A stretch of 64,000 nucleotides of DNA, from NCBI RefSeq assembly GCF_001864935.2, contig NZ_CP126267.1:2666001-2730000 (forward strand). The letters run 5' to 3'. The notes beneath the pieces were generated by a model. That model was not told the origin of the DNA. It searched no databases and was given only the letters and a program-made list of their open reading frames with translations. Source of the stretch: Curtobacterium sp. MCBA15_012. Its GTDB lineage: Bacteria; Actinomycetota; Actinomycetes; Actinomycetales; Microbacteriaceae. This document shows positions 1-64,000 of the stretch, piece by piece; the first letter of the stretch is position 1; every line of letters begins with the position of its first letter. Position numbers and translations under genes: made by a program.

Positions 1-336
1 GATGACCGCGCCGCGGGGTGCGCGCACCCAGGTCGCGTGCGCGCCGCCGTCGGGCGCGTGGCCCATGACCTCGTCGCCGACCTTGAGGTCGCGGACTTCG
101 GAGCCGCGTGCGCGGACGATGCCGGCGAAGTCGACGCCCTGGTGGGCGGGGAACGCGAGGTCGACGTGGTCGCGGAGCTTCCCTTCGCGGAGGAAGCGCT
201 CCACGTGGTTGAGTCCGGCGGCGACCACCTCGACGACGACGTCGCCGGGGCCGGGTTCGGGACGTTCCTGCGGGACGAGCTCGACCACGTCGAACCCGCC
301 GTACCGGTCGTACTGCACTGCACTACCGATGCGCAT
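1..336 (-). CDS. NADPH:quinone oxidoreductase / zinc-type alcohol dehydrogenase-like, partial
   Basis: Cut by the window start; only the first 112 codons are visible. It begins at ATG (336-334) preceded by a good ribosome site (GGAAGGAG). The N-terminus runs MRIGSAVQYDRYGGFDVVEL, then EVVAAGLNHVERFLREG and FPAHQGVDFAGIV, then VGDEVMGHAPDG. This is the GroES-like entry fold of the medium-chain dehydrogenase/reductase superfamily. The absence of the usual zinc-ligand cysteine in the N-terminal part suggests the quinone-oxidoreductase branch (NADPH-dependent reduction of quinones or enones, cytosolic). The nucleotide-binding half lies outside the window, so the substrate cannot be judged. Confidence 0.85.
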   Translation of the reverse strand, partial: MRIGSAVQYDRYGGFDVVELVPQERPEPGPGDVVVEVVAAGLNHVERFLREGKLRDHVDLAFPAHQGVDFAGIVRARGSEVRDLKVGDEVMGHAPDGGAHATWVRAPRGAVI

Positions 337-481
337 GAGGGACTCCTTCCGTCTGCATGCCACCGGTGTACTCGCGCAGACGGGACGGTGTCCGTGAGCA
401 CGGGGTACTCCGCGGGTCCCCCGCGACGCGCGGGAGCCACAGCCGGACCGGCCGACGGTCCGGTCGCCGGGCAGGCGGTCC

Positions 482-539
482 GGCGGACCGATGCGCGTGG
501 GCACGGGACAGGCGGACCGACGCGCACGGGCGCGGGACG
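482..539. repeat. 29-bp tandem repeat, two copies
   Basis: Two adjacent 29-bp units (482-510 and 511-539) agree at 24 of 29 positions, both starting GGCGGACCGA. They lie in the gene-free stretch 337-613 upstream of the oxidoreductase and next to a hairpin. I see no other signal in that stretch apart from the oxidoreductase ribosome site at its left edge. Confidence 0.7.
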
Positions 540-542
540 GGC

Positions 543-584
543 GGACGGGAGGCGCGGTGCGGGCCCGCCCCGCGCCTCCCGTCC
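543..584. terminator. Dispersed hairpin terminator, copy 1
   Basis: Perfect 15-bp arms GGACGGGAGGCGCGG / CCGCGCCTCCCGTCC around a 12-nt loop. It lies just 3' of the minus-strand metallophosphoesterase. There is no T-tract, as is common for high-GC actinobacterial terminators. The same arm sequence recurs at 3894, 10331, 34201, 40429 and 49073. Confidence 0.75.
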
Positions 585-613
585 GCCCCGCACCGCGTCG
601 GTGACGCGACCGG

Positions 614-1528
614 TCAGCGCTTGCCGGCCGCCTCCGCGACGCGCGCCGCGGTCGCCGCGTCCAACCGGAACGCGCGGCGGTCGCCCTCGGGGCGGGGCAC
701 GCGGACGGGCGTCGACCAGACGGACCCGTCGGCGGCGACGTCGACGACGAGCGCACCGGAGGAGACCCAGGCGGACTCCTCGTCGTACGGGCCGACGACG
801 TCGGAGTCGTTCGCGACGCCCGGTGCGACCAGCACGGGCACGCCCGCGAGGGACCCGGCGGAGTGGTGGTGCAGGTGCCCGCCGAGGACGAGCCGCACGT
901 CGGATCCGTCGAGCACCTCGGCGAGGTCCTCGGGGTTCTGCAGGCGGAGCGCCTCGTGCAGCGCGGTCGGCGCGGGCACCGGCGGGTGGTGCAGGACCAC
1001 GATGCTGCCGTGCTCGACCGGGTCGCCGGTCAGCGCCGCGCGCAGGTGCTCGAGGGCGGTGTCGCTCACCTCGCCGTAGCCCGCGCCCGGGACGCTCGTG
1101 TCGACGGTGACGATCCGGAAGCCCGCGACGAGGGACTGCCCCGATACGGGGACGCTCGGCGGCGTGTACTGCATCGTGTGCGCGAACGGACGCCCGCCCT
1201 CCCCCAGGACGTGCCCGTCGGCGAGGACCTGCCGGAAGCCCTCGCGCAGGTCGTGGTTGCCCGGCACGGCGACGAACGCGGCGCCGTGCCGCTCGGCCCA
1301 GGACCCGACCCGCTCGCGCACGGTGCGGTACGACTCCGGACTGCCGTCCTCGGAGACGTCGCCGGACACGACGACGAGCCCGACGCCGGGGACCGGGTCG
1401 ACGTGGGCGAGGACCGCGTCGAGGGCCGCGGTGGTGTCGACGGTCCCCTGGTGCAGGGCGCCGTCGCCGGTCAGGTGGGTGTCGGACAGGTGGAGGACAC
1501 GGAGGGTCCCCGGTGCGGGCGGCTGCAT
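614..1528 (-). CDS. Metallophosphoesterase, CpdA-like (cyclic-nucleotide phosphodiesterase type)
   Basis: 304 aa cytosolic calcineurin-like phosphoesterase. All binuclear-metal motifs are visible in order: LHLSDTH near residue 15, VVSGDVSEDG near 55, PGNHD near 90, VLHHPP near 170 and LGGHLHHHSAG near 205. Length and layout match the CpdA/Icc class III family, which hydrolyses cAMP or other phosphodiesters; the true substrate cannot be read from sequence. A TAGCGT hexamer lies 6 nt before the ATG, so the message is probably leaderless. It ends next to hairpin copy 1. It has no operon partner. Confidence 0.85.
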   Translation of the reverse strand: MQPPAPGTLRVLHLSDTHLTGDGALHQGTVDTTAALDAVLAHVDPVPGVGLVVVSGDVSEDGSPESYRTVRERVGSWAERHGAAFVAVPGNHDLREGFRQVLADGHVLGEGGRPFAHTMQYTPPSVPVSGQSLVAGFRIVTVDTSVPGAGYGEVSDTALEHLRAALTGDPVEHGSIVVLHHPPVPAPTALHEALRLQNPEDLAEVLDGSDVRLVLGGHLHHHSAGSLAGVPVLVAPGVANDSDVVGPYDEESAWVSSGALVVDVAADGSVWSTPVRVPRPEGDRRAFRLDAATAARVAEAAGKR

Positions 1529-1534
1529 GCGGAC

Positions 1535-1540
1535 ACGCTA
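1535..1540 (-). promoter_or_regulatory. Leaderless-type -10 box (TAGCGT)
   Basis: On the minus strand TAGCGT is followed by 6 nt and then the ATG at 1528. This spacing puts transcription start at or next to the start codon. Confidence 0.55.
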
Positions 1541-1682
1541 GCGACGTCGGTGGTCCGGGGGCTGCACGGCGGGTGGACCGCGGGTGGCGCCGACGGACGC
1601 GGACGCGGGGGTGCGTGCGGCGGCCCCGCTGCGGGTGGCGCCGGCGGACGCGGACGCCGGGGCGCGCGGCGGCCCACCGCGC

Positions 1683-1688
1683 TACCGT
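1683..1688 (+). promoter_or_regulatory. Leaderless-type -10 box (TACCGT)
   Basis: TACCGT followed by 6 nt and the GTG at 1695. There is no Shine-Dalgarno sequence upstream, which supports a leaderless transcript and the choice of this GTG as start. Confidence 0.5.
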
Positions 1689-1694
1689 TGCCGC

Positions 1695-2705
1695 GTGACC
1701 GACGCCCCGATCGACCTGCGCTCCGACACCGTCACCCGCCCGACCCCCGCGATGCGCCGGGCGATGGCCGAGGCCGAGGTCGGCGACGACGTGTTCGGCG
1801 AGGACCCGGAGACGAACGCCCTCGAACGCGAGGTCGCCGCGCTGCTCGGGTACGAGGCCGGGCTGTTCACCCCGACCGGCTCGATGGCGAACCAGCTCGG
1901 GCTCCGCCTGCACGTCGCCCCGGGCGAGGAGCTGCTGGCCGACGTCCGCGCACACGTCGTCCGTGCCGAGCTCGGTGCGGCCGCGGTGTTCTCGGGCATC
2001 ACCACGCGCACCTGGCCCTCGGACCGCGGGCGCCTCGTCGCCGAGACCGTGCGCGAGCTGGCCGAACCGAACGCCGGCGCGTACTCGGTCTCCACCACGG
2101 CGATCGCGGTCGAGAACACCCACAACTTCGGCGGCGGCACGGTGCAGCCGCAGGACGAGATCCGCGCGGTGCAGGCCTTCGCCCGGGAGCACGGGATCGC
2201 CCTGCACCTCGACGGCGCCCGGCTCTGGAACGCCCACGTCGCGACCGGCACCCCGCTGCACGAGCTCGCCGCCGGGTTCGACACCGTGTCCGTCTGCCTG
2301 TCGAAGGGGCTCGGTGCCCCGGTCGGCTCGGTGCTGCTCGGCACGCGCGAGCACGTCGCCGCCGCACGGACCTGGCGGAAGCGCTTCGGCGGGGGCATGC
2401 GGCAGACGGGCTTCCTCGCCGCCGCCGGTCGGTACGCGCTCGGCCACCACGTCGACCGGCTCGCGGAGGACCACCGGAACGCCCGGGTCCTCGCCGCGGC
2501 GCTCGACGTCGACCCGGCGACGGTGGACACGAACATCGTGTTCGCCGAGGTCGCCGACCCGGCCGCCTTCGTCACGGCCGCGGCGGAGCGGGGCGTCCGG
2601 GTGATGCAGCTCGGGCCGCGCAGCGTCCGGCTCGTCACGCACCTGGACGTCAGCGCCGACGACGTCGAACGTGCGGCCGAGGTGCTCGCGGCCCTGCCCC
2701 GCTGA
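1695..2705 (+). CDS. ltaE: Low-specificity L-threonine aldolase
   Basis: 336 aa, fold-type I PLP enzyme that cleaves L-threonine or L-allo-threonine to glycine and acetaldehyde. The N-terminal signature [12 protein letters not shown] directly follows the GTG start, and [13 protein letters not shown] and [13 protein letters not shown] are family hallmarks. [10 protein letters not shown] carries the PLP-ring aspartate and the arginine, and [14 protein letters not shown] carries the Schiff-base lysine. The frame stays open about 111 bp upstream, but the leaderless -10 box and the conserved N-terminus fix the start at 1695. It is monocistronic; the 258 bp that follow it hold the next gene's leader. 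Confidence 0.93.
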
Positions 2706-2963
2706 CGGGACGAGCACGGAGCCGACGCCGCGGCGGTCGAGCGGCTGCCCGCGTGGCCCGCAGGCCGGAATCCGTCGGTACCCCCCGAACGGGGCACACC
2801 TGGGGCACAATGCTCGTGGACCCGTCACCGACTCCCCCGGGACTCCGGTGCGGTCCACCTCCGTGCCCGAGCCCCGTCCCGAGGAGCCCGCCATCCCCGT
2901 CCCGTGCCCGCGCACCCTCACGTGCGCAACGCCCGTCCCGCCCACCACCGATCGGAGCGCCCG

Positions 2964-3872
2964 GTGAACCGCCGGCGCGTCACGGCCGCCGCCGCCGCGC
3001 TCAGCTGCGTGCTGATCGCCGTCCCCACCGCCGCCTCCGCGAACTCCTGGTGCGGGTGGTGGCGCGAACACCACCGCCCGCCGGCGGCCTCCTCGACGCC
3101 GACACCGACGGAGCAGCCGGAGGACACGACGCCCGCTCCCGACGACCGGTCGGGCGACGAGCAGCCGACCACGGAGCCGACCGAGACCCCCACGGAGCAG
3201 GCAGAGACGGCCCCGGACACGACCCCCGTGACCGCGGCCCCCTCGGACGACACCCGCCCGCCCGCACTGTCCTTCGTCGAGGACTTCGACACGCAGGCAG
3301 CGGTCGGCCGGGTCGCGTCGACGTACCCGCAGGCGTGGCAGCCCTACCCGGACGGCACGTCCGGCATCTACGAGCCGAGCAGGACCGTCTCGGTGCACGA
3401 CGGCGTCCTCGACGTCCCGCTCGGTGGTGCCGGCACCGCGGGCACGTTCGGCTCCCTCGCGGGCGCCTGGGGCCACGTCGGCGGCACCTTCTCGGTGCGC
3501 GCGAAGGCGACCGGCGGCGACGGGAACGGCGCGGCCTTCATGCTGTGGCCGAGCTCGAACGTCTGGTCCGACGGCGAGATCGACTTCCCGGAGGGCAACT
3601 TCGAGGAGCGCCCGCAGGCGTTCCAGCACGCGATGACGCCCGGTCGCGAGGCCGAGCGCACCCAGGTCGACAGCGGCGTCTCGTGGCGCGACTGGCACAC
3701 CTACACGGTGCAGTGGGAGCCGGGGCGGTCCGTCACGTACAGCGTCGACGGCCGCGTGCTCGAGACGATCACGCACGACGTCCCCACGACCGCGCACCGC
3801 TTCATGTTCCAGACCGGCAACTGGGGCGCGTCCGGCAACCTGCTCGTCGACTGGGTCGCCACGAGCGAGTGA
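2964..3872 (+). CDS. Secreted GH16-like beta-glucanase
   Basis: 302 aa. A GTG start (NRRRVTAAAAALSCVLIAVPTAASA) gives a Sec signal peptide cleaved near residue 27. Residues about 40-95 are a Pro/Thr/Glu-rich linker and residues about 100-302 form a concanavalin-like domain. The GH16 catalytic signature E-x-D-x-x-E is present as EIDFPE (E205, D207, E210), within WSDGEIDFPEGNF, so both acid/base and nucleophile positions are kept. Family members cut beta-1,3 or beta-1,3-1,4 glucans; the exact glucan is not predictable here. The upstream 2706-2963 stretch contains a direct repeat of GGGGCACA (about 2795 and 2803) followed by AATG, possibly promoter-related, and nothing else I recognise. Confidence 0.8.
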   Translation: MNRRRVTAAAAALSCVLIAVPTAASANSWCGWWREHHRPPAASSTPTPTEQPEDTTPAPDDRSGDEQPTTEPTETPTEQAETAPDTTPVTAAPSDDTRPPALSFVEDFDTQAAVGRVASTYPQAWQPYPDGTSGIYEPSRTVSVHDGVLDVPLGGAGTAGTFGSLAGAWGHVGGTFSVRAKATGGDGNGAAFMLWPSSNVWSDGEIDFPEGNFEERPQAFQHAMTPGREAERTQVDSGVSWRDWHTYTVQWEPGRSVTYSVDGRVLETITHDVPTTAHRFMFQTGNWGASGNLLVDWVATSE

Positions 3873-3893
3873 CGCGCGTCGTCCGCACCACCT

Positions 3894-3941
3894 GACGGAC
3901 GGGAGGCGCGGTGCCGGCCGGCACCGCGCCTCCCGTCCGTC
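3894..3941. terminator. Dispersed hairpin terminator, copy 2
   Basis: A perfect 24-bp inverted repeat with no spacer (3894-3917 / 3918-3941), containing the shared arm GGACGGGAGGCGCGG. It lies between the glucanase and the convergent ROK gene, so it can serve both. Confidence 0.8.
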
Positions 3942-3957
3942 GCGACACGGCCCCGGC

Positions 3958-3993
3958 GGTCGCGGTCGCGGGCGCGGTCGCGGTCGCGGTCGC
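3958..3993. repeat. Hexanucleotide tract (GGTCGC)6
   Basis: Six consecutive hexamers, five GGTCGC and one GGGCGC, lie between the terminator hairpin and the ROK gene. It is a slippage-prone simple repeat in non-coding sequence. Confidence 0.8.
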
Positions 3994-4072
3994 GGAACGA
4001 CACCCCCGCCGTCGTTCGACAGCGAGGGTGTCGCCGGACAGCAGCGAGCCGTCCGTCGCGGCGTGGCCGTGC

Positions 4073-5281
4073 TCAGACCGCGGCGGCGGTCCGTGCCGGC
4101 AGCGGGAACCCCAGCGGGTCGGCGCGCACGGTGTCGAGCGCCGACGCGAGCGCCCCGAGCACGACGACGTCGCCGCCGAGCCGGGAGGCCACGACCTCCG
4201 GCGTCGGGTCGTACGCCCACGCGGCCAGGTGCGCCCGCGCACGGTCGATCACGCCCGAGGCGGCCTCGGCGATCGCGCCGGCCACGACCACGCGGTCGAT
4301 GTCGAGCAGGCTGGCGAGCAGGACGCACACGCGGGCCAGGCGGTCCCCGAGCCGGTCGACGACCTCGAGCGCGACCGGGTCACCGAGCGCGGCGGCGGCG
4401 AACACCTCCGCGGCGCCCGGCCCGGCCTCGCCGTCGGCGGAGACCCCGGCGTCGAGCAGGGACCCGGGGCCGATCCGTCCGGCGTCGCGTGCTGCGCGCA
4501 CGAGGTCGCGGGCGGTCCGGCCGATGCCGTTCGACGACCCCACGCCGTCCACCAGGTCGAGCACACGGAGCTCGCCGGCACCGCCGCGTGCGCCGCGCAG
4601 CAACGACCCGTCGACCACGAGCCCGGCGCCGAACCGCTCCCCCGACAGCAGCGCCGCGAAGGAGGCGTCGCCGGAGGACGGCCCCTCGGCGAGCGCGGCC
4701 GCGTTCGCGTCGTTCTCGACGACGACGCGTCCGTGCCCGACCACGCCGCGGAACCCGGGGTTCATCGCGTCCCAGAAGCCGCCGTCGGCCGGTGAGGCAC
4801 CCGTGGCGTCGACGGGCGCCGGGACGCCGACCACCGTGACGAGCACCCGCTCCGGGTCGACCCCGGCACCGGCGAGCGCCGTCGCGATCGTGTCGGCCGT
4901 GACGCCGAGCCGCACCGGGACGTCGAGGCCCGTGTCGCCGAGCGCTCCCTCGGCCCGCGCGAGGACGGTGCCGCGCAGGTCCGCGACGAGGGCGGCGACG
5001 CGGTGCTGCCCGGCGTCGACGCCGACGACGACACCGGCGTCGGGGTCGAGCGCGTACCGACGGGCCGGACGCCCCTTCTGGTACTCGCCGGCGGCCCGGG
5101 CGTCGTCGAGGTCGCGCAGCCACCCGAGCCGGACCAGCTCGGCGCACGCCCCGAGCACGGTCGAGCGGGTCAGGCCGGTGGCGTCGATCGCCTCGGTCGC
5201 GGTGAACGCCTCGGCGTCGAACGCGTACGCCAGGACCGTCTCGGCGCTGGTGGCGCGGACGGTCGCACGACGTGGTGGCAT
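4073..5281 (-). CDS. ROK-family transcriptional regulator of the adjacent sugar operon
   Basis: 402 aa. Residues about 10-75 form a winged helix (FTATEAIDATGLTRSTVLGACAELVRLGWL). The rest is a sugar-kinase-like ROK domain starting VVGVDAGQHRVAALVADLRG, with VVVENDANAAALAEG further on. The zinc-binding CxCGxxxC motif typical of ROK kinases is absent where expected (around GGAGELRVLDLVDGVGSSNGIG), consistent with a regulator rather than a kinase. It is divergent from the sugar ABC operon at 5416, which it probably represses until a sugar or sugar phosphate binds. TAGGGT lies 6 nt before its ATG, so it is probably leaderless. Confidence 0.88.
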   Translation of the reverse strand: MPPRRATVRATSAETVLAYAFDAEAFTATEAIDATGLTRSTVLGACAELVRLGWLRDLDDARAAGEYQKGRPARRYALDPDAGVVVGVDAGQHRVAALVADLRGTVLARAEGALGDTGLDVPVRLGVTADTIATALAGAGVDPERVLVTVVGVPAPVDATGASPADGGFWDAMNPGFRGVVGHGRVVVENDANAAALAEGPSSGDASFAALLSGERFGAGLVVDGSLLRGARGGAGELRVLDLVDGVGSSNGIGRTARDLVRAARDAGRIGPGSLLDAGVSADGEAGPGAAEVFAAAALGDPVALEVVDRLGDRLARVCVLLASLLDIDRVVVAGAIAEAASGVIDRARAHLAAWAYDPTPEVVASRLGGDVVVLGALASALDTVRADPLGFPLPARTAAAV

Positions 5282-5287
5282 GCGCCG

Positions 5288-5293
5288 ACCCTA
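5288..5293 (-). promoter_or_regulatory. Leaderless-type -10 box (TAGGGT) of the ROK gene
   Basis: TAGGGT on the minus strand, then 6 nt, then the ATG at 5281. It sits 13 bp from the AT-rich candidate operator, so binding there could also control the regulator itself. Confidence 0.5.
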
Positions 5294-5305
5294 CCGTCGG
5301 AACAG

Positions 5306-5338
5306 TTGCTTGCGCGATTAGATTTTCTGGGTAGATTT
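5306..5338 (+). promoter_or_regulatory. AT-rich divergent promoter/operator with repeated TAGATTT
   Basis: A markedly AT-rich island in GC-rich DNA. It contains TTGCTT (5306-5311) and two direct TAGATTT copies, at 5319-5325 (TAGATTT, then T) and 5332-5338 (TAGATTT, then A), 13 bp apart. Either hexamer TAGATT could be the -10 of the sugar operon; the repeat itself is a candidate ROK operator, since ROK regulators often bind AT-rich direct or inverted repeats. Confidence 0.5.
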
Positions 5339-5415
5339 ACTCCCGTGAGCCGGCACCGACGCCGGACGCGACACCCGGGACGGCAGTGACGCCGATCCGG
5401 ACGGACGGAGACGAC

Positions 5416-6714
5416 GTGCAAGCAGACGCCACCACCAGGAGCGCCGCAGCGGTCAGCCGCCGCGGGTTCCTGCTCGGGGCCGGCGGCATCGGGGCGGGCC
5501 TCGCGCTCGCCGGGTGCGCCCCGCTCGGGTCCTCGAGCAGCCGCCCCGAGACGATCACCTTCTACGTGTCGAAGCCCGAGGTCATCGGCTACTTCGACGA
5601 CGTCATCGCGACGTTCCACGACAGCCAGTCGAGGATCCGGGTCGTGCGCGACTCGACCTCGAACATGTCGGCGAACTTCGTCCGGAACCGACCGCCGGAC
5701 CTCGGGTGCCTGAACTACAACTACGCGATGGTCTCGTTCGTCGAGCACGGCGCCCTGACGGACCTGTCCGACCTGCCCGAGAAGGACACGATCAACCCGG
5801 ACCTGTGGCCGCTCATGCAGCAGACCGCCACGTACCCGGGCCGCACGAGCGTCCTGCCCTACTCGGTGACCGCCGCGTCGGTGATCTACAACAAGCGGAT
5901 CTTCGCCGACCAGGGCCTCGAGGTACCGACCACCTGGAGTGCGTTCCGCGACGTGTGCGAACGGCTCGTCCGGGCCGGCATCACGCCGATGTACGGCACG
6001 TACAAGGACAACTGGACGATCGCGCAGGGCATGTTCGACTACTCGGTCGGCGGCATGCTCGACCTGCAGGAGACCTTCGCCGCACTCGACCGCGAGGGCA
6101 CCTCGGTCGGCCGGGGTTCGAGTGTGTCGTTCGAGAAGGACTTCGCCGCACCGGTGGACCGCATGGTCGACCTGCTGCAGTGGCACCAGGAGGGCGCCGC
6201 GAGCCGCGGGTACGGCGACGGCAACCTCGCGTTCGCGCAGGGGAAGGCCGCGATGTACCTGCAGGGGCCGTGGGCGCTCGGCGAGATCGCGAAGTCGAAC
6301 AAGGACATCGACCTCGGCACGTTCCCGTTCCCCGCGACCGACGACCCCGCCGACAACAAGGTGCGGGTGAACGTCGACCTGGGGCTCTGGATCCCGGAGG
6401 CGTCGCGCAAGCAGGAGGCCGCGCGCGAGTTCCTGTCGTTCCTGATGAGCCCCGCGGTCAACGACCGGTACAACGCCGACAACAACGGGTTCGGCGTCCG
6501 CAAGGACTCCCCGCCCGCGGCGAACCCGGCCCTGCAGGGCATGCAGGCGTCCTACGACGCCGCACGGTTCTCGCTCGGCGCCTCGCAGCTCATCCCCGCC
6601 GAGATCCCGGTGGCGAACTACCTGCAGTCCATCGCCTTCGGCGGTGCCCCCGCTCCGCAACTCCGCACCCTCGACGGCGACTGGGCGCGTCTCGCGCTCC
6701 GCACGGCCGCGTAA
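5416..6714 (+). CDS. Sugar ABC transporter substrate-binding lipoprotein
   Basis: 432 aa, family 1 extracellular solute-binding protein. The start chosen is the GTG at 5416, which has GGAG 6 nt upstream; a GTG at 5386 in the same frame has none. The signal is twin-arginine-like (SRRGFLLGAG) with a lipobox LALAGC, so C34 should be lipidated. The body shows typical features such as YSVTAASVIYNKRIF, AFAQGKAAMYLQGPWALGEI and REFLSFLMSPAVNDRYN. It captures a sugar, probably an oligosaccharide given the linked glucosidase, and delivers it to the permeases encoded next. Confidence 0.92.
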   Translation: MQADATTRSAAAVSRRGFLLGAGGIGAGLALAGCAPLGSSSSRPETITFYVSKPEVIGYFDDVIATFHDSQSRIRVVRDSTSNMSANFVRNRPPDLGCLNYNYAMVSFVEHGALTDLSDLPEKDTINPDLWPLMQQTATYPGRTSVLPYSVTAASVIYNKRIFADQGLEVPTTWSAFRDVCERLVRAGITPMYGTYKDNWTIAQGMFDYSVGGMLDLQETFAALDREGTSVGRGSSVSFEKDFAAPVDRMVDLLQWHQEGAASRGYGDGNLAFAQGKAAMYLQGPWALGEIAKSNKDIDLGTFPFPATDDPADNKVRVNVDLGLWIPEASRKQEAAREFLSFLMSPAVNDRYNADNNGFGVRKDSPPAANPALQGMQASYDAARFSLGASQLIPAEIPVANYLQSIAFGGAPAPQLRTLDGDWARLALRTAA

Positions 6715-6724
6715 GGAGACGACC

Positions 6725-7681
6725 TTGGCAACCACGACCACCGAAGCCGTCACGACGGCGGGCCGCCGCCGACGGGGCGGGAACGCACCGCGCCTCCAGT
6801 CCGGGCGGGCCGGCGCCGGCCGGAAGCAGCGGGTCGACCCGCTCTTCCTGCTCTTCCTCGTCCCCACCCTGGTGCTCTTCACGCTCGCCATCACGCTCCC
6901 CGCGGTGATGGGCATCGTGCTGAGCTTCACCGACTCGGTCGGGTTCGGCGAGTTCCGGTTCACCGGGTTGACGAACTACGTCGCGCTGTTCTCCGACCCG
7001 GCGATCCTGCAGGCGTACCTGTTCACGATCGGGTTCTCGCTCGTCACCGTGCTCGTCGTGAACGCGATCGCGTTCCTGCTCGCCATCGCCCTGACCTCGC
7101 GGGTGCGCGGGAAGATCGCGTTGCGGGCGGTGTTCGTGCTGCCGATGGTGATCTCGGGCATCGTCATCGCGTACGTGTTCTCGTTCCTGTTCGCGAACTC
7201 GCTGCCGGCACTGGCGACCACGCTGGGCTTCGCACCGCTCGAGCAGAGCATCCTCGCGAACCCGGACCTCGCGTGGGTCGCGGTCGTCGTCGTGACCGCG
7301 TGGCAGGCGATCCCGTCGACGCTCCTCATCTACATCGCGGGCGTCCTGTCGATCCCCGGCGAGGTGTACGAGGCCGCCGCGCTCGACGGCGCGAGCGCGT
7401 GGCGGCAGCTGGTGTCGATCACGGCACCGCTGACCGCGGGCTACATCCTCATCAACCTCGTCATCGGCTTCAAGAACTTCCTCAACTCGTACGACATCAT
7501 CGTCGGCCTGACCGACGGTGGTCCCGGCACCTCGACCACGAGCGTCGCGATGTCGATCTTCAAGGGCTTCAGCGGCGGGGACTACGCCTACCAGATGGCG
7601 AACGCGACGGTCTTCTTCGTGATCGCCGTCGTCATCGCCGTGATCCAGCTGCGGGCCACCCGCGGGAAGGCAGCGCTCTGA
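6725..7681 (+). CDS. Sugar ABC transporter permease 1 (MalF-type)
   Basis: 318 aa with six predicted membrane helices. It starts at a TTG (6725) with GGAG 6 nt upstream, directly overlapping the stop region of the binding protein, so translation is coupled. The cytosolic EAA loop is seen as EVYEAAALDGASAWRQLVSITAPLT near residue 215. An unusually basic N-terminus (about 40 aa) precedes the first helix. No ATP-binding subunit is encoded in this operon. Confidence 0.92.
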   Translation: MATTTTEAVTTAGRRRRGGNAPRLQSGRAGAGRKQRVDPLFLLFLVPTLVLFTLAITLPAVMGIVLSFTDSVGFGEFRFTGLTNYVALFSDPAILQAYLFTIGFSLVTVLVVNAIAFLLAIALTSRVRGKIALRAVFVLPMVISGIVIAYVFSFLFANSLPALATTLGFAPLEQSILANPDLAWVAVVVVTAWQAIPSTLLIYIAGVLSIPGEVYEAAALDGASAWRQLVSITAPLTAGYILINLVIGFKNFLNSYDIIVGLTDGGPGTSTTSVAMSIFKGFSGGDYAYQMANATVFFVIAVVIAVIQLRATRGKAAL

Positions 7682-8601
7682 TGTCCCTCCAGGCACCCCT
7701 CCGACCGGGGACCACCGCGACCGGTTCGATCCGCTCCGTCGACGCCGACCGGAACCCCGGCGGCCGCGCCGCCGGTCGTCGAGGCGGACGGTCCAACTGG
7801 CCCGTCACGATCCTGCTCGTCGTCTGCACGCTGTCCGTGCTCGTGCCGCTGTACGTCACGGTGGCGATGGCGTTCAAGACCACCGCCCAGGCGGTCGACG
7901 GCAACGCGTTCTCGCTGCCGGCACCGTTCAGCGTCGACGGCTTCGTGCAGGCGTGGGAGCTCACCGACTTCCCGCGGGCGTTCGGTGTCTCGGTCCTCGT
8001 CGCCGCGATCACCGTGGCGGGCACGATCCTGCTCGCGTCGTTCACGGCGTACGCGATCGCCCGGAACTGGGACCGCCGGCTCTTCCGCTGGTCGTTCTTC
8101 TACCTGCTGGCGGCGATGTTCCTGCCGTTCCCGGTGCTCGCGCTGTCCCAGGTGAAGCTGACCGGGCTCGCCGGCCTCGACAACCCGATCGGCGTCGCGA
8201 TCCTGCACGTCATGTTCCAGCTGTCCTTCAGCGTGCTGCTCTTCACCGCCTTCCTGCGCTCGATCCCGGCGGAGCTGGAGGAGAGTGCACGCATCGACGG
8301 GGCGAGCACCGGGCAGGTGTTCTGGCGGCTCGTGTTCCCGCTGCTCGCGCCGATGAGCGCCACGGTCGGCATCTTCGCGTTCCTGGCGTCGTGGAACGAC
8401 TTCGTGATGCCGTCGCTGATCACCTCGGACCCGGCACTGCAGACCCTGCCGGTGCTCCAGCAGATGTTCCAGACGCAGTTCAGCAACAACTACAACGTCT
8501 CGTTCGCGTCGTACCTGATGGCGATGGCGCCGGCGATCATCGTCTACCTCGTGACGCAGCGCTGGGTGATGGCCGGCGTGACGCAGGGCGCCATCAAGTG
8601 A
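7681..8601 (+). CDS. Sugar ABC transporter permease 2 (MalG-type)
   Basis: 306 aa, six predicted membrane helices, overlapping the previous stop by 1 nt (TGATG). The EAA motif reads ELEESARIDGASTGQVFWRLVFPLLAP, as in CUT1 sugar permeases. It pairs with the preceding permease to form the channel. The operon lacks the ATPase, so a shared MsiK/MalK-type ATPase encoded elsewhere is needed, as known for several actinobacterial CUT1 importers. Confidence 0.92.
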   Translation: MSLQAPLRPGTTATGSIRSVDADRNPGGRAAGRRGGRSNWPVTILLVVCTLSVLVPLYVTVAMAFKTTAQAVDGNAFSLPAPFSVDGFVQAWELTDFPRAFGVSVLVAAITVAGTILLASFTAYAIARNWDRRLFRWSFFYLLAAMFLPFPVLALSQVKLTGLAGLDNPIGVAILHVMFQLSFSVLLFTAFLRSIPAELEESARIDGASTGQVFWRLVFPLLAPMSATVGIFAFLASWNDFVMPSLITSDPALQTLPVLQQMFQTQFSNNYNVSFASYLMAMAPAIIVYLVTQRWVMAGVTQGAIK

Positions 8602-8654
8602 CGAGCACCACCACGAACCCCGCACCGACGACCACGAACCACGGAAGGACCGTC

Positions 8655-10316
8655 GTGACCGACACCCTCGCCCAGCCCGCTGCGACCACCACCGACGAGA
8701 CCTGGTGGCGCCAGGCGAGCGTCTACCAGGTCTACCCCCGCTCCTTCGCCGACGCGGACGGCGACGGCATCGGCGACCTGCGCGGCGTGACCAGCCGGGT
8801 GCCCTACCTGGCGTCGCTCGGGGTCGAGGCCGTCTGGCTCAGCCCGTTCTACCCGTCCGCCCTCGCCGACGGCGGCTACGACGTCGACGACTACCGTGAC
8901 GTCGACCCGCGGCTCGGCACGCTCGACGACTTCGACGAGATGGTCGGGGCGCTGCACGCCGCCGGCATCCGCGTCATCGTCGACATCGTCCCGAACCACA
9001 CGAGCGACCGGCACGCCTGGTTCCGCGAGGCCCTCGCGTCACCGAAGGGCAGCCCGGCCCGCGACCGGTACGTCTTCCGCGACGGCACCGGCGCGTCCGG
9101 CGAGCAACCGCCCGCCGACTGGGTGTCGATCTTCGGCGGCCCGGCGTGGACCGCGGTCGGCGACGGCCAGTGGTACCTGCACAACTTCGCCTCGGAGCAG
9201 CCGGACCTGAACTGGGCGAACCGGGAGGTCCGCGACGACTTCCTGCACACCCTGCGCTTCTGGTCGGACCGCGGGGTCGACGGCTTCCGGATCGACGTCG
9301 CCCACGGCCTGACGAAGGACCTGCCCGACGGTCCGCTGCCGACCTGGGCCGAGGTGACCGCGGCGCCGAAGGACGGCTCGCACATCCTGTGGGACCGTGA
9401 CGACGTGCACGAGGTCTACGCCGAGTGGCGCCAGGTCTTCGACGAGTACACCCCCGCTCGCACCGCGGTCGCCGAGGCCTGGGTCGCCGCCGACCGCCGT
9501 GCGCGGTACGCCAGCGCCGAGGGGCTCGGGCAGGCGTTCAACTTCGACCTGCTCGAGGCAGACTTCGACGCCGGGCAGTTCCGGAGCGTCATCGAGTTCA
9601 ACCTCGGCCTCGCCGAGCAGTCCGGCTCGTCGACGACGTGGGTGTTCTCGAACCACGACGTCGTCCGGCACGCCACCCGCTACGCGCTCCCCGCCCGGGA
9701 CGGCGACGAGCAGAAGCAGGGCGCCGCGTGGCTGCTGGCCGGCGGCTCGCAGGACGCACTCGACCGTGCGCTCGGGCTCCGGCGGGCCCAGGCTGCGACG
9801 CTGCTCGAACTCGCGCTCCCCGGCTCCGCCTACCTGTACCAGGGCGAGGAGCTCGGCCTGCACGAGGTCGGCGACATCCCCGACGCCGAGCGGCAGGACC
9901 CGGCGTTCTTCCGGAACCCGGGCGTCGACGTCGGGCGTGACGGCTGCCGCGTCCCGATCCCGTGGACCCGCTCGGGGCCGTCGTTCGGCTTCGGCGCGGG
10001 CGGCGCGCACCTGCCGCAGCCGGCGTGGTTCGCCGACTCGTCGGTCGAGGCCGAGGACGCCGACCCGGACTCGACGCTGAACCTGTACCGGAAGGCCCTG
10101 GGCCTGCGCGGCCAGCTCCAGACCGAGGAGCACCTCGAGTGGATCGAGACCGGCCGCGACGACGTGCTCGCGTTCCGCCGCCCGAACGGGTGGACGAGCG
10201 TGACGGTGTTCGGCGACGAGCCGTACGCACTCCCCGCCGGCGAGCTGCTGCTCGCCTCCGCGCCGGTGGCAGACGGCGCACTGTCGGGGGTGGGGACCGC
10301 CTGGTTGCGTTCCTGA
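8655..10316 (+). CDS. GH13 alpha-glucosidase / oligo-1,6-glucosidase type
   Basis: 553 aa cytosolic alpha-amylase-superfamily enzyme. Start GTG 8655 has GGAAGGA 6-7 nt upstream; another GTG at 8598 overlaps the permease stop but lacks this signal. Conserved regions appear in order: VDIVPNHTS, GFRIDVAHGL (nucleophile Asp), RTAVAEAWVAADR (acid/base Glu) and WVFSNHDVVRH (transition-state Asp). The start WWRQASVYQVYPRSFADADGDGIGDL is typical of the oligo-1,6-glucosidase/sucrose-isomerase subfamily. It hydrolyses the oligosaccharide brought in by the co-transcribed importer. It ends 15 nt before hairpin copy 3. Confidence 0.92.
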   Translation: MTDTLAQPAATTTDETWWRQASVYQVYPRSFADADGDGIGDLRGVTSRVPYLASLGVEAVWLSPFYPSALADGGYDVDDYRDVDPRLGTLDDFDEMVGALHAAGIRVIVDIVPNHTSDRHAWFREALASPKGSPARDRYVFRDGTGASGEQPPADWVSIFGGPAWTAVGDGQWYLHNFASEQPDLNWANREVRDDFLHTLRFWSDRGVDGFRIDVAHGLTKDLPDGPLPTWAEVTAAPKDGSHILWDRDDVHEVYAEWRQVFDEYTPARTAVAEAWVAADRRARYASAEGLGQAFNFDLLEADFDAGQFRSVIEFNLGLAEQSGSSTTWVFSNHDVVRHATRYALPARDGDEQKQGAAWLLAGGSQDALDRALGLRRAQAATLLELALPGSAYLYQGEELGLHEVGDIPDAERQDPAFFRNPGVDVGRDGCRVPIPWTRSGPSFGFGAGGAHLPQPAWFADSSVEAEDADPDSTLNLYRKALGLRGQLQTEEHLEWIETGRDDVLAFRRPNGWTSVTVFGDEPYALPAGELLLASAPVADGALSGVGTAWLRS

Positions 10317-10330
10317 CGGGACCGGGAGGC

Positions 10331-10372
10331 GGACGGGAGGCGCGGTGCGGGCAGGCACCGCGCCTCCCGTCC
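10331..10372. terminator. Dispersed hairpin terminator, copy 3
   Basis: Perfect 18-bp arms (10331-10348 / 10355-10372) around GGGCAG. It separates the plus-strand sugar operon from the convergent minus-strand regulator pair. Confidence 0.8.
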
Positions 10373-10449
10373 GTCCAGTGGTCGCGTCGACGGACCGGGC
10401 GGACCCGCCCGTCCTGGGTCACCTCGACCGGCCGGACGGACCCGCCTGC

Positions 10450-10764
10450 TCAGGCCGACGGCTCCGCGATCTCGCGGAGCGCCGCCAGGTGCGACCGCCA
10501 GGCGGCACGGCCCGCCCGCGACAGGGTGAGCGACGTCCGCGGGGTCTTGCCGACGAAGGCCTTGCCGACGGTCACGTACCCGGCGGCCTCGAGCGCGCTG
10601 ACCTGCTTGCTCAGCGCCGAGTCGGTGACCTCCACGGCGTCGCGGACCTCGCGGAAGCCGAGCGTGCCGGCGCGGTCGAGCGCCGCGACGACCGAGAACC
10701 GGACCGGGTTCTGCAGCAGGTCGTCGAGCCGGTGCCGCGGGTGCGTGCCCGACGTGACGGTCAC
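10450..10764 (-). CDS. Winged-helix transcriptional regulator (MarR/ArsR-like)
   Basis: 104 aa. It is a compact winged-helix protein: LDDLLQNPVRFSVVAALDRAGTLGFREVRDAVEVTDSALSKQVSALEAAGYVTVGKAFVGK, then LTLSRAGRAAWRSHLAAL. This matches the small transcriptional regulators that usually accompany a membrane protein and a drug/ion exporter. The GTG start overlaps the stop of the upstream membrane-protein gene by 4 bp (GTGA). It probably represses its own operon and the divergent ABC exporter at 11284. Confidence 0.85.
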   Translation of the reverse strand: MTVTSGTHPRHRLDDLLQNPVRFSVVAALDRAGTLGFREVRDAVEVTDSALSKQVSALEAAGYVTVGKAFVGKTPRTSLTLSRAGRAAWRSHLAALREIAEPSA

Positions 10765-11183
10765 GACCGGGACTCCCGCGCAGCGCAGGCGAGCGTGACG
10801 ACGAGCACCGCGCCCGAGGTCACCGCGGACCACAGCACCGAGCCGTGCACCCACGCGACGACCGCGATGGACGCGCCGTAGGTGACGGTCCACGCCGCGA
10901 TGTACCCGGTCCAGCGACGCCCCCGGGCGAAGGCGGAGCGCCCGCGGATCGCGGCGGTGAACCAGAGGACGAGCGCGAGCACCACCGCGATGGTGCCGAC
11001 GTAGGCGGCGGCGAACGCGCGACCCTCGCTGAGGCCCATCGCGAAGGTCCCGAGTGAGGTCGCGGCGCCGAGCGCGACGATGAAGGCGACGTAGGGCCAC
11101 CGGACCCCGTCGTGCGCGCGGCGGGCGATGCGGTCGGCCTGCGCCAGGAGCGCTCGGGCCTCGGCGGGCTGGATCTCGGTCAT
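10761..11183 (-). CDS. Membrane protein of unknown function (four-helix)
   Basis: 140 aa from ATG 11183, which has a GGAGAGGGG ribosome site. After a soluble start (TEIQPAEARALLAQADRIARRA) there are about four hydrophobic stretches: VAFIVALGAATSLGTFAMGL, FAAAYVGTIAVVLALVLWF, YIAAWTVTYGASIAVVAWV and VLWSAVTSGAVLVVTLAC. It is translationally coupled to the downstream winged-helix regulator. Such membrane-protein plus regulator pairs are common in actinobacteria; their role is not established and I do not assign one. Confidence 0.75.
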   Translation of the reverse strand: MTEIQPAEARALLAQADRIARRAHDGVRWPYVAFIVALGAATSLGTFAMGLSEGRAFAAAYVGTIAVVLALVLWFTAAIRGRSAFARGRRWTGYIAAWTVTYGASIAVVAWVHGSVLWSAVTSGAVLVVTLACAARESRS

Positions 11184-11210
11184 GTGGTTCCCCTCTCCGG
11201 TCTCCACCCT

Positions 11211-11248
11211 GGCATGTACTTTCCATCTTGGCAAGTGGTTTCCATGCC
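11211..11248. promoter_or_regulatory. Candidate operator in divergent regulator/exporter promoter
   Basis: The region between the membrane protein and the ABC exporter carries GGCATG (11211-11216) and its complement CATGCC (11243-11248), enclosing two copies of TTTCCAT. It is the obvious site for the coupled winged-helix regulator, but no binding data can be inferred. Confidence 0.4.
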
Positions 11249-11271
11249 GTGGCGCGTCGGTGGTGCCCGGC

Positions 11272-11277
11272 TAGGCT
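11272..11277 (+). promoter_or_regulatory. Leaderless-type -10 box (TAGGCT)
   Basis: TAGGCT, then 6 nt, then the ATG at 11284. The upstream candidate operator overlaps the -35 area. Confidence 0.5.
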
Positions 11278-11283
11278 CGCGGC

Positions 11284-12210
11284 ATGAGCGGCGCTGCCAT
11301 CGACGTGCGGGACCTGGTCGTGCGGTTCGGGGACCGGACGGTGGTGGACGGCCTGACCTTCGCGGTCGCGCCGGGCGAGACCTTCGGGCTGCTCGGCAGC
11401 AACGGCTCCGGCAAGACCACGACGATCCGGGCGTTGCTCGGCATCACCACGCCCACGAGCGGGACGCTGACGATCGACGGCCAGCCCTTCCGACCGGCGA
11501 CCGGCGGCGTCGGGTACCTGCCCGAGGAGCGCGGCCTGTACCGGAAGGAGTCGGTGCTCGACGTGATGACGTACTTCGGCGTCCTGCGCGGGCTCGGGCG
11601 GGCCGAGGCGACCGCGTGGAGCACCGGGTTCCTCGAGCGCGTCGACCTCGGCGACCGGGCGAAGGTCCGCGTCGACCGGCTCTCCGGCGGTCAGCAGCAG
11701 AAGGTGCAGCTCGGCATCACGATCATGGACCGCCCGCGGCTCCTCGTGCTCGACGAACCGACGAAGGGCCTCGACCCGGTGAACCGCCGGCTCCTCCTCG
11801 ACCTGGTCGACGAGCGGAAGGCGGACGGCGCGACCGTCGTGCTGGTGACCCACCACATGGACGAGGTCGAGCGGCTGTGCGACCGGATCCTGCTCCTCAA
11901 GGACGGACGGGCCGCCGCGTACGGATCCGTGCCGGACGTGCAGGACGCCTTCGGCGGCGCGGTCGCCGAGGTCGCGCTCGACGGGCCCGTCCCGCCGTCC
12001 CCGCTGTACCGGCTGGTCCGGCACGAGGGCCACGTCGCGCACCTCGCACCGACCGCCGCAGCCGCACCCGACGGCTCCGACGTGCTCGCCGCGCTCGTCG
12101 CCGCGGGTGCGCACGTGACGGGCTTCGCGATGCGGCGGGTCCCCCTCGATGAGGTCTTCGTGCAGGTGTACGGACACGGGGCCGGCACCGAGGCGGAGGC
12201 GTCGGCATGA
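11284..12210 (+). CDS. ABC exporter ATPase, NatA-like
   Basis: 308 aa. Walker A GSNGSGKTT (about residue 41), Q/E-loop region LPEERGLYRK, signature LSGGQQQKVQ and Walker B LLVLDEPTKGLDPVN followed by the H-loop THHMDEVERL are all present. A C-terminal extension after residue 220 is of the type found in NatA-like ATPases of ABC-2 exporters. It is co-transcribed with the permease at 12207. The likely role is export of sodium or of a toxic compound; the substrate is not determinable. It is probably leaderless. Confidence 0.9.
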   Translation: MSGAAIDVRDLVVRFGDRTVVDGLTFAVAPGETFGLLGSNGSGKTTTIRALLGITTPTSGTLTIDGQPFRPATGGVGYLPEERGLYRKESVLDVMTYFGVLRGLGRAEATAWSTGFLERVDLGDRAKVRVDRLSGGQQQKVQLGITIMDRPRLLVLDEPTKGLDPVNRRLLLDLVDERKADGATVVLVTHHMDEVERLCDRILLLKDGRAAAYGSVPDVQDAFGGAVAEVALDGPVPPSPLYRLVRHEGHVAHLAPTAAAAPDGSDVLAALVAAGAHVTGFAMRRVPLDEVFVQVYGHGAGTEAEASA

Positions 12211-13517
12211 GCCGGGCAGGACGCCGGGCCGTGGACGCGCGCGCGGCGGACGGGATGCGCGGGTCGCCGGGAAGCGGCCGGGGCGGCGGTCGCGCCGGTG
12301 TGCTCCGCACGGTGGTCCGGTTCGAGTTCGTGCGAGCCGTGCGGAAGCCCGCGTTCTGGATCGGCACGCTGGCCCTGCCGCTCGTCGTCGTGGTCGTGTC
12401 GCTGCTCGTCGGGGTGGGCCAGGCGGCCGGGACGGACTCGGCGTCGTCGAGCGCAGCGGCCGCGCGGACCCCGTTCCACTACGTCGACCACTCCGGGCTC
12501 GTGTCGGCGTCGGTGGCCGCGGAGTGGGGCGGCTCCCCCTCCGAGGACCCGGCCGCCGACCGCGCCGCCGTGCGCGCCGGGACGCTGGACCTGTTCGTCG
12601 AGTACCCCCGCACGCCCTCGTCGGCGCCGATCCGCCTGCAGGGCGCCGATCGCGGCCTGTTCGAGAACGGCGGGTACGCGACCCTCGCCGAGAAGGTGCT
12701 CGAACGGAGCGTGGCCGCATCGGTCGACGACCCCGAGGCCGTCTCGCTCCTCCGCTCGCCGCCGGACACCGAGCTCACGACCTGGTCGGACGGCCGGGAG
12801 GCCCCCGGGTGGCTGTCGATCGTGCCGCCGTTCCTCTACGTCGTGGCGTTCTTCGGACTCGTCGTCCTGCTCGCCACCCGCATGGTGACGGTGGTGGTCG
12901 AGGAGAAGGAGAACCGGATCTCCGAGATGGTCCTGACCACCGTGACCGCCGGACAGCTCATCCGCGGCAAGGTCGTGGCGATGCTCCTCGTCGGCCTGGT
13001 GCAGGTCGGGGTCGTCGTCGTCCCCGGGCTCGTCGTCGCCCTCGTCGCGCTCCCCCTCGTCGCGCCGCGGCTCGGCGGGCTCACGGTCGACCCGTGGCGG
13101 ATGGTGGTGGGCGCGCTGCTGCTCGTCGGTGGCGTGCTGCTCGCGTCCGGGCTCTTCGTCGCCGTCGGTGCCGCGGTCCCCTCGATCAAGGACGCCTCGA
13201 CGCTGCAGTCCGCGGCGATCTTCGCGCTCGTCGTGCCGCTCTACGCCGCGTTCTTCGTGGCGACCACCCCGACGTCCCCGGTGGCGGCGTTCTTCACGTG
13301 GTTCCCGACGTTCACGCCGATCACCGCGATGGTGCGGAACGCGGTCGGGACGCTGTCGGTCGCCGAGTCGGTCGGGGCCGTCGTCGAGGTGTTCGTCGTG
13401 GCGGCCGTGCTGCTGTGGGCCGCCGAGCACCTGTTCCGGCACTCGGTCGCGCAGTACGGGTCGAAGGTGACGCTGCGGCAGGTGCTCGCGATGCGGCCGG
13501 GGCGGCGAGGCCGGTAG
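12207..13517 (+). CDS. ABC-2 type permease, NatB-like
   Basis: 436 aa, starts with ATG overlapping the ATPase stop by 4 bp. One N-terminal helix (PAFWIGTLALPLVVVVVSLLVG) is followed by a large extracytoplasmic domain of about 150 aa and then about five helices (residues 205-420). The motif VVVEEKENRISEMVLTTVTAGQLIRGKVV near residue 235 is characteristic of the ABC-2/NatB family. With the ATPase it forms a two-gene exporter. The frame carries no sign of damage. Confidence 0.9.
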   Translation: MSRAGRRAVDARAADGMRGSPGSGRGGGRAGVLRTVVRFEFVRAVRKPAFWIGTLALPLVVVVVSLLVGVGQAAGTDSASSSAAAARTPFHYVDHSGLVSASVAAEWGGSPSEDPAADRAAVRAGTLDLFVEYPRTPSSAPIRLQGADRGLFENGGYATLAEKVLERSVAASVDDPEAVSLLRSPPDTELTTWSDGREAPGWLSIVPPFLYVVAFFGLVVLLATRMVTVVVEEKENRISEMVLTTVTAGQLIRGKVVAMLLVGLVQVGVVVVPGLVVALVALPLVAPRLGGLTVDPWRMVVGALLLVGGVLLASGLFVAVGAAVPSIKDASTLQSAAIFALVVPLYAAFFVATTPTSPVAAFFTWFPTFTPITAMVRNAVGTLSVAESVGAVVEVFVVAAVLLWAAEHLFRHSVAQYGSKVTLRQVLAMRPGRRGR

Positions 13518-13614
13518 GCCGGCCCACACCGGGGAGCGTCCCGGTGGTCGGGTGCCGGTGCTCGGGCGCCGGGAGTCGGGCGCCGGGTGCCAGGCGGCGA
13601 CCCCGGTCGCCGAT

Positions 13615-13644
13615 CAGCCCAGGACGGGTTCAGCCCAGGACGGG
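13615..13644. repeat. Short direct repeat over a stop codon
   Basis: CAGCCCAGGACGGG occurs at 13615-13628 and 13631-13644. The second copy encodes the last codons of the TetR gene and its stop region, the first lies just after the stop. It looks like a small duplication. The rest of 13518-13629 contains GGCGCCGGG repeats but no gene. Confidence 0.65.
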
Positions 13645-14259
13645 GGCCGCGTCGAGGTCCCAGGGTGCCGGCTCCTGCTCGCGCCACCCGGCGCGGACGG
13701 TGCGGATCATCCGGTCGAACTCGACGAGCACGTCGAGGTAGGGCCGCACGAGCATCTGCACCTGGAGCCCCTGGTAGACCGCGATGAGCTGCGTCGCCGC
13801 CTGGTGCGCCGGGATGCCGAGCTGCTCGATCCCGCGGACGACGTCGAACTCGAGGCCGTGCGCGACCTCGCCGACGTACTCGTCGAAGCGGGCGCGGAAC
13901 AGCTCGCCGAAGTCGCACTCCGACGACGCCAGGTTGACGACGCCGGCCAGCAGCCGCACGAGCCCCGGGTCGGCCACGTCCTCGGCGAGCGAGCGCCGCA
14001 CGTGGTCGACGGTGCACGCGGCCGGCTGCGACCGACCGGTGCCGCGCAGCTGCACCCAACGGTCGTACGTCACCAGGAGCAGGGCGTCCCAGCTCGGGAA
14101 GACGCGTCGGACGTCCTCGACGGTCACCCCGCACGTGTCGGCGACCGCCGCGGTGTCGACCTGGTCGAACGGGTACAGCCGGTAGGCGCGGATCGCGCTC
14201 CGGACGACGCGGTCGGCGAGGACGCCGTCGTCGACGGGCGTCGCCTGCAGGTCGTCCAT
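13630..14259 (-). CDS. TetR-family regulator
   Basis: 209 aa from ATG 14259 (another in-frame ATG at 14277 is possible; neither has a clear ribosome site). The HTH is near residues 14-60: AIRAYRLYPFDQVDTAAVADTCGVTVEDVRRVFPSWDALL. The C-terminal ligand domain includes TQLIAVYQGLQVQMLVRPYLD, typical of TetR_C domains. It stands alone between a convergent ABC exporter and PnuC, so its target is unclear. The gap to PnuC (14260-14383) holds a CCGGG-rich stretch and no gene. Confidence 0.82.
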   Translation of the reverse strand: MDDLQATPVDDGVLADRVVRSAIRAYRLYPFDQVDTAAVADTCGVTVEDVRRVFPSWDALLLVTYDRWVQLRGTGRSQPAACTVDHVRRSLAEDVADPGLVRLLAGVVNLASSECDFGELFRARFDEYVGEVAHGLEFDVVRGIEQLGIPAHQAATQLIAVYQGLQVQMLVRPYLDVLVEFDRMIRTVRAGWREQEPAPWDLDAAPVLG

Positions 14260-14383
14260 GGGGACAGTCCACCGCATCCGGGCGCCGGCTGTCGCGACCC
14301 CGAGCGGGGGCCAGTCGCCAGGTCGGCCCGGCGAGGCCGGTGTGCCGGGCCGGGCCGGCCGGCCGGGCTCGCCCGCCGCCTCG

Positions 14384-15049
14384 TCAGCCGAGCGTCACGG
14401 GTGCGGCCGACGGGCGGACGCGCTGCCGCATCCACACGAAGAAGCCGGTCAGGGTGAACGCGCCGTAGAAGACGTACATCAGCCCGGACGCGTAGTACCC
14501 CGCCGAGAACAGCAGCGGCACCCCGACCAGGTCGACGGCCACCCAGACCAGCCAGAACTCGACCCACCCCTTCGCCATCCCGTAGGTGGCGAGCAGCGAG
14601 CCGACGAAGATCCACGCGTCGCTCCACACCGGCTCGTACGAGCCGAGGGCGCGGAACACGGGGGTCAGGACCGCGGTGCCGCCCACCAGCGCGAGGACCA
14701 GCAGGCCGCGGGTCTGCCAGGAGGCCCACCTCGGCTCGACGACGGTCGTCGCCTCGTCCGCGCGGTGCGTCCACCGGTACCAGCCGTAGACGCTCACGAC
14801 GATGAACATCACCTGGCGCCCGGCCTGGCCGAGCAGGTTCACCGGGTTCGGGGTGTCGAACAGCGCCCCCATGAAGACCGTGAAGAGCAGGGCGTTGCCG
14901 AGGATGCCGACCGGCCACGCCCAGACCCGGCGCCGCATGCCGCCGAGGGCGCTCGCCAGCCCGAACAGGTTGCCGATCACCTCGCGCCACAGCACGGTCT
15001 GGTCGCCGATCACGAGCTGCGCGTCGAACAGCCACCGCACGATGCCCAC
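14384..15049 (-). CDS. pnuC: PnuC-family nicotinamide riboside transporter
   Basis: 221 aa from GTG 15049 with a strong GAGGAGG site. Seven hydrophobic segments are visible. The family marks GNLFGLASALGGMRRRVWAWPVGILGNALLFTVF and the substrate-site region VYGWYRWTH are present. PnuC takes up vitamin precursors by facilitated diffusion, nicotinamide riboside in the best-known case. No phosphorylating NadR partner is adjacent. The 157-nt gap to the next gene (15050-15206) contains only that gene's promoter. Confidence 0.9.
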   Translation of the reverse strand: MGIVRWLFDAQLVIGDQTVLWREVIGNLFGLASALGGMRRRVWAWPVGILGNALLFTVFMGALFDTPNPVNLLGQAGRQVMFIVVSVYGWYRWTHRADEATTVVEPRWASWQTRGLLVLALVGGTAVLTPVFRALGSYEPVWSDAWIFVGSLLATYGMAKGWVEFWLVWVAVDLVGVPLLFSAGYYASGLMYVFYGAFTLTGFFVWMRQRVRPSAAPVTLG

Positions 15050-15192
15050 GGGCCCTCCTCGTCTCCGGACAGGCCAACGGTAGGGGGTCACCGCGCATTC
15101 CGGGCTGCCGCGACCCCGTGTGACGCCCCGGTCCGGACCTGCGCCGGGCGTCGCCGTCCACGGTCGCCCGGCCCCGCGTGGGCGTCCCGGTC

Positions 15193-15198
15193 TAGGCT
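15193..15198 (+). promoter_or_regulatory. Leaderless-type -10 box (TAGGCT)
   Basis: TAGGCT, then 8 nt, then GTG 15207. Confidence 0.45.
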
Positions 15199-15206
15199 CG
15201 GGCGAC

Positions 15207-15731
15207 GTGACGGACGGGGTGCAACGGGCGCGGGACCTGCTCGACGAGGCGGCCGTCCGCCTGCGCGCCGCGGCCGTCCAGGACGAGGCCCTGGGCGAGT
15301 ACGTCGAGCCGCGCGCCGTGCTCGGCATCCGCCGCGAGCCGACGATCCGGTCGCTCGGTCGGGTGTGGCGCGTCGGCGCGCTGCTGCTCGGCTCGACCGA
15401 CGAGACCGCCGGCCGGGTCTGGGCCACGGGGCGCATCACCCGCGTCACCGACCCGGGGCGGTCGCAGTTCGTGTCGGTCTCGGCGGAGGTGCGCCGCGCC
15501 TACCGGGCCGCCGCCGCGAAGGGGCACTTCCCCGAGGGCGACACGGTCAACCACGGGGCGGTGCCGATCCCCCTCGACCGGTCCCTCGTCGACGGTGACG
15601 GCGTGCTCGCGGTCGTCGACGACGAGCCCGTCGTGCGGTGGTCCCCGGCGGCCGGGACGGTGCCGCTCGACGCCTACCTGCGGGACCGCGTCGGGCTGCT
15701 CGTCGAGCCGCCGCGGGGCGCGACCGACTGA
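15207..15731 (+). CDS. Conserved actinobacterial protein of unknown function
   Basis: 174 aa soluble protein with no signal peptide or membrane segment. It begins VTDGVQRARDLLDEAAVRLRAAAVQDEALGEYVEPRAVLGIRREP. The middle (GRVWRVGALLLGSTDETAGRVWATGRITRV) looks beta-rich and the end is YLRDRVGLLVEPP. I recall similar Microbacteriaceae proteins labelled glutaminase, but there is no beta-lactamase-like Ser-x-x-Lys catalytic motif here to support that. It is convergent with the NmrA-like gene and separated from it by 43 bp. Confidence 0.7.
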   Translation: MTDGVQRARDLLDEAAVRLRAAAVQDEALGEYVEPRAVLGIRREPTIRSLGRVWRVGALLLGSTDETAGRVWATGRITRVTDPGRSQFVSVSAEVRRAYRAAAAKGHFPEGDTVNHGAVPIPLDRSLVDGDGVLAVVDDEPVVRWSPAAGTVPLDAYLRDRVGLLVEPPRGATD

Positions 15732-15774
15732 GCCGCCTCCTCCACCCGTCGCCCAGCGCGGGGTCGGCTCGGTG

Positions 15775-16527
15775 TCAGGCACGGTTCCCGACCCGGCCGG
15801 GCACGGCGATCCACTCGGCGACGGACGGCCCGACCACCTCGGCGGTCTCGTCCGGGAGGAGCGCTCCGCCGCGGAACGCCGCGCCGAGCGACCCGGGGAT
15901 CCGGAACGGCACCGGCAGCACCCCAGCCGGTCGCACCGCGCGCGTCAGGGCCCAGAGCGTGGTGACGTCCGGCCCGGCGACGTCGACCCGGGGATCCGCG
16001 AGGACACCCGTGACGACGTCGGCCAGCACGCCCGCCACCGCGTCGAGGGCGACCGGTGCGATCGTCATGCCCGGCACGAGCGCGACCGGCCCGACGCGCA
16101 GCCGCCCGGCGTTCTGTGCGGCGAACTCGAACCACTGCGTCGACCGCACGACCGTCAGGCGGGAGCCGGTGCGGGCGGCAGCCGCCTCCTGCGCCGCCTT
16201 CCCCGCGAAGTACCCGTACCCCTGGACGGCCGGTCGCTCGCACCCGTGGATCGAGAGGAGCACGTGGTGCGCACCGGTCCGGGCCGCGGCAGTACCGACC
16301 GCGCGGGTCGAGCGGGTGGAGAAGTCCGTCGCGACCCGCCTGCTCGTGGTGGCACGCCCGGCCGCCTCGACCACCGCGTCCGCACCCTCGAGGAGCGCGG
16401 CGACGTCGTCCCGCAGCACGTCGAACCCGGTCGACCGGGAGCGCCGCACGACCTCCCAACCCCGGGCGGCGATCGCCCGCTCGATCGCTCGTCCGGACCC
16501 GCCCCCGCCGATCACCACTGCGCGCAT
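15775..16527 (-). CDS. NAD(P)-binding Rossmann protein (NmrA/SDR-like)
   Basis: 250 aa from ATG 16527 (ribosome site GAGGGG). The N-terminus MRAVVIGGGGSGRAIERAIAARGWEV is a dinucleotide-binding fold, followed by GADAVVEAAGR. A YFAGKAAQE motif resembles the YxxxK active site of extended SDRs. C-terminal sequence is typical of atypical SDR/NmrA-like proteins. Its reaction is unknown. It is divergent from a TetR gene across a 101-bp region containing two operator-like repeats, so it is the likely target of that TetR. Confidence 0.8.
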   Translation of the reverse strand: MRAVVIGGGGSGRAIERAIAARGWEVVRRSRSTGFDVLRDDVAALLEGADAVVEAAGRATTSRRVATDFSTRSTRAVGTAAARTGAHHVLLSIHGCERPAVQGYGYFAGKAAQEAAAARTGSRLTVVRSTQWFEFAAQNAGRLRVGPVALVPGMTIAPVALDAVAGVLADVVTGVLADPRVDVAGPDVTTLWALTRAVRPAGVLPVPFRIPGSLGAAFRGGALLPDETAEVVGPSVAEWIAVPGRVGNRA

Positions 16528-16562
16528 CGCGTTCCCCTCGTCGCACTCCGGTCGGATGTCCA

Positions 16563-16598
16563 CTACATCCGTAGAGGACACTACACGTGTAGAGGACC
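16563..16598. promoter_or_regulatory. Tandem operator: two CTAC-N4-GTAG sites
   Basis: Two 18-bp direct repeats (16563-16580 and 16581-16598) of the form CTACaN3GTAGAGGACm. The second contains the perfect palindrome CTACACGTGTAG (16581-16592), the first the imperfect CTACATCCGTAG (16563-16574). They fill the middle of the divergent region between the SDR-like gene and the TetR gene, the standard place for a TetR operator controlling both. Confidence 0.7.
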
Positions 16599-16628
16599 CT
16601 ACGATGAGACCGACGAGGAGGGACGCGC

Positions 16629-17180
16629 ATGGGACGCCGTGAGGAGCTCGCGGACGCCGGCATCCGGCTCGCCGCCCGCGGCGGCAGTCGCGCACTGACC
16701 CACCGTGCCGTCGACCAGGAGGCCGCGGTGCCACCGGGGTCGACCTCGTACTACGCCTCCACCCGTCGCGACCTCACCGCGCTGGTCGTCGACCGGATCA
16801 CCGACCAGCTCGCCGTCGACCTCTCCGACCTGGTGCTCCCGCCGGTCCCCGACGACGACGCGGTCGTGGCGATCGCCCTCGGGTTCCTCGACCGCCTGGC
16901 GGCTCGCGCCGACGCCCAGGCAGCACGGCTCGCCCTGCTCGTGGACCTGCGGGACGACGACCTCCGCACCACGCTGACCGGCGACGACCCCGCCCGGGAG
17001 GCACTGGTCGCGGTCGCGCGCACCCTCCTGGTGGCCGTCGGCGCGGCGGACGTCGACCGACGAGCCGTCGACCTCGTGGGACTCGTCGACGCACTGCTGC
17101 TCTACCGGGTCGCCGACGTCGCCCCCGTGGACGCCCGGGCGGTCGTCGCCGCGTTCGTGGCGGGGCTCCCCCGGCGGTGA
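16629..17180 (+). CDS. TetR-family regulator, divergent from SDR-like gene
   Basis: 183 aa from ATG 16629 with GGAGG 10 nt upstream. N-terminal HTH: RREELADAGIRLAARGGSRALTHRAVDQEAAVPPGSTSYYASTRRDLTALVVDRI. The STSYYAS..L segment is typical of regulators of the YfiR/RutR-like type. Its promoter region holds the duplicated CTAC-N4-GTAG site. The stop overlaps the start of the GNAT gene by 4 bp, so the two are co-translated. Confidence 0.85.
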   Translation: MGRREELADAGIRLAARGGSRALTHRAVDQEAAVPPGSTSYYASTRRDLTALVVDRITDQLAVDLSDLVLPPVPDDDAVVAIALGFLDRLAARADAQAARLALLVDLRDDDLRTTLTGDDPAREALVAVARTLLVAVGAADVDRRAVDLVGLVDALLLYRVADVAPVDARAVVAAFVAGLPRR

Positions 17181-17683
17181 CCGTGCACGACGGACCCCGG
17201 ATCCGCGCGGTCGACCCGGCGTCGCCGCTCGCGGTGGCGATCGTGCGCACCTACCTCGAGGACGTCGCGTCGCGGTGGTACGGGCGCCCGGCCACGGTGG
17301 ACGAGGTCGACCGTGCACTCGTCGAGGAACCAGCGGCCGACCTCCACGGCGACTCCGGTGTGCTGCTCGTGGCGGTCGACGACGACCGGGCCGTGGGCTG
17401 CGCCGGAGCGCGGTTCCTCGGCGACGTCGCCGAGCTGACGAAGGTCTTCACCCTGCCGGGACACCGCGGGCACGGCACGGGTCGCGCGCTCGTGGCCGCC
17501 GTCGAACGGGTCTGCCGGGACCGTGGGACCACGACGATCCGACTGGACACCCGGGCCGAGCTCGTCGAGGCGTGCGCGATGTACGAGCGTGCGGGCTACG
17601 AGCAGGTGGCTGCGTTCAGCGACGACCCGTACTCCGACCGCTGGTACCGCAAGACCCTGGTGGACACCGCGGGCAACGACTGA
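17177..17683 (+). CDS. GNAT-family N-acetyltransferase
   Basis: 168 aa, GTG start overlapping the TetR stop. The acetyl-CoA binding motif A is present: LTKVFTLPGHRGHGTGRALVAAVERVCRDRG (V-x-x-x-R/H-G-x-G-x-G/A type). Motif B-like YERAGYEQVAAFSDDPYSDRWYRKTL follows. The substrate is unknown. It may be a resistance or small-molecule modification enzyme in the TetR operon. Confidence 0.85.
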   Translation: MTVHDGPRIRAVDPASPLAVAIVRTYLEDVASRWYGRPATVDEVDRALVEEPAADLHGDSGVLLVAVDDDRAVGCAGARFLGDVAELTKVFTLPGHRGHGTGRALVAAVERVCRDRGTTTIRLDTRAELVEACAMYERAGYEQVAAFSDDPYSDRWYRKTLVDTAGND

Positions 17684-17762
17684 GGGTCGCCCGCTGGGTC
17701 GACGAGCCGCACCGTCAGCGCTGCACGGGACACCGCGTCCGCGCCGTCGTCGTGCGCACCCC

Positions 17763-17802
17763 GGGACACCGGGACACCGGGACACCGGGACACCGGGACA
17801 CC
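17763..17802. repeat. Perfect 8-bp tandem repeat (GGGACACC)5
   Basis: Five exact copies of GGGACACC in the 490-nt non-coding gap between the GNAT and the SipW locus. The rest of the gap (17803-18174) is lower in GC around 17895-17995 and probably contains the promoter of the SipW locus, including a small CCCCGTTCTGGGG hairpin near 17928; I cannot pin down a -10 there. Confidence 0.85.
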
Positions 17803-18174
17803 GACCAGAGTGCCGACTCGACCAGGCGGGCGGTGCACCACGCCGCGATGCGCTCCGGCGACGGCGTCCCACACCGCCCTGCTGCCGGGGTACACCGCTG
17901 TCGGCCATGTCACCGACAACGACTGTGCCCCGTTCTGGGGTGGATGCATGTGCATGTTCTTCCGGACGAACCGGGGACAGACCGGTACGTTCGGCCCTGG
18001 CACGTCCCGACACGCCCGAGCGTCCCTGCGCTCCGGAGCCCCGTCGGACGGCCTGGCACCGGCCAGCCGCGTCCCGCCTCCCACAGCGCGACGGAAGGCA
18101 CGAGTCCCCGCGCACCCGACCCGACACCCGTGCGCGGGCTGGAGCGCTGCACGCTGCGCGGAAACGGATCGAAC

Positions 18175-18723
18175 ATGCACAAGCTCGTCACCGGCACCAT
18201 CGCCGGCGCGGTCGGCGTCGCCCTCCTCCTGGGCGGTGCCGGCACCTTCGCCCTCTGGAACGCGGACGCCTCGACGGCGGCCGGGCGGATCAGTTCCGGG
18301 ACCCTCTCGTTGCGCACCGCCGACGCCGGCGCCTGGACCGACGTCACGAAGGGGCGGTCGGCGTCGATCGACCCCGCGCAGGTCCTCATGGTCCCGGGCA
18401 ACACCTACCGGTTCACGCAGACGCTCGCGATCGACGCGACCGGGAACGACCTCGTCGCCGACCTGACGTACGCGCCGCAGAGCATCACCGGGGACGCCGA
18501 CCTGCTCGCCGCGACGACGAAGACCCTGTCGGTGACGTCGTCGAGCACGTCGATCACGGAGACATCCCCGGGCACGTTCGAGGTCCGGCCGACGAGCGGC
18601 ACGGCGACCGTGCAGGTGGTCTTCACGATCGCGCTGCCCGAGTCGGCGACGACGGGCCAGGGCGGCACGCTCGACGTCGGCGGGCTCGCCTTCACCCTGA
18701 AGCAGCGACCCGTCACCGTCTGA
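18175..18723 (+). CDS. SipW-dependent (alternate-type signal peptide) secreted protein 1
   Basis: 182 aa from ATG 18175. The N-terminus MHKLVTGTIAGAVGVALLLG followed by GAGTFALWNADAS is the alternate-type signal recognised by SipW-class signal peptidases, as in TasA/CalY-like proteins. The mature part is a Ser/Thr-rich beta-sandwich-like domain (RISSGTLSLRTADAGAWTDV ... NTYRFTQTLAIDATGNDLVADLTY). It probably forms a surface or matrix component. First gene of a four-gene operon with overlapping junctions that ends with its peptidase. Confidence 0.85.
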   Translation: MHKLVTGTIAGAVGVALLLGGAGTFALWNADASTAAGRISSGTLSLRTADAGAWTDVTKGRSASIDPAQVLMVPGNTYRFTQTLAIDATGNDLVADLTYAPQSITGDADLLAATTKTLSVTSSSTSITETSPGTFEVRPTSGTATVQVVFTIALPESATTGQGGTLDVGGLAFTLKQRPVTV

Positions 18724-18725
18724 CC

Positions 18726-19301
18726 GTGACCGGTCGACACCGCGCACGCCCCCGGCACGGGAGACCGGTGGGCGCGACCCTGGTCCTCGTGGCCGGGGTC
18801 GCCGCGGCGCTGGCCGGGACCGGCGGGACGTACGCCCTGCTCACCGACTCGGCTGGCACGGCGGGTGCGACCGTGCGGTCCGGCACCGCGACCCTCACCG
18901 TCTCGCAGCTGTCGGCGACGGGTGCGACGGTGCTCGGCCCGGGATCGAGCACCGTCGGGTCCTTCGCGGTCCGCAACACCGGCACCGTCCCGCTCGCGAT
19001 CCGGGTCGCGACGACCGCGTCGCGGGTCTCGTCGGCCGGCACCACCGCCGCCGTCGTGCTCGGTGCGCAACGGGTGACCCTGGCACCGGTCACGTCGTCC
19101 CGTGCGTGTCGGGCGGGGCTCCGCGGCACGAGCGGTGCCCTCGGCACGTTCGACACCGGGAGCGGTCTCCTCACGGTGTCCCCGGGCGCGAGCAGCACGG
19201 CCTGCGTCGAGGTCGCCCTGGCGGGTGACGCCCCGCAGAGCGTGACCGGGGCCGTCACCGACTTCACGCTGACCGTCACCGGCACGCAGGTCGCCCCGTG
19301 A
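18726..19301 (+). CDS. SipW-dependent secreted protein 2
   Basis: 191 aa, GTG 18726 two bases after the previous stop. A basic start (TGRHRARPRHGRPVG) leads into ATLVLVAGVAAALAGTGGTYALLTDSAG, an alternate-type signal with the G-x-YALLTD motif. The remainder is Thr/Ser/Ala-rich with VGSFAVRNTGTVPLAIRV, resembling TasA-like beta domains. Two cysteines (about residues 127 and 160) could form a disulfide. No enzymatic motif is seen. Confidence 0.8.
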   Translation: MTGRHRARPRHGRPVGATLVLVAGVAAALAGTGGTYALLTDSAGTAGATVRSGTATLTVSQLSATGATVLGPGSSTVGSFAVRNTGTVPLAIRVATTASRVSSAGTTAAVVLGAQRVTLAPVTSSRACRAGLRGTSGALGTFDTGSGLLTVSPGASSTACVEVALAGDAPQSVTGAVTDFTLTVTGTQVAP

Positions 19302-20176
19302 CCGCCCGGCTCCGCACCGTCGTCGCGGTGGTCCTCGGCGTGGTCCTCGTCGTCGTGGGTCCGTCCGCCGCCTGGGCGCTCTGGACCGCGAGCGGCGCGA
19401 CGAGCTCGCGGACCACGGTCGGCACGCTCGTCGCCGGCATCAGCGGCACCGACGCGATGAGCGTCGCGTCGTCCGGCTCCACCCCGACCACCCGGCCGGT
19501 GACGCTGACGAACGCCGGCACCCTCGCGGGCACCACGGCCACCACGGTGTCGACCGCGTCCGGGACGACGGCCGCCCTCGCCGCGGCCGTCGACGTCGTC
19601 GCGTGGCCGGTGTCCTCGGCGGCGGCCTGCACGGACGCCGCCGCCGTCGGTGCCGGGTCGGTGTCGGGGACCTGGGCGGCGCTGCCGAGCATGTCGTCGT
19701 CGCTCGGCGCCCGGTCGAGCGCCGTGTGGTGCACCCGGAGCACCCCACGACCGGACGCCCCCGCGTCGAGCCGGGCGGACGTCGTCCTCACGCTCACCAC
19801 GACCACGGGGTCCTGGCGGTCCGCACCGGCCCGGGGCACCTTCACCCTGACGACGGCGGCGGCGGTCCCGGCGATGGGGTGCACGAGCGACAACGACAAC
19901 TACGTGACGGTCACGTGGCCCACTGCCGACCGCCCGATGGACACCTGGTACGGCGCGTTCGTCCAGGGCACCATGGTGGGCGCCGTCGCGCAGGGCTACT
20001 CCGGCTTCACCACGATCGCGCCGGAGCAGGTGCGTCCGGTCGCGACGAGCGGCACGCAGACGGTGGTGGTCCGGGTCCTCGACTCCGCCCGACAGCCGAC
20101 CGACACCGTCGTGGCGAGCGGGACGGTCACGTTGTTCCAGCGGGACGACGGGCCGCGGATCCGGTGCGGGTCGTGA
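19298..20176 (+). CDS. SipW-dependent secreted protein 3
   Basis: 292 aa, GTG overlapping the previous stop by 4 bp. The signal TARLRTVVAVVLGVVLVVVGPSAAWALWTASGATSS again has the ALWTASG motif. After about residue 200 there is a second, fibronectin-III-like section (AMGCTSDNDNYVTVTWPTADRPMDTWYGAFVQGTMVG). It is larger than the other two and may be the anchoring or adhesive component. It overlaps the signal peptidase start. Confidence 0.8.
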   Translation: MTARLRTVVAVVLGVVLVVVGPSAAWALWTASGATSSRTTVGTLVAGISGTDAMSVASSGSTPTTRPVTLTNAGTLAGTTATTVSTASGTTAALAAAVDVVAWPVSSAAACTDAAAVGAGSVSGTWAALPSMSSSLGARSSAVWCTRSTPRPDAPASSRADVVLTLTTTTGSWRSAPARGTFTLTTAAAVPAMGCTSDNDNYVTVTWPTADRPMDTWYGAFVQGTMVGAVAQGYSGFTTIAPEQVRPVATSGTQTVVVRVLDSARQPTDTVVASGTVTLFQRDDGPRIRCGS

Positions 20177-20634
20177 CGTCGCTCCGGATCCGGACGGCGG
20201 ACGGTCGACCACCGATCCGCCGCGCGACCGGAGGTCGGTCCCCGCGTCGGACCGGATGGCGGGCGGTGCTCCGTGCCGTCGGGACCGGACTGTCCGTCGG
20301 CATCCTCCTGGTCACCGCGGCGCTCGCCGTCGCGGTGGTCGTCGTGCCGAGGGTGACCGGGTCCGTCCCGCTCACGGTCCTGACCCGGTCGATGGAGCCG
20401 ACCCTGCCGCCGGGGACGCTGCTCGTGGTGCGGCCGACCCCGCTCGCGGACGTCCGGGTGGGTGACGTCGTCACCTACCAGCCCGTGTCGGGCGACCCCG
20501 CCGTGACCAGTCACCGGGTGGTGGCGGTCACGACGGCGACGGACGGCAGCCGGACGTTCACGGTCCGCGGCGACGCCAACGCCGAGGCGGACCCGCCCGT
20601 CCTCGGCGCGCAGGTGCGGGGCGTCGTCTGGTAG
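20173..20634 (+). CDS. sipW: SipW-type signal peptidase I, ended by an in-frame TAG
   Basis: 153 aa as read. One N-terminal membrane helix (residues 36-58) precedes the catalytic RSMEPTLPPG (Ser73). His114 in VTSHRVV replaces the lysine of ordinary bacterial signal peptidases, as in ER/SipW-type enzymes, and D134/D140 lie in RGDANAEADP. Translation stops at TAG 20632-20634 immediately after RGVVW. Relatives continue W-Y-S-V-P-x-x-G and end in a second membrane helix. Here the same frame continues after the TAG as SVPGVGWASQAVN and then a membrane helix. All catalytic residues are retained upstream of the stop. Confidence 0.85.
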   Translation: MTSLRIRTADGRPPIRRATGGRSPRRTGWRAVLRAVGTGLSVGILLVTAALAVAVVVVPRVTGSVPLTVLTRSMEPTLPPGTLLVVRPTPLADVRVGDVVTYQPVSGDPAVTSHRVVAVTTATDGSRTFTVRGDANAEADPPVLGAQVRGVVW

Positions 20635-20841
20635 AGCGTGCCCGGCGTGGGGTGGGCGAGCCAGGCCGTGAACCGCGAGCGCGGCTGGCTCCTGCCCACG
20701 GCGGCCGTGGTCCTGATCGCGTACGGCCTGGTGCAGGTCGTCTCGGGAGTGGTGGCGGAGGTCCGGCGACGTCGGCCCGGACGGCGGCGCGGCCGGCGAC
20801 GCGCGACCGACGGCGACACGTCGCGGCGGCTGCCGGCCTGA
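20635..20841 (+). pseudogene. C-terminal membrane segment of sipW, separated by TAG
   Basis: In the same frame as the peptidase and contiguous with it. It encodes SVPGVGW, then the helix WLLPTAAVVLIAYGLVQVVSGVV and a basic tail (RRRRPGRRRGRRRATDG). A GTG at 20638 could restart translation and give a 67-aa membrane peptide, but no ribosome site precedes it. The simplest reading is a single TAC/TAT to TAG change in an otherwise intact 222-aa gene, or a sequencing error. Confidence 0.7.
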
Positions 20842-20970
20842 CCGGCCGGCACCGCGCCTCCCGGGCCGCGCCGACGGCACGGCGACCGATCAGACGGACC
20901 GGCACGGCGCCTCCCGGCCCCGGCCGACGGGACGGCGAGCGGTCCGACGGACCGGCACCGCGCCTCCCGG
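20840..20970. repeat. 53-bp tandem repeat built on terminator half-arms
   Basis: Units at 20840-20892 and 20893-20945 and a partial third at 20946-20970, with an exact 53-bp period. Each contains GCACCGCGCCTCCCGG or a one-base variant, the right arm of the dispersed hairpin, but no left arm, so no hairpin can form. It lies between the SipW locus and the convergent MobA-like gene. Confidence 0.8.
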
Positions 20971-20984
20971 CTGGGTCGGGACGG

Positions 20985-21596
20985 TCAGGACGGGAGGTCG
21001 TGGTCGCGTCCGTCCCAGAGGTCACCGCAGTCGACCGGCTCGGCTCCGACGGCGGCCAGGTACGGCCCGGCCCCGCGGTCCGCCACGGCGGCCGACCCCG
21101 CGGACGCGCGGAGCGCCGCGAGCAGACCGGACCAGTGCGCGCGACCGAGGAGCACCGGGTGACCGGGTCGGCCACCGAAGGCCGCGCGGCGCACGGCGTC
21201 GGGACGACCTCCGGCGTCGCCGACCACGCGGTCCACCGCGGCTGGGGGCAGGTCCGGGAGGTCGACGAGGGAGACCAGGGCCGTCGCCGCACCGCGCGAC
21301 GCCGGGGCGGCGGAGAGCACGTCGAGGCCGGTCGCGAGCGACGCGCTCACCCCCGTCGCCCAGTCCGGCGCGACCACGGTGCGGACGACGGCCCACCGCG
21401 GGACCAGGACCCGTGCCTCGTGGGCGGCGCAGCCGAGCACGACGACCACCTCGTCGCACCCGCCGTCGACGAGCGTCGTCACCGCGCGCTCGACCCAGGG
21501 CCTGCCGTCCGCCGAGCGGACGAGCGCCTTCGGGGTCCCCATCCGGGACCCGGCACCCGCGGCGAGGAGGAGCCCCGCCACGTGCCCGCCGGTCAC
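20985..21596 (-). CDS. MobA-like nucleotidyltransferase (molybdenum cofactor cytidylyl/guanylyltransferase type)
   Basis: 203 aa, GTG start. The N-terminal nucleotide-binding signature is GLLLAAGAGSRMGTPKALV, followed by VSLVDLPDLPPAAVDRVV and FGGRPGHPVLLGRAHW, as in MocA/MobA-like enzymes that attach CMP or GMP to molybdopterin. It lies 24 bp after uricase in the urate operon and near xanthine dehydrogenase, so it most likely makes the cytosine dinucleotide cofactor (or an equivalent) for that enzyme. The alternative is a general nucleotidyltransferase with another substrate. Confidence 0.85.
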   Translation of the reverse strand: MTGGHVAGLLLAAGAGSRMGTPKALVRSADGRPWVERAVTTLVDGGCDEVVVVLGCAAHEARVLVPRWAVVRTVVAPDWATGVSASLATGLDVLSAAPASRGAATALVSLVDLPDLPPAAVDRVVGDAGGRPDAVRRAAFGGRPGHPVLLGRAHWSGLLAALRASAGSAAVADRGAGPYLAAVGAEPVDCGDLWDGRDHDLPS

Positions 21597-21620
21597 GGGG
21601 TCAGCCGTCCGCGTCCGGGC

Positions 21621-22634
21621 TCACACGAAGCCGGGGACCGTCGCCCAGGCGGCCGGTGCCTCGGCCACGCCGTCGCGGACGACCGTCCCGGCGATGAGGC
21701 CGTAGGGGCGGTCTGCCGCGAAGAACACCTCACCCGGGTTCTCGAGCCCGAACGGGGCCAGGTCGACGAGGAAGTGGTGCTTGTTCGGCATCGCGAACCG
21801 CACCTCGGCGATTTCCGGGAAGGCCTCGATCGCGGCGCGGCCCATCGCGAACAGCGTCTGCTGCAGGGCGAGGGAGTGCAGGTCGGCGAACACCGCGAGC
21901 ATCTCGTCGAGCACGCCCGCGTACCGGGCGTCGTAGTCGATCCCGGCGGCGACGGCCTCGGGCGTGTACCGCCACCGCGCGGTCACCGAGGTCGCGAGGA
22001 TCCGGTCGTCGGTCTCCGCCAGGGTCGTGTAGCCGTCGCGCGGGAACCCGTGGAACTCGCTGCCGGTCGACTTGAGCACCGTCAGGTCCGTCACACCGGC
22101 CAGGACGTGAACGTCCTCGCCATCGACCTGGACGACGGCCGTCCGGGTCCCCCGACCGGCGCGGACGAACGCGTGGTCGTGCTCGGCACCGTCCACGACG
22201 ATGCGTTCCCAGGCGTGCTGCTCGGCGGAGAGCGTCGCGCCGTCGTACCAGTCGAACGCCGTGGTGAAGTGGCGGCCGAGGCGGAGCAGGAACTCCTCCG
22301 GGCTGTGCACGCCGTGCTCGCGGGCGAAGGCGTACACGGTGTTCTTCTGGGTGTCCGTGGCGACGACCTTCGCGTTGTCGCCGTCGGTGTACGAGTCGGC
22401 GAGGGCCTCGCCGCGGAGCTGGGTCGTGACCGTCAGGTCCTCGATGGTGTGCCGCGGGGTGTCGCGGGTGACCCGGACGAGCCGGACCTCGGCCTTGCCG
22501 TACTGGTTGGCGCCGAGGTGCACCGTCGTCGCCGTGGTGGCGGCGGCGGACGCGGCGTCGGGGCCGGCCGGCACCGCGTCGGGGTCCGCCGGGGCGGTGG
22601 CGGTCGGCACGGTGCTGGTGGTGGTGTCGGTCAT
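21621..22634 (-). CDS. uox: Urate oxidase (uricase)
   Basis: 337 aa from ATG 22634. After a low-complexity Thr/Ala/Pro start of about 40 aa, the T-fold body begins VHLGANQYGKAEVRLVRV. DNAKVVATDTQKNTVYAFAREHG carries the catalytic Thr and Asp region, STGSEFHGFPRDGYTTL is a urate-site motif, and MPNKHHFLVDL holds the conserved His. It oxidises urate to 5-hydroxyisourate with oxygen and needs no cofactor. It is the third gene of the uraD-uraH-uox-mobA-like operon. The long disordered N-terminus is unusual and its function is unknown. Confidence 0.95.
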   Translation of the reverse strand: MTDTTTSTVPTATAPADPDAVPAGPDAASAAATTATTVHLGANQYGKAEVRLVRVTRDTPRHTIEDLTVTTQLRGEALADSYTDGDNAKVVATDTQKNTVYAFAREHGVHSPEEFLLRLGRHFTTAFDWYDGATLSAEQHAWERIVVDGAEHDHAFVRAGRGTRTAVVQVDGEDVHVLAGVTDLTVLKSTGSEFHGFPRDGYTTLAETDDRILATSVTARWRYTPEAVAAGIDYDARYAGVLDEMLAVFADLHSLALQQTLFAMGRAAIEAFPEIAEVRFAMPNKHHFLVDLAPFGLENPGEVFFAADRPYGLIAGTVVRDGVAEAPAAWATVPGFV

Positions 22635-22639
22635 GGGGG

Positions 22640-22972
22640 TCAGCTCCCTCGGTAGGTGGAGTAGGCGAACGGGCTGAGGAGCAGCGGGACGTGCAGGTGC
22701 CCGTCCGCCGGGTCCTCGCGGACGGTGACGACGACGTCGACGCGCGGGTGGAACGCCGCCGTGCCGAGGGCCGACCAGTAGGCGCCGGTGGCGAACGACA
22801 GCGTCCACTCCCCCGGCGCCAGGCGGTCCGGCCCGAGGTCGGCGACCCGGCCGTCGGCGTCGGTGGTGCCCGCCGCGACGACGACGTGCCCGGCGTCGCG
22901 GAGGGTCACGGCGATGCCCGCGGCGGGACGGCCGTGCGTGGTGTCGAGCACGTGGGTGCTGAGGTGGCTCAC
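22640..22972 (-). CDS. uraH: 5-hydroxyisourate hydrolase (transthyretin-related)
   Basis: 110 aa. GTG start overlaps the preceding uraD stop by 4 bp. Signature SHLSTHVLDTTHGRPAAG at the N-terminus provides the first active-site His, and the C-terminus ends AYSTYRGS, the family tetrapeptide YRGS. It hydrolyses 5-hydroxyisourate to OHCU, the second step after uricase. It is 5 bp from uricase, so the three steps are co-expressed. Confidence 0.96.
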   Translation of the reverse strand: MSHLSTHVLDTTHGRPAAGIAVTLRDAGHVVVAAGTTDADGRVADLGPDRLAPGEWTLSFATGAYWSALGTAAFHPRVDVVVTVREDPADGHLHVPLLLSPFAYSTYRGS

Positions 22973-23463
22973 GCGACGGTCCTCCCGAGTCGGAGCATGG
23001 CGATGTCCCGGAGGGCGTCGGCGACCTCCGCGCGTTCGGTGACGTCGTCGTTCCCGAGCCGCCGGTCGAGCTCGGCGAGGACCTCGGGCGCCGTCCGGCC
23101 GGCGGCACGGACGAGGAACACCCGGCCGAAGCGTTCCTCGTACGCCGCGTTGCCGGTCCGGAGCGCCGCGGTCGTGGCGTCGTCCCGGTCCGCCGAGGCA
23201 GCCTGCTCGGTGCGGGCGGCCTCGGCGGCGGCGTCCGTCCCGGTCGGGCGCTCGCCGATGCGGGGGTGGTCGGCCAGGGCCGCGGCGACCTCGTCGTCGG
23301 TCCAGGTGCGGGCGGCGGCGTCGGCGGCGTCGGCGAGCGCCGACACGGCGCCGTACGGTCGGCCGGCGACGACGGCACCGACCCAGCGCGGGACCGGCGC
23401 CCACGCCGCGACGACCGCACGTGCGGCCGCGTCGTCGAGGGCGTCGAACTCGGTGATCTCCAT
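22969..23463 (-). CDS. uraD: OHCU decarboxylase
   Basis: 164 aa from ATG 23463. Motifs WTDDEVAAALADHPRIGERP (catalytic His in HPRIG) and GNAAYEERFGRVFLVRAAGRTAPEVLAELDRRLGND are diagnostic. It converts OHCU to S-allantoin. It is first in the minus-strand operon. There is no ribosome site; a GAAACA element lies upstream and the -10-like hexamer is 7 nt from the ATG, so the message may be leaderless. Confidence 0.96.
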   Translation of the reverse strand: MEITEFDALDDAAARAVVAAWAPVPRWVGAVVAGRPYGAVSALADAADAAARTWTDDEVAAALADHPRIGERPTGTDAAAEAARTEQAASADRDDATTAALRTGNAAYEERFGRVFLVRAAGRTAPEVLAELDRRLGNDDVTERAEVADALRDIAMLRLGRTVA

Positions 23464-23470
23464 GTCCCGA

Positions 23471-23491
23471 AGCGTCGCACCGCCGTGTTTC
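23471..23491 (-). promoter_or_regulatory. GAAACA-N9-GACGCT element upstream of uraD operon
   Basis: On the minus strand GAAACA (23491-23486) is followed after 9 nt by GACGCT and after 7 more by the uraD ATG. It is the weakest member of the five-copy family because the hexamer lacks the TA start. It is the mirror image of the xdh copy 73 bp away. Confidence 0.4.
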
Positions 23492-23550
23492 GGGGAGGTC
23501 TCCGGCAGGTCACCACTCGTCGCCCGGCCCGGTCGCCGTTCGTCGCGGGC

Positions 23551-23584
23551 CCGTCACACCGCTGAAACACCCGTTCCGTACGGT
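23551..23584 (+). promoter_or_regulatory. GAAACA-N9-TACGGT element upstream of xdh operon
   Basis: CCGTCACACCGC then T, GAAACA (23564-23569), 9 nt, TACGGT (23579-23584). The 20 bases ending in GAAACAC match the complement of 29903-29922 at 18 of 20 positions. I read TACGGT as the -10 and the upstream part as an activator or repressor site. Confidence 0.5.
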
Positions 23585-23587
23585 GAC

Positions 23588-23619
23588 GACACACCGCGTG
23601 GCGGACACACCGCGCGGCG
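23588..23619. repeat. 16-bp tandem repeat in the xdh leader
   Basis: GACACACCGCGTGGCG and GACACACCGCGCGGCG are adjacent (23588-23603, 23604-23619), differing at one base. They begin a few bases after the presumed transcription start of the xdh operon, so they would lie in the 5' untranslated region. Confidence 0.75.
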
Positions 23620-23658
23620 GACCCACCCCACGACACGACCGGCACCGAGGAGGCGACC

Positions 23659-23841
23659 GTGCGAGCGAACACCACCACCGCCGTGCCCACGACCGCCTGG
23701 TCCCGCGGGATGATCGCGCACGGACGACGGCCGGGACCCCGCTCCCGCCCCTCGTCGACCCCTCGCGATCGGACCACCCCTTGGACCTCGTCTCCGTCCG
23801 CGCCGTGCGGACCCCCACGCACCGCTCCGACCTCCGACTGA
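23659..23841 (+). CDS. Possible leader ORF overlapping the xdh FAD subunit start
   Basis: A 60-codon frame beginning at GTG 23659 with a good GAGGAGG site 7 nt upstream. It runs out of frame through the start of the FAD-subunit gene and ends at 23841. Its product ([21 protein letters not shown], then Arg/Pro/Ser-rich) resembles nothing I know. It may be a translated leader coupling to the weak TTG of the next gene, a remnant, or chance. The strong ribosome site is the only real support. Confidence 0.3.
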
Positions 23842-24632
23842 CCGCCGGCGACCGCCCGCTCGCCGGTGGCACCTGGCTCTTCTCCGAGGAGCAACCCGGG
23901 CTGACCGGCCTGGTGGACCTCACCGCCCTCGGGTGGCCCGACCTCGAACGGTCCGGGCACACCCTGACGATCGCCGCGACCTGCACGATCGCGTCCCTGC
24001 TCCGCGCCGAGCCGGACCCGGCCTGGACCGCGTGGCCGCTCGTCGACCGGTGCGCGAACGCCCTGCTCGCGTCGTTCAAGGTCTGGAACGCCGCGACCGT
24101 CGGGGGCAACGTTGCGGTCGCCCTGCCCGCCGGTGCGATCACGGCGCTGCTCGCCACCCTGGACGCCGTCGCCGTGGTGTGGACGGACGACGGCGGGGAG
24201 CGACGCACCCCCGTGGCCGACCTGGTCACGGGGGTGCGCACCGTCGCGCTCGCCCCGCAGGAGGTGATCCGCGCGTTCGAGGTGCCGGTCGCGGCCCTCG
24301 CCGCCCGCACCGGGTACCGACGGGTGGCGCTCAGCCCGCACGGGCGCTCCGGGGCGCTCGTCACGGCGCGGTGGACGGCGGACGGGTTCGTCCTCGTCGT
24401 GACCGCGGCGACCCCACGGCCGCTCGTGCTCCGCTGGGACCACGTGCCGAGCAGCGCCGCGGTCGACGCCGCGGTCGGTGGCCACGACGACTGGTACGAC
24501 GACCCGCACGGTTCGCCGGACTGGCGCCGCGCCGTCGCCACCCGTGCCGCACAGGAGCTCCGGGACGAGGCGGCGGCGGACACCCGGGCCTCCGCTCCCG
24601 GCGGCACCGAGGGGGTGGCGTCGTGCAGCTGA
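23781..24632 (+). CDS. Xanthine dehydrogenase FAD-binding subunit
   Basis: 283 aa if started at TTG 23781 ([18 protein letters not shown]), which is where family similarity begins; no ribosome site is seen, and the open frame extends to 23583. FAD-binding motifs are [12 protein letters not shown] and [22 protein letters not shown]. The C-terminal CO-dehydrogenase flavoprotein domain follows. The subunit passes electrons from the iron-sulfur clusters to NAD+. It overlaps the next gene by 10 bp. The order FAD subunit, then fused FeS-Mo subunit, is found in several actinobacteria. Confidence 0.88.
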
Positions 24633-27442
24633 CGGTCGACGGGCACACGCTCGACGTGGCCCCGCAGCCCGGGCAGGTCCTCCGCACGCTCCTGCGCGAA
24701 CACGGTGTCACCGCGGTGAAGAAGGGCTGCGACGCGGGTGACTGCGGCGCCTGCACGGTGCTCCTCGACGGCGTCCCCGTGCACGCCTGCATCACCCCCG
24801 CGCACCGGCTCGCGGACGCCACGGTGACGACGGCGGCGGGCCTCGGCACGGCGGAGCACCCGCACCCCGTGCAGCGCGCCTTCGCCGAGGCCCCCGGGTT
24901 CCAGTGCGGCTTCTGCACGGCCGGGTACGTCGTCACGGCCGCGGCGCTCGACGACGACCAGCTCGCCGACCGGCACCGGGCGCTCAAGGGCAACATCTGC
25001 CGCTGCACGGGGTACCGCGCGATCGAGGACGCCCTCGACGGGGTCCGGAACACCGCGTGCGCCAGCGCCGGGGACGCCGTCGGGACGTCGGTCGCGGCCC
25101 CCGCGGCGTGGCGCATCGTGACGGGTGCCGAGGAGTACACGCTCGACGTCCGACGCACCGAGGCGCTCCTGCACCTCGCGGTCCTCGGCAGCCCGCACCC
25201 GCACGCCCGCATCACCGCGATCGACACGAGCGCCGCCGAGGCCCTGCCCGGCGTGCACGCCGTGCTCACCCACCGGGACGACCCGGGCGTGCTGTTCTCC
25301 ACCGGGCGGCACGAGTCCCGGCTCGACGACCCCGACGACACCCGGGTGTTCGACACGGTGCTGCGGTTCCGCGGGCAGCGGGTCGCGGCCGTCGTCGCCG
25401 AGAGCGTCCGGACCGCCGAGCAGGCGTGCGCCCTGCTGCGCGTCGCGTACGAGGTCCTGCCGAGCGTGCACGACGTCGATGCCGCCCGGCGCCCCGGGGC
25501 ACCGCTGCTGCACGCCGACAAGACCACCGCCGAGCACCGCATCGCCGAGCCGGACCGGAACGTCGTGGCCGCCCTGCACGGCGGGACCGGGGACCTCGAG
25601 GCCGCCCTCGCCGCGTCCGCGGCGACGGTCGACGGCACGTGGTCGACGGGTCGCGTCTCGCACGCCGCGCTCGAGACACACGCGACCCGCGGGTCGCTGG
25701 ACCGGGACGGGAGGCTCGTGCTGCGGACCGCCACGCAGGTCCCGTTCCTGGTGCGGGACGAGATCGCGCACGTCTTCGGTCTCGACCCGGCACGGGTGCG
25801 CGTGGTCGCGAAGCGGGTGGGCGGCGGGTTCGGCGGCAAGCAGGAGATGCTCACCGAGGACCTCGTCACGCTCGCGGTGCTCCGCACCGGCCGCACCGTG
25901 CAGTACGAGTTCAGCCGCCGGGACGAGTTCACGATCGCACCGACCCGGCACCCGATGCGCGTGCGCGTCCGGCTCGGCGCGGACCGCTCCGGCCGCCTGA
26001 CCGCGATGCACGTGGACCAGGTGATGGACACCGGCGCGTACGGCAACCACGGCGTCGGCGTCATGTTCCACTCGGTGAGCGAGTCCGTCGCCGTGTACCG
26101 CTGCCCGGTGAAGCGGGTCGACGCGGAGTCGGTCTACACGAACAACCTGCCGTCGGGGGCGTTCCGCGGGTACGGCCTCGGCCAGGTGGTGTTCGCGATC
26201 GAGTCGGCGATGGACGAGCTGGCCCGCGAGCTCGACCTCGACCCGTTCGAGCTCCGGCGGCGCAACGTGGTCGTGCCCGGCGACCCGCTCGTCGTCACCG
26301 ACCCGGACGAGGAGGACGACCTGCGGTGGGAGGGCAGCTACGGCCTCGACCAGTGCCTCGACCTGGTCGAGGACGCCCTCCGCGCACCCCTGCCCGAGGT
26401 CCCCGCGATGGACGGGCCGCCGCTCGACCGCGCGGCAGCGGACGGCACGGCACCGGCCGGCACCGGCGACTGGGCGTTCGGCACCGGGGTCGCCCTCGCC
26501 GCGATCGCCACGATGCCGCCGCGGGGCCACCACGCACACGCCTCGGTCGAGGCGACCGCGGACGGCCGCTACCGGATCGGTGTCGGCACGGCCGAGTTCG
26601 GCAACGGCACGACGACCGTGCACACGCAGCTCGTCGCCACCGCCCTCGGCACCACCCCGGACCGGGTCGACGTGCACCAGTCCGACACCGACGCCGCCCG
26701 GTACGACACCGGTGCGTTCGGGTCGGCCGGCGTCGTCGTCGCGGGCAAGGCGCTGTACGCGGCCGCGCTGGACCTGCACGAGCAGATGACGGCACGCGCG
26801 CTGACGATCGTGGCAGCCCGGACGTCCCGCGCCGCGGTCGGCCCGCTCGGCCCGGCGGTCGCCGTGCTCCCGGACGGCGTGCGGGTGGGCGACCAGGTGG
26901 TCGGGCACGCCGAGCTCCTGGCCGAGGGGCCCCTCGTCGCGCACGGCAGCCACGACGGCACCCCGCGGTCCCTGGCCTTCACGGTGCACGGCGCCCGGGT
27001 CGCGGTGCACCGCCCCACCGGCGAGGTCCGCGTCCTGCACAGTGCGCAGGCGGTCGACGCCGGGACGGTCCTCAACCCGGAACAGCTCCGCGGGCAGGTC
27101 GAGGGCGGCGCGGCGCAGGCGATCGGCTCGACCCTGTACGAGGAGGTCGTGCTCGACGACGAGGGCCGGGTCACGACCGACGCGTTCCGGTCGTACCGCG
27201 TCCCGAAGATCTCCGACGTGCCCCGCACCGAGGTGCTCTTCGCGGCGACGCACGACCCGCTCGGGCCGCTCGGCGCGAAGTCGATGAGCGAGGCCCCCTA
27301 CAACCCGGTCGCCCCGGCGGTCGCGAACGCCGTCCGTGACGCCCTCGGCGTCCGGCCGTACCGCCTGCCGATGACGCGGGACCGGGTCTGGCGTCTCGTG
27401 CAGCAGGCGTCGCCGGACGCGACCGACGTCGGAGGTGCGTGA
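24623..27442 (+). CDS. Xanthine dehydrogenase, fused [2Fe-2S] and molybdenum subunit
   Basis: 939 aa from GTG 24623 (GAGGGGG site upstream). Residues 1-80 form a plant-type ferredoxin domain with C-x4-C-x2-C-x11-C ([13 protein letters not shown]...HAC). Residues about 80-155 form the second cluster domain (QCGFC ... NICRCTGY). From about 165 onward is the molybdopterin domain: [23 protein letters not shown] and, near the end, GAKSMSEAP with the catalytic Glu. It oxidises hypoxanthine/xanthine to urate. A linker near residues 590-620 is Ala/Gly/Pro-rich. It overlaps xdhC at its stop. Confidence 0.93.
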
Positions 27443-28452
27443 TGTTCGAACTGGCACCGCGCCTCCTGGCCGTCCTCGACCACGGCGACCCCGTCGTCGT
27501 CGCGACGGCCGTCGCGATGTCCGGCAGCGCGCCCAGCGGGGTCGGGACGTCGATGGCGGTCCTGCCGGGCGGCGGGGTCGTCGGGACGATCTCCGGCGGG
27601 TGCGTCGAGGGGTCCCTGTTCGTCACGGCCGGGCAGGTGCTCGACGACGGCGTGCCGGTGCTCGAGCGGTTCGGCTTCGACGCCGACCCGGACGCGGAGG
27701 CCCCGGACGCCGCCGGGCCCGACGCGGTCTGGGCGCCGGCGCTCCGCTGCGGCGGCCGGGTCGAGGTCCTGGTCCGCCGCGTGGACCCCGGCGACCCCGT
27801 GGTCGACGCCCTGCGGCGGGCGGCCTCGGGCGAGCCGACGTCGCTCGCGCTCTCCCTCGAACCCGACTCGCTGGGTGCGGTCGTCACCGCGCCGGACGGG
27901 TGCCGGGGCCGGGTCTTCGTCGAGCGGGCCGACGCGCGTCCCCGGTGCGTCGTGGTCGGCGCGGTCGAGACCGCCGTCGCCGTGACGAACGCGGCGGCGG
28001 TGCTCGGCTACGCGGTGACCGTCGTCGACCCACGGTCGGTGTTCCTGACCGACGAGCGCTTCCCGGCGGCGGACGAGCGGATCGTGGGGTGGCCGACGCG
28101 CGTGCTCGCGGGACTGCCGATTGACGGCACGACCGCCGTCGTGGTGCTCTCGCACGACGACCGGTTCGACGCCGCGGTGGTCGACCTGGCGCTCCGCCGC
28201 GGCGCCGGCTACGTCGGGGCGATGGGCTCGCGGGCGACGCACGAGCGGCGGCTCGCGGAGCTGGTCGCGCTCGGGACGCCGGACCTCGAGCGGCTGCGGT
28301 CGCCGATCGGGCTCGACATCGGGGCGGAGACCCCGGCCGAGACGGCGCTCGCGGTCATGGCGGAGGTGGTCGCCGTGCGCCGGGGTGCCCCGGGCGGTGC
28401 GCTCGCGGGCGGGGCGGGGCCGATCCACCGGCACGCGGTCGTCGCGGGCTGA
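27442..28452 (+). CDS. xdhC: XdhC/CoxI-family molybdenum cofactor insertion protein
   Basis: 336 aa, ATG 27442 with GGAGGT 5 nt upstream (GTG at 27439 is too close to the site). XdhC N-terminal domain: VVVATAVAMSGSAPSGVGTSMAVLPGGGVVGTISGGCVEG. The C-terminal Rossmann domain includes PRCVVVGAVETAVAVTNAAAVLGYAVTVVDPR and RGAGYVGAMGSRATHERRLAEL. XdhC binds and sulfurates the cofactor before insertion into XDH. Last gene of the xdh operon. Confidence 0.94.
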   Translation: MFELAPRLLAVLDHGDPVVVATAVAMSGSAPSGVGTSMAVLPGGGVVGTISGGCVEGSLFVTAGQVLDDGVPVLERFGFDADPDAEAPDAAGPDAVWAPALRCGGRVEVLVRRVDPGDPVVDALRRAASGEPTSLALSLEPDSLGAVVTAPDGCRGRVFVERADARPRCVVVGAVETAVAVTNAAAVLGYAVTVVDPRSVFLTDERFPAADERIVGWPTRVLAGLPIDGTTAVVVLSHDDRFDAAVVDLALRRGAGYVGAMGSRATHERRLAELVALGTPDLERLRSPIGLDIGAETPAETALAVMAEVVAVRRGAPGGALAGGAGPIHRHAVVAG

Positions 28453-28482
28453 CGGGGCGGAGCCGGGCGCACCCGGTCGTCC

Positions 28483-28521
28483 CGGGCGTCCCCGGTCGTC
28501 CCGTCCGACCAGGGACGCCCG
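28483..28521. terminator. Hairpin between convergent xdhC and amidohydrolase genes
   Basis: Arms CGGGCGTCCC (28483-28492) and GGGACGCCCG (28512-28521) with a 19-nt loop and no T-tract. It is the only inverted repeat I see in the 136-bp convergent gap. Confidence 0.45.
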
Positions 28522-28588
28522 TTCCCACCTCCCACAGCGCCCGTCCCGGGGAGGAACCCGCGACCGACCCACTCCGCGGGGAGCGCCC

Positions 28589-29881
28589 TCACACGGGCGT
28601 GCGGGCCAGCCGTTCCGACAGCCGCGCCGCGATCTCGCGCTCGTCACCGGTCACGAGCCGGTGGTCGCGGACGACCACCCGCCCACCGACGACGACGTGC
28701 CGCGGGCGCCGCCCCGGGGACGCCCAGAGCAGCCCCGCGACCGGGTCGGCGACCCCCGCGTCCGCCACCCCGGAGACGTCCCACACGCACAGGTCCCCCG
28801 CCGTCCCGTCGCCGAGGTGCCCGAGCTCCGGCCGCCCGAGCCCCGCCGCGGACCCCTCGGTGGTCATGCCGAGCACCTGCCGCGCGGGGAGCTGCGGCCC
28901 GACGAGCGCCGACACCTGCATCGCCAGCCGTGCGTCCGCGAGCAGGTGCCCCGCGTCGTTGCTGCCGCCGCCGCTCGTCCCGAGGCCGACCGGGACCCCG
29001 GCCGCCGCGAGCGCCGCGACCGGGGCGATCCCCCACCCCATGGGCACGTCGCACCCCGGTGCGTGCGTCGCGGACACCCCGGCCGCGGCCAGCCGTGCGA
29101 CCTCGTCGGCGGTCACGTCGCACAGGTGCGCGATCGTGACGTCGGGGGCGAGCCACCCCCACTCCTCGAGCAGGTCGATCGGCCGCCGCCCGTACCGCTC
29201 GAGCGCGATCGCGGTGTCGACCTGCTCGTTCGCCTGGGTCCGCCGTCGGAGTCCGTGCCGGGCGGCGACCTCGCCGAGCGCCCGGAAGGTCGCCTCACCG
29301 TCGGAGTGCACACCGGCCGGGCCCACGGCCACCTGCAGGCCCCCGTCCGGGTCGACCCCGCCGACCGCCTGCTCGTGCAGCAACCGCGCGGCGATCGCGT
29401 CCGCCGACGCAGCAGGACGCTCCGGGTCGTCGCGCGCCGAGCCCCGCACGAACACGAGACGCCCGCCGAGTCCGCGGACGGCGTCGACCGTCGCCGCGGC
29501 GAGCGCCACGGTGTCGTCGGTGGTCGCGTCCGCGGGCCAGTTCAGGTGGTGGTCGGCGATCGTCGTGACGCCGGACAGGAGGCCCTCCGCGGCCCCGGCG
29601 GACGCGGCCAGTCCGTACAGCTCGGGATCGTGCCCCACCCGGCCGTACGCGCCGGCCATCGTCGGGAGCCACTCCGCCATCGGCACGGCACGCGTCCCGG
29701 GCAGGGTGCGGAAGGCGGTCTGCAGCAGGTGGTGGTGGGCGTTCACGAGGCCGGCGGTGACGACGCAGCCCGAGGCGTCGAGGGTCGTCGCGAGGTCGCT
29801 GCCGTCGTCGAGGACCACGTCGCCCTCCCGTTCGGTGCGGGGGTCGACGAGGACGCGGCGGGCACCGGTGACGGTCAGCAT
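28589..29881 (-). CDS. Amidohydrolase, 8-oxoguanine-deaminase-like, with altered metal site
   Basis: 430 aa. Overall similar to the 8-oxoguanine/guanine/S-adenosylhomocysteine deaminase branch: VTAGLVNAHHHLLQTAFRTLPG (first metal His pair), GLLSGVTTIADHH, LLEEWGWLAPDVTIAHLCDV (His kept). Where the family has HTHLAE this protein has RRTQANE, and where it has VDGSASND it has TSGGGSND, so the strand-5 His and the strand-8 catalytic Asp both appear to be replaced. The other amidohydrolase at 32774 keeps both. It may be a divergent enzyme with a rebuilt active site or a non-hydrolytic homologue. It is monocistronic, leaderless, with a GAAACA element shared with the xdh promoter. Confidence 0.8.
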   Translation of the reverse strand: MLTVTGARRVLVDPRTEREGDVVLDDGSDLATTLDASGCVVTAGLVNAHHHLLQTAFRTLPGTRAVPMAEWLPTMAGAYGRVGHDPELYGLAASAGAAEGLLSGVTTIADHHLNWPADATTDDTVALAAATVDAVRGLGGRLVFVRGSARDDPERPAASADAIAARLLHEQAVGGVDPDGGLQVAVGPAGVHSDGEATFRALGEVAARHGLRRRTQANEQVDTAIALERYGRRPIDLLEEWGWLAPDVTIAHLCDVTADEVARLAAAGVSATHAPGCDVPMGWGIAPVAALAAAGVPVGLGTSGGGSNDAGHLLADARLAMQVSALVGPQLPARQVLGMTTEGSAAGLGRPELGHLGDGTAGDLCVWDVSGVADAGVADPVAGLLWASPGRRPRHVVVGGRVVVRDHRLVTGDEREIAARLSERLARTPV

Positions 29882-29887
29882 GCGTCG

Positions 29888-29922
29888 GTTCTAGCAGCCG
29901 ACTGTTTCCGCGGCGTGACGGA
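29888..29922 (-). promoter_or_regulatory. GAAACA-N9-TAGAAC element upstream of amidohydrolase
   Basis: On the minus strand: CCGTCACGCCGC then G, GAAACA (29908-29903), 9 nt, TAGAAC (29893-29888), 6 nt, ATG 29881. The left 20 bases match the xdh promoter element at 18 of 20 positions. The spacing from TAGAAC to ATG is that of a leaderless gene. Confidence 0.55.
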
Positions 29923-29974
29923 GGAACCGGCCGTGCCGGAGGAACCGGCCGTGCCGGAGGAACCGGCCGTGCCG
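29921..29974. repeat. Perfect 18-bp tandem repeat, three copies
   Basis: GAGGAACCGGCCGTGCCG three times without a mismatch, in the 218-bp divergent gap between the amidohydrolase and the WXG/DUF1023 gene. It would encode six-residue repeats in any frame but no gene covers it. Confidence 0.85.
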
Positions 29975-30099
29975 GTCTCGGGTGCGGGAGCACCCGGCGG
30001 ATCGCACTCCGCGCTCCATCGGTGGTCCTGGATGTGGAATACCGGCCGATCGGCTCGCCCGTGTGTACGCTCGGCCTGGGGAACGATCCGGGGGGGGAC

Positions 30100-31959
30100 A
30101 TGAGCGACATCGAGTTCGACGACGGCGCCGCGAAGCGGTTGATCGCAGCGGCCGACGCCGGCGACGATCGCCTCCGCGGTCAGGGCGGGACGAGGGCAGC
30201 CGCGGCGGAGGACGCGCTCTGGAACTTCGAGGGCGCCTACTCCCAGCGCTTCCTCGAAGCCGTGCAGGTCGAGGCGGCGGACCGCGCCCGCCTCGCACGA
30301 CAGCTCGCGTCGTTGTCCGACCAGGTCAGCGCCGTCGCGGCCGCGGCCTTCCGCGAGCGCGAACGTCTGGCGGACCTCGCGTCGTGGAACCAGCGTGAGC
30401 AGCACCGTCAGGACGCTGCGGCCGCCGATCCGCTCCGCGCGCTCGGCATCCCGCCGAGCACGTTCCCGGACCCGCGCCCGTCGACGACACCGGTGGTGCC
30501 GCCGGAGGTCTCGGTCTCCTTCACGGCGCGTCAGCGCGAGCGCACCGGGACGGGGACGAGCGGCGGACGCAGCTCGGCCGTCCCGGAGAACCTCCGACGG
30601 TTCGCACAGACCACCAGGGCCTCCGACCGAGCGGCGTCGACCGCCGTCGGCGACGTCCGTCGAGCGTGGCACGCCTTCGTCGGGTCGTGCGGCTGGGCCC
30701 GGATCGGCAGCACGACACTCCTGTCCGGTGCGGAGGCGTACCTGCGCGAGAACGACGGGGACGCCGCGTGGACGGAGCGCGTGGCCGCGGCCTTCGAGCG
30801 CGCAGGGAGCGCCGGCTCGCTGTCGAACGCCACGCTCGACGTCGCCGTGTCGGACGACGTCCCGGCTGCCGTGCAGCGCCTCACGGCCGACGGGCTGACC
30901 CCGACCGAGGTGAACGCACTCTGGAACGCCTTCGGCTTCTCCCCGGAGCGCCGCTCCGACCTGGAGTCGGTGCCGGTCACCGCCCTCGCCGCACTCGGGA
31001 ACCTCGAGGGCGTGCCGTACTGGGCCCGGGACACCGCCAACCGCGTCGTGCTGCGCGAGCGCCTGGCGGCGGCCCGCACCGGCGACGATCCGGTCGAACT
31101 GGCCGCACTGCAGAACATCGACAAGGCACTCCGCGGGGCGGTGGACGACTGGCCGCGGTCACTCACGACGCTGTCCGCCGACGTGCCCCCGCTCGCGGCG
31201 GTCTCGATCGGTGACCTCGACACCGCTGCGAACGTCACGTGGACGGTACCCGGGATGGGGACGACCTCGGCGGACACGGTCGGTTGGGCGAACGCCTCCC
31301 AGAACCTCGCCGAGCAGCAGGCCCGGACCACGGGTCGGACCGACAACGCCGTGCTCGCGTGGATCGGGTACGCACCACCGCCGGTCCCGGACGCCGAGAA
31401 CCGTGACCTCGGGGTGCTCGGCAACCGCTCGGCCACCGAGGGCGCACCGCACCTCGTCGACAGCATCCACGGTCTCGACGCGGTCCGGGCGGGGGACGTG
31501 CCGCACACCAACGTCGTCGCCCACTCGTACGGGTCGACGACCGCCGCGATCGCCCTCGACCGCGAGGACGTGCACGTGGACACCCTGACGACGATCGGCT
31601 CCGCCGGCATCCCGGGGAGCGTGCGTGACGCCGCCGACCTGAGCGCCGACCACGTGTACGCCGGCCAGGCGCGCAAGGCGTACCCGTGGGACGACGACGG
31701 CCCGCGGGGCGACCAGTGGGCCTGGCTCGGTCGGGAAGGCAGCCGCCGGAAGGACCCGACCGACGCGGACTTCGGCGCCACCGTGTTCGAGGTCGACGAC
31801 GGCGGATCGGGCAACCCGGTGCTCGACCACGGCGTCCACACGAAGGACGACCGGGGGTACCTGGACAAGGGCACCGAGTCGCTCAAGAACGTCGCACGGA
31901 CCTCCACCGGACAGGGAGACCGTGTGAGCCGACCCACGGAAGAAGAGGAAGCCTGGTGA
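30100..31959 (+). CDS. WXG/ESX-like N-terminal domain plus DUF1023 alpha/beta hydrolase
   Basis: 619 aa from ATG 30100 preceded by a G7 run. Residues 1-110 are helical and Ala/Arg-rich with WNFEGAYSQRFLEAVQ, like the helical-hairpin modules of type VII-secreted proteins. Residues about 170-340 are of unknown fold. Residues about 370-600 are the alpha/beta-hydrolase of the DUF1023 family: VTWTVPGMGTTSA, the nucleophile elbow VVAHSYGSTTAAIAL, and a late catalytic His in VLDHGVHTKDDRGYLDKG. No signal peptide or membrane segment. Substrate unknown; an ester or amide at the cell surface is plausible. A lipoprotein gene follows 7 bp later. Confidence 0.8.
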   Translation: MSDIEFDDGAAKRLIAAADAGDDRLRGQGGTRAAAAEDALWNFEGAYSQRFLEAVQVEAADRARLARQLASLSDQVSAVAAAAFRERERLADLASWNQREQHRQDAAAADPLRALGIPPSTFPDPRPSTTPVVPPEVSVSFTARQRERTGTGTSGGRSSAVPENLRRFAQTTRASDRAASTAVGDVRRAWHAFVGSCGWARIGSTTLLSGAEAYLRENDGDAAWTERVAAAFERAGSAGSLSNATLDVAVSDDVPAAVQRLTADGLTPTEVNALWNAFGFSPERRSDLESVPVTALAALGNLEGVPYWARDTANRVVLRERLAAARTGDDPVELAALQNIDKALRGAVDDWPRSLTTLSADVPPLAAVSIGDLDTAANVTWTVPGMGTTSADTVGWANASQNLAEQQARTTGRTDNAVLAWIGYAPPPVPDAENRDLGVLGNRSATEGAPHLVDSIHGLDAVRAGDVPHTNVVAHSYGSTTAAIALDREDVHVDTLTTIGSAGIPGSVRDAADLSADHVYAGQARKAYPWDDDGPRGDQWAWLGREGSRRKDPTDADFGATVFEVDDGGSGNPVLDHGVHTKDDRGYLDKGTESLKNVARTSTGQGDRVSRPTEEEEAW

Positions 31960-31966
31960 GTCGATC

Positions 31967-32542
31967 ATGATCCGACCGGTCCCCGTGCGGAATGCCGCCC
32001 GACTGAGTGTCCGACCGCACCACCTCGCCAGGGCGGTGGTCACGGTCCTGACGATGGCCCTGTTGACCGGATGCGCAGGAGGAGAACCCATGGAGCCCGA
32101 CCAGACCCAGCAGCCCACCGTCTCGCCGGACGAGGCGAAGCGATCCGTCGTCGACGTCGTCGACCGGACCGCGAGCCTCGTCGACGGCGACTGGGAGGTC
32201 CTCAGCGGGCCGAGGCTCGGGCTCTGCCCGGGATCGGACGGCTCCGGCGACGCCGACGACCCGGGCGGCGTCACGTGGGTGTACGTGAAGCAACGGCCGG
32301 GGTCCGACGACCCGAAGGAGGACCTCCGCAAGGTCGAGTCCCTCTGGCAGAGCATGGGGATCACGACGAAGCGGTACCGCAGCGGTGGCGACGACCCTGA
32401 CCTCGGGCTGACCGGGCGCGGCGGTCCGGTCAGCAGCATCGACTTCCTCGCGTCCTCCGCGGGCGGCTACAGCATCGACGGCGAGTCGCAGTGCGCCGAC
32501 GGCGACTACGGCGACCTGGCCACGGGGAGCCCGACCCCCTGA
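31967..32542 (+). CDS. Lipoprotein of unknown function, partner of the DUF1023 protein
   Basis: 191 aa. A long N-terminus (MIRPVPVRNAARLSVRPHHL) leads to AVVTVLTMALLTGC, so C36 is the probable lipidated residue. The mature part has a Thr/Gln/Pro linker, then an alpha/beta domain (VVDVVDRTASLVDGDWEVLSGPRLGLCPG ... TWVYVKQRPGSDDPKEDLRKVESLWQSMGI). Two further cysteines (GLCPG, SQCADG) may pair. Co-transcribed with the upstream hydrolase; could be an immunity-like or accessory lipoprotein, which is inference only. Confidence 0.75.
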   Translation: MIRPVPVRNAARLSVRPHHLARAVVTVLTMALLTGCAGGEPMEPDQTQQPTVSPDEAKRSVVDVVDRTASLVDGDWEVLSGPRLGLCPGSDGSGDADDPGGVTWVYVKQRPGSDDPKEDLRKVESLWQSMGITTKRYRSGGDDPDLGLTGRGGPVSSIDFLASSAGGYSIDGESQCADGDYGDLATGSPTP

Positions 32543-32544
32543 CC

Positions 32545-32692
32545 GGCACCGCCGGGCGCGCGGGCAGGGACGCCGGCGCACGGCACCGCCGGGCGCGCGA
32601 GCGGAGACGCCGGCGCACGGCACCGCCGGGCGCGCGAGCGGAGACGCCGGCGCCCGGCACCGCCCGGCACCGCCCGGCGCAGGGACGGCTCC
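32545..32692. repeat. 37-bp tandem repeat, three copies plus partial
   Basis: Units start at 32545, 32582, 32619 and (partial) 32656 with GGCACCGCC(G/C)GG, an exact 37-bp period; the second and third copies are nearly identical. The repeat follows the lipoprotein stop directly and fills the gap before the next promoter. The internal CGCCGGCG palindromes could fold and act as a terminator. Confidence 0.85.
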
Positions 32693-32734
32693 GCCGTTCC
32701 GACCACCCCACCGACACCCTCCGGGAAACCCCGT

Positions 32735-32767
32735 GGTGACGCCCGCGAAACACGCGGACCCTACGGT
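32735..32767 (+). promoter_or_regulatory. GAAACA-N9-TACGGT element, leaderless promoter of amidohydrolase
   Basis: GGTGACGCC, then GAAACA (32747-32752), 9 nt, TACGGT (32762-32767), 6 nt, ATG 32774. A second GAAAC lies 22 bp upstream (32725). The hexamer is identical to that of the xdh copy. Confidence 0.55.
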
Positions 32768-32773
32768 CCAGGC

Positions 32774-34171
32774 ATGACGACGACCCTGATCCGTGCCGGC
32801 TGGGTGCTCACCGCAGCGCCCGACGACTCCCCCACCCCCGCTGCGATCCGCGACGGCGCCGTCCTGCTCGACGGGGACCGCATCGCCGCCGTGGGCACCT
32901 TCGCCGAGCTGTCCGCCGCCCACCCCGACGCACCGGTCCGCGGGGGCGCGTACGACGTCGTCACCCCGGGCTTTGTCAACACGCACGGGCACTTCAGCGA
33001 GGGCCTCGTCACGGGCATCGGCTCGCAGTACACGCTGTGGGAGTGGTTGACGGCGCTGATCAGCCGCGTCAACCCGGTGATGACCCGCGAGAAGGCGTAC
33101 GCCGGCACGGTGCTGCAGGGCATCCAGCTGCTCCGGAGCGGTGTCACGACGGCGAACGACATGTTCTGCGCGGACCCGGTGCCCGACGAGCCCGCGACCC
33201 CCGGTGTCGTGCAGGCGCTCGAGGACCTCGGCCTGCGCGGCGTCGTGTCGTTCGGTTCCGGGGACGTCGACCGGGACTTCGGCGCGACCCCGATCCTCGA
33301 GGAGTTCGAGGCGCTGCGCGAGGCGGCGGACGCCAGCCGCTACAGCACCTTCCGGGTCGGGGTGTCGTCGATCGGCCGCTACACCGACGACACCTGGCAG
33401 GAGCACGTCGACTACGCGGTCGCGGGCGGCCACGGCGTGCACGTGCACTTCCACGAGGTGCGCGAGGAGGTCACGGCGGCCCGGCAGCGCACCGGCCGGA
33501 CGGCGATCGGGCACGCCGAGGCGACGGGCATGTTCCAGGTGCCCGTGATCGCGGCGCACAGCGTCTGGGTGGACCGCGAGGACCGGGAGCGCTACGCCAC
33601 GAACGGCGTCGGTGTCGCCCACAACCCGGTCGCGAACGGCATCCTGGCGAGCGGCATCGCTCCGGTCGCGGAGCTCCGTGCCCTCGGCGTCCCGGTCGGC
33701 ATCGGGGTCGACGGCCCGGCCTCGAACGACTCGCAGGACTTCCTGCAGGCGATGAAGACCGCCGCGCTGCTCGCTCGGGTCCGGGACCTGCAGGCGACGG
33801 CGATGAGCGCCCGCGAGGCGTTCGAGATGGGCACCATCGGCGGCGCCCGTGCGCTCCGCATGGACACCGAGATCGGGTCGCTCGAGCCCGGCAAGCGCGC
33901 GGACGTCGTCGTCTTCGACGGCGACTCCCCGGCCCTGGCGAACGTGCACGACCCCTACCAGGCGGTCGTCTTCGTCGCCGGCAGCCGCGAGGTCCGCGAC
34001 GTCTGGGTCGACGGCGAGCTGAGCCTGGCCGACCACGACGTCACGAAGGTCGACGTGCGCGAGGCCGTGGCGCGTGCCCGACCGCTCGCCCGGCAGCTGG
34101 TCGCCGAGGCGGGGCTCGAGCGCCTGTCGGCGCTCACCGGCGGCCCGCTCGACGACACCGAGCGTCCGTAG
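32774..34171 (+). CDS. Amidohydrolase-superfamily deaminase/hydrolase
   Basis: 465 aa. All metal ligands are visible: FVNTHGHFSEG (His pair), VHVHFHEVREE (strand-5 His), IAAHSVWVDRED (His) and GIGVDGPASNDSQDF (Asp). The C-terminal AFEMGTIGGARALRMDTEIGSLEPGKRADVVVFD closes the composite domain. It belongs to the ATZ/TRZ/8-oxoguanine/guanine deaminase group acting on aminated or halogenated N-heterocycles. It probably deaminates a purine- or triazine-like ring. Monocistronic, leaderless, ends at hairpin copy 4. Confidence 0.88.
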   Translation: MTTTLIRAGWVLTAAPDDSPTPAAIRDGAVLLDGDRIAAVGTFAELSAAHPDAPVRGGAYDVVTPGFVNTHGHFSEGLVTGIGSQYTLWEWLTALISRVNPVMTREKAYAGTVLQGIQLLRSGVTTANDMFCADPVPDEPATPGVVQALEDLGLRGVVSFGSGDVDRDFGATPILEEFEALREAADASRYSTFRVGVSSIGRYTDDTWQEHVDYAVAGGHGVHVHFHEVREEVTAARQRTGRTAIGHAEATGMFQVPVIAAHSVWVDREDRERYATNGVGVAHNPVANGILASGIAPVAELRALGVPVGIGVDGPASNDSQDFLQAMKTAALLARVRDLQATAMSAREAFEMGTIGGARALRMDTEIGSLEPGKRADVVVFDGDSPALANVHDPYQAVVFVAGSREVRDVWVDGELSLADHDVTKVDVREAVARARPLARQLVAEAGLERLSALTGGPLDDTERP

Positions 34172-34200
34172 CGGCGGCGACCGCCCGACGGTCGCACCAC

Positions 34201-34253
34201 GGGACGGACGGGAGGCGCGGCACCCGTCGTGCGCCGCGCCTCCCGTTCGTCCC
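34201..34253. terminator. Dispersed hairpin terminator, copy 4
   Basis: Arms of 20 bases with one G-T-type mismatch (34201-34220 / 34234-34253) around a 13-nt loop, containing the shared GACGGGAGGCGCGG sequence. It lies between two convergent genes. Confidence 0.78.
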
Positions 34254-34272
34254 GACCCGGCTCAGCGGCCGG

Positions 34273-35226
34273 TCACAGCTCCAGGACGAGGCGCGGGCAC
34301 CCGCGCCGGGCACGGGAGACGCAGACCATCATGGTGCGGTCGTCGGCCTGCTCCTCCGGGCTGAGCACGGTGTCGCGGTGCTCGACCGCGCCCTCGAGCA
34401 CCGGGGTCTCGCAGGTGCCGCACGTGCCCTCGCGGCACGAGGACAGGACGAACGCGCCGGCCTCCTCGGCGACCTCGAGCAGGGTGCGGTCGGCCGGGAC
34501 CGTCACGGTGACGCCGGTCACGGTCAGCTCGACCTCGAACGGCTCGCCCGGGGCGTCGACGGCGTCCGCCGGTTCGAAGCGCTCGACCCGGACGCTGCCG
34601 GCCGGCCAGTGCGCGGCCGCGGCCTCGACGGCGTCCATCAGTGCCCGCGGGCCGCAGCAGTACACGACGGCGTCCCGCGGCTCGGCGAGGAGCGCGGGGA
34701 CGTCGAGCCGGACGCCCTCGTCCGCCGCGGCCACGGTGACCCGGTCGGGGTGCGCGGCGACGAGGTCGTCGACGAAGGCCATCCGGTCGCGGGTGCGGCC
34801 CGCGTAGTGGAGCTCCCACGGCGTCCCGGAACGCTCGGCGGCGTCGATCATCGCGGCGAGCGGCGTGATGCCGATGCCCCCGGCGACGAACACGGCGGGG
34901 CGGCCGGGGTCGAACCCGAAGTGGTTGCGCGGCCCACCGACGAGCACCTCGGTCCCGACCGCGAGCGCGTCGTGCACGGCCGCCGATCCGCCGCGGCCGT
35001 CGGGTTCCCGGAGGACCGCGATCCGCCAGTGCCCCGCGCGGGTGGCCCCGACGAGCGAGTACTGCCGCTCGGTGCCCGGCGTGACCTCGAGGTCGAGGTG
35101 CGCCCCGGGCTCCCAGTCGGGCAGCGGGGTGTCCCCCGTGGCCGCGAGGTCGAGCGCGACGACGTCGGTCGCGACCTCGCGGCGTGCGGCGACGCGCAGC
35201 CGCAGGCGCTCGGGGACGGCGGTCAC
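34273..35226 (-). CDS. Phthalate/vanillate dioxygenase-type reductase (FMN/FAD plus [2Fe-2S])
   Basis: 317 aa, GTG start overlapping the regulator gene by 4 bp. Flavin domain marks: RQYSLVGA; NAD domain VFVAGGIGITPLAAMIDAAE and VVYCCGPRALMDAV. The C-terminal plant-type ferredoxin has C-x4-C-x2-C (SSCREGTCGTCETP) and the last Cys in MMVCVSRA. This layout fits the reductase of Rieske-oxygenase systems (VanB/PdR type) passing electrons from NAD(P)H. No oxygenase is encoded nearby, so its partner is elsewhere or it serves another acceptor in the block. Confidence 0.9.
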   Translation of the reverse strand: MTAVPERLRLRVAARREVATDVVALDLAATGDTPLPDWEPGAHLDLEVTPGTERQYSLVGATRAGHWRIAVLREPDGRGGSAAVHDALAVGTEVLVGGPRNHFGFDPGRPAVFVAGGIGITPLAAMIDAAERSGTPWELHYAGRTRDRMAFVDDLVAAHPDRVTVAAADEGVRLDVPALLAEPRDAVVYCCGPRALMDAVEAAAAHWPAGSVRVERFEPADAVDAPGEPFEVELTVTGVTVTVPADRTLLEVAEEAGAFVLSSCREGTCGTCETPVLEGAVEHRDTVLSPEEQADDRTMMVCVSRARRGCPRLVLEL

Positions 35227-35906
35227 GCGACACCCCCGACCCGCGGGGTCTCCTTGACCACGAGCATGTGGAAGCGTCCGCCGTCGGCGCTGCACCAGCG
35301 GTGTGCGGTGCCGCCCCGGTGGTAGACGGAGTCACCTGGCCCGAGGCGGATCGGCTCCTGGCCGCGCAGGTCGAGCAGCACGTGGCCGGAGAGCACGGTG
35401 AGGAACTCGTCCTCGCCGTGCTCGAAGTACTCGCCGAGGTCGGTGTGCTCGCCGGTCCACTCGAGCGGCTCGAAGGCGTGCGGTCCGGCGTGCACGAGGA
35501 GCCGCGCCTCGCCGTCGGAGGAGGGTCCGCGAGCACCCTCCCCGGCCCGCAGCACCTCGGGCGCACCGCCGTCGTGGCCGCCGTGCTCCGGGGCACCGGC
35601 GGCGAGCAGTGCGACCTGGGTCGTGCCGAGCGCCGCCGCGATCTTCTCGAGCGAGACCATGCTCGCCCGGGAGTGCCCGCGTTCGACCTGGCTGAGGAAG
35701 GGGTGCGACAAGCCGGTGGCGGCGGCGACCTGCACGAGGGTCAGGCCCGCGGCCCGGCGCCGGGCGCGGATCTGCTCGCCGATCCGACGGGTCTGCGCGT
35801 CGACGACCCGGTCGGCGTCGGGACGGGAGTCGGTGCCCGCCCCGTCGGCGGTGGTGTCGGTGCTCGCCCCGTCGGCGGTCATGCTGGTGCGGGTCCCCGG
35901 GCTCAC
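35223..35906 (-). CDS. XRE-type regulator with C-terminal cupin domain
   Basis: 227 aa from GTG 35906 with AGGAG 7 nt upstream. N-terminal 50 aa are Asp/Gly/Thr-rich. The HTH spans about 60-115: IGEQIRARRRAAGLTLVQVAAATGLSHPFLSQVERGHSRASMVSLEKIAAALG. The C-terminal cupin (HGEDEFLTVLSGHVLLDLRGQEPIRLGPGDSVYHRGGTAHRW) probably binds the inducer. It is divergent from the catabolic operon at 36050 with a 19-bp palindrome between them, so it is the likely local regulator of the whole block. Confidence 0.88.
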   Translation of the reverse strand: MSPGTRTSMTADGASTDTTADGAGTDSRPDADRVVDAQTRRIGEQIRARRRAAGLTLVQVAAATGLSHPFLSQVERGHSRASMVSLEKIAAALGTTQVALLAAGAPEHGGHDGGAPEVLRAGEGARGPSSDGEARLLVHAGPHAFEPLEWTGEHTDLGEYFEHGEDEFLTVLSGHVLLDLRGQEPIRLGPGDSVYHRGGTAHRWCSADGGRFHMLVVKETPRVGGVA

Positions 35907-35967
35907 GCGTGCTCCTGTCGTTCCGGTTCGTTCCGGTCCGGGACGGCTGTCACACACGGCAACCGCC

Positions 35968-36001
35968 GCGAAACGTGAGGGAAACAGAGCCGCCCTAGCA
36001 T
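35968..36001 (+). promoter_or_regulatory. GAAACA-N9-TAGCAT element of catabolic operon
   Basis: GAAACA (35981-35986), 9 nt, TAGCAT (35996-36001). A second GAAAC lies 11 bp upstream (35970), one helical turn away. TAGCAT as -10 would place the transcription start at the palindrome that begins at 36007. Confidence 0.5.
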
Positions 36002-36006
36002 CGGAG

Positions 36007-36025
36007 ATGTTGATGCGATCAACAT
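36007..36025. promoter_or_regulatory. 19-bp palindromic operator ATGTTGAT-GCG-ATCAACAT
   Basis: Perfect 8-bp arms (36007-36014 / 36018-36025) around GCG, AT-rich in GC-rich surroundings, at the presumed +1 of the operon starting at 36050 and within the divergent region of the XRE-cupin regulator. Very probably the operator of that regulator. Confidence 0.75.
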
Positions 36026-36049
36026 TCTCACACTTCCCCGGGAGGCGCC

Positions 36050-37390
36050 ATGGGCTCGACAGCACCACGACCGGTCGCCCTGCTGCGGGACGCCCTGCTG
36101 GCCGACGGACACCGCGTCGACGTCGCGATCGCAGGCGACACGGTCGTGGCCGTCGCCCCGGCGGGCAGCCTCCACGCCCTCGCCGAGGACACGCTCGACC
36201 TCGGCGGACGGCTGCTCCTCACCGCTCCCGCCGAGCCGCACGCGCACCTCGACAAGGCCCTCAGTGCCGACGTGATCCGGCCGCCGCTCGGGGACCTCGG
36301 TGCCGCGATCGCCTCGTGGTCGGCGCACGCCACGACCATGACCGTGGACGAGATCGCCGACCGGGCGCGCACCGCCGCCCTGGCCCTGCTCGCCGCCGGG
36401 ACCACCGCCGTCCGCAGCCACGTCGACGTCCTGAGCGGTCGCCGCACGGCCGACGACGCCCCCGCGTCCACCGAGTCCGCCGTGCGCGGTGCACGGGCGC
36501 TCGTCCGGGTCCGCGACGAGCTCGCCGGGCTCGTGGACATCGAGCTCGTCGCCCTGGCCGGACCGCTCGCGCCCGACCACCACGTCGAGGCCGTCCTGGC
36601 CTGCGGCGTCGACCTGGTCGGCGGCGCGCCGCACCTGGCGGCGGACCCGCTCGCCGACGTGGACCGGCTGCTCGCGCTGGCCGACCGGCACGGCGTCGGG
36701 GTCGACCTGCACACCGACGAGAACCTCGACGGCCCGCTCACGCTCGACCACTTCGCCCGCGCGGTCAGCGCACGCCGGGGTGCCCACGCCGGCACGGGCG
36801 AGCGCGACGGCAGGACCTGGACCGCCGGCCACTGCGTGCGGCTCGGCACCCTGGGCCCCGAGCGTCTGGCCGAGGTCGTCACCGACGTCGCCGCCGCCGA
36901 CCTCGGGATCGTGACGCTGCCGATCACGAACCTCTACCTGCAGGGCTGGCAGCACCCGGTGTCCACGCCCCGCGGACTGACCGCGATCCAGGCCCTCACT
37001 GCGGCCGGGGTCCGCGTGGCCGCCGGCGCCGACAACGTCCGCGACCCGTTCAACCCGGTGGGCCGCAGCGACGCGCTCGAGACGGCGTCCCTCCTCGTGA
37101 CCGCGGGCCACGTGACGCCGGACCAGGCGTACGCGATGGTGAGCGACACCGCCCGGAGCGTGATGGGCCTCCCGGCCGCCGGTCCCGTCCCCGGACGGCG
37201 AGCCGACCTGCTGGCGGTCGCCGCGACCAGCGTCACCGACGCCGTCGCGAACGCGCCGGCGGACCGCATCGTCCTGTCCCGTGGGCGACTCGTCGCCCGC
37301 ACCGAGGTGCACACCACGATCGCCGCTCCCGCGTCCGCGGCCGCACCCGCGTCCGCGGCCGCACCGACACCGGCAGCCGTGCCGGCCTGA
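36050..37390 (+). CDS. Cytosine-deaminase-like amidohydrolase
   Basis: 446 aa with GGGAGG 5 nt before ATG. Motifs: LTAPAEPHAHLDKALS (His pair of the HxH motif), VDLHTDENLDGP (strand-5 His with catalytic Glu), TAGHCVRLG (His), and AGADNVRDPFNPVG (Asp). These match the CodA branch of amidohydrolases that attack cyclic amidines such as cytosine, isocytosine or creatinine-like rings. The C-terminus has an Ala/Pro-rich tail with a duplicated ASAAAP. It is first in the operon with an importer and so probably performs the first or an early intracellular step. Confidence 0.87.
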   Translation: MGSTAPRPVALLRDALLADGHRVDVAIAGDTVVAVAPAGSLHALAEDTLDLGGRLLLTAPAEPHAHLDKALSADVIRPPLGDLGAAIASWSAHATTMTVDEIADRARTAALALLAAGTTAVRSHVDVLSGRRTADDAPASTESAVRGARALVRVRDELAGLVDIELVALAGPLAPDHHVEAVLACGVDLVGGAPHLAADPLADVDRLLALADRHGVGVDLHTDENLDGPLTLDHFARAVSARRGAHAGTGERDGRTWTAGHCVRLGTLGPERLAEVVTDVAAADLGIVTLPITNLYLQGWQHPVSTPRGLTAIQALTAAGVRVAAGADNVRDPFNPVGRSDALETASLLVTAGHVTPDQAYAMVSDTARSVMGLPAAGPVPGRRADLLAVAATSVTDAVANAPADRIVLSRGRLVARTEVHTTIAAPASAAAPASAAAPTPAAVPA

Positions 37391-37459
37391 CCGCGCACGG
37401 CACCGCGCCGCGCACCCACCCGACCCGACCCCGCCCCCGCGCCCCACCGAGAACCCGAG

Positions 37460-38233
37460 GTGACCGTGACCACCACCGCCCCACCGCCCGTCACCGCGAC
37501 GGACACCCTGCTCGACTTCCGCGACGTCGAGATGACCTTCCCGAACGGCACGGTCGCGCTGCAGGGCGTCGACCTGACCGTCGACCGCGGCCAGTTCGTG
37601 TCCGTCGTCGGTCCCTCCGGCTGCGGCAAGTCGACCCTGCTCCGCATCGCCTCCGGCCTCGAGTCGGCGTCCCACGGCACGGCCGGCGTGGCGACCGACC
37701 GGATCGGGTACGTGTTCCAGGACGCCACGCTCCTGCCGTGGCGCTCGGTGCAGGGCAACGTCGAGCTGCTCGCCGAGCTCGGACACGTGCCGAGGGCCGA
37801 GCGGGCCGCGAAGGCCGCCCGGGCCATCGACCTCGTCGGACTGAACGGCTTCGAGTCGAACCTGCCGAAGCAGCTGTCGGGCGGCATGCGGATGCGCGTC
37901 TCGCTCGCCCGGTCGCTCACGCTCGACCCGGAGCTGTTCCTGTTCGACGAACCGTTCGGCGCCCTCGACGAGATCACCCGCGAGCGCCTCAACGACGAAC
38001 TCCTCCGGCTGTTCGTGGAGCAGCGGTTCGCCGGCCTGTTCATCACCCACTCGGTCTCCGAGGCGGTCTACCTGTCCACCGAGGTCATCGTGATGTCCGG
38101 TCGTCCCGGCAGCATCGTCGGCCGGTTCGACGTCCCGTTCCCGATGCCCCGCGACCCCGACATCCGCTTCACCCCCGAGTTCGCCGAACTGGTCGGCGAG
38201 GTCTCGCACGCGCTCCGGGAAGGACACCGCTGA
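37460..38233 (+). CDS. ABC importer ATPase (SsuB/TauB/ThiZ type)
   Basis: 257 aa, GTG start. Walker A GPSGCGKST, signature LSGGMRMR, Walker B LFLFDEPFGALDEITRE and the H-loop ITHSVSEAVYL are complete. It energises uptake by the permease at 38233, whose start overlaps its stop. Family members serve sulfonates, nitrate, or pyrimidine precursors; the neighbouring hydrolases favour an N-heterocycle. Confidence 0.93.
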   Translation: MTVTTTAPPPVTATDTLLDFRDVEMTFPNGTVALQGVDLTVDRGQFVSVVGPSGCGKSTLLRIASGLESASHGTAGVATDRIGYVFQDATLLPWRSVQGNVELLAELGHVPRAERAAKAARAIDLVGLNGFESNLPKQLSGGMRMRVSLARSLTLDPELFLFDEPFGALDEITRERLNDELLRLFVEQRFAGLFITHSVSEAVYLSTEVIVMSGRPGSIVGRFDVPFPMPRDPDIRFTPEFAELVGEVSHALREGHR

Positions 38234-39102
38234 TGGTCACCCTGCAGGAGGTCTCCGAGGCCCGCGCCGTCCGCGCGGCAGCCCGGCGCGGCGCCGCTCG
38301 CCCGCGTCGCACCGCCACGTGGTGGCCGCCGCTCGTCGTCCTCGCCGTGCTCGTCGGCATCTGGTACGCGGCTGCGGCCTACTACGACCACGTCCGGGGA
38401 CTGGCGTTCCTGGTGCCGTACCCGCACCTCGTGGCGAAGGCGATCGTCGCGCCGACGATGCCGGACGGGTCGCCGTCGACGTTCGGCTCCGACCTGTGGT
38501 CCGCCCTCGGCCGCACCACCGTGGTGTCGCTCGTCGGGCTCGGCGTCGCGATCGTGATCGGCGTCGCCTGGGCGATGGCGATGGCGCAGGCGAAGTGGCT
38601 CGAGCGCTCGCTCTACCCGTACGCCGTGGTGCTGCAGTGCGTGCCGATCCTGGCGCTCGTCCCGCTCATCGGCGCCCTGTTCGGCTACGAGTTCGCCAGC
38701 CGGGTCATCGTCACCGTGATGATCGCGCTGTTCCCGATGGTGTCGAACACGCTGTTCGGCCTGCAGTCCGCCGACCGGGCGCAGCGGGAGCTGTTCCGCC
38801 TGCAGCAGGCCGGCCGGTTCGCCCAGCTCGTGAAGCTGCAGGTCCCGGCCGCCCTGCCGTCGATCTTCGTCGGCCTGCGCACCTCCGCGGGTCTGAGCGT
38901 CATCGGCGCGATCGTCGGCGACCAGTTCTTCCAACGCGGCAACCCCGGTCTCGGCGTCCTCATCCAGGTCACCGCCTCGCGGCTGATGGGCCCGGAGCTC
39001 TACGCGACCATCATCATCGCCTCGCTCTACGGCGTCGCCGTCTTCCTCGTGTTCGGGCTGGTCGGCCGCCTCGCGGTCGGTCGGTGGCACGACTTCAGCT
39101 GA
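38233..39102 (+). CDS. ABC importer permease (SsuC/ThiX type)
   Basis: 289 aa with about six membrane helices. The inner-membrane-component motif appears as ELFRLQQAGRFAQLVKLQVPAALPSIFVGLR (EAA loop). N-terminus is basic (RAVRAAARRGAARPRRT). It overlaps the ATPase stop by 1 nt (TGATG). The 99-nt gap to the binding-protein gene is CCCCACCC-rich and has no hairpin, so all three are likely one transcript. Confidence 0.92.
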   Translation: MVTLQEVSEARAVRAAARRGAARPRRTATWWPPLVVLAVLVGIWYAAAAYYDHVRGLAFLVPYPHLVAKAIVAPTMPDGSPSTFGSDLWSALGRTTVVSLVGLGVAIVIGVAWAMAMAQAKWLERSLYPYAVVLQCVPILALVPLIGALFGYEFASRVIVTVMIALFPMVSNTLFGLQSADRAQRELFRLQQAGRFAQLVKLQVPAALPSIFVGLRTSAGLSVIGAIVGDQFFQRGNPGLGVLIQVTASRLMGPELYATIIIASLYGVAVFLVFGLVGRLAVGRWHDFS

Positions 39103-39201
39103 CCGACCCACGGTCCCCCGCTCCGCCCGCGGAGCACCTGCCCCACCCCTGCCCCACCCGACCCCCAGCACCACGAGACCCGCACCACGAACGGAGCCTC
39201 C

Positions 39202-40386
39202 ATGCGCACCACCACCCGACTCGGCGTCGCGACCGCCGCCCTCGCCGCGACCGCCATCGCCCTCACCGGGTGCGCCGCCGGCTCGTCCGGCAGCAGCACG
39301 AGCACCGCCAGCGCGAAGGCCGCCACCGGCCCCGCCGTCGACCTGTCCTCCGCCTGCCCCGCGAAGATCGTCGTGCAGACCGACTGGAACCCCGAGGGCG
39401 AGCACGGGCACCTGTACGAGATGCTCGGGCCGAACCCGACGATCGACGCCTCCGGCAAGACCGTGACGGGCGACCTGTACGCCAACGGGAAGTCGACGGG
39501 CGTGCAGCTCGAGATCCGCGCCGGCGGCCCGGCGATCGGCTACACCAAGGTCGCCTCGCAGATGTACCAGGACAAGTCGATCACCCTCGGCTACATGTCG
39601 ACGGACGAGCAGGTGCAGTTCTCCGGCAACCTGCCCACCACGGCCGTCTTCGCCGAGAACGACCAGTCCCCGATGTCGATCATGTGGGACCCGGCGACGT
39701 ACCCGAAGGTCGACAGCATCGCGAGCCTCGGCAAGGCGCTCGAGAAGGACGGCGGCGTCGTCCGCTACTTCAACGGTGCCGCGTACATGACCTACCTCGA
39801 GCAGTCCGGCGTCCTGCCGAAGAGCGTCCTCGACGGCAGCTACGACGGCACCCCGGCGAAGTTCGTCTCCGCGGGCGGCAAGGACGCCCAGCAGGGCTTC
39901 GCGACCGCCGAGCCGTACATCTACCAGAACCAGGTCGCGGCCTGGGGCAAGAAGGTCGACTACGCGCTCGTCTCGAGCACCGGCTGGAACCCCTACCCCG
40001 AGGCGATGAGCGTCCGGACCGGCGACCTGGCGAAGCTGACGCCGTGCCTCAAGGCGCTCGTGCCCGTCATGCAGCAGGCGGACGTCGACTACCTGAAGGC
40101 CCCGCAGGCCACGAACGACCTCATCACGAAGCTCGTGCAGCAGTACAACAACGGCTGGACGTACGACGCGAAGGTCGGCGCGTTCGCGGCGAGCCAGATG
40201 GTGAAGCTCGGGCTCGCGAAGGACACCGACGGCTACATCGGCTCGATGGACGAGCAGCGCATGCAGGACTTCATCGCGAAGGCGACCCCCGTCTTCGCCG
40301 GTACCGGTGACGTGAAGAGCGACCTGAAGCCGTCCGACCTGTACACGAACGAGTTCCTCGACAAGACGATCGGGCTCGGCGACTGA
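39202..40386 (+). CDS. ABC importer substrate-binding lipoprotein (NMT1/THI5-like)
   Basis: 394 aa with GGAG 7 nt upstream. Lipobox IALTGC, C24. The start of the mature domain, KIVVQTDWNPEGEHGHLYEMLG, matches the NMT1/THI5/SsuA-type binding-protein fold (cf. ThiY: W-x-P-x-x-E-H). It is longer than ThiY and has several aromatic positions in the cleft region (TGWNPYPEAM, QYNNGWTYD). It determines what this pathway eats; a thiamine-pyrimidine-like or ureide ligand is possible but unproven. Hairpin copy 5 lies 42 nt after its stop. Confidence 0.9.
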   Translation: MRTTTRLGVATAALAATAIALTGCAAGSSGSSTSTASAKAATGPAVDLSSACPAKIVVQTDWNPEGEHGHLYEMLGPNPTIDASGKTVTGDLYANGKSTGVQLEIRAGGPAIGYTKVASQMYQDKSITLGYMSTDEQVQFSGNLPTTAVFAENDQSPMSIMWDPATYPKVDSIASLGKALEKDGGVVRYFNGAAYMTYLEQSGVLPKSVLDGSYDGTPAKFVSAGGKDAQQGFATAEPYIYQNQVAAWGKKVDYALVSSTGWNPYPEAMSVRTGDLAKLTPCLKALVPVMQQADVDYLKAPQATNDLITKLVQQYNNGWTYDAKVGAFAASQMVKLGLAKDTDGYIGSMDEQRMQDFIAKATPVFAGTGDVKSDLKPSDLYTNEFLDKTIGLGD

Positions 40387-40428
40387 CGCGGGTCGGCCGA
40401 GCCGACCGCACGGAGCCGACCGACTGCC

Positions 40429-40470
40429 GGACGGGAGGCGCGGAGCACGCCCGCCCCGCGCCTCCCGTCC
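40429..40470 (+). terminator. Dispersed hairpin terminator, copy 5
   Basis: Perfect 15-bp arms (40429-40443 / 40456-40470). It lies within the catabolic block between the importer and the FAD oxidase, so the second half of the block may have its own promoter or depend on read-through. Confidence 0.75.
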
Positions 40471-40505
40471 GCCGTTCCCGCACCACCCACCCCACAGGAG
40501 TGAGC

Positions 40506-41891
40506 ATGACCACCGTCACCCCCGCCTCCACCACCGTCTCCCCCGCCGCCCTGGCGGCGCTCCACGCCGACCTCGTCGCGCTCCTCGGCGAGCGCGGCGT
40601 GAGCGCCGACGAACGCACCCGCACCCGCGCCTCCGTCGACGAGGCGACCATGAGCCCGATCCTCAGCGCCCAGCTGCCCCTCGGCCTGGCCGACCTGGTC
40701 GCGTACCCGGCGTCGGCCGACGACGTCGCCGCCACCCTGCGGGCGGCCGTCCGGCACGGCGTCCCCGTCACCACCCGCGGCAAGGGCACCGGCAACTACG
40801 GACAGGGCATCCCGCTGCACGGCGGGCTCGTGCTCGACACCTCGCGGGCCCGCGCCGTCGTCGAGGTCGGCGACGGCTGGGTCACGGCCGAGGCCGGCGC
40901 GTCCATGGTCGCGCTCGAGCAGGCCGCGGCGGCCACCGGGCAGCAGCTCTGGATGTACCCCTCGACCGCGCAGTCCACGATCGGCGGGTTCCTGTCCGGC
41001 GGCTCCGGCGGTACGGGGTCGATCGCGCACGGCTCGAACTGGCAGGGCTTCGTCACCGCGCTCGACGTCGCGCTCCCGGGCTCGGACGAGCTGCTGCACG
41101 TCGAGGGCGACGAGGCGCAGCCCTTCGTGCACACGTACGGCACGGCCGGGGTCATCGCACGGGCGACCGTCCGGCTCGAGCCGCTGCAGGAGTGGCGTGC
41201 CGTGTACGCGGCGTTCCCGACGTTCGAGCACGCGCTCGTCGCCGTGCGGACGCTCCGCGGACTCGACCCGGTGCCGCGGCTCGTCAGCGCCGACCGGCCC
41301 GAGGTCGCGGCGGCCCTGCCGTCGGACGCCGCGATCCCGGACGACCGTGCGAGCCTGCGCGCGATCATCGACGACGCCGTGCTCGACCAGGCCAGAGAGC
41401 TCATCGAGCTCGCCGGCGGGACCGTCGAGGACGTCCGCGAAGGCCTGCAGCAGACCACCAAGGTGTCGATGCTGTCGTACAACCACCCGATCTGGTGGCT
41501 CAAGCGGAACACCCCCGACACCGAGTACTTCCACGTCGAGGTCGGCGGTGAGGCGCTGATCGACCGGATCGCCGAGGTCGAGGCGGTGTACCCGGGCGGC
41601 ATGCTCCACATCGAGGCGGCCCACGTCGGTCCGATCGGCATGCTCACGGCGCCGTACACCGGGGCGGAGGACGTCTACGCGGGCTACCCGGTGCTCCGCG
41701 AGCTGGGCGTCCGGGTGCACAGCCCGCACCAGTACTACGTCGACCACGGCGTGGAGGAGCTCGTGGCGCTCAAGCAGCGAACCGACCCCGAGGGGCTGCT
41801 CAACCCGGGCCACGTGATCGACCCGTCGCTCGTGGTCAGCGGGGGCTCGACCGCCTCCGCGCAGCCGGTCGTCCCGGGGTTCGGCAAGTGA
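40506..41891 (+). CDS. FAD-linked oxidase/dehydrogenase (PCMH type)
   Basis: 461 aa. ATG 40506 chosen over GTG 40500 for its 5-nt distance to AGGAG. The PCMH-type FAD domain has VPVTTRGKGTGNYGQGIPLHGGLVLDTSR and AQSTIGGFLSGGSGGTGSIAHGSNW. The C-terminal FAD-linked oxidase half ends TDPEGLLNPGHVID. Relatives include glycolate oxidase subunits, D-lactate dehydrogenases and vanillyl-alcohol-type oxidases. There is no obvious covalent-FAD His. In this context it probably dehydrogenates a ring or side-chain intermediate. Confidence 0.87.
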   Translation: MTTVTPASTTVSPAALAALHADLVALLGERGVSADERTRTRASVDEATMSPILSAQLPLGLADLVAYPASADDVAATLRAAVRHGVPVTTRGKGTGNYGQGIPLHGGLVLDTSRARAVVEVGDGWVTAEAGASMVALEQAAAATGQQLWMYPSTAQSTIGGFLSGGSGGTGSIAHGSNWQGFVTALDVALPGSDELLHVEGDEAQPFVHTYGTAGVIARATVRLEPLQEWRAVYAAFPTFEHALVAVRTLRGLDPVPRLVSADRPEVAAALPSDAAIPDDRASLRAIIDDAVLDQARELIELAGGTVEDVREGLQQTTKVSMLSYNHPIWWLKRNTPDTEYFHVEVGGEALIDRIAEVEAVYPGGMLHIEAAHVGPIGMLTAPYTGAEDVYAGYPVLRELGVRVHSPHQYYVDHGVEELVALKQRTDPEGLLNPGHVIDPSLVVSGGSTASAQPVVPGFGK

Positions 41892-42676
41892 GCGGCACGC
41901 GCAGGCTCGCCGAGCTGTCCGGTCCCGCGGTCGCCGCGGGGTTCACGGCGGACACGATCGTCGTGCAGCCCACCGGCGCCGTCGAGCACCACGGACCGCA
42001 CCTGCCGCTGCTCACCGACTTCCTCCTCGCCGACCACATCGGCGGTGCGGCGGTCGAACAGGCCGCGGCGGAGGGCCTCGACGTCTGGCAGCTGCCGACC
42101 CTGGCGTTCACGAAGTCCGACGAGCACAGCTGGGCGCCCGGCACCGTGTGGCTCGACGCGTCGACGATGTTCGAGACGGTCGTGCAGATCGGCCGCGCGG
42201 TCGCCCTCACCGGCGCCGGCACGCTCGTGTTCGCGAACGGCCACGGCGGCAACGTGGCGCTCCTGCAGGTCGCCCTGCGCGAGATCCGGAAGCGGTACGG
42301 CCTGAAGACCTTCCTCATGCCGACCCTCACCCGGGTGCCCGGGCCGGACGGCGAGGACGCCGACGAGCGCGGCCTCGGCATCCACGGCGGCGCTGCGGAG
42401 ACGTCGATGATCCTGCACCTGCGGCCGGACCTGGTCGACACCACCCTCGCCGAGCGGTGGGTCCCCGACCACCTCGCCGACTTCGAGAAGATCGCGTTCA
42501 ACGGTGGCCCGGTGTCGTTCGGGTGGCTGTCGGACGACTTCGGACCGGCCGGCGTGGTCGGGGACGCGAGCCGCGCCTCCGCCTCGTACGGCGCCGCGCT
42601 GTGGGAGCACTCCCTGGCCGAGGCGGTCGCGTCGCTGCACGAGATCGCCCGGTTCGACCCCGCGCCGCCGGCCTGA
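41888..42676 (+). CDS. Creatininase-family amidohydrolase
   Basis: 262 aa, GTG overlapping the oxidase stop by 4 bp. Metal-site motifs: QPTGAVEHHGPHLPLLTDF (Glu and His), GTLVFANGHGGNVALLQVALRE (NGHGGN) and GIHGGAAETSMILHL (GxHAG/AxETS). Family members open cyclic amides (creatinine, FAPy-type formamides, mycofactocin peptide). It is the probable ring-opening amidase of the pathway. Length is normal. Confidence 0.9.
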   Translation: MSGTRRLAELSGPAVAAGFTADTIVVQPTGAVEHHGPHLPLLTDFLLADHIGGAAVEQAAAEGLDVWQLPTLAFTKSDEHSWAPGTVWLDASTMFETVVQIGRAVALTGAGTLVFANGHGGNVALLQVALREIRKRYGLKTFLMPTLTRVPGPDGEDADERGLGIHGGAAETSMILHLRPDLVDTTLAERWVPDHLADFEKIAFNGGPVSFGWLSDDFGPAGVVGDASRASASYGAALWEHSLAEAVASLHEIARFDPAPPA

Positions 42677-42698
42677 GCGCGGCCGTCGCGAGCGCGCC

Positions 42699-42730
42699 GC
42701 ACCACCGCACCACCGCACCACCGCACCACG
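42699..42730. repeat. 8-bp tandem repeat (GCACCACC)4
   Basis: Three exact copies of GCACCACC and a fourth ending in G, between the creatininase and formamidase genes, just upstream of the latter's ribosome site (CGGAG). Confidence 0.8.
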
Positions 42731-42741
42731 ATCGGAGCACC

Positions 42742-43806
42742 GTGACCCCGTCACCGACCACGACCGACCTGCACCTCGGATCGACCCCGTCCGACGTTCT
42801 CTGGGGCCGCCTGCCCGCCCGGACCGACACCCCGGCGCTGACCGTGCGCCCCGGGGCCGTCGTCACGGTGGACACCCTGAGCCACGAGGGCGTCCTCGAG
42901 GACCAGGGCTCCGACCCCGTGGCGTTCTTCGGGCGGCACGGGGTGGCCCGCGCCGACGTGCTCGACGACGCCGTGGCGGTCGCGCGCGAGCTGCGACGCG
43001 GCCCCGACGACGGCCCGCACGTGGTGTCGCGGCCGATCGCGGTCGACGGCGCCGAGCCGGGCGACGTCGTCTCGGTGACGGTGCTCGCGGCGGACCCGCG
43101 CGTGCCGTACGGCGTCGTGTCGAACCGGCACGGGCACGGCGCCCTGCCCGGCGAGCTGCCGCGCGCCGAGGAGACCGTGTCGGTGTTCGCCGACGTCGTG
43201 CAGCGTGACGGTGTGGACGTCGGCAGGCTCCCCGCCGTCGAGGGCGGACCGCGCGTCGTCACCTTCCCGCTGCGGCCCTTCCCCGGCATCGTCGGGGTCA
43301 CCCCGGACAGCGACGAGCGGGCGCACTCGGTGCCGCCCGGGCCGCACGGCGGCAACCTCGACATCGCCCTGCTCACCGCCGGGGCGACCCTGCACCTGCC
43401 GGTCCTCGTGCCGGGCGCGGGGGTGTACGTCGGCGACCCGCACTTCGCGCAGGGCGACGGCGAGGTCGCGCTGACGGCGCTGGAGGCCTCGCTCCGGCTG
43501 GTGCTCCGGATCGACCTGGTCCCGCGGGCCGAGGCGCTGCGGCGGTTCGGCGAGCTCGTCGGTCCCCTCGCCGAGACGACGGAGCACCTCGTGCCCACGG
43601 GACTCGACCACGACCTCGACGAGGCCGTGCGGCGCTGCGTCCGGGCCGCGATCGCGCTGCTCCGGGCGCGCTGGGGCGTCGACGAGCACCTGGCGTACGC
43701 GTACCTCAGCGCCGCGACCGACTTCCGGATCTCGCAGGTGGTCGACCTGGTGTGCGGCTCGCACGCGATGATCCGCAAGGCCGACTTCGCCGGGCTCGAC
43801 CGGTGA
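42742..43806 (+). CDS. Acetamidase/formamidase-family amidase
   Basis: 354 aa from GTG 42742 with CGGAG 5 nt upstream. Motifs of the FmdA/AmdA family: VTVDTLSHEGVLEDQGSDPVAFF, PGDVVSVTVLAADPRVPYGVVSNRHGHGALPGEL, PGPHGGNLDIALLTAGATLHLPVLVPGAGVYVGDPHFAQGDGEV. It hydrolyses formamide or a short-chain amide to ammonia and acid, a fitting late step after ring opening. Its stop is embedded in the first unit of the 24-bp repeat that begins the next gene. Confidence 0.93.
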   Translation: MTPSPTTTDLHLGSTPSDVLWGRLPARTDTPALTVRPGAVVTVDTLSHEGVLEDQGSDPVAFFGRHGVARADVLDDAVAVARELRRGPDDGPHVVSRPIAVDGAEPGDVVSVTVLAADPRVPYGVVSNRHGHGALPGELPRAEETVSVFADVVQRDGVDVGRLPAVEGGPRVVTFPLRPFPGIVGVTPDSDERAHSVPPGPHGGNLDIALLTAGATLHLPVLVPGAGVYVGDPHFAQGDGEVALTALEASLRLVLRIDLVPRAEALRRFGELVGPLAETTEHLVPTGLDHDLDEAVRRCVRAAIALLRARWGVDEHLAYAYLSAATDFRISQVVDLVCGSHAMIRKADFAGLDR

Positions 43807-43925
43807 CCACCGACCAGGGCCGACCGGTGACCACCGACCAGGGCCGACCGGTGACCACCGACCAGGGCCGACCGGTGGCCGCCGACCAGGGCCGACCGGT
43901 GACCACCGACCCGGGCCGACCGGTG
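43803..43925 (+). repeat. 24-bp tandem repeat spanning a gene junction
   Basis: Units of 24 bp with GTG at 43803, 43827, 43851, 43875, 43899 and 43923. Each encodes VTTDQGRP or a close variant (VAADQGRP, VTTDPGRP). Because the GTGA of the stop/start overlap is part of the unit, every copy carries a potential start codon in frame with the amidase. Confidence 0.9.
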
Positions 43926-45524
43926 ACCACCGTCGCGGCCACCTGGCCGGACGGACTCGAACGGGCCTGGACGGCGTACGAGGCCGCCCTCGCCCGGGAC
44001 GACACCGCCGTGCTCGACGACCTGTTCGAGCCCGGCCCGGACACCCTGCGCGGCGACGACGCCGGACTGCTCCGCGGGCACGACGCGATCAGCGCCTTCC
44101 GGTCCGCCCGCGGCGGTGTCGCGCCCCGCACGATCACGTCGGTCGAGGTGCGCCCCCTCGCCGAGGACGTCGTGCTCGTCGTCGGCGTCTCGGCGTTCGA
44201 CGGCGGCGGGAACGGACTGCAGACCCAGGTCTGGCGGCGGACGGCGGGCCGCTGGCGGATCAGCGCCGCGCACGTCACCGGCCGACCGAGGGCCCTCGAC
44301 CGGTCGGTCTGGCGGGTCGTCGGCGACCCCCTCGTCCGCGGTGCCTCGGCCGACCGCGACCGGGCCGACCGCGACCGGGCCGACCGCGACCGGGCCGACG
44401 GCAGCGGGGACCGTGGCGGCGCCGCACCCCGTCCGCTCACCGGGGTGCGCGTCGCGGTGAAGGACCTGTTCGCGGTCGCGGGGCACGTGGTCGGCGCCGG
44501 CAACCCGACCCGGGAGCGGTCGGCCCCGACCTGCGCCGAGCACGCCCCGGCGGTCCGGGCACTGCTCGACGCGGGGGCCGACATCGCCGGCATCGCCAGG
44601 ACCGACGAGTTCGCGTACGCCCTCGCCGGGCGCAACGCGCACTTCGGGTCACCGCCGAACGGCGCCGACCCGGCCCGCATCGGTGGCGGCTCGACCTCGG
44701 GGTCGGCGTCGGCCGTCGCCCTCGGGCAGGCCGACCTCGGGCTCGGCACCGACACGGCCGGCAGCCTGCGCGTGCCGTCGTCGTACCAGGGGCTCTGGGG
44801 CATCCGGACGACGCACGGCGCGGTGTCCCGCGACGGCCTGCTGCCCCTCGCGCAGTCGTTCGACACGGTCGGCTGGGTGGCGCGGTCCGCGGGGGTCCTC
44901 GCCGACGCCCTGGACGTCTCCGCGCCCGCGTCGGACACCGCCGTCGACGACGGGTCGCTGCTCGTGTCGGACGCCCTGCTCGACGCCGCCGACCCCGCGA
45001 CCGCACGGGCCTTCGCCGCCTGGGCCGACGGCACCCGCCGGCCGCTGCGTCCCGTCGCGCTCCCGGACCTCGACGACCTCGCCGAGACCCTGCGGGTCGT
45101 GCAGGCCGCCGAGGCGTGGCGGAACCACGGCCGGTGGGTCACGGAGCACCCCGGCGCGCTCGGCACGGACGTCGCCGAACGCTTCGCCGCGGCCGCCGCC
45201 GTGACCGCCGAGGAGGAAGCAGCGGCCCGCGCCCGGTTGCCGGAGTTGCGCGACCGCGTGCGCGAGGCGGTGGGACCGGGTGTGCTGTGCCTCCCGACCG
45301 TGCCCGGGCCGGCCCCGCTGTGGACCGCGACCGGACCCGACGTCCTGGCCACGCGCCGGGCGACCCTGCGGATGACGGCCGTCGCCGGGATCGGCGGCCT
45401 GCCCGCCGTGAGCGCGCCCCTGCTCCGGGTCGACGGGGCGCCGGTCGGCGTGTGCCTGGTCGGGGCCGCGGGGTCCGACCGCGCCGTGCTGGCCCTGGCG
45501 GCGACCCTCGCCGGGGCCGCCTGA
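43803..45524 (+). CDS. Fusion of AtzH-like domain and amidase-signature enzyme (AtzE-like)
   Basis: 573 aa from GTG 43803, overlapping the formamidase stop by 4 bp; later GTGs in the repeat are also possible starts. Residues 1-45 are the VTTDQGRP repeat. Residues about 46-170 are an NTF2-like AtzH/DUF3225 domain (WPDGLERAWTAYEAALARDDTAVLDDLFEPG ... QVWRRTAGRWRISAAHVTG). A linker (ADRDRADRDRAD) precedes the amidase signature domain with catalytic Lys in VRVAVKDLFAVAG, cis-Ser in GGGSTSGSASAVALG and nucleophile Ser in GTDTAGSLRVPS. AtzE/AtzH act on carboxybiuret-type ureas in cyanurate breakdown. The small AtzG subunit is not seen. Confidence 0.88.
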   Translation: MTTDQGRPVTTDQGRPVTTDQGRPVAADQGRPVTTDPGRPVTTVAATWPDGLERAWTAYEAALARDDTAVLDDLFEPGPDTLRGDDAGLLRGHDAISAFRSARGGVAPRTITSVEVRPLAEDVVLVVGVSAFDGGGNGLQTQVWRRTAGRWRISAAHVTGRPRALDRSVWRVVGDPLVRGASADRDRADRDRADRDRADGSGDRGGAAPRPLTGVRVAVKDLFAVAGHVVGAGNPTRERSAPTCAEHAPAVRALLDAGADIAGIARTDEFAYALAGRNAHFGSPPNGADPARIGGGSTSGSASAVALGQADLGLGTDTAGSLRVPSSYQGLWGIRTTHGAVSRDGLLPLAQSFDTVGWVARSAGVLADALDVSAPASDTAVDDGSLLVSDALLDAADPATARAFAAWADGTRRPLRPVALPDLDDLAETLRVVQAAEAWRNHGRWVTEHPGALGTDVAERFAAAAAVTAEEEAAARARLPELRDRVREAVGPGVLCLPTVPGPAPLWTATGPDVLATRRATLRMTAVAGIGGLPAVSAPLLRVDGAPVGVCLVGAAGSDRAVLALAATLAGAA

Positions 45525-45597
45525 CGGACGACCGCCTGCCCGCCGGGGTACGCGGTTGTCCGCCGACGCACCGACTGTCGTCGACGACGCCCGGGTC

Positions 45598-45603
45598 TAC
45601 CGT
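45598..45603 (+). promoter_or_regulatory. Candidate -10 box (TACCGT)
   Basis: TACCGT about 45 nt upstream of ATG 45648, in the 123-bp gap after the amidase fusion. It would give a leader of roughly 38 nt. The -35 region is not recognisable. Confidence 0.35.
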
Positions 45604-45647
45604 CGGTCCCGGGCGGCAACGGGGCCGTCCACGACGGATCGAGCATC

Positions 45648-47429
45648 ATGCAACGACGGATGAGCAAGCTCCTCGCGACCATCACGGCGGTCGGGCTGGT
45701 CGGTGCCCTCGCACCGGCCCTGCAGGCACAGGCCGCGGTCACGACGAGCGACACCCCGGACCTCGGGAGCAACGTCAAGGTCTACAGCCCCTCGACACCG
45801 ACCTCGACCATCCAGGCCGACGTCGACGCCGCGTTCAGCTCGCAGCTCCGCAGCACCACCGCGCAGTTCGGGTCGCAGCGGTACGCCTTCCTGTTCAAGC
45901 CGGGCAGCTACGGCCGGGTCTGGGCGAACCTCGGCTTCTACACGTCGGTCGCGGGTCTCGGGAAGAACCCCGACGACGTCACGATCAGCGGCGCGGTCAA
46001 CGTCGACTCGGGCTGGAACGCCGGCGACGAGAAGAACGCCACGCAGAACTTCTGGCGCTCGGTCGAGAACCTGGCGATCGTGCCCGAGGGCGGCACCGAC
46101 CGCTGGGCCGTGTCCCAGGCCGCGCCGATGCGCCGCGTGCACGTCAAGGGCAACCTGACGATGGGCCCGTCGAACCAGGACGGCGGCCAGGGCTACTCGT
46201 CCGGCGGCTACATCGCGGACACGAAGGTCGACGGCACCGTCACCTCGGGGTCGCAGCAGCAGTGGTACACGCGCAACTCCACGCTCGGCTCGTGGCAGGG
46301 CGGCAACTGGAACATGACGTTCTCGGGCGTGCAGGGCGCACCGGCGAACGACTTCTCGAAGAGCTACACGACCCTGTCCACCACGCCGACGACCCGCGAG
46401 AAGCCGTACCTGTGGGTCGACTCGTCGAACAAGTACCACGTGTTCGTCCCGTCGCTGCGGCAGGACTCGTCCGGCGTCACCTGGCCGAACACCGGCGGCA
46501 CCGACCTCCCGATGCGGAACTTCTACGTCGCTCACCCGGGCGACTCCGCGGCCACGATCAACAGCGCGCTGGCCCAGGGCCTGAACCTGTTCTTCACGCC
46601 GGGCACCTACCGACTGGACGCCGCGCTGAACGTCACGCGTGCGGACACCGTCGTGACGGGCATCGGGTTCCCCACGCTCGTGCCGACGGCCGGCAACGCG
46701 GTCCTGACCTCGAACGACGTCGCCGGCGTGAACGTGTCGAACCTCGTGGTGGACGCGGGACCGCAGAACAGCGCGCAGTTGGTCCGACTCGGCACGAGCG
46801 GTTCGCACGTCGACCACGCGGCCGACCCGCAGAGCATCCAGGACGTCTTCTTCCGCGTCGGCTCGAGCATCCAGGGCAAGGCGACGACGACGCTGCAGGT
46901 CAACGCCGACGACACCCTCGTCGACCACATCTGGGCCTGGCGCGCCGACCACGGCGGAGCGGCCACGGGCTGGACGGTCAACACCGGCGCGACCGGCGTC
47001 GAGGTGAACGGCAACGACGTCCTCGCGACCGGCCTCTTCGTCGAGCACTACCAGCAGTACGAGGTGCTCTGGAACGGGAACAACGGGAGGACGATCTTCT
47101 TCCAGAACGAGATGCCGTACGACGTGCCGGACAACGCCTCGTGGCAGAGCCCGACCGGAGCCGGGTACGCGGCGTACAAGGTCGCGTCGACCGTCACGAA
47201 GCACGAGATCTGGGGCGGTGGCGTCTACTGCTTCTTCAACACCAACCCCGCGGTGCACGCCGACCGGGCGTTCGAGGTCCCGCAGACGGCCGGGGTGCGG
47301 GCACACGGCCTGGTCACGGTGTCCCTCGGTGACGTCGGCACGATCTCGAGCGTCATCAACGGGGTCGGTGGGCCCGTCCCGACGCCGGCGGGCAACACCG
47401 CGCCGAACCGGGTGGCGTCCTACAACTGA
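45648..47429 (+). CDS. Secreted parallel beta-helix protein (pectate-lyase/GH55-like fold)
   Basis: 593 aa. Signal peptide MQRRMSKLLATITAVGLVGALAPALQAQA, cleaved near residue 29; an alternative ATG 12 nt later would leave it intact. The mature protein starts IQADVDAAFSSQLRSTTAQFGSQRYAFLFKPGSYG and has long runs of Asn/Asp/Gly-containing short strands (NLAIVPEGG, TINSALAQGLNLFFTPGTYRLDAALNVTRADTVVTGIGFPTLVP) typical of right-handed beta-helices. Similar proteins are annotated as coagulation factor 5/8 domain proteins or GH55-like. I cannot identify catalytic residues. Probably binds or cleaves a plant or fungal polysaccharide. Confidence 0.75.
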   Translation: MQRRMSKLLATITAVGLVGALAPALQAQAAVTTSDTPDLGSNVKVYSPSTPTSTIQADVDAAFSSQLRSTTAQFGSQRYAFLFKPGSYGRVWANLGFYTSVAGLGKNPDDVTISGAVNVDSGWNAGDEKNATQNFWRSVENLAIVPEGGTDRWAVSQAAPMRRVHVKGNLTMGPSNQDGGQGYSSGGYIADTKVDGTVTSGSQQQWYTRNSTLGSWQGGNWNMTFSGVQGAPANDFSKSYTTLSTTPTTREKPYLWVDSSNKYHVFVPSLRQDSSGVTWPNTGGTDLPMRNFYVAHPGDSAATINSALAQGLNLFFTPGTYRLDAALNVTRADTVVTGIGFPTLVPTAGNAVLTSNDVAGVNVSNLVVDAGPQNSAQLVRLGTSGSHVDHAADPQSIQDVFFRVGSSIQGKATTTLQVNADDTLVDHIWAWRADHGGAATGWTVNTGATGVEVNGNDVLATGLFVEHYQQYEVLWNGNNGRTIFFQNEMPYDVPDNASWQSPTGAGYAAYKVASTVTKHEIWGGGVYCFFNTNPAVHADRAFEVPQTAGVRAHGLVTVSLGDVGTISSVINGVGGPVPTPAGNTAPNRVASYN

Positions 47430-47448
47430 CCCGATCCGGGGCGACCGG

Positions 47449-47489
47449 GGGCGGGGCCGACGCGGGTGGGAGCCGCGGCGGCCCCGCCC
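47449..47489. terminator. Hairpin terminator after the beta-helix gene
   Basis: Arms GGGCGGGGCC (47449-47458) and GGCCCCGCCC (47480-47489), 20 nt after the stop. It differs in sequence from the dispersed hairpin. Confidence 0.6.
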
Positions 47490-47558
47490 GCGCGTGCGCT
47501 CGATCGTGCGTGTCCGTCGGGGCACACGCACCGTCAGCCCACCGGGACGCGCCGTCGG

Positions 47559-47564
47559 TAGCGT
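47559..47564 (+). promoter_or_regulatory. Leaderless-type -10 box (TAGCGT)
   Basis: TAGCGT, 7 nt, GTG 47572. Confidence 0.5.
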
Positions 47565-47571
47565 CCGCAGG

Positions 47572-49050
47572 GTGACCGACACCCCACGGACCCGCCTGGT
47601 CCTCCCCGGGCAGTACGGGCCGCTGTTCGACGACGGCGGCCCCGCCCTCGTGGTCGAGGCCCGGGAGTTCTTCGCCGCCCGACCGATGCACCGCGCGAAG
47701 GCCCACCTGTGGCTGAGCGCCCTGCGCCACCGGGTCCGCGAGCTCGGCGACCGCGCCGAGCACGTGCAGGTCGAGACCCTCGAGGAGGCCCTGGTCGGCC
47801 GGGACGACCTGGACGTGGTCGATCCGCCGTCCCGGACGCTCCGCGCGCAGGTCCGGCACTGGGGCCGGGGCACCGAGGTCCTGCCGAGCCGGGGCTTCAT
47901 CACCGACGAGGCCGAGTTCGCCGAGTGGGCGGCGCAGGGCACCGGGCGCTTCCGGATGGAGACCCACTACGAGCGGGTCCGCCGCCGCGAGGGCTGGCTC
48001 ATGCAGTCGGACGCGCCGCTCGGCGGGAAGTTCAGCCTCGACGAGCAGAACCGCCAGCCGCCGCCGAAGGGTGCGACGACCCTCGGCCTGCCCGACCCGT
48101 GGTGGCCGACCGAGGACGAGGTCGACGACGAGGTGCGGCACGACCTCGACCGGTGGGAGCGCGACGGACTCGTGCGCTTCGTCGGCAAGGACGACACCCG
48201 GCGCTTCGCGGTCACGGCCGACGAGGCCCGCGCCGCCCTCGACGACTTCGTGCAGGTGCGGCTCGGCGACTTCGGTCCGTTCGAGGACGCCACGCTCACG
48301 AACGACTGGACGATGGCGCACTCGCTCCTCAGCGTGCCGATGAACCTCGGCGTGCTCGACCCGTTCGAGGTCGTCGAGGCCGCACTCGCCGCGTACCGCG
48401 ACCACGACGCCCCGCTCGCGAGCGTCGAGGGCTTCGTCCGCCAGGTCGCCGGTTGGCGCGACTACGTGTGGCACCTCTACTGGTGGTTCGGCGACGACTA
48501 CGGTGCGACCGAGAACGCCCTCGACGCCACCGCGCGCCTGCCCCGGTGGTGGCGGGAGCTCGACGCCTCCGAGGTCGATGCGGTCTGCCTGAGCACGGCG
48601 ATGGAGGGGCTGCACGACCACGGGTGGCTGCACCACATCCAGCGCCTCATGGTGCTCGGCAACTTCGCCCTGCAGCGCGGCTACGACCCCGTGCACCTGA
48701 CCGAGTGGTTCACCGACGTGTTCGTCGACGGCACCGACTGGGTGATGCCCGCGAACATCATCGGGATGTCGCAGCACGCCGACGGCGGCATGGTCGCGAC
48801 GAAGCCGTACGCGTCCGGCGGGCGCTACATCGACCGGATGTCCGACCACTGCGGCGGGTGCCGGTACGACCCGACGAAGCGGGTCGGCGAGGACGCCTGC
48901 CCCTTCACGGCCGGCTACTGGGCGTTCCTCGCGCGCACCGAGCCGGCGCTGCGGGACAACCCCCGCATGATGCGGCCCCTGCAGCAGATGCGGAAGCTCG
49001 CCGACCTGGACGAGGTGGTCGCACAGGAGGCGCGGCGCGGGACGCCCTGA
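47572..49050 (+). CDS. phrB: FeS-type prokaryotic (6-4) photolyase / cryptochrome-like (FeS-BCP)
   Basis: 492 aa. N-terminal Rossmann-like domain with RTRLVLPGQYGPLFDD; C-terminal FAD/DNA domain with LTNDWTMAHSLLSVPMNLGVLDPFEVVEAAL, GWRDYVWHLYWW, HHIQRLMVLGNFALQRGYDP and WVMPANIIGMSQHADGG. The four-Cys set for a [4Fe-4S] cluster is visible: VDAVCLSTAM and CGGCRYDPTKRVGEDACPF. This matches the PhrB/CryB family that repairs (6-4) photoproducts using FAD and a lumazine antenna. Leaderless start and hairpin copy 6 bracket it as a single-gene unit. Confidence 0.93.
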   Translation: MTDTPRTRLVLPGQYGPLFDDGGPALVVEAREFFAARPMHRAKAHLWLSALRHRVRELGDRAEHVQVETLEEALVGRDDLDVVDPPSRTLRAQVRHWGRGTEVLPSRGFITDEAEFAEWAAQGTGRFRMETHYERVRRREGWLMQSDAPLGGKFSLDEQNRQPPPKGATTLGLPDPWWPTEDEVDDEVRHDLDRWERDGLVRFVGKDDTRRFAVTADEARAALDDFVQVRLGDFGPFEDATLTNDWTMAHSLLSVPMNLGVLDPFEVVEAALAAYRDHDAPLASVEGFVRQVAGWRDYVWHLYWWFGDDYGATENALDATARLPRWWRELDASEVDAVCLSTAMEGLHDHGWLHHIQRLMVLGNFALQRGYDPVHLTEWFTDVFVDGTDWVMPANIIGMSQHADGGMVATKPYASGGRYIDRMSDHCGGCRYDPTKRVGEDACPFTAGYWAFLARTEPALRDNPRMMRPLQQMRKLADLDEVVAQEARRGTP

Positions 49051-49072
49051 CGGCGTCGGTCCCAGGGTGGTC

Positions 49073-49126
49073 GGCACCGGCCGGGAGGCGCGGGGCTGGC
49101 CCGCCCCGCGCCTCCCGTCCGGTGCC
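49073..49126. terminator. Dispersed hairpin terminator, copy 6
   Basis: Long inverted repeat GGCACCGG-CCGGGAGGCGCGGGG (left, from 49073) and CCCCGCGCCTCCCGTCCGGTGCC (right, to 49126) with one internal mismatch, 23 nt after the photolyase stop. Confidence 0.8.
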
Positions 49127-49229
49127 GGGTCGCGCCCCGTCGACGGAGCAGACGACGTCGGCTCGCGCCCGTCCACCCGACGGTTCCTGCTCCGTCCGCG
49201 GAGGGAGGCGGCCGCGCGAGCCGCCCCGG

Positions 49230-49235
49230 TAGGGT
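49230..49235 (+). promoter_or_regulatory. Leaderless-type -10 box (TAGGGT)
   Basis: TAGGGT, 7 nt, GTG 49243. Confidence 0.5.
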
Positions 49236-49242
49236 CGGGAAC

Positions 49243-50565
49243 GTGAGCAACGATGCATTCGACGACCGCTACGAGCTGCGCGAGTTCGCGCCCGGTACGG
49301 ACGAGCAGGGGGCACCGGACGCCGTGACCGACGCGTGGATGCACGCCGTCGGGCTCGGCTTCCACGAGCCGCACCCGGACGCTGAGGGCGCCGCGCGGAT
49401 GGTGGCGAACATGGTCGCCGACGACGAGACCTTCCTCGGGGTGTACGTCCGCGAGCCCCTGCCCGGCTCGGTGGACGCGACGTGGCCCGCTGGCACGTTC
49501 ACCTGGTTCCGCAAGGCCCTGAGCTGGGGCGACGGCGCGACCATCGACACCCAGGCGATCTCCGCCGTGACCGTCCGACCGACCGAACGTCGGCGCGGGA
49601 TCCTCCGCCGGATGATGACGCACGCCCTCGAGCGCGGCGTCGCCGAGGGGTACGCGGTCGCGTCGCTGACCGCCTCCGAGGGCACCATCTACCGGCGCTT
49701 CGGCTTCGGCTGCGCGATCCGCGAGCGCGCGGTGCGTGTCCGTCGCGCACGGGCGCTCCCGTTGCTCGCACCGACGAGCGGCCGGGTGTCGGTCGTCACG
49801 CCGGAGTGGCTGGACGAGGGCACCGCCCGCGCCGTGTTCGACCGGTTCGACGCCCGCACCCCGGGGTCGATGGTGCGGAACGCCGGCACCTGGCCGATCG
49901 TCCTCGGGCTCCGGAACGGCGACGGCTCCCCCGCGAAGGACGTCCGCGGCGCCGTGCACCGCCCCGACGACTCGGACGAGGTCGACGGCTACGTGACCTG
50001 GCGCGTCAAGGAGGGCTCGGGCCGCGACCAGGACACCGTGCTCGAGGTCGTCGACCTGGTCTACGCGACCGACGAGGCGTACCTGTCGCTCTGGGAGTTC
50101 CTGCTCTCGATCGACCTGAACGACGTGGTGCGGTACAGCCGCTCGCGCCTGGACGACCCGATCGTCGCGGCCATCGGCGACAACCGCGCGTACGACGTCG
50201 ACCACGAGGAGGACCACGTCTGGCTCCGCGTGCTCGACGTCGCGGCGGTGCTGTCCGCGCGGCCGTTCGCGGTCGACGGCTCGCTGACCCTCGCCGTGTC
50301 CGACGCGATGGGCTTCGCGGCGGGCACGTACCGGCTCGACGTCGTGGACGGCCGCGGCACGGTGACCCGCACGGCGGACGAGCCGCGCGACGACGCCGAC
50401 CTGCAGATGGACGTCGCGGAGCTCGGCGCGGTCCTCATCGGCTCGGTCTCGCCGCGGACGCTCGCGGCGGCCGGGCTCGTGCGGGCCACGGGCCCGGCGG
50501 CGGTGACGCGCTTCGCGGCGATGCTGACCCCGGTGCGCACGCCGCACGGCATCACGTACTTCTGA
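49243..50565 (+). CDS. Eis-like GNAT acetyltransferase
   Basis: 440 aa, three-domain Eis architecture. N-terminal GNAT: ISAVTVRPTERRRGILRRMMTHALERGVAEGYAVASLTASEGTIYRRFGFGCA (acetyl-CoA motif and the E-x-x-I-Y-x-R-F-G-F-G mark). Middle GNAT-like domain about residues 190-310. The sterol-carrier-like C-terminus ends LTPVRTPHGITYF; its terminal Phe carboxylate is the catalytic base in Eis enzymes and is kept here. Family members acetylate aminoglycosides or protein amines. Single gene, leaderless. Confidence 0.9.
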   Translation: MSNDAFDDRYELREFAPGTDEQGAPDAVTDAWMHAVGLGFHEPHPDAEGAARMVANMVADDETFLGVYVREPLPGSVDATWPAGTFTWFRKALSWGDGATIDTQAISAVTVRPTERRRGILRRMMTHALERGVAEGYAVASLTASEGTIYRRFGFGCAIRERAVRVRRARALPLLAPTSGRVSVVTPEWLDEGTARAVFDRFDARTPGSMVRNAGTWPIVLGLRNGDGSPAKDVRGAVHRPDDSDEVDGYVTWRVKEGSGRDQDTVLEVVDLVYATDEAYLSLWEFLLSIDLNDVVRYSRSRLDDPIVAAIGDNRAYDVDHEEDHVWLRVLDVAAVLSARPFAVDGSLTLAVSDAMGFAAGTYRLDVVDGRGTVTRTADEPRDDADLQMDVAELGAVLIGSVSPRTLAAAGLVRATGPAAVTRFAAMLTPVRTPHGITYF

Positions 50566-50596
50566 TCGGCGCGGGGGCAGTCCCCTGCACTGCGAA

Positions 50597-50650
50597 CAAC
50601 CGGAAGCACCTCGCACCACGAAGTCCCGTGGCGCGAGGTGCTTCCGGTTG
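50597..50650. terminator. Long perfect hairpin between convergent genes
   Basis: Arms of 18 bp (50597-50614 CAACCGGAAGCACCTCGC, 50633-50650 its complement) enclosing an inner CCACG/CGTGG stem and AAGTCC loop. It lies between the Eis-like gene and the minus-strand peptide permease and is unrelated in sequence to the dispersed hairpin. Likely a bidirectional terminator. The remainder of 50651-50713 shows nothing else. Confidence 0.8.
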
Positions 50651-50713
50651 TGCACGAGCACGCGGCACCACGCGAGTGCGACGTGCGCAGGCGGCCCGCG
50701 GCGGCGCGCGCCC

Positions 50714-51712
50714 CTACGCCCGGCGCCGCACGCGGGGGTCGACGAACGCGTAGACGACGTCGACGACCAGGTTCGCCGTGACGATGAGCAGCGCCGAGAA
50801 CACCGTGAACCCGACGACCACCTGCAGGTCCAGGGACCGCACCGCGTCGATGAGCAGCGCGCCGAGGCCCTGCATCGAGAACACCTTCTCGGTGATGACC
50901 GCCCCGCCGAGCAGCGAACCGAGGTCGAGCCCGAACAGCGTGACCACGGGCAGGATCGCCGTCCGGAGCCCGTGCCGCACGACGACCTGGCGTTCGCGCA
51001 GGCCCTTGGCCCGGGCGGTCCGCACGAAGTCCTGCGACATCGACTCGAGCATCTCGCCGCGGGTGAGCCGGGCGTAGATCGCGGCGCTGATGAACGCGAG
51101 GACGCACCACGGCAGCACCAGGTGCACGAACCAGCCGACCGGGTCCTCGGCGAACGGCACGTACCCGCTGGTCGGCAGCCACCCGAGGGTGAACCCGAAC
51201 AGCAGGATCGCGAGCAGTCCGATCAGGTACGCGGGCGAGGACACCCCGGCGACCGCGACGGTCATCACGGCGCGGTCGGCGAGCGACCCGCGGCGCAGGG
51301 CCGACACGGTCCCGCCGGCGACCCCGACCACGAGCCAGAGCACGGCGGCACCGACCGCGATCGACGCGGTGACGGGCAGGCGCGACGTGATGAGGTTCGT
51401 GACCGAGTCGTGCAGCTGGAACGAGTACCCGAAGCAGGGCGCCGCGCAGCTGATCGTCGAGGCACCGGAGCCGAACGTGCGCCCGGCGAAGATGCCCGCC
51501 AGGTACGCGCCGAACTGGGCGATCCAGGGCTTGTCGGTCCCGAGGAACGACTGCACGTCGGCCAGGCGCTCGGGCGTGCACGGCTTGTCGCAGATGGCCT
51601 GTGCCGGGTTGGTCGGCAGGAGCATGAACAGCGCGTACGTGACGGCCGCGACGACGAGCAGCACGACGACCGCGCCGAGCACGCGGACGGCCAGGAAGCG
51701 GAGGGCGTTCAC
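50714..51712 (-). CDS. Peptide/nickel-type ABC permease (DppB-like)
   Basis: 332 aa, about six membrane helices, GTG overlapping the preceding stop by 4 bp. The EAA-loop motif is SQDFVRTARAKGLRERQVVVRHGLRTAILPVVT. A Cys-containing periplasmic loop (ICDKPCTPERL ... ISCAAPC) inserted after helix 1 is longer than usual and may be disulfide-bonded. Last gene of the operon; followed by the hairpin at 50597. Confidence 0.92.
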   Translation of the reverse strand: MNALRFLAVRVLGAVVVLLVVAAVTYALFMLLPTNPAQAICDKPCTPERLADVQSFLGTDKPWIAQFGAYLAGIFAGRTFGSGASTISCAAPCFGYSFQLHDSVTNLITSRLPVTASIAVGAAVLWLVVGVAGGTVSALRRGSLADRAVMTVAVAGVSSPAYLIGLLAILLFGFTLGWLPTSGYVPFAEDPVGWFVHLVLPWCVLAFISAAIYARLTRGEMLESMSQDFVRTARAKGLRERQVVVRHGLRTAILPVVTLFGLDLGSLLGGAVITEKVFSMQGLGALLIDAVRSLDLQVVVGFTVFSALLIVTANLVVDVVYAFVDPRVRRRA

Positions 51713-52647
51713 CGGGCACCTCCGCGCGGGTCGAGGGCGTCGCGCAGGGCGTCACCGAGCACGTTGAAGGCCAGGGTGATGAGGAACAGGGCGGCTCCGG
51801 GGAAGACGAGGTACATCGGGTCGGTCTGCACCCAGCCGATCGCGTCGCCGATGCTCCGACCCCACGAGGGCGTCGGCGGCGTGACCCCGACGGCGAGGAA
51901 CGACAGCGCGGCCTCGGCGCCGATCATCGACGGGATCGAGATCGTGGCGTAGACGGTGATCGTGGCGGAGAGGTTCGGCAGCAGCTGCGTCCGGATGACG
52001 TGCCAGCGGCCGGCACCCATCGCGGTCGAAGCGACGACGTAGTTCCGGGTGACGAGGGACAGCGTCTGCCCGCGCACGACCCGGGCGACGGCCGGCCAGC
52101 CGAAGAACCCGATCACGAGGACGACGAGCAGCGGCTTCGGGAACGACGTCGGCACGACCGCGGTCAGCGCGATCATGAACACCAACGACGGGAAGCCGAA
52201 GATGACGTCGACGACCCGGGACAGCACCCGGTCGTACCAGCCGCCCAGGAACCCGGTCGTGACGCCGACGAGCACGCCGATCACGATCGACATCGCGGTC
52301 GCGGCGATCCCGATGCCGAGCGAGGTCCTGGCGCCGTACGTGACGATCGCGAACAGGTCCCGGCCGGTCAGCGGCTCGACGCCGAACCAGTGCGTGCCGC
52401 TCACGCCGCCCGCGGGACCGCGCGGGGCGCCGAAGTCGTTCAGCGCGTCGACGTGGTACCGGTACGGGTCCTGCCCGCTCACCGCGGCGATGAGCGGCGC
52501 GGCGAGGGCGACGACCACGAACAGCGCGATCACCACGGCGGCCACGACCGCCCACCGGTCCCGGGCGACGCGACGCACGACGGCACGGAAGCCGGTCGTC
52601 CGTCCGCTGGCCACGGGGACCGGGCTGTCGACGACGTTCGCGGTCAC
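51709..52647 (-). CDS. Peptide/nickel-type ABC permease (DppC-like)
   Basis: 312 aa, GTG start overlapping the ATPase stop by 4 bp. N-terminal cytosolic segment about 30 aa, then helices; the EAA loop reads TRNYVVASTAMGAGRWHVIRTQLLPNL and the C-terminus NVLGDALRDALDPR is typical of DppC. It pairs with the DppB-like subunit. Confidence 0.92.
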   Translation of the reverse strand: MTANVVDSPVPVASGRTTGFRAVVRRVARDRWAVVAAVVIALFVVVALAAPLIAAVSGQDPYRYHVDALNDFGAPRGPAGGVSGTHWFGVEPLTGRDLFAIVTYGARTSLGIGIAATAMSIVIGVLVGVTTGFLGGWYDRVLSRVVDVIFGFPSLVFMIALTAVVPTSFPKPLLVVLVIGFFGWPAVARVVRGQTLSLVTRNYVVASTAMGAGRWHVIRTQLLPNLSATITVYATISIPSMIGAEAALSFLAVGVTPPTPSWGRSIGDAIGWVQTDPMYLVFPGAALFLITLAFNVLGDALRDALDPRGGAR

Positions 52648-54395
52648 GGTGCCACTCCTTCCCACGCACGCCAGGCGGCCCGGCGCTCGGCCTGCCGTGC
52701 CGGGTCGGCGACCGGCGCCGCGGCGAGCAGCATGCGCGTGTAGTCCTGCTGCGGGTCGTCGAGGACCCGCTCGGTGGTGCCCCGCTCGACGATCCGGCCG
52801 CCGTGCAGCACGACGACCTCGTCCGCGAGCTGCCGGACGACGGCGAGGTCGTGGCTGACGAGCAGCATGCCGAAGCCGAACTCGTCCTGCAGGTCGGCGA
52901 GCAGGTCGAGCACGGCCGCCTGCACGGTGACGTCGAGGGCGCTCGTGGGCTCGTCGGCGATCACGAGCGCGGGGCGGAGGGCGAGCGCCCGGGCCACGGC
53001 CACGCGCTGGCGCTGCCCGCCCGAGAGCTGGTGCGGGAACCGCTCGGCCCACGTCGGGTCGAGCTGGACCGCGGCGAGGAGCTCGGCCACGCGCGCAGCC
53101 CGGTCGGCGGGTGACGCCGCCGTGTGCACCAGGAGCGGCTCGGCGATGCTCCACCCGATCGTCTGCCGCGGGTTGAGCGACGACGCCGGGTCCTGGAAGA
53201 CGATGCCGACGCGGCTGCGGAGCTCGCGCAGCCGCCTGCCGCGGGCGGTGCGGAGGTCGCTGCCGTCCACCTCGACGCTGCCGTGCACGACGGGGACGAG
53301 CCCGGCGAGCGCGCGCCCGATGGTCGACTTGCCGGAACCGGACTCCCCCACGAGCCCGAGCGTCCGCCCGGCCTGCAGGTCGAGGTCGATGCCGCTGACG
53401 GTCGGCGCACCACGGCGCGCGTAGCGCACGGCGACGTCGCGCAGGCGCGCGACGACCGGACGGGAGGCGCGGCTCGCCTCCGTCGCGTCGCCCACGTCCG
53501 TCCCGGGTCGCGCGACCGAAGTGGCGGACCCGTCACGGGCCTCCCCGCCGGCGTCCGTCCCGGGACGTGTGACCGACGTGGCGGACGCGGCACGCGCCTC
53601 CCGGCCGCTGCCCGTCTCGAGGACCGGCACCGCGTCGAGCAGCTGCCGCGTGTACGCGGCGGCGGGCCGGGCGAAGACGTCGACGACCGAGCCGGTCTCG
53701 ACGGGGTCGCCCCGGCGCATCACGAGCACCTCGTCGGCGACGTCCGCGACCACGCCCATGTCGTGCGTGATGAGCAGGACGGCGAGCGAGCGCTCGACGC
53801 CGAGCCGACGGAGCAGGTCGAGGATCCCGGCCTGCACGGTGACGTCGAGCGCCGTCGTCGGCTCGTCCGCGATGAGCGCCACCGGGTCGCCCGCGAGCGC
53901 CATCGCGATCATCGCGCGCTGCAGCTGGCCACCGGAGAGCTCGTGCGGGTAGGCCTTCCGGATCCGCTGCGGGTCGTCGAGTCCGGCGGACCGCAGGAGC
54001 TCGTCGACGCGGGCCGAGACCCCGGCGCGGTCGAGGTCGGTCGGGTGCGCGCGGACGGCCTCGGCGATCTGCGTGCCGATCGACAGGACCGGCGTGAACG
54101 AGTTCATCGGCTCCTGGAACACCACGCCGATGCCGGCGCCGCGGACCGCCCGGAGCCGGTCCGCCGAGGCGCCCACGAGCTCGTCGCCGCGGAACCGGAC
54201 GCTGCCGCTGACCCGAGCCTCGGGTGGGAGCAGACCGAGCACGCTCATCGCGCTCACGGACTTGCCCGACCCGGACTCGCCGACGAGCGCGAGCACCCGG
54301 CCGGGTGTCAGGGCGAAGGAGACGTCACGGACGACGGGCTCCGCGTCGCCGAACGCGACGCGGAGCCCCTCGACCTCGAGCAGCGGCGCACTCAC
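52644..54395 (-). CDS. Fused double ABC ATPase (DppD-DppF) with repeat-derived linker
   Basis: 583 aa containing two complete nucleotide-binding domains: Walker A GESGSGKS, LSGGQLQR and LIADEPTTALD in the first half; GESGSGKS, LSGGQRQR and VIADEPTSALD in the second. Each is a standard DppD or DppF, joined by a linker of about 60 aa. The linker (about residues 264-315) has two near-repeats (ATSVTRPGTDAGG, ATSVARPGTDVGD), and its DNA (53458-53603) starts and ends with arms of the dispersed hairpin. It energises the DppBC-like permease. Confidence 0.93.
   Translation of the reverse strand: MSAPLLEVEGLRVAFGDAEPVVRDVSFALTPGRVLALVGESGSGKSVSAMSVLGLLPPEARVSGSVRFRGDELVGASADRLRAVRGAGIGVVFQEPMNSFTPVLSIGTQIAEAVRAHPTDLDRAGVSARVDELLRSAGLDDPQRIRKAYPHELSGGQLQRAMIAMALAGDPVALIADEPTTALDVTVQAGILDLLRRLGVERSLAVLLITHDMGVVADVADEVLVMRRGDPVETGSVVDVFARPAAAYTRQLLDAVPVLETGSGREARAASATSVTRPGTDAGGEARDGSATSVARPGTDVGDATEASRASRPVVARLRDVAVRYARRGAPTVSGIDLDLQAGRTLGLVGESGSGKSTIGRALAGLVPVVHGSVEVDGSDLRTARGRRLRELRSRVGIVFQDPASSLNPRQTIGWSIAEPLLVHTAASPADRAARVAELLAAVQLDPTWAERFPHQLSGGQRQRVAVARALALRPALVIADEPTSALDVTVQAAVLDLLADLQDEFGFGMLLVSHDLAVVRQLADEVVVLHGGRIVERGTTERVLDDPQQDYTRMLLAAAPVADPARQAERRAAWRAWEGVAP
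53458..53603. repeat. Dispersed-hairpin arms inside the ATPase coding region
   Basis: GGACGGGAGGCGCGG (53458-53472) and CACGCGCCTCCCGG (53590-53603) are the two arms of the intergenic element, here separated by a roughly 57-bp imperfect tandem duplication (GTCCGTCCCGGG ... GTGGCGGAC twice). All lies within the linker of the fused ATPase and keeps the reading frame. Confidence 0.75.
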
Positions 54396-56059
54396 TTCGC
54401 GAGCGAGACCTTGAGGTAGTTCGGGTACGCCGGGAAGTCCGCGATCCGGAAGTTCTCGACGTTCGAGCCGGCCAGGAAGGACTGCTTCGCGTAGATCAGC
54501 GGGACGACGGGTGCGTCGGCCATGATCTTCCGGTCGGCCTCGGCCCAGAGCTGCTGGGCGTCGGACTGGTCGATCGTGCCGGTGGCCTTCGCGATGAGGG
54601 CGTCGACCTCGGGGTTGCTGTACTTCGAGACGTTGTAGCCGCCCCCGCCGATCTGCGAGGAGTCGTACAGCGGCTGCAGGTTGGCGTTCGCGCTCGGGAA
54701 GTCCGGCTGCCAGCTCGACAGCGACAGGTCGAAGTCGGTGCCGTTCGTGGTCGCCTGCGTGAAGGAGTCGTAGTCGAGCGGCTTCAGCGTGACCTGGATC
54801 CCGACGCGCTTCAGGCCGGCCTGGAGCGCCTGCGCCTGTGCGAGGTACGTCGGGTCGTTCTGGGTGACGAGCGTGAGGTTCAGGTCGGTGGCACCGGCCT
54901 CCTTGAGGAGCGCCTTCGCCTTGTCGACGTCACCGGTGGGGCTCGTCTTGTAGAGGTCGTAGTCCTTGCGGCCCGCGATGCCGGGCGTGATGAGCGTCGA
55001 GGCGTACTCGCCGGCCAGTGCACCACCGGCGGCGATGCGGAACGACTTGCGGTCCACGGCGTACTGCAGCGCCCGGCGCACCTTGAGGTCCTGGAGCTGG
55101 CCGCGCTGCGTGTTGATCGCCATGTAGGTGATCGGGCCGGCCTTGCTCGTCGCGAGGCGGTCCTGCGCGGAGGGGTTCGCGCGGACCTGGTTGAGTTCGG
55201 CGGCGCCGAGGTAGATCGCGCCGAACGAGTCCTTGGCGTCACCGTTGTCGGCGATCAGGCTCTGGGTGGTGGTCGAGGCGTCCTGCGACTCCTTGAACAC
55301 GATCTTCGACGGGCCCGCGGTGCGGATGCTGTCGGTCTTCGCGCTCCACTCCTTGTTGCGGACGAGCGTGACCTGCGAGCCCTGCGTGTTCGACTGGACC
55401 TGGTACGGGCCGGAGGACACGGGCTTGGCGTCGTACGCACCGGTGTCCGTGCCCTGGCCCTCGGGGACGGGGGCGAACGCCGGCATCGAGGCGAGCCACG
55501 GCCAGTCGCCGTACGCGCTGTCCAGCTTGAAGACGATGGTCTTGTCGTCCGGGGTCTCGATGCTGTCGAGGGTCTTCCCCTCGAACGGCCCCTGGTACTC
55601 GCTACCGCCGACGAGCAGCGACTTGTGGTAGCTCAGGCCACCGGTCAGGTTCGGGGCGAACGAGCGCTCGATCCCCCACTTGACGTCCTTGGTGGTGATC
55701 GGTGTGCCGTCCTGGAACTTCAGGCCGTCCTTGAGCGTGTACGTCCAGGTCTTGCCACCGTCGCTCGACTCGCCCGTCGTGGTGGCGAGGTCCGGCACGA
55801 CCTTCGCGGTCTTGCCGGGCTCGACGTCCCACGTGGTGAGCCGCCGTGCGACGAGACCCATCGACGTGATCCCGAGGCTCTGGCTCGTCGCCGGGTCGAA
55901 GTGCAGCGCGGTCTGGGGCGTGAGGATGTTGAGCGTCCCGCCCTTGCTCGTGCCGGCGGACGCGTCGTCCGAGGCGCTGCCGCCCGTGCAGCCCGTCAGC
56001 ACCAGGGCTGCGGCTGCGGCGACGGCCGCGGTGATCGTCAAGCGCTTGGGGCGGTGCAT
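54392..56059 (-). CDS. Peptide/nickel-type ABC substrate-binding lipoprotein (family 5)
   Basis: 555 aa from ATG 56059. Lipobox LVLTGC, C24. Body has the family 5 signatures GGTLNILTPQTALHFDPA, WTYTLKDGLKFQDGTPITTKDVKWGIERSF and LKVRRALQYAVDRKSF. It captures an oligopeptide or similar ligand. First gene of the operon SBP, fused ATPase, DppC, DppB; all three junctions overlap by 4 bp. Confidence 0.93.
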   Translation of the reverse strand: MHRPKRLTITAAVAAAAALVLTGCTGGSASDDASAGTSKGGTLNILTPQTALHFDPATSQSLGITSMGLVARRLTTWDVEPGKTAKVVPDLATTTGESSDGGKTWTYTLKDGLKFQDGTPITTKDVKWGIERSFAPNLTGGLSYHKSLLVGGSEYQGPFEGKTLDSIETPDDKTIVFKLDSAYGDWPWLASMPAFAPVPEGQGTDTGAYDAKPVSSGPYQVQSNTQGSQVTLVRNKEWSAKTDSIRTAGPSKIVFKESQDASTTTQSLIADNGDAKDSFGAIYLGAAELNQVRANPSAQDRLATSKAGPITYMAINTQRGQLQDLKVRRALQYAVDRKSFRIAAGGALAGEYASTLITPGIAGRKDYDLYKTSPTGDVDKAKALLKEAGATDLNLTLVTQNDPTYLAQAQALQAGLKRVGIQVTLKPLDYDSFTQATTNGTDFDLSLSSWQPDFPSANANLQPLYDSSQIGGGGYNVSKYSNPEVDALIAKATGTIDQSDAQQLWAEADRKIMADAPVVPLIYAKQSFLAGSNVENFRIADFPAYPNYLKVSLAK

Positions 56060-56205
56060 GGCGTGCTGCTCCTCGTGGGGGGGTCGTGGGGGTGGCTGCC
56101 GCGGCTGGGCGGCTGGCGCCGTCGGTTCGGGTGGCCGGGCGGCGTCCATCCTGACACCGTGCCGCGCGGGCGTCCGAACCCCGCGGGGTCCGGACGACAC
56201 GGGGC

Positions 56206-56235
56206 GCAACATTGCAGGACGCAACAGTGTCGGAC
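56206..56235 (-). promoter_or_regulatory. 15-bp direct repeat upstream of peptide transporter operon
   Basis: GCAACATTGCAGGAC (56206-56220) and GCAACAGTGTCGGAC (56221-56235), with a third partial GCAACG at 56243, in the 297-bp gap upstream of the binding-protein gene. AT-rich locally and head-to-tail, so it may hold the promoter or an operator. A left half-arm of the dispersed hairpin (GGGAGGCGCGGTGC, 56281-56294) lies further up. No gene is in the gap. Confidence 0.4.
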
Positions 56236-56356
56236 CCGAGGTGCAACGCGGGTGCGTGCCGGGTATTCCCCGGTGGGTCCGGGAGGCGCGGTGCGGCGCC
56301 GCTGGGCCGGTCGCGGCGCGCGGGTGGTCCGGTCGGGCGCGGGGGCGCGCCGCGGC

Positions 56357-57637
56357 TCAGGTGGTCGGGAGCGCGCGGGCGGCCCGTGTGGCGACGGCGG
56401 CCACGGCGAGCGCCGCGCCGAGGAACACCACCGCCAGGATCGCCCACCCGACCGTCCCCATGTCGATCGCCGTGACCGTGACGACGGTCGGCGCGAGCAT
56501 CGCCGCCACGGCGTAGCCGGTGCCGTACACGCCCTGGTAGGCACCGATCCGGTCGGCCGGTGCGAGCTCGAAGCTCAGCGCCCACCCGGCTGCGCTCGAG
56601 GTGATCTCGGCGAGCGAGTGCGCGACCGCCGCCACGACCAACACGGCCGCCGCGACCGCGACCGGCACCCAGTCGTCCCCGCGCACCCACCCGGCCGCCG
56701 CCCACAGCCCGCACGCGACCGCCATCACCCAGCCGGCGTGCCGCATCACCCGCGCCGCGCCCGCCACGGTGTCGGTACCGCGGCTCATCCGCACCTGGAG
56801 CAGGACCACGGCCACGGTGTTCACGAGCAGGAGCGGCGACACGAGCACGTCCGGTGCGACCGTGTGCTGGACGACCCAGAGCGGCACCGCGACCTCGAAC
56901 AGTCCGAACTGCATGCCGAACACGCCCGTCAGGGCCGACACCGCGAGGAACCGCACGTCACGGTAGGGGCTGCGGCCCGCGGGCTCCCGGCGGAGGATCG
57001 TGCCGGTGTCGGTGCGCTCGGCGGGGGCGGGGTCGACGCGTGCCGCCCGGAGTCCGGCGACGAGGAACGCCGACGAGACGAAGAGCAGCCCCGACACGAC
57101 CATCGTCACGCGGTACGCCTCGCCCGTCCCGATCGCGAGGGGGATCGCCGCGAGCGCCGTACCGACGCCGATGCCGACGTTCGTCACGGTGCGCATGGTC
57201 GCGCGCACCCGGACGCGGTCCGGTCCCGGGAAGGCCCGGCCGACCGCGGCACTGCGGACCGAGCCGCCGCCCTGCTGCGCGAGCGTGACGACCGAGGCCG
57301 TGAGGATCAGCGTCGGGAGGTCGTGCACGAGCACGTAGGCGACCAGCGCCGTGCCCTGGACGACGTGCAGCCAGACGAGCATGCGACGGGCGCTGTACCG
57401 GTCGGCCAGGTGCCCGAAGACCAGCGAGGACGCGACGCCGACCGCACCGGCCACCGTGAGCCCGAGGCCGACCGCGACCGGGGGGATGCCGACGATCGTG
57501 ATGAGGTAGAGCGACGTCAGCGTGAAGAAGGCGCCGCGGCCCAGGGTGTCGACGAGCGTGACGGTGAGCAGGCGTCGGAGCGTGGTGTCCCGGCGGACGA
57601 GTTCGCGGATCGGGACCTGCTGCTCGGCGGTGCTCAT
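56357..57637 (-). CDS. MFS transporter
   Basis: 426 aa with about 12 hydrophobic segments. The loop 2-3 motif appears as GHLADRYSARRMLV (G-x-x-x-D-R-x-x-x-R). Start ATG 57637 (STAEQQVPIRELV). It is divergent from an ArsR-like gene with 55 bp between starts, so it is probably under that regulator's control and may export a toxic compound. Substrate unknown. Confidence 0.88.
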   Translation of the reverse strand: MSTAEQQVPIRELVRRDTTLRRLLTVTLVDTLGRGAFFTLTSLYLITIVGIPPVAVGLGLTVAGAVGVASSLVFGHLADRYSARRMLVWLHVVQGTALVAYVLVHDLPTLILTASVVTLAQQGGGSVRSAAVGRAFPGPDRVRVRATMRTVTNVGIGVGTALAAIPLAIGTGEAYRVTMVVSGLLFVSSAFLVAGLRAARVDPAPAERTDTGTILRREPAGRSPYRDVRFLAVSALTGVFGMQFGLFEVAVPLWVVQHTVAPDVLVSPLLLVNTVAVVLLQVRMSRGTDTVAGAARVMRHAGWVMAVACGLWAAAGWVRGDDWVPVAVAAAVLVVAAVAHSLAEITSSAAGWALSFELAPADRIGAYQGVYGTGYAVAAMLAPTVVTVTAIDMGTVGWAILAVVFLGAALAVAAVATRAARALPTT

Positions 57638-57678
57638 CCCACAGTTCTGGCAGGGACGGGGTGCCGGGCGAACGGATG

Positions 57679-57684
57679 TAGGTT
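57679..57684 (+). promoter_or_regulatory. Leaderless-type -10 box (TAGGTT)
   Basis: TAGGTT, 8 nt, ATG 57693. Confidence 0.45.
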
Positions 57685-57692
57685 CGGGCTTC

Positions 57693-58649
57693 ATGATCCG
57701 CTACCGCCTCGAACCGTCGGACGTGTCGGCCGTCCGGTTCGGGATCTCGCCGCTGTCCGAACTCGGGCTCGGACTCCGCGCGTTCCGGGAGCCGGAGCGG
57801 TACCCGTTGCAGCGCCCGTGGACCGACCGCGTCGCGGGGGTCCTGCCGTTGCTCGACCGCGAGGTCCTGTCCGGGCTCGTCGACGACCGCCGGTGGGTGG
57901 CGGACTTCGTGAACCCGCGGCCCGACTCACCGCTGACGTCGTTCGACGACGAGCTCCGTGCCCTCGGTCGGATCCGGCCGGAGCGACTCCGCGGGGACCT
58001 CGAGCGCGTGCACGGCACGGTCCCCGCGGTGTTCACCGGACGCCACGACCGCGTGGTCGAACGGCTCCAGCAGGCCCTCGCGACGACGTGGGAGCTGTGC
58101 TTCGCGCCGTACTGGCCGCGGATGCGCCGCGTGCTGCAGGCGGACGTCACCCACCGCGGCCGGGTCGCTGCGCACGAGGGGGTCGGCGCGGTGCTCGCCG
58201 GGCTGTCCGAGAGCGTGCGGTTCGACGGCCGGCACGTGGACGTCCGCCTGAGCAGTCCGATCGCCCGGGACCGGCCCGTGCAGGGCGAGGGGCTCACGCT
58301 CGTGCCGTCCGTGTTCGTCGTCCGGGCGTCGACGCCGATCGACGACGACCTGCCCCCGACGGTGATGTACCCGGCCCGCGGGCAGGGCGCCATGTGGTCG
58401 ACCGCGTCCCACCCCGACGCCGGAGCCGTGCGGGACCTGCTCGGCCGGACCCGGGCGGCGCTGCTCGAGGCCCTGGGCGAGCCGTCGTCCTCGACCGACC
58501 TGGCGATGCGCTTCGGGGTGTCGACGTCGGCAGTGAACCAGCACCTGCGCGTGATGGAGCGCGGCGGGCTGCTCAACCGCACGCGGTACGGCCGGGCGGT
58601 CCTGTACTACCGCAGCACGGTCGGCGACGCACTCCTCCGGCGGGAGTGA
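57693..58649 (+). CDS. ArsR-like regulator with DUF5937-type N-terminal domain
   Basis: 318 aa. N-terminal 220 aa begin MIRYRLEPSDVSAVRFGISPLSELGLGLRAFREPERYPLQRPW, the pattern of actinobacterial DUF5937/ArsR proteins. A C-terminal winged helix covers about residues 245-318: LGEPSSSTDLAMRFGVSTSAVNQHLRVMERGGLLNRTRYGRAVLYYRSTVGDALL. Usually found next to an MFS exporter, as here (divergent). Probably a repressor of it. Confidence 0.85.
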   Translation: MIRYRLEPSDVSAVRFGISPLSELGLGLRAFREPERYPLQRPWTDRVAGVLPLLDREVLSGLVDDRRWVADFVNPRPDSPLTSFDDELRALGRIRPERLRGDLERVHGTVPAVFTGRHDRVVERLQQALATTWELCFAPYWPRMRRVLQADVTHRGRVAAHEGVGAVLAGLSESVRFDGRHVDVRLSSPIARDRPVQGEGLTLVPSVFVVRASTPIDDDLPPTVMYPARGQGAMWSTASHPDAGAVRDLLGRTRAALLEALGEPSSSTDLAMRFGVSTSAVNQHLRVMERGGLLNRTRYGRAVLYYRSTVGDALLRRE

Positions 58650-58659
58650 CCGCCGCCCC

Positions 58660-59181
58660 TCAGTCCTCGGGGTCGAGCCGCCCCAGCCACGAGCGCAGCA
58701 CGTCCTGGAGCAGCCGCTGCTCACGCGCGGGGACCAGGTCGAGCAGTCGCCGCTCGTTCGCCATGTGCGCCGTGAAGGCCGCGTCGATCAGCTGCAGCCC
58801 GGCCGCTGTGAGGCGCACCGCCCGGCCCCGACCGTCGGCGTCGCTCACACGCCGCACCACGAGCCCGGAACGTTCGAGCCGGTCGAGCCGTTTCGTCATC
58901 CCACCGCTCGTCACCATCGTGGAGGCGGCGAGGTCGCCGGCGCTCCGCTCGTAGGGTGCCCCGGCCCGACGCAGCGCCGCCAGGACGTCGAACTCCCCTT
59001 CGCTGAGGCCGTGCTCGGCGTACACGGCAGTGATCTCCTCGGTGAGCCGCGCCGCCAACCGGTGCAGGCGTCCGACGACCCCCTGCGGCGCGACGTCGAC
59101 GTCGGGACGCTCGCGGCGCCACTCCTCCTGGATGCGCGCGACCCGGTCCTGGCGTTCGTCGTCTCCGTCCACGAGCACCAC
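58660..59181 (-). CDS. MarR-family regulator
   Basis: 173 aa from GTG 59181, chosen because GGAAGG lies 4 nt upstream; an ATG at 59214 inside the palindrome has no ribosome site or -10 at leaderless distance. Winged helix: LSEGEFDVLAALRRAGAPYERSAGDLAASTMVTSGGMTKRLDRLERSGLVVRRVSDADGRGRAVRLTAAG. Divergent from an EamA transporter. The 24-bp palindrome at 59202 overlaps both promoters. Confidence 0.88.
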   Translation of the reverse strand: MVLVDGDDERQDRVARIQEEWRRERPDVDVAPQGVVGRLHRLAARLTEEITAVYAEHGLSEGEFDVLAALRRAGAPYERSAGDLAASTMVTSGGMTKRLDRLERSGLVVRRVSDADGRGRAVRLTAAGLQLIDAAFTAHMANERRLLDLVPAREQRLLQDVLRSWLGRLDPED

Positions 59182-59199
59182 TGTACCTTCCCGGGAAGC

Positions 59200-59205
59200 T
59201 ATGTT
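59200..59205 (+). promoter_or_regulatory. Leaderless-type -10 box (TATGTT) of the EamA gene
   Basis: TATGTT, 7 nt, ATG 59213. It overlaps the left end of the MarR operator. Confidence 0.55.
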
Positions 59206-59225
59206 GTCTTCCATGGAAGACAACA
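59202..59225. promoter_or_regulatory. Perfect 24-bp palindrome, MarR operator
   Basis: Half-site TGTTGTCTTCCA with its exact complement. It covers the EamA start codon and -10 and, on the other strand, the -35 (TTGTCT) of a promoter whose TAGCTT -10 follows after 16 nt toward the MarR gene. A dimer bound here would block both. Confidence 0.8.
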
Positions 59226-60100
59226 AGCGGTGGATCCTCGTCGCGGCGCTGGCACCCGTCCTGTGGGGCAGCACCTACTTCGTCACGAGGACGTTCCTCC
59301 CACCCGGTGCCCTCTGGGGCGGGACCCTCCGCGCGCTCCCGGCGGGACTCCTCCTGCTCGCGATCGTCCGGCGGGTGCCGCACGGCTCGTGGTGGTGGAA
59401 GGCCGTGGTGCTCGGCGTGCTGAACGTCGGCGGGTTCTTCGTGCTCGTGTACCAGGCGGCGCAGCTGCTGCCCTCGAGCATCGCGTCGACCGTCATGGCG
59501 ACCGCACCGATCACCCTCGCGCTCCTGGCCTGGGCCGTCCTCGGCGAGCGTCCGTCCGGGTGGCGCCTGGCCGGGGCCACCGTGGGCATCGGCGGCGTCG
59601 CGCTGCTCCTCCTCGGCGGGGCCGGGCACGTCGACGGCACCGGTGTCGTGACGTCGGTCGCGGCGATGGGGGCGTCCTCGCTCGGCTTCGTCCTCGGCAA
59701 GAAGTGGAACCCGGAGGTCGGTGTCCTCCCGTCCACCGCGTGGCAGCTCGTCGTCGGGGGCATCGTCCTGCTGCCGGCCGCGTTCCTCGTCGACGGTCCG
59801 CCGCCCCACCTCGGGTCGGCGGCGCTCGCGGCCACCGTGTGGCTCACGCTCGCCGCGACCGCCGTCGCGTACCTGACGTGGTTCACGGCACTCGACCACC
59901 TCCGCGGGGACGTGATCGGACTGGTCGGGTTGCTCAACCCGGTCGCCGGCGTGATGCTCGGCGTGATGGTCGGTGGCGAAGCCCTCGGGACGCGTCAGCT
60001 GATCGGCCTCGGGCTCGTCCTGACCGGCATCGCCGGACCGCTGCTGCTCGGACCGCGGGGCACCACCACGGTGGCTCCCGCCGCGCGCGCACACCCCTAG
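59213..60100 (+). CDS. EamA/DMT-family transporter
   Basis: 295 aa, ten hydrophobic segments in two EamA repeats (KRWILVAALAPVLWGSTYFVTRTFLPPGALWGG ... ; second repeat starting VTSVAAMGASSLGFVLGKKW). Start MEDNKRW at 59213; the in-frame ATG 59201 would overlap the -10. Members export amino acids, purines or drugs. Its stop shares the CTAG at 60097-60100 with the convergent gene. Confidence 0.9.
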   Translation: MEDNKRWILVAALAPVLWGSTYFVTRTFLPPGALWGGTLRALPAGLLLLAIVRRVPHGSWWWKAVVLGVLNVGGFFVLVYQAAQLLPSSIASTVMATAPITLALLAWAVLGERPSGWRLAGATVGIGGVALLLLGGAGHVDGTGVVTSVAAMGASSLGFVLGKKWNPEVGVLPSTAWQLVVGGIVLLPAAFLVDGPPPHLGSAALAATVWLTLAATAVAYLTWFTALDHLRGDVIGLVGLLNPVAGVMLGVMVGGEALGTRQLIGLGLVLTGIAGPLLLGPRGTTTVAPAARAHP

Positions 60101-60942
60101 CGGTCGAACAACCCACCGAGGAAGTCACTGCCGAGGTTCGACGCCTGCTCGCCCAGCCCACCGGCCTGCTCGCCGAAGCCCGCGACCTGCTCACCCAGCC
60201 CGCCGGCCTGCTCACCGAGTCCGCCGAGGAACTCCCCGCCACCGGCGGCGACGCCCTCGAAGTCGACGCCGAGGTCCGCGGCACCCGCGAGGACCGGCCC
60301 GGCAGCGGCACTGAGGACCGCTCCCCCGGCGACGGCGACCGCGAGGCCGCCGACCGCCATCGCACCGGCACCGACCGCCGCGCCGCCCGCGAAGGAGCCA
60401 CCCCGGCCGCCGAGGGCACGCCGGAGGAGTCCGGGCCGCGCGACCTCGGCGCGGGTCGCCGCACGGGCCATGCCGCCGGCGGAGTCGTCGCGCAGGTGCT
60501 CGTGTGGCGGCAGCTCGGAGTTGAGGCGGTCACGGACCTGCTGGCGCTGCGCGGGCGTGAGCCGGGCGAAGGCGTCGTGGTGGACCTGCTCGAGACGCTC
60601 CGGGGGCGCCGTGCGGAGCAGGTAGTCGTACTTCGCGAGGGCGACCGCGTCCGGGTCGACGTGCCCGCGCTGCTGCGGTCGCTGACCGTGCTGCTGCGAC
60701 TGTCCGTACGACTGCTGGCCGTGCTGCTGCGACTGTCCGTACGACTGCTGCTGGGGCGCCTGCTCCCGCTGCCGGTCGTCCCCGGTCAGTTTGTCCGCCG
60801 CGGTCCGGACGATGTTGCGCCAATCGGTCCCACCCGACGACTGCGGGGTCGCGGAGTCCGGGCTCCTTTGCCCGCGCTGCTTCTGCATCTGCTTGTCGAT
60901 GACCTTCGAGGCCATGCCGAGGATCCGGTTGAGGTTCGCCAT
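60097..60942 (-). CDS. Repeat-rich protein of unknown function
   Basis: 281 aa from ATG 60942 (AAGG site). MANLNRILGMASKVIDKQMQKQRGQ, then a Gln-rich stretch with a duplicated QQSYGQSQQHG (about residues 65-90). A conserved-looking segment follows: DPDAVALAKYDYLLRTAPPERLEQVHHDAFARLTPAQRQQVRDRLNSELPPHEH. Next is an Ala/Gly hydrophobic region that could span a membrane (AAVGAGAMAVGGLAVAVAGGAVLSAAAGPVL), and a C-terminal (G)GLGEQA repeat. The middle segment resembles a helical domain seen in many actinobacterial proteins of unknown role. I assign no function. Confidence 0.75.
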   Translation of the reverse strand: MANLNRILGMASKVIDKQMQKQRGQRSPDSATPQSSGGTDWRNIVRTAADKLTGDDRQREQAPQQQSYGQSQQHGQQSYGQSQQHGQRPQQRGHVDPDAVALAKYDYLLRTAPPERLEQVHHDAFARLTPAQRQQVRDRLNSELPPHEHLRDDSAGGMARAATRAEVARPGLLRRALGGRGGSFAGGAAVGAGAMAVGGLAVAVAGGAVLSAAAGPVLAGAADLGVDFEGVAAGGGEFLGGLGEQAGGLGEQVAGFGEQAGGLGEQASNLGSDFLGGLFDR

Positions 60943-60953
60943 GACCCAACCTT

Positions 60954-60970
60954 TGTGATCACACATGTGA
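60954..60970 (-). promoter_or_regulatory. Overlapping palindromes TGTGATCACA / TCACACATGTGA
   Basis: TGTGATCACA (60954-60963) and TCACA-CA-TGTGA (60959-60970) lie 12-28 nt upstream of the repeat-rich gene's ATG. The half-site TGTGA recalls Crp/GlxR-type sites, but the spacing is not that of the consensus. Confidence 0.35.
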
Positions 60971-61088
60971 GCACTCAGCATCGCAGCCGTGCCCCAGCCG
61001 TCGAACGCCTGCGCATCTCCTGAGGCAGGCGTCGGCAGCCGACAGTTCCCGTGGACACCCGCACGTGGTACATCACCGGACACTCCGG

Positions 61089-61260
61089 TAGTCTCTCCGC
61101 GGCTGCGGGACCGCCGGACCGCAGCCAGGCGGACGAGCGAGGCCCGGACCTGCTGGAACAGATCCGGGCCTCAGTTCGCCTTCCGAGTGGAAAGCCAGGG
61201 ATGCATCACCATCCCCGAGCTCGTCGCTCGGATCGATGGTAGCCGAGCCCGCTCGGCACC
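61089..61260 (+). ncRNA. Candidate structured RNA (five successive hairpins)
   Basis: No coding frame covers this stretch. A TAGTCT box (61089-61094) would start transcription at 61101, exactly where hairpins begin: GGCTGCGG/CCGCAGCC (61101-61126), GAGGCCCGGA/TCCGGGCCTC (61139-61172), a small TTCC/GGAA stem (about 61182-61193), nested ACCATC ... CCGAG/CTCGG ... GATGGT (about 61208-61240), and GCCGAG/CTCGGC (about 61242-61257). I do not recognise a known RNA family. It could be an independent small RNA or the leader of the 36-aa ORF at 61317. Confidence 0.4.
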
Positions 61261-61316
61261 GCATCCCTGACCGGAAGCTCCTCGTGTCCGCCGGCGACGA
61301 CACCGGGAGGTCATCG

Positions 61317-61427
61317 ATGTCGCGAGACGACGACGACCGGACCAGGCGTCAGGCGTTGTGGCTGGGGGTCGCGAGCTTGCTCGTGAACTCCGTCCGGCTC
61401 CTGGTCGACCTGCTCCGCAAGGGCTAG
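61317..61427 (+). CDS. Small hydrophobic protein, 36 aa
   Basis: ATG 61317 with GGGAGG 6 nt upstream. Charged start MSRDDDDRTRRQ, then ALWLGVASLLVNSVRLLVDLL and a basic end RKG: a single membrane-inserting or amphipathic helix. A perfect hairpin follows its stop. Size and layout resemble small membrane stress proteins or type I toxins, but nothing more can be claimed. Confidence 0.55.
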   Translation: MSRDDDDRTRRQALWLGVASLLVNSVRLLVDLLRKG

Positions 61428-61433
61428 GGAAGC

Positions 61434-61470
61434 GGGTGCCCCTCGTCGCAGCCGGCGGCGAGGGGCACCC
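61434..61470. terminator. Hairpin between small ORF and convergent oxidase
   Basis: Perfect 12-bp arms GGGTGCCCCTCG (61434-61445) and CGAGGGGCACCC (61459-61470) in the 49-bp convergent gap; serves both directions. Confidence 0.75.
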
Positions 61471-61476
61471 CCGCCG

Positions 61477-62742
61477 TCAGGCCAGCAGCCGCGCCAGGAA
61501 CGCGTTGCGGAACCGCCCGGTCGGGTCGAGGTCCCGCGCGAGGGCTGCGAAGTCGTCGAGCCGCGGGTACGCCTCGTGCAGGCGCTCGACACCCGCTGCG
61601 GAGACCTTGCCCCAGTGCGGCCGCGGGTCGAACGGCGCGAGGACCTCCTCGATCCGCTCGACCGCCGCCGCGACGGCCGCGGGGTCCCGACGGAAGGTGA
61701 AGTGCAGGCCCACCGACTGCCGACCGGTCGAGGGCGCGAGCCACGCGGTGTCCGCGGCGATCGTCCGGACCTCGGCGGCGATGAGGATCGGCGCGAACAC
61801 GTCGTGCAGCGGGCGGAGCGTCTCGAGCGCGGCGACGGCGGACGCCGCCGGGACGAGGTACTCCGCCTGGATCTCCGCGCCGGTGGACGGCGTGAAGGTC
61901 GACCGGAAGTGCGGCAGCCGTTCGGACCACGGCCCGGGGACGCCGCCCTGCTCGGTGACGCCGGCGGTGTCGTTCTCTCCGGGGTGCACGGGCCCGGTCG
62001 CGCGTCGGGCACCGAGCGCGACGAGGTCGACCGACGGCGCGGGCTCGTCGACGCGGTGCTTCGTCCAGACCTGGCGGGCGCCGCGGTCGTCGAACGCCGT
62101 GAACAGCGAGACCGAGTAGGCGTCGGACACCACCGCCTCGAAGTGTCCGAGCACCGCGTCCCACGGCAGGTCGAGGTGCACGGTCGTCGCGACCCGGAAC
62201 GTCGGCTCGATCGCGAGCTCGACCGCGGACACGACGCCGAGCGCGCCGAGCGCCACCCGGTGCGCGTCGAGCGCACCGTCCGGCGAGGACGCGTCGACGA
62301 CCGCGAGCGAGCCGTCCGCGCGGACGACCTCGAGTCCGACCACCGCCTGCGCGAGCGAGGGGTTGCGGACGCCCGAGCCGTGCGTCCCGGTCGCGACCGC
62401 ACCGGCCACCGAGATGTGCGGCAGGGACGCGAGGTTCGCGAGGGCCCAGCCACGGGCCTCCAGGCCGGCGGCCACCTGCGCGTGCGTCATGCCGGCGGCG
62501 ACCCGCACCACCCGACGCTCGGCGTCGACGTCGAGCACGGGCGGCAGCCCGGCGAGCGTGACCTGGACGGCGTCGGTGTCGGCGATCTCGTTGAACGAGT
62601 GCGTCGAGCCGAGCGCCGTCAGGCGCGGTGTGGCCGCGACGAGCTGCTGCAGGTCCGCCACCGAGGTGGGGCGGGCCAGCGCGGAGGCACGGTACGTGAC
62701 GTTCCCGGCCCAGTTGGTGCGCGTCGTCGCGGCCACGGTCAC
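61477..62742 (-). CDS. Alditol/xylitol-oxidase-like FAD enzyme
   Basis: 421 aa, GTG start 4 bp after the araA stop. PCMH FAD domain: RPTSVADLQQLVAATPRLTALGSTHSFNEIADTD, where the His of GSTHSFN is the covalent FAD attachment site in AldO. SLPHISVAGAVATGTHGSG follows. C-terminal ALO domain contains EAEYLVPAAS-like IQAEYLVPAA and HWGKVSAAGVERLHEAYPRLDDF. It oxidises sugar alcohols with oxygen, giving peroxide. Encoded in an operon with L-arabinose isomerase, suggesting a pentose or pentitol role. Confidence 0.9.
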   Translation of the reverse strand: MTVAATTRTNWAGNVTYRASALARPTSVADLQQLVAATPRLTALGSTHSFNEIADTDAVQVTLAGLPPVLDVDAERRVVRVAAGMTHAQVAAGLEARGWALANLASLPHISVAGAVATGTHGSGVRNPSLAQAVVGLEVVRADGSLAVVDASSPDGALDAHRVALGALGVVSAVELAIEPTFRVATTVHLDLPWDAVLGHFEAVVSDAYSVSLFTAFDDRGARQVWTKHRVDEPAPSVDLVALGARRATGPVHPGENDTAGVTEQGGVPGPWSERLPHFRSTFTPSTGAEIQAEYLVPAASAVAALETLRPLHDVFAPILIAAEVRTIAADTAWLAPSTGRQSVGLHFTFRRDPAAVAAAVERIEEVLAPFDPRPHWGKVSAAGVERLHEAYPRLDDFAALARDLDPTGRFRNAFLARLLA

Positions 62743-62746
62743 GGTC

Positions 62747-64000
62747 CTAGAACCCGCGGTCGAGCCGGTGCCACGCCTGCTGCAGGCGGAGCTCGTCCGT
62801 GAACGCGCGGGCGGTGGTGTGCTCGTCGATGACCAGGAACTCGGTGCCGACCATCGTCGCGAGGTCCTCGACCACCTGCAGGCCCACGGCCGTCGTCATC
62901 ACGGTGTGGTGCGCGGCCCCGGCGGTGAGCCAGGCCTCCGCGGCGACCGGGAAGGACGGGCGCGGCTCCCACACGGCACGGCCGACCGGGAGCTTCGGCA
63001 GCGCCTCGGTCGGGGGCACCACGTCGACGACGTTCGCGGTGAGGCGGAAGCCGTCGCGGGTGTCGGACAGCGCGACGACCACGGCCTCGCCCGCGTCGGC
63101 GGTGAAGACCAGGCGGACCGGGTCGTCCTTGCCGCCGATGCCGAGCGGGTGGACCTCGAGCGTCGGCGTCGCGGTGGTGAGCGTCGGCGAGACCTCCAGC
63201 ATGTGGGCGCCGAGGATCTTCTCCGCACCCGGGGTGAGGTCGTACGTGTAGTCCTCCATGAGCGACGCGCCACCGGGGAGCCCGGCGCCGGCGACGTTCA
63301 TCGCGCGGACCAGGACGGCGGTCTTCCAGTCGCCCTCGGCGCCGAAGCCGTAGCCGTCCGCCATCAGCCGCTGCACCGCGAGGCCGGGCAGCTGCTTGAG
63401 CGTGCCGAGGTCCTCGAAGTTCGTGGTGAACGCGGCGCTGTCGTTCTGCTCGAGCAGGGCGCGGAGGCCGAGTTCGATCGCGGCGCCGTCGCGCAGCGCG
63501 TCGTGGCGGTCGCCGCCGTTCCGCAGCGCCGGCACCACGTCGTAGTCGCGCTCGTACGCCGCGACGAGGGCGTCCACCGCCGCGGTGTCCGCCTCCGCGT
63601 CCGCGACGGCCGCAGCGAGCTCGTTCACGGCCCAGGTGTTCACCTGCACGCCGAGCTCGATCTCGGCCTCGGTCTTGTCGCCCTCGGTGACGGCGACGTA
63701 CCGCATGTTGTCGCCGAAGCGCGTGAGCTTGAGCGACCGGACGGCGGCGGCACCGGCCGCGGCACGGGTCCAGTCGGACACGCGCTGCTGCACGCGCGGG
63801 TCGGACACGTGGCCGACCGCGGTCGCGTGGCGGACGCCGAGGCGCGCCAGGGCGTACCCGAACTCGCGGTCGCCGTGCGCGGCCTGGTTGAGGTTCATGA
63901 AGTCGAAGTCGATGTCGCCCCACGGGAGCGCGACGTTCGCCTGCGTGTGCAGGTGCAGGAGCGGCTTCGTGAGGGCCTGCAGGCCGCCGATCCACATCTT
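62747..64000 (-). CDS. araA: L-arabinose isomerase, C-terminal part (cut by window end)
   Basis: At least 417 codons are visible and the frame is open at the window end, so the N-terminal ~80 aa and the start are outside. The four metal-site residues are present: Glu in [11 protein letters not shown], Glu in [10 protein letters not shown], His in ILGAHMLEV and His in [23 protein letters not shown] [17 protein letters not shown] is also typical. Converts L-arabinose to L-ribulose in the cytosol. Confidence 0.95.

Follow-up and report, generated by a model that had tools for sequence, protein, structure and literature searches.

Introduction

PucR-type regulators such as Bacillus PucR exert pathway-specific control over purine catabolism. 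At the class II promoters of PhoB, the Pho box is made of direct repeats in 11-bp phase that end about 10 bp before the -10 element and replace the -35 element. In Streptomyces, Mycobacterium and Amycolatopsis, the GlnR regulon is marked by gTnAC-n6-GaAAC half-sites in 11-bp phase and in several copies, and has glnA, amtB and permease genes among its targets.

For Mycobacterium smegmatis, a GlnR peak has been placed between msmeg_1292 and msmeg_1293 (PMC3662644), and wild type is reported to contain 3.5-14.7-fold more transcript of msmeg_1292, 1293, 1295 and 1296 than a glnR mutant (PMC4222082). These genes encode the FAD subunit of a molybdopterin dehydrogenase, a xanthine-uracil permease, a transthyretin and a uricase, respectively (PMC4222082). 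Reports on this species also describe GlnR-dependent growth with uric acid or guanine (PMC4222082, PMC3662644, PMC4617892). In one phenotype array, loss of glnR raised activity on xanthine (PMC6277429), which speaks against the reading proposed below. Since published work already puts uricase, an xdh-type FAD subunit and a xanthine/uracil permease under GlnR, the regulator of such genes is not unknown, and the wiring described below is not new in kind. No GlnR study in Curtobacterium or Microbacteriaceae was found in the open-licence literature.

Here we analyze 64,000 nucleotides of the Curtobacterium sp. MCBA15_012 genome (the window), in which five catabolic units within 12.5 kb have an element in common. 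Judging by sequence comparison, we consider it very probable that all five copies are GlnR boxes, each at a promoter that GlnR activates. The half-sites, their phase and copy number, the glnA/amtB/permease targets and the presence of a GlnR ortholog are the same as in the known GlnR regulons, whereas the targets assigned in Curtobacterium (xdh, uraD-uricase and amidohydrolase units) and the uniform 10-nt gap to the -10 hexamer set this case apart. In comparison with M. smegmatis, gene order and genus differ, and neither the deaminase-type amidohydrolases nor the operon at 36050 appear in the excerpts of the M. smegmatis reports. The Pho box differs in half-site sequence and signal, and PucR, although it also governs purine catabolism, in being pathway-specific.

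Results

The original prediction described GAAACA, nine nucleotides and a TA-type hexamer upstream of five nitrogen-catabolism units, and all five sites are present. Searching the window for GAAACA-N9-TANNNT with at most one mismatch gave five matches against 0.19 expected per window (100 shuffles, largest count 2), with perfect copies on the plus strand at 23564, 32747 and 35981 and one-mismatch copies on the minus strand at 29888-29908 and 23471-23491. The whole window holds ten GAAAC/GTTTC words, seven of them at the five promoters. The features are as follows.

23553..23568, plus strand: predicted GlnR box ahead of the xdh unit, GTCAC-n6-GAAAC; 8/8 Curtobacterium xdh loci (L025-L032, counting L025, which is near-identical to the window) retain box, gap and -10
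23579..23584, plus strand: putative xdh -10 hexamer TACGGT, 10 nt past GAAAC
23781..27442, plus strand: xdh unit by Pfam/NCBIfam (matches to the NCBIfam xdh models fall short of the model cut-offs)
23487..23513, minus strand: predicted GlnR box ahead of the uraD unit, GTGAC-n6-GAGAC-n6-GAAAC; GAAAC invariant in seven aligned Curtobacterium promoters, window included
23471..23476, minus strand: putative uraD -10 GACGCT, 7 nt before the ATG at 23463
21621..23463, minus strand: uraD at 22969-23463, a HIUase/transthyretin-like gene with its end at 22640, and uricase with domains at about 21693-22508
29904..29919, minus strand: predicted GlnR box of amidohydrolase 29881, GTCAC-n6-GAAAC
29888..29893, minus strand: putative -10 TAGAAC, with the ATG (29881) 6 nt further on, predicting a leaderless mRNA
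28589..29881, minus strand: amidohydrolase; best NCBIfam match 8-oxoguanine deaminase, below the family cut-off
32725..32751, plus strand: predicted GlnR box of amidohydrolase 32774, GAAAC-n6-GTGAC-n6-GAAAC
32762..32767, plus strand: putative -10 TACGGT, with the ATG (32774) 6 nt further on, predicting a leaderless mRNA
32774..34171, plus strand: amidohydrolase of deaminase type; none of the NCBIfam matches listed reaches its cut-off
35959..35985, plus strand: predicted GlnR box of the 36050 operon, GCAAC-n6-GAAAC-n6-GAAAC
35996..36001, plus strand: putative -10 TAGCAT of the 36050 operon
36007..36025, strandless: palindrome ATGTTGATgcgATCAACAT, directly 3' of the 36050-operon -10
36050..45524, plus strand: catabolic gene run, a presumed operon

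The xdh unit starts with an FAD-binding subunit (23781-24632), continues with a fused 2Fe-2S/molybdopterin subunit (domains from about 24623; Pfam/NCBIfam) and is followed by an xdhC-type gene (27439-28452). Gene order suggests that uraD, HIUase and uricase form an operon. The 36050 run encodes a cytosine-deaminase-like amidohydrolase, for which Pfam gave no match and NCBIfam stayed below cut-off, an ABC ATPase, a permease and a binding protein (both recognized by eye), an FAD oxidoreductase, a creatininase and AtzH/amidase.

As to the definition of the site, its GAAAC part is real, whereas the GAAACA hexamer is only half of a two-part element, GTnAC-n6-GAAAC. A GTnAC a-site lies exactly 6 nt 5' of GAAAC at xdh (23553), 32774 (32736) and 29881, and further upstream half-sites are found at 36050 (GAAAC-n6) and uraD (GTGAC-n6-GAGAC-n6), none of which had been pointed out before. 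The full pattern is perfect in three of the five window sites and has one mismatch in the other two. The second GAAAC expected upstream in two cases is there, 22 bp (32725) and 11 bp (35970) away, in keeping with an element common to several nitrogen-catabolic units with half-sites in helical phase. The likeness of the xdh and 29881 copies, given as 18 of 20, came out at 17/19 (17/20). Taken together, the pattern is best read as the actinobacterial GlnR box in 11-bp phase: the published consensus gTnAc-n6-GaAAc matches the window sites (PMC10704036), and the M. smegmatis consensus Gn2AC-n6-GnAACA also agrees, including the A after GAAAC (PMC3662644). The TA hexamer 10 nt 3' of GAAAC is the predicted -10. 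GAAACA as a -35 is rejected and a regulator site supported, the gap being 10 nt in conserved promoters.

Conservation at orthologous promoters was followed in 13 of the 80 named xdh loci (L025-L037); it holds within Curtobacterium and is patchy outside the genus. In the orthologous promoters found in Curtobacterium, box and spacing are kept, and in the promoter alignments (L025 omitted from all sets, L032 from the 32774 averages) GAAAC and the 10-nt gap stay constant while the flanks diverge. The 29881 box is present in all four full-length Curtobacterium orthologs found. At uraD, where the window has a poor hexamer (GACGCT), relatives have CATCCT, CATCGT or AATCCT. The 32774 ortholog of L032 has GTGAC rather than GAAAC as last half-site, at the same 10-nt gap; the box on the divergent uraD side was not seen in L032. 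Among the five xdh loci examined outside the genus, three (L034-L036) have the box with a poorer hexamer and two (L033, L037) have no box. Under the pattern used, no box was detected at the uraD orthologs of L033-L036 or at the two 29881 orthologs found outside the genus (L036, L037).

The spacing is strict. With the gap left free between 4 and 18 nt, all 34 matches in the 80 named xdh loci fell at 10 nt, with zero at the other 14 gaps and zero in the reversed control. The same test gave 20/20 at 10 nt in 40 genus genomes (control 1) and, for the GTTAC form in 150 family genomes, 22/41 at 10 nt (control 14). Box plus -10 at gap 10 is found 119 times in the family, in 73/150 genomes, against 5 in controls. 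A looser pattern over the 80 loci gave 129 matches, but its controls gave 37, and weak matches are therefore often fortuitous. The idea of a chance likeness among A-rich words, in a genome of 74% GC, gains something from these many control matches of loose patterns and from L105, L108 and L112: all three match GAAAC-N10-TANNNT but have no a-site, and the latter two precede an MFS pump and a glycosidase. Against it stand strict-pattern counts far above shuffles and reversed controls, and the persistence of GAAAC and gap between diverging flanks; we reject it on the controls and the cross-species conservation within the genus, leaving it a negligible probability.

The genome encodes a GlnR ortholog at G000:C1:3219239-3219874, about 0.5 Mb from the window, with 63% identity to an S. 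coelicolor GlnR query sequence (E 1.4e-83; the next of 12 matches has 7.7e-28) and a Pfam GlnR_1st match of 147 bits. Its best solved relatives along its length, 8hih and 8hig, are deposited as response regulators, and we take them to be GlnR structures; 4o1h, deposited as “Transcription regulator GlnR”, also matches.

In pattern searches with reversed patterns as controls, GTNACN6GAAAC has 16 matches in the genome (control 1), which include sites at glnA and amtB and at two permease genes, a pbuX-type xanthine permease and an NCS1 permease. The glnA promoter reads GTAAC-n6-GAAAC-n6-GTCAT-n6-GAAAC-n10-TAGCCT, that of amtB ends in GAAAC-n10-CAGACT (a degenerate -10), and the xanthine permease also has the box with 10-nt spacing. 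Seven, perhaps eight, of the 16 perfect boxes precede evident nitrogen genes, the rest being unassigned, unrelated or chance (L002, MFS; L003; L004; L005; L006; L007/L106, gcvT; L008; L015). The L004 box appears to be a coincidence arising from a Shine-Dalgarno sequence. Four of the 16 perfect boxes, not including that of the NCS1 permease, are followed by an exact TANNNT at gap 10. Exact GAAAC-N10-TANNNT occurs ten times genome-wide: three in the window, three at glnA, the xanthine permease and an ABC binding protein, one at gcvT, one each at an MFS pump and a glycosidase (both without a-site), and one without an assigned gene. The check on how often the motif precedes unrelated genes was therefore mostly passed.

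In relatives, 31 downstream frames were scanned (29 from the 30 loci L135-L164, with L153 of the window genome omitted, and two from the 20 loci L115-L134; frames chosen by length and codon composition), and several are by name unrelated to nitrogen, e.g. subtilase, amylase and NAD synthase. The motif is present in 72/142 genomes with GlnR over the cut-off and in 1/8 without, a loose predictor with only eight genomes in the latter group. In family genome G098, a box (1111373-1111404) lies directly before glnR (GlnR domain from 1111441), and in Rhodococcus relatives boxes precede PucR-like genes.

Discussion

The original prediction ascribed the element to an unknown regulator dedicated to purine and ureide catabolism. 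The five catabolic units that share it within 12.5 kb, and the lack of a GlnR-type regulator encoded near them, speak for this idea. Since the same element and gap recur at glnA and amtB (there with the degenerate -10), and directly before glnR in G098, we reject a purine-specific regulator as very improbable. The regulator is very probably GlnR, and the regulon is read as a global response to nitrogen limitation that includes glnA, amtB and permeases. Another OmpR-type regulator could read the same repeats as main occupant, with or without GlnR. MtrA, the foremost candidate, is encoded in the genome (L018: NF040689, 306.9 bits, cut-off 300), but the sites agree with the GlnR consensus in the literature and are found again at glnA and amtB, and we consider this alternative improbable; joint occupancy by both regulators would be compatible with the sequence.

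Our data suggest a model for GlnR at these promoters. Under nitrogen shortage, GlnR, an OmpR/PhoB-type regulator with an atypical receiver domain, would bind direct repeats in 11-bp phase, its targets being GTnAC-n6-GAAAC repeats, sometimes with at least three half-sites. With exactly 10 bp between the last half-site and the -10, GlnR would occupy the position of the -35. It would then recruit RNA polymerase to promoters that have a -10 and no proper -35, in a class II-like activation; the contact with polymerase is suggested by the spacing. A fixed distance from proximal half-site to -10, a feature of class II activators, is found here (10 nt). Xanthine dehydrogenase, uraD-HIUase-uricase, the two deaminase-type amidohydrolases and the amidohydrolase/ABC-transporter operon would be switched on, and glnA, amtB and purine permeases co-induced elsewhere. 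In three of the five promoters (uraD, 29881, 32774) the ATG lies only 6-7 nt past the -10, and leaderless mRNAs are predicted on these grounds.

The palindrome ATGTTGATgcgATCAACAT is present as a single copy per genome in 19/40 genus genomes and is a likely operator through which a second regulator would act on the 36050 operon. Pfam matches for part of the window ORFs yielded one regulator-like candidate, a TetR-type C-terminal domain at 16629-17180, without link to the palindrome. We would give an even chance to the broader proposal that GlnR in Microbacteriaceae follows a rigid grammar (a-b box, exactly 10 nt, -10, often a start codon 6-7 nt on, leaderless) and that the 36050 operon is a two-input gate, with GlnR and a second regulator at ATGTTGAT-n3-ATCAACAT over the transcription start.

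The whole is best read as a switch already known, here placed on additional genes, together with one likely second control element. An apparent orphan motif becomes a testable regulon of a named regulator. With the fixed 10-nt rule, strong GlnR targets could be predicted from sequence, and a palindrome that occurs once per genome suggests that the 36050 operon has a second regulator.

Results

The original prediction had placed a GAAACA-N9-TANNNT element at five promoters and proposed one unknown regulator of purine and ureide catabolism. The five sites lie exactly where it put them, and the pattern matches the same five. With at most one mismatch, there are 5 matches in the window versus 0.19 expected, which alone proves little because the pattern was defined after the sites were seen; the tests given below do not depend on that choice. 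With the bases further upstream included, GAAAC proves to be the latter half of an element in two parts, and the five promoters read as follows:

xdh and 29881 (amidohydrolase): GTCAC-n6-GAAAC
32774 (amidohydrolase): GAAAC-n6-GTGAC-n6-GAAAC
36050 (catabolic operon): GCAAC-n6-GAAAC-n6-GAAAC
uraD (divergent from xdh): GTGAC-n6-GAGAC-n6-GAAAC

The second GAAAC copies noted earlier at 11 and 22 bp upstream are additional half-sites in the same phase. The GlnR box consensus is given as gTnAc-n6-GaAAc for Streptomyces coelicolor (PMC10704036) and as Gn2AC-n6-GnAACA for Mycobacterium smegmatis, derived from 53 ChIP-seq sites (PMC3662644). Judged by its sequence, the two-part element at the five promoters is very probably the GlnR box.

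A S. coelicolor GlnR sequence was used as query against the genome, a single 3.58-Mb contig. It gave 12 matches, the best at G000:C1:3219239-3219874 (E 1.4e-83, versus 7.7e-28 for the next). Among solved structures, this GlnR ortholog is matched along its length by chains 8hih and 8hig, and also by 4o1h, a receiver domain whose deposited name is 'Transcription regulator GlnR'; in Pfam it matches GlnR_1st. The gene is located some 0.5 Mb beyond the window, and this explains why no regulator had been noticed there.

Spacing between box and -10

Allowing any gap of 4 to 18 nt between the box and the -10 gave 34 matches in the 80 named xdh loci, all of them at gap 10 and spread over 29 loci; the reversed pattern used as control gave none. 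All 20 matches in 40 genus genomes had gap 10 (control 1), and they represent two promoters only, that of xdh in 14 cases and that of a UraD-HIUase fusion in the other 6. Of the 41 matches obtained across 150 family genomes when the a-site (the first half of the box) was set to GTTAC, 22 have gap 10, 5 have gap 11 and 14 are scattered over the remaining gaps (control 14). The matches are thus partly related by descent, yet they span xdh, UraD-HIUase, 36050-type genes, class-V aminotransferases, Rhodococcus PucR-like genes and glutamine synthetase. Full box and fixed gap 10 together gave 119 matches in 73 of the 150 family genomes versus 5 controls; the 31 downstream frames scanned include 8 glutamine synthetases, 2 UraD-HIUase proteins and GlnR itself once, and several bear names unrelated to nitrogen. 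PhoB-type class II activation has this arrangement, with direct repeats phased by 11 bp that stop 10 bp short of the -10.

At two loci in other genus genomes (L133, L120), a fused UraD and HIUase protein has its own GlnR box at gap 10, with the ATG 6 nt past the -10. Beside xdh in Rhodococcus and Rhodococcoides (L052, L055, L057, L059, L060, L062, L064, L065, L068), GAAAC-n6-GAAAC-n10-TAnnnT lies upstream of PucR-like genes, called by eye and confirmed by Pfam at L059 and L064. The arrangement suggests that GlnR may feed into PucR there.

Conservation at orthologous promoters

The xdh product shares 99% identity with its counterpart in Curtobacterium sp. UCD-KPL2560; the seven named relatives that follow are likewise Curtobacterium. 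We compared 13 of the 80 named xdh loci (8 Curtobacterium, 5 others). Conservation of the element held within Curtobacterium and was patchy in the five other loci (L033-L037). Box, gap and -10 of xdh are kept in 8/8 Curtobacterium loci, one of which (L025) is nearly identical to the window; of the five others, L034, L035 and L036 pair a box with the hexamer CAGAGT or TTGACT at gap 10, and L033 and L037 have no box. The promoter divergent from xdh, GT(G/C)AC-n17-GAAAC-n10-(C/A)ATCnT with an ATG 6-7 nt further on, is kept in L026-L031; the pattern was not seen in L032, and uraD orthologs in L033-L036 have no box. In L025-L031 the same divergent GlnR promoter has a different gene behind it by species: a UraD match in L025, L029 and L031, and first residues that look uricase-like by eye in L026-L028 and L030. 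In the genus genomes, a divergent-type site occurs at 11 of 12 uricase loci, in 9 directly before the uricase domain.

For 29881, the box is present at 4/4 full-length Curtobacterium orthologs and at 0/2 outside the genus (L036, L037). At 32774, 5/5 Curtobacterium orthologs retain a half-site at the 10-nt distance from the -10 (GAAAC in 2, GGAAC in 2, GTGAC in L032). The 36050 site is kept in 3/3 Curtobacterium, and also in the Frondihabitans locus L036 and in L037, which comes from a Microbacteriaceae MAG. Averaged over columns, conservation in the five promoter sets reaches 0.92-1.00 in GAAAC and 0.83-1.00 in the -10 hexamer, compared with 0.51-0.69 in the distal flank. Downstream of the -10 it is 0.52-0.91, high in parts because this stretch includes coding sequence and, at 36050, a palindrome.

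Start codons, leaders and the 36050 palindrome

The ATG lies 6 nt past the -10 hexamer at 29881 and 32774 and 7 nt past it at uraD, and the distance stays at 6-7 nt in aligned relatives, so that leaderless mRNAs are predicted for these three of the five units. The xdh and 36050 units have leaders. That of xdh holds a short reading frame (23659-23841), which in the window follows a GAGGAGG and overlaps the FAD-subunit gene at its start; its peptide AW(N/S)RGMIAHGRR is kept in 8/8 Curtobacterium sequences (window and L026-L032), and the frame is possibly a leader peptide or a means of translational coupling.

Directly past the 36050 -10, at 36007-36025, lies the palindrome ATGTTGATgcgATCAACAT, read ATGTTGAT-GCG-ATCAACAT. 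The window has a single copy of its 17-bp core, against 0.01 expected when up to two mismatches are allowed. Of 40 genus genomes, 19 carry one copy each, the window's own included (control matches 0), and the core is present in Frondihabitans L036 too. In all 20 cases (19 genus loci and L036) it follows GAAAC-n10-TAnnnT by 6 nt. It would overlap the transcription start and is likely the operator for a regulator specific to this pathway; a Pfam scan of part of the window's ORFs did not find this regulator.

Boxes elsewhere in the genome

GTNACN6GAAAC has 16 matches genome-wide versus 1 for the reversed pattern. Seven precede evident nitrogen genes: glnA (TAGCCT 10 nt after the last GAAAC), amtB (CAGACT, likewise after 10 nt), an NCS1 permease, a xanthine permease, xdh, 29881 and 32774. 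No TANNNT follows the NCS1 permease box at gap 10, and this protein's matches to allantoin permease models fall below their cut-offs. An eighth box precedes a sodium:dicarboxylate symporter gene; the others are unassigned, unrelated or chance. GAAAC-N10-TANNNT has 10 matches (control 1). Besides 3 in the window, there is one each at glnA, at the xanthine permease, at gcvT and at an ABC amino-acid-type binding protein; of the last three, one precedes an MFS pump, one precedes a glycosidase and the third is unassigned, and these three lack the a-site.

The gcvT gene (glycine cleavage) has a perfect box upstream with TATGCT at gap 10 (G000:C1:985201-985232) and is a candidate target or a chance match. 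The symporter box is also perfect (G000:C1:286298-286313); M. smegmatis msmeg_4501, which bears the same name, is 22-fold GlnR-dependent (PMC4222082).

Discussion

In M. smegmatis, growth on uric acid and guanine needs GlnR, and transcripts of nitrogen-starved wild type compared with a glnR mutant were higher 3.5-fold for msmeg_1292 (FAD subunit of molybdopterin dehydrogenase), 14.7-fold for msmeg_1293 (xanthine-uracil permease), 7.4-fold for msmeg_1295 (transthyretin) and 8.7-fold for msmeg_1296 (uricase) (PMC4222082). A GlnR peak lies between msmeg_1292 and msmeg_1293 (PMC3662644). The glnR mutant survived poorly on uric acid or allantoin, and was more active on xanthine in one phenotype array (PMC6277429). 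Nitrogen limitation also raises purine breakdown genes (PMC4617892). We found no GlnR study in Curtobacterium or Microbacteriaceae in the open-licence literature searched, where the few papers listed deal, judging from their titles, with different topics. GlnR control of purine genes is thus already known in M. smegmatis, and Curtobacterium probably adds a further case.
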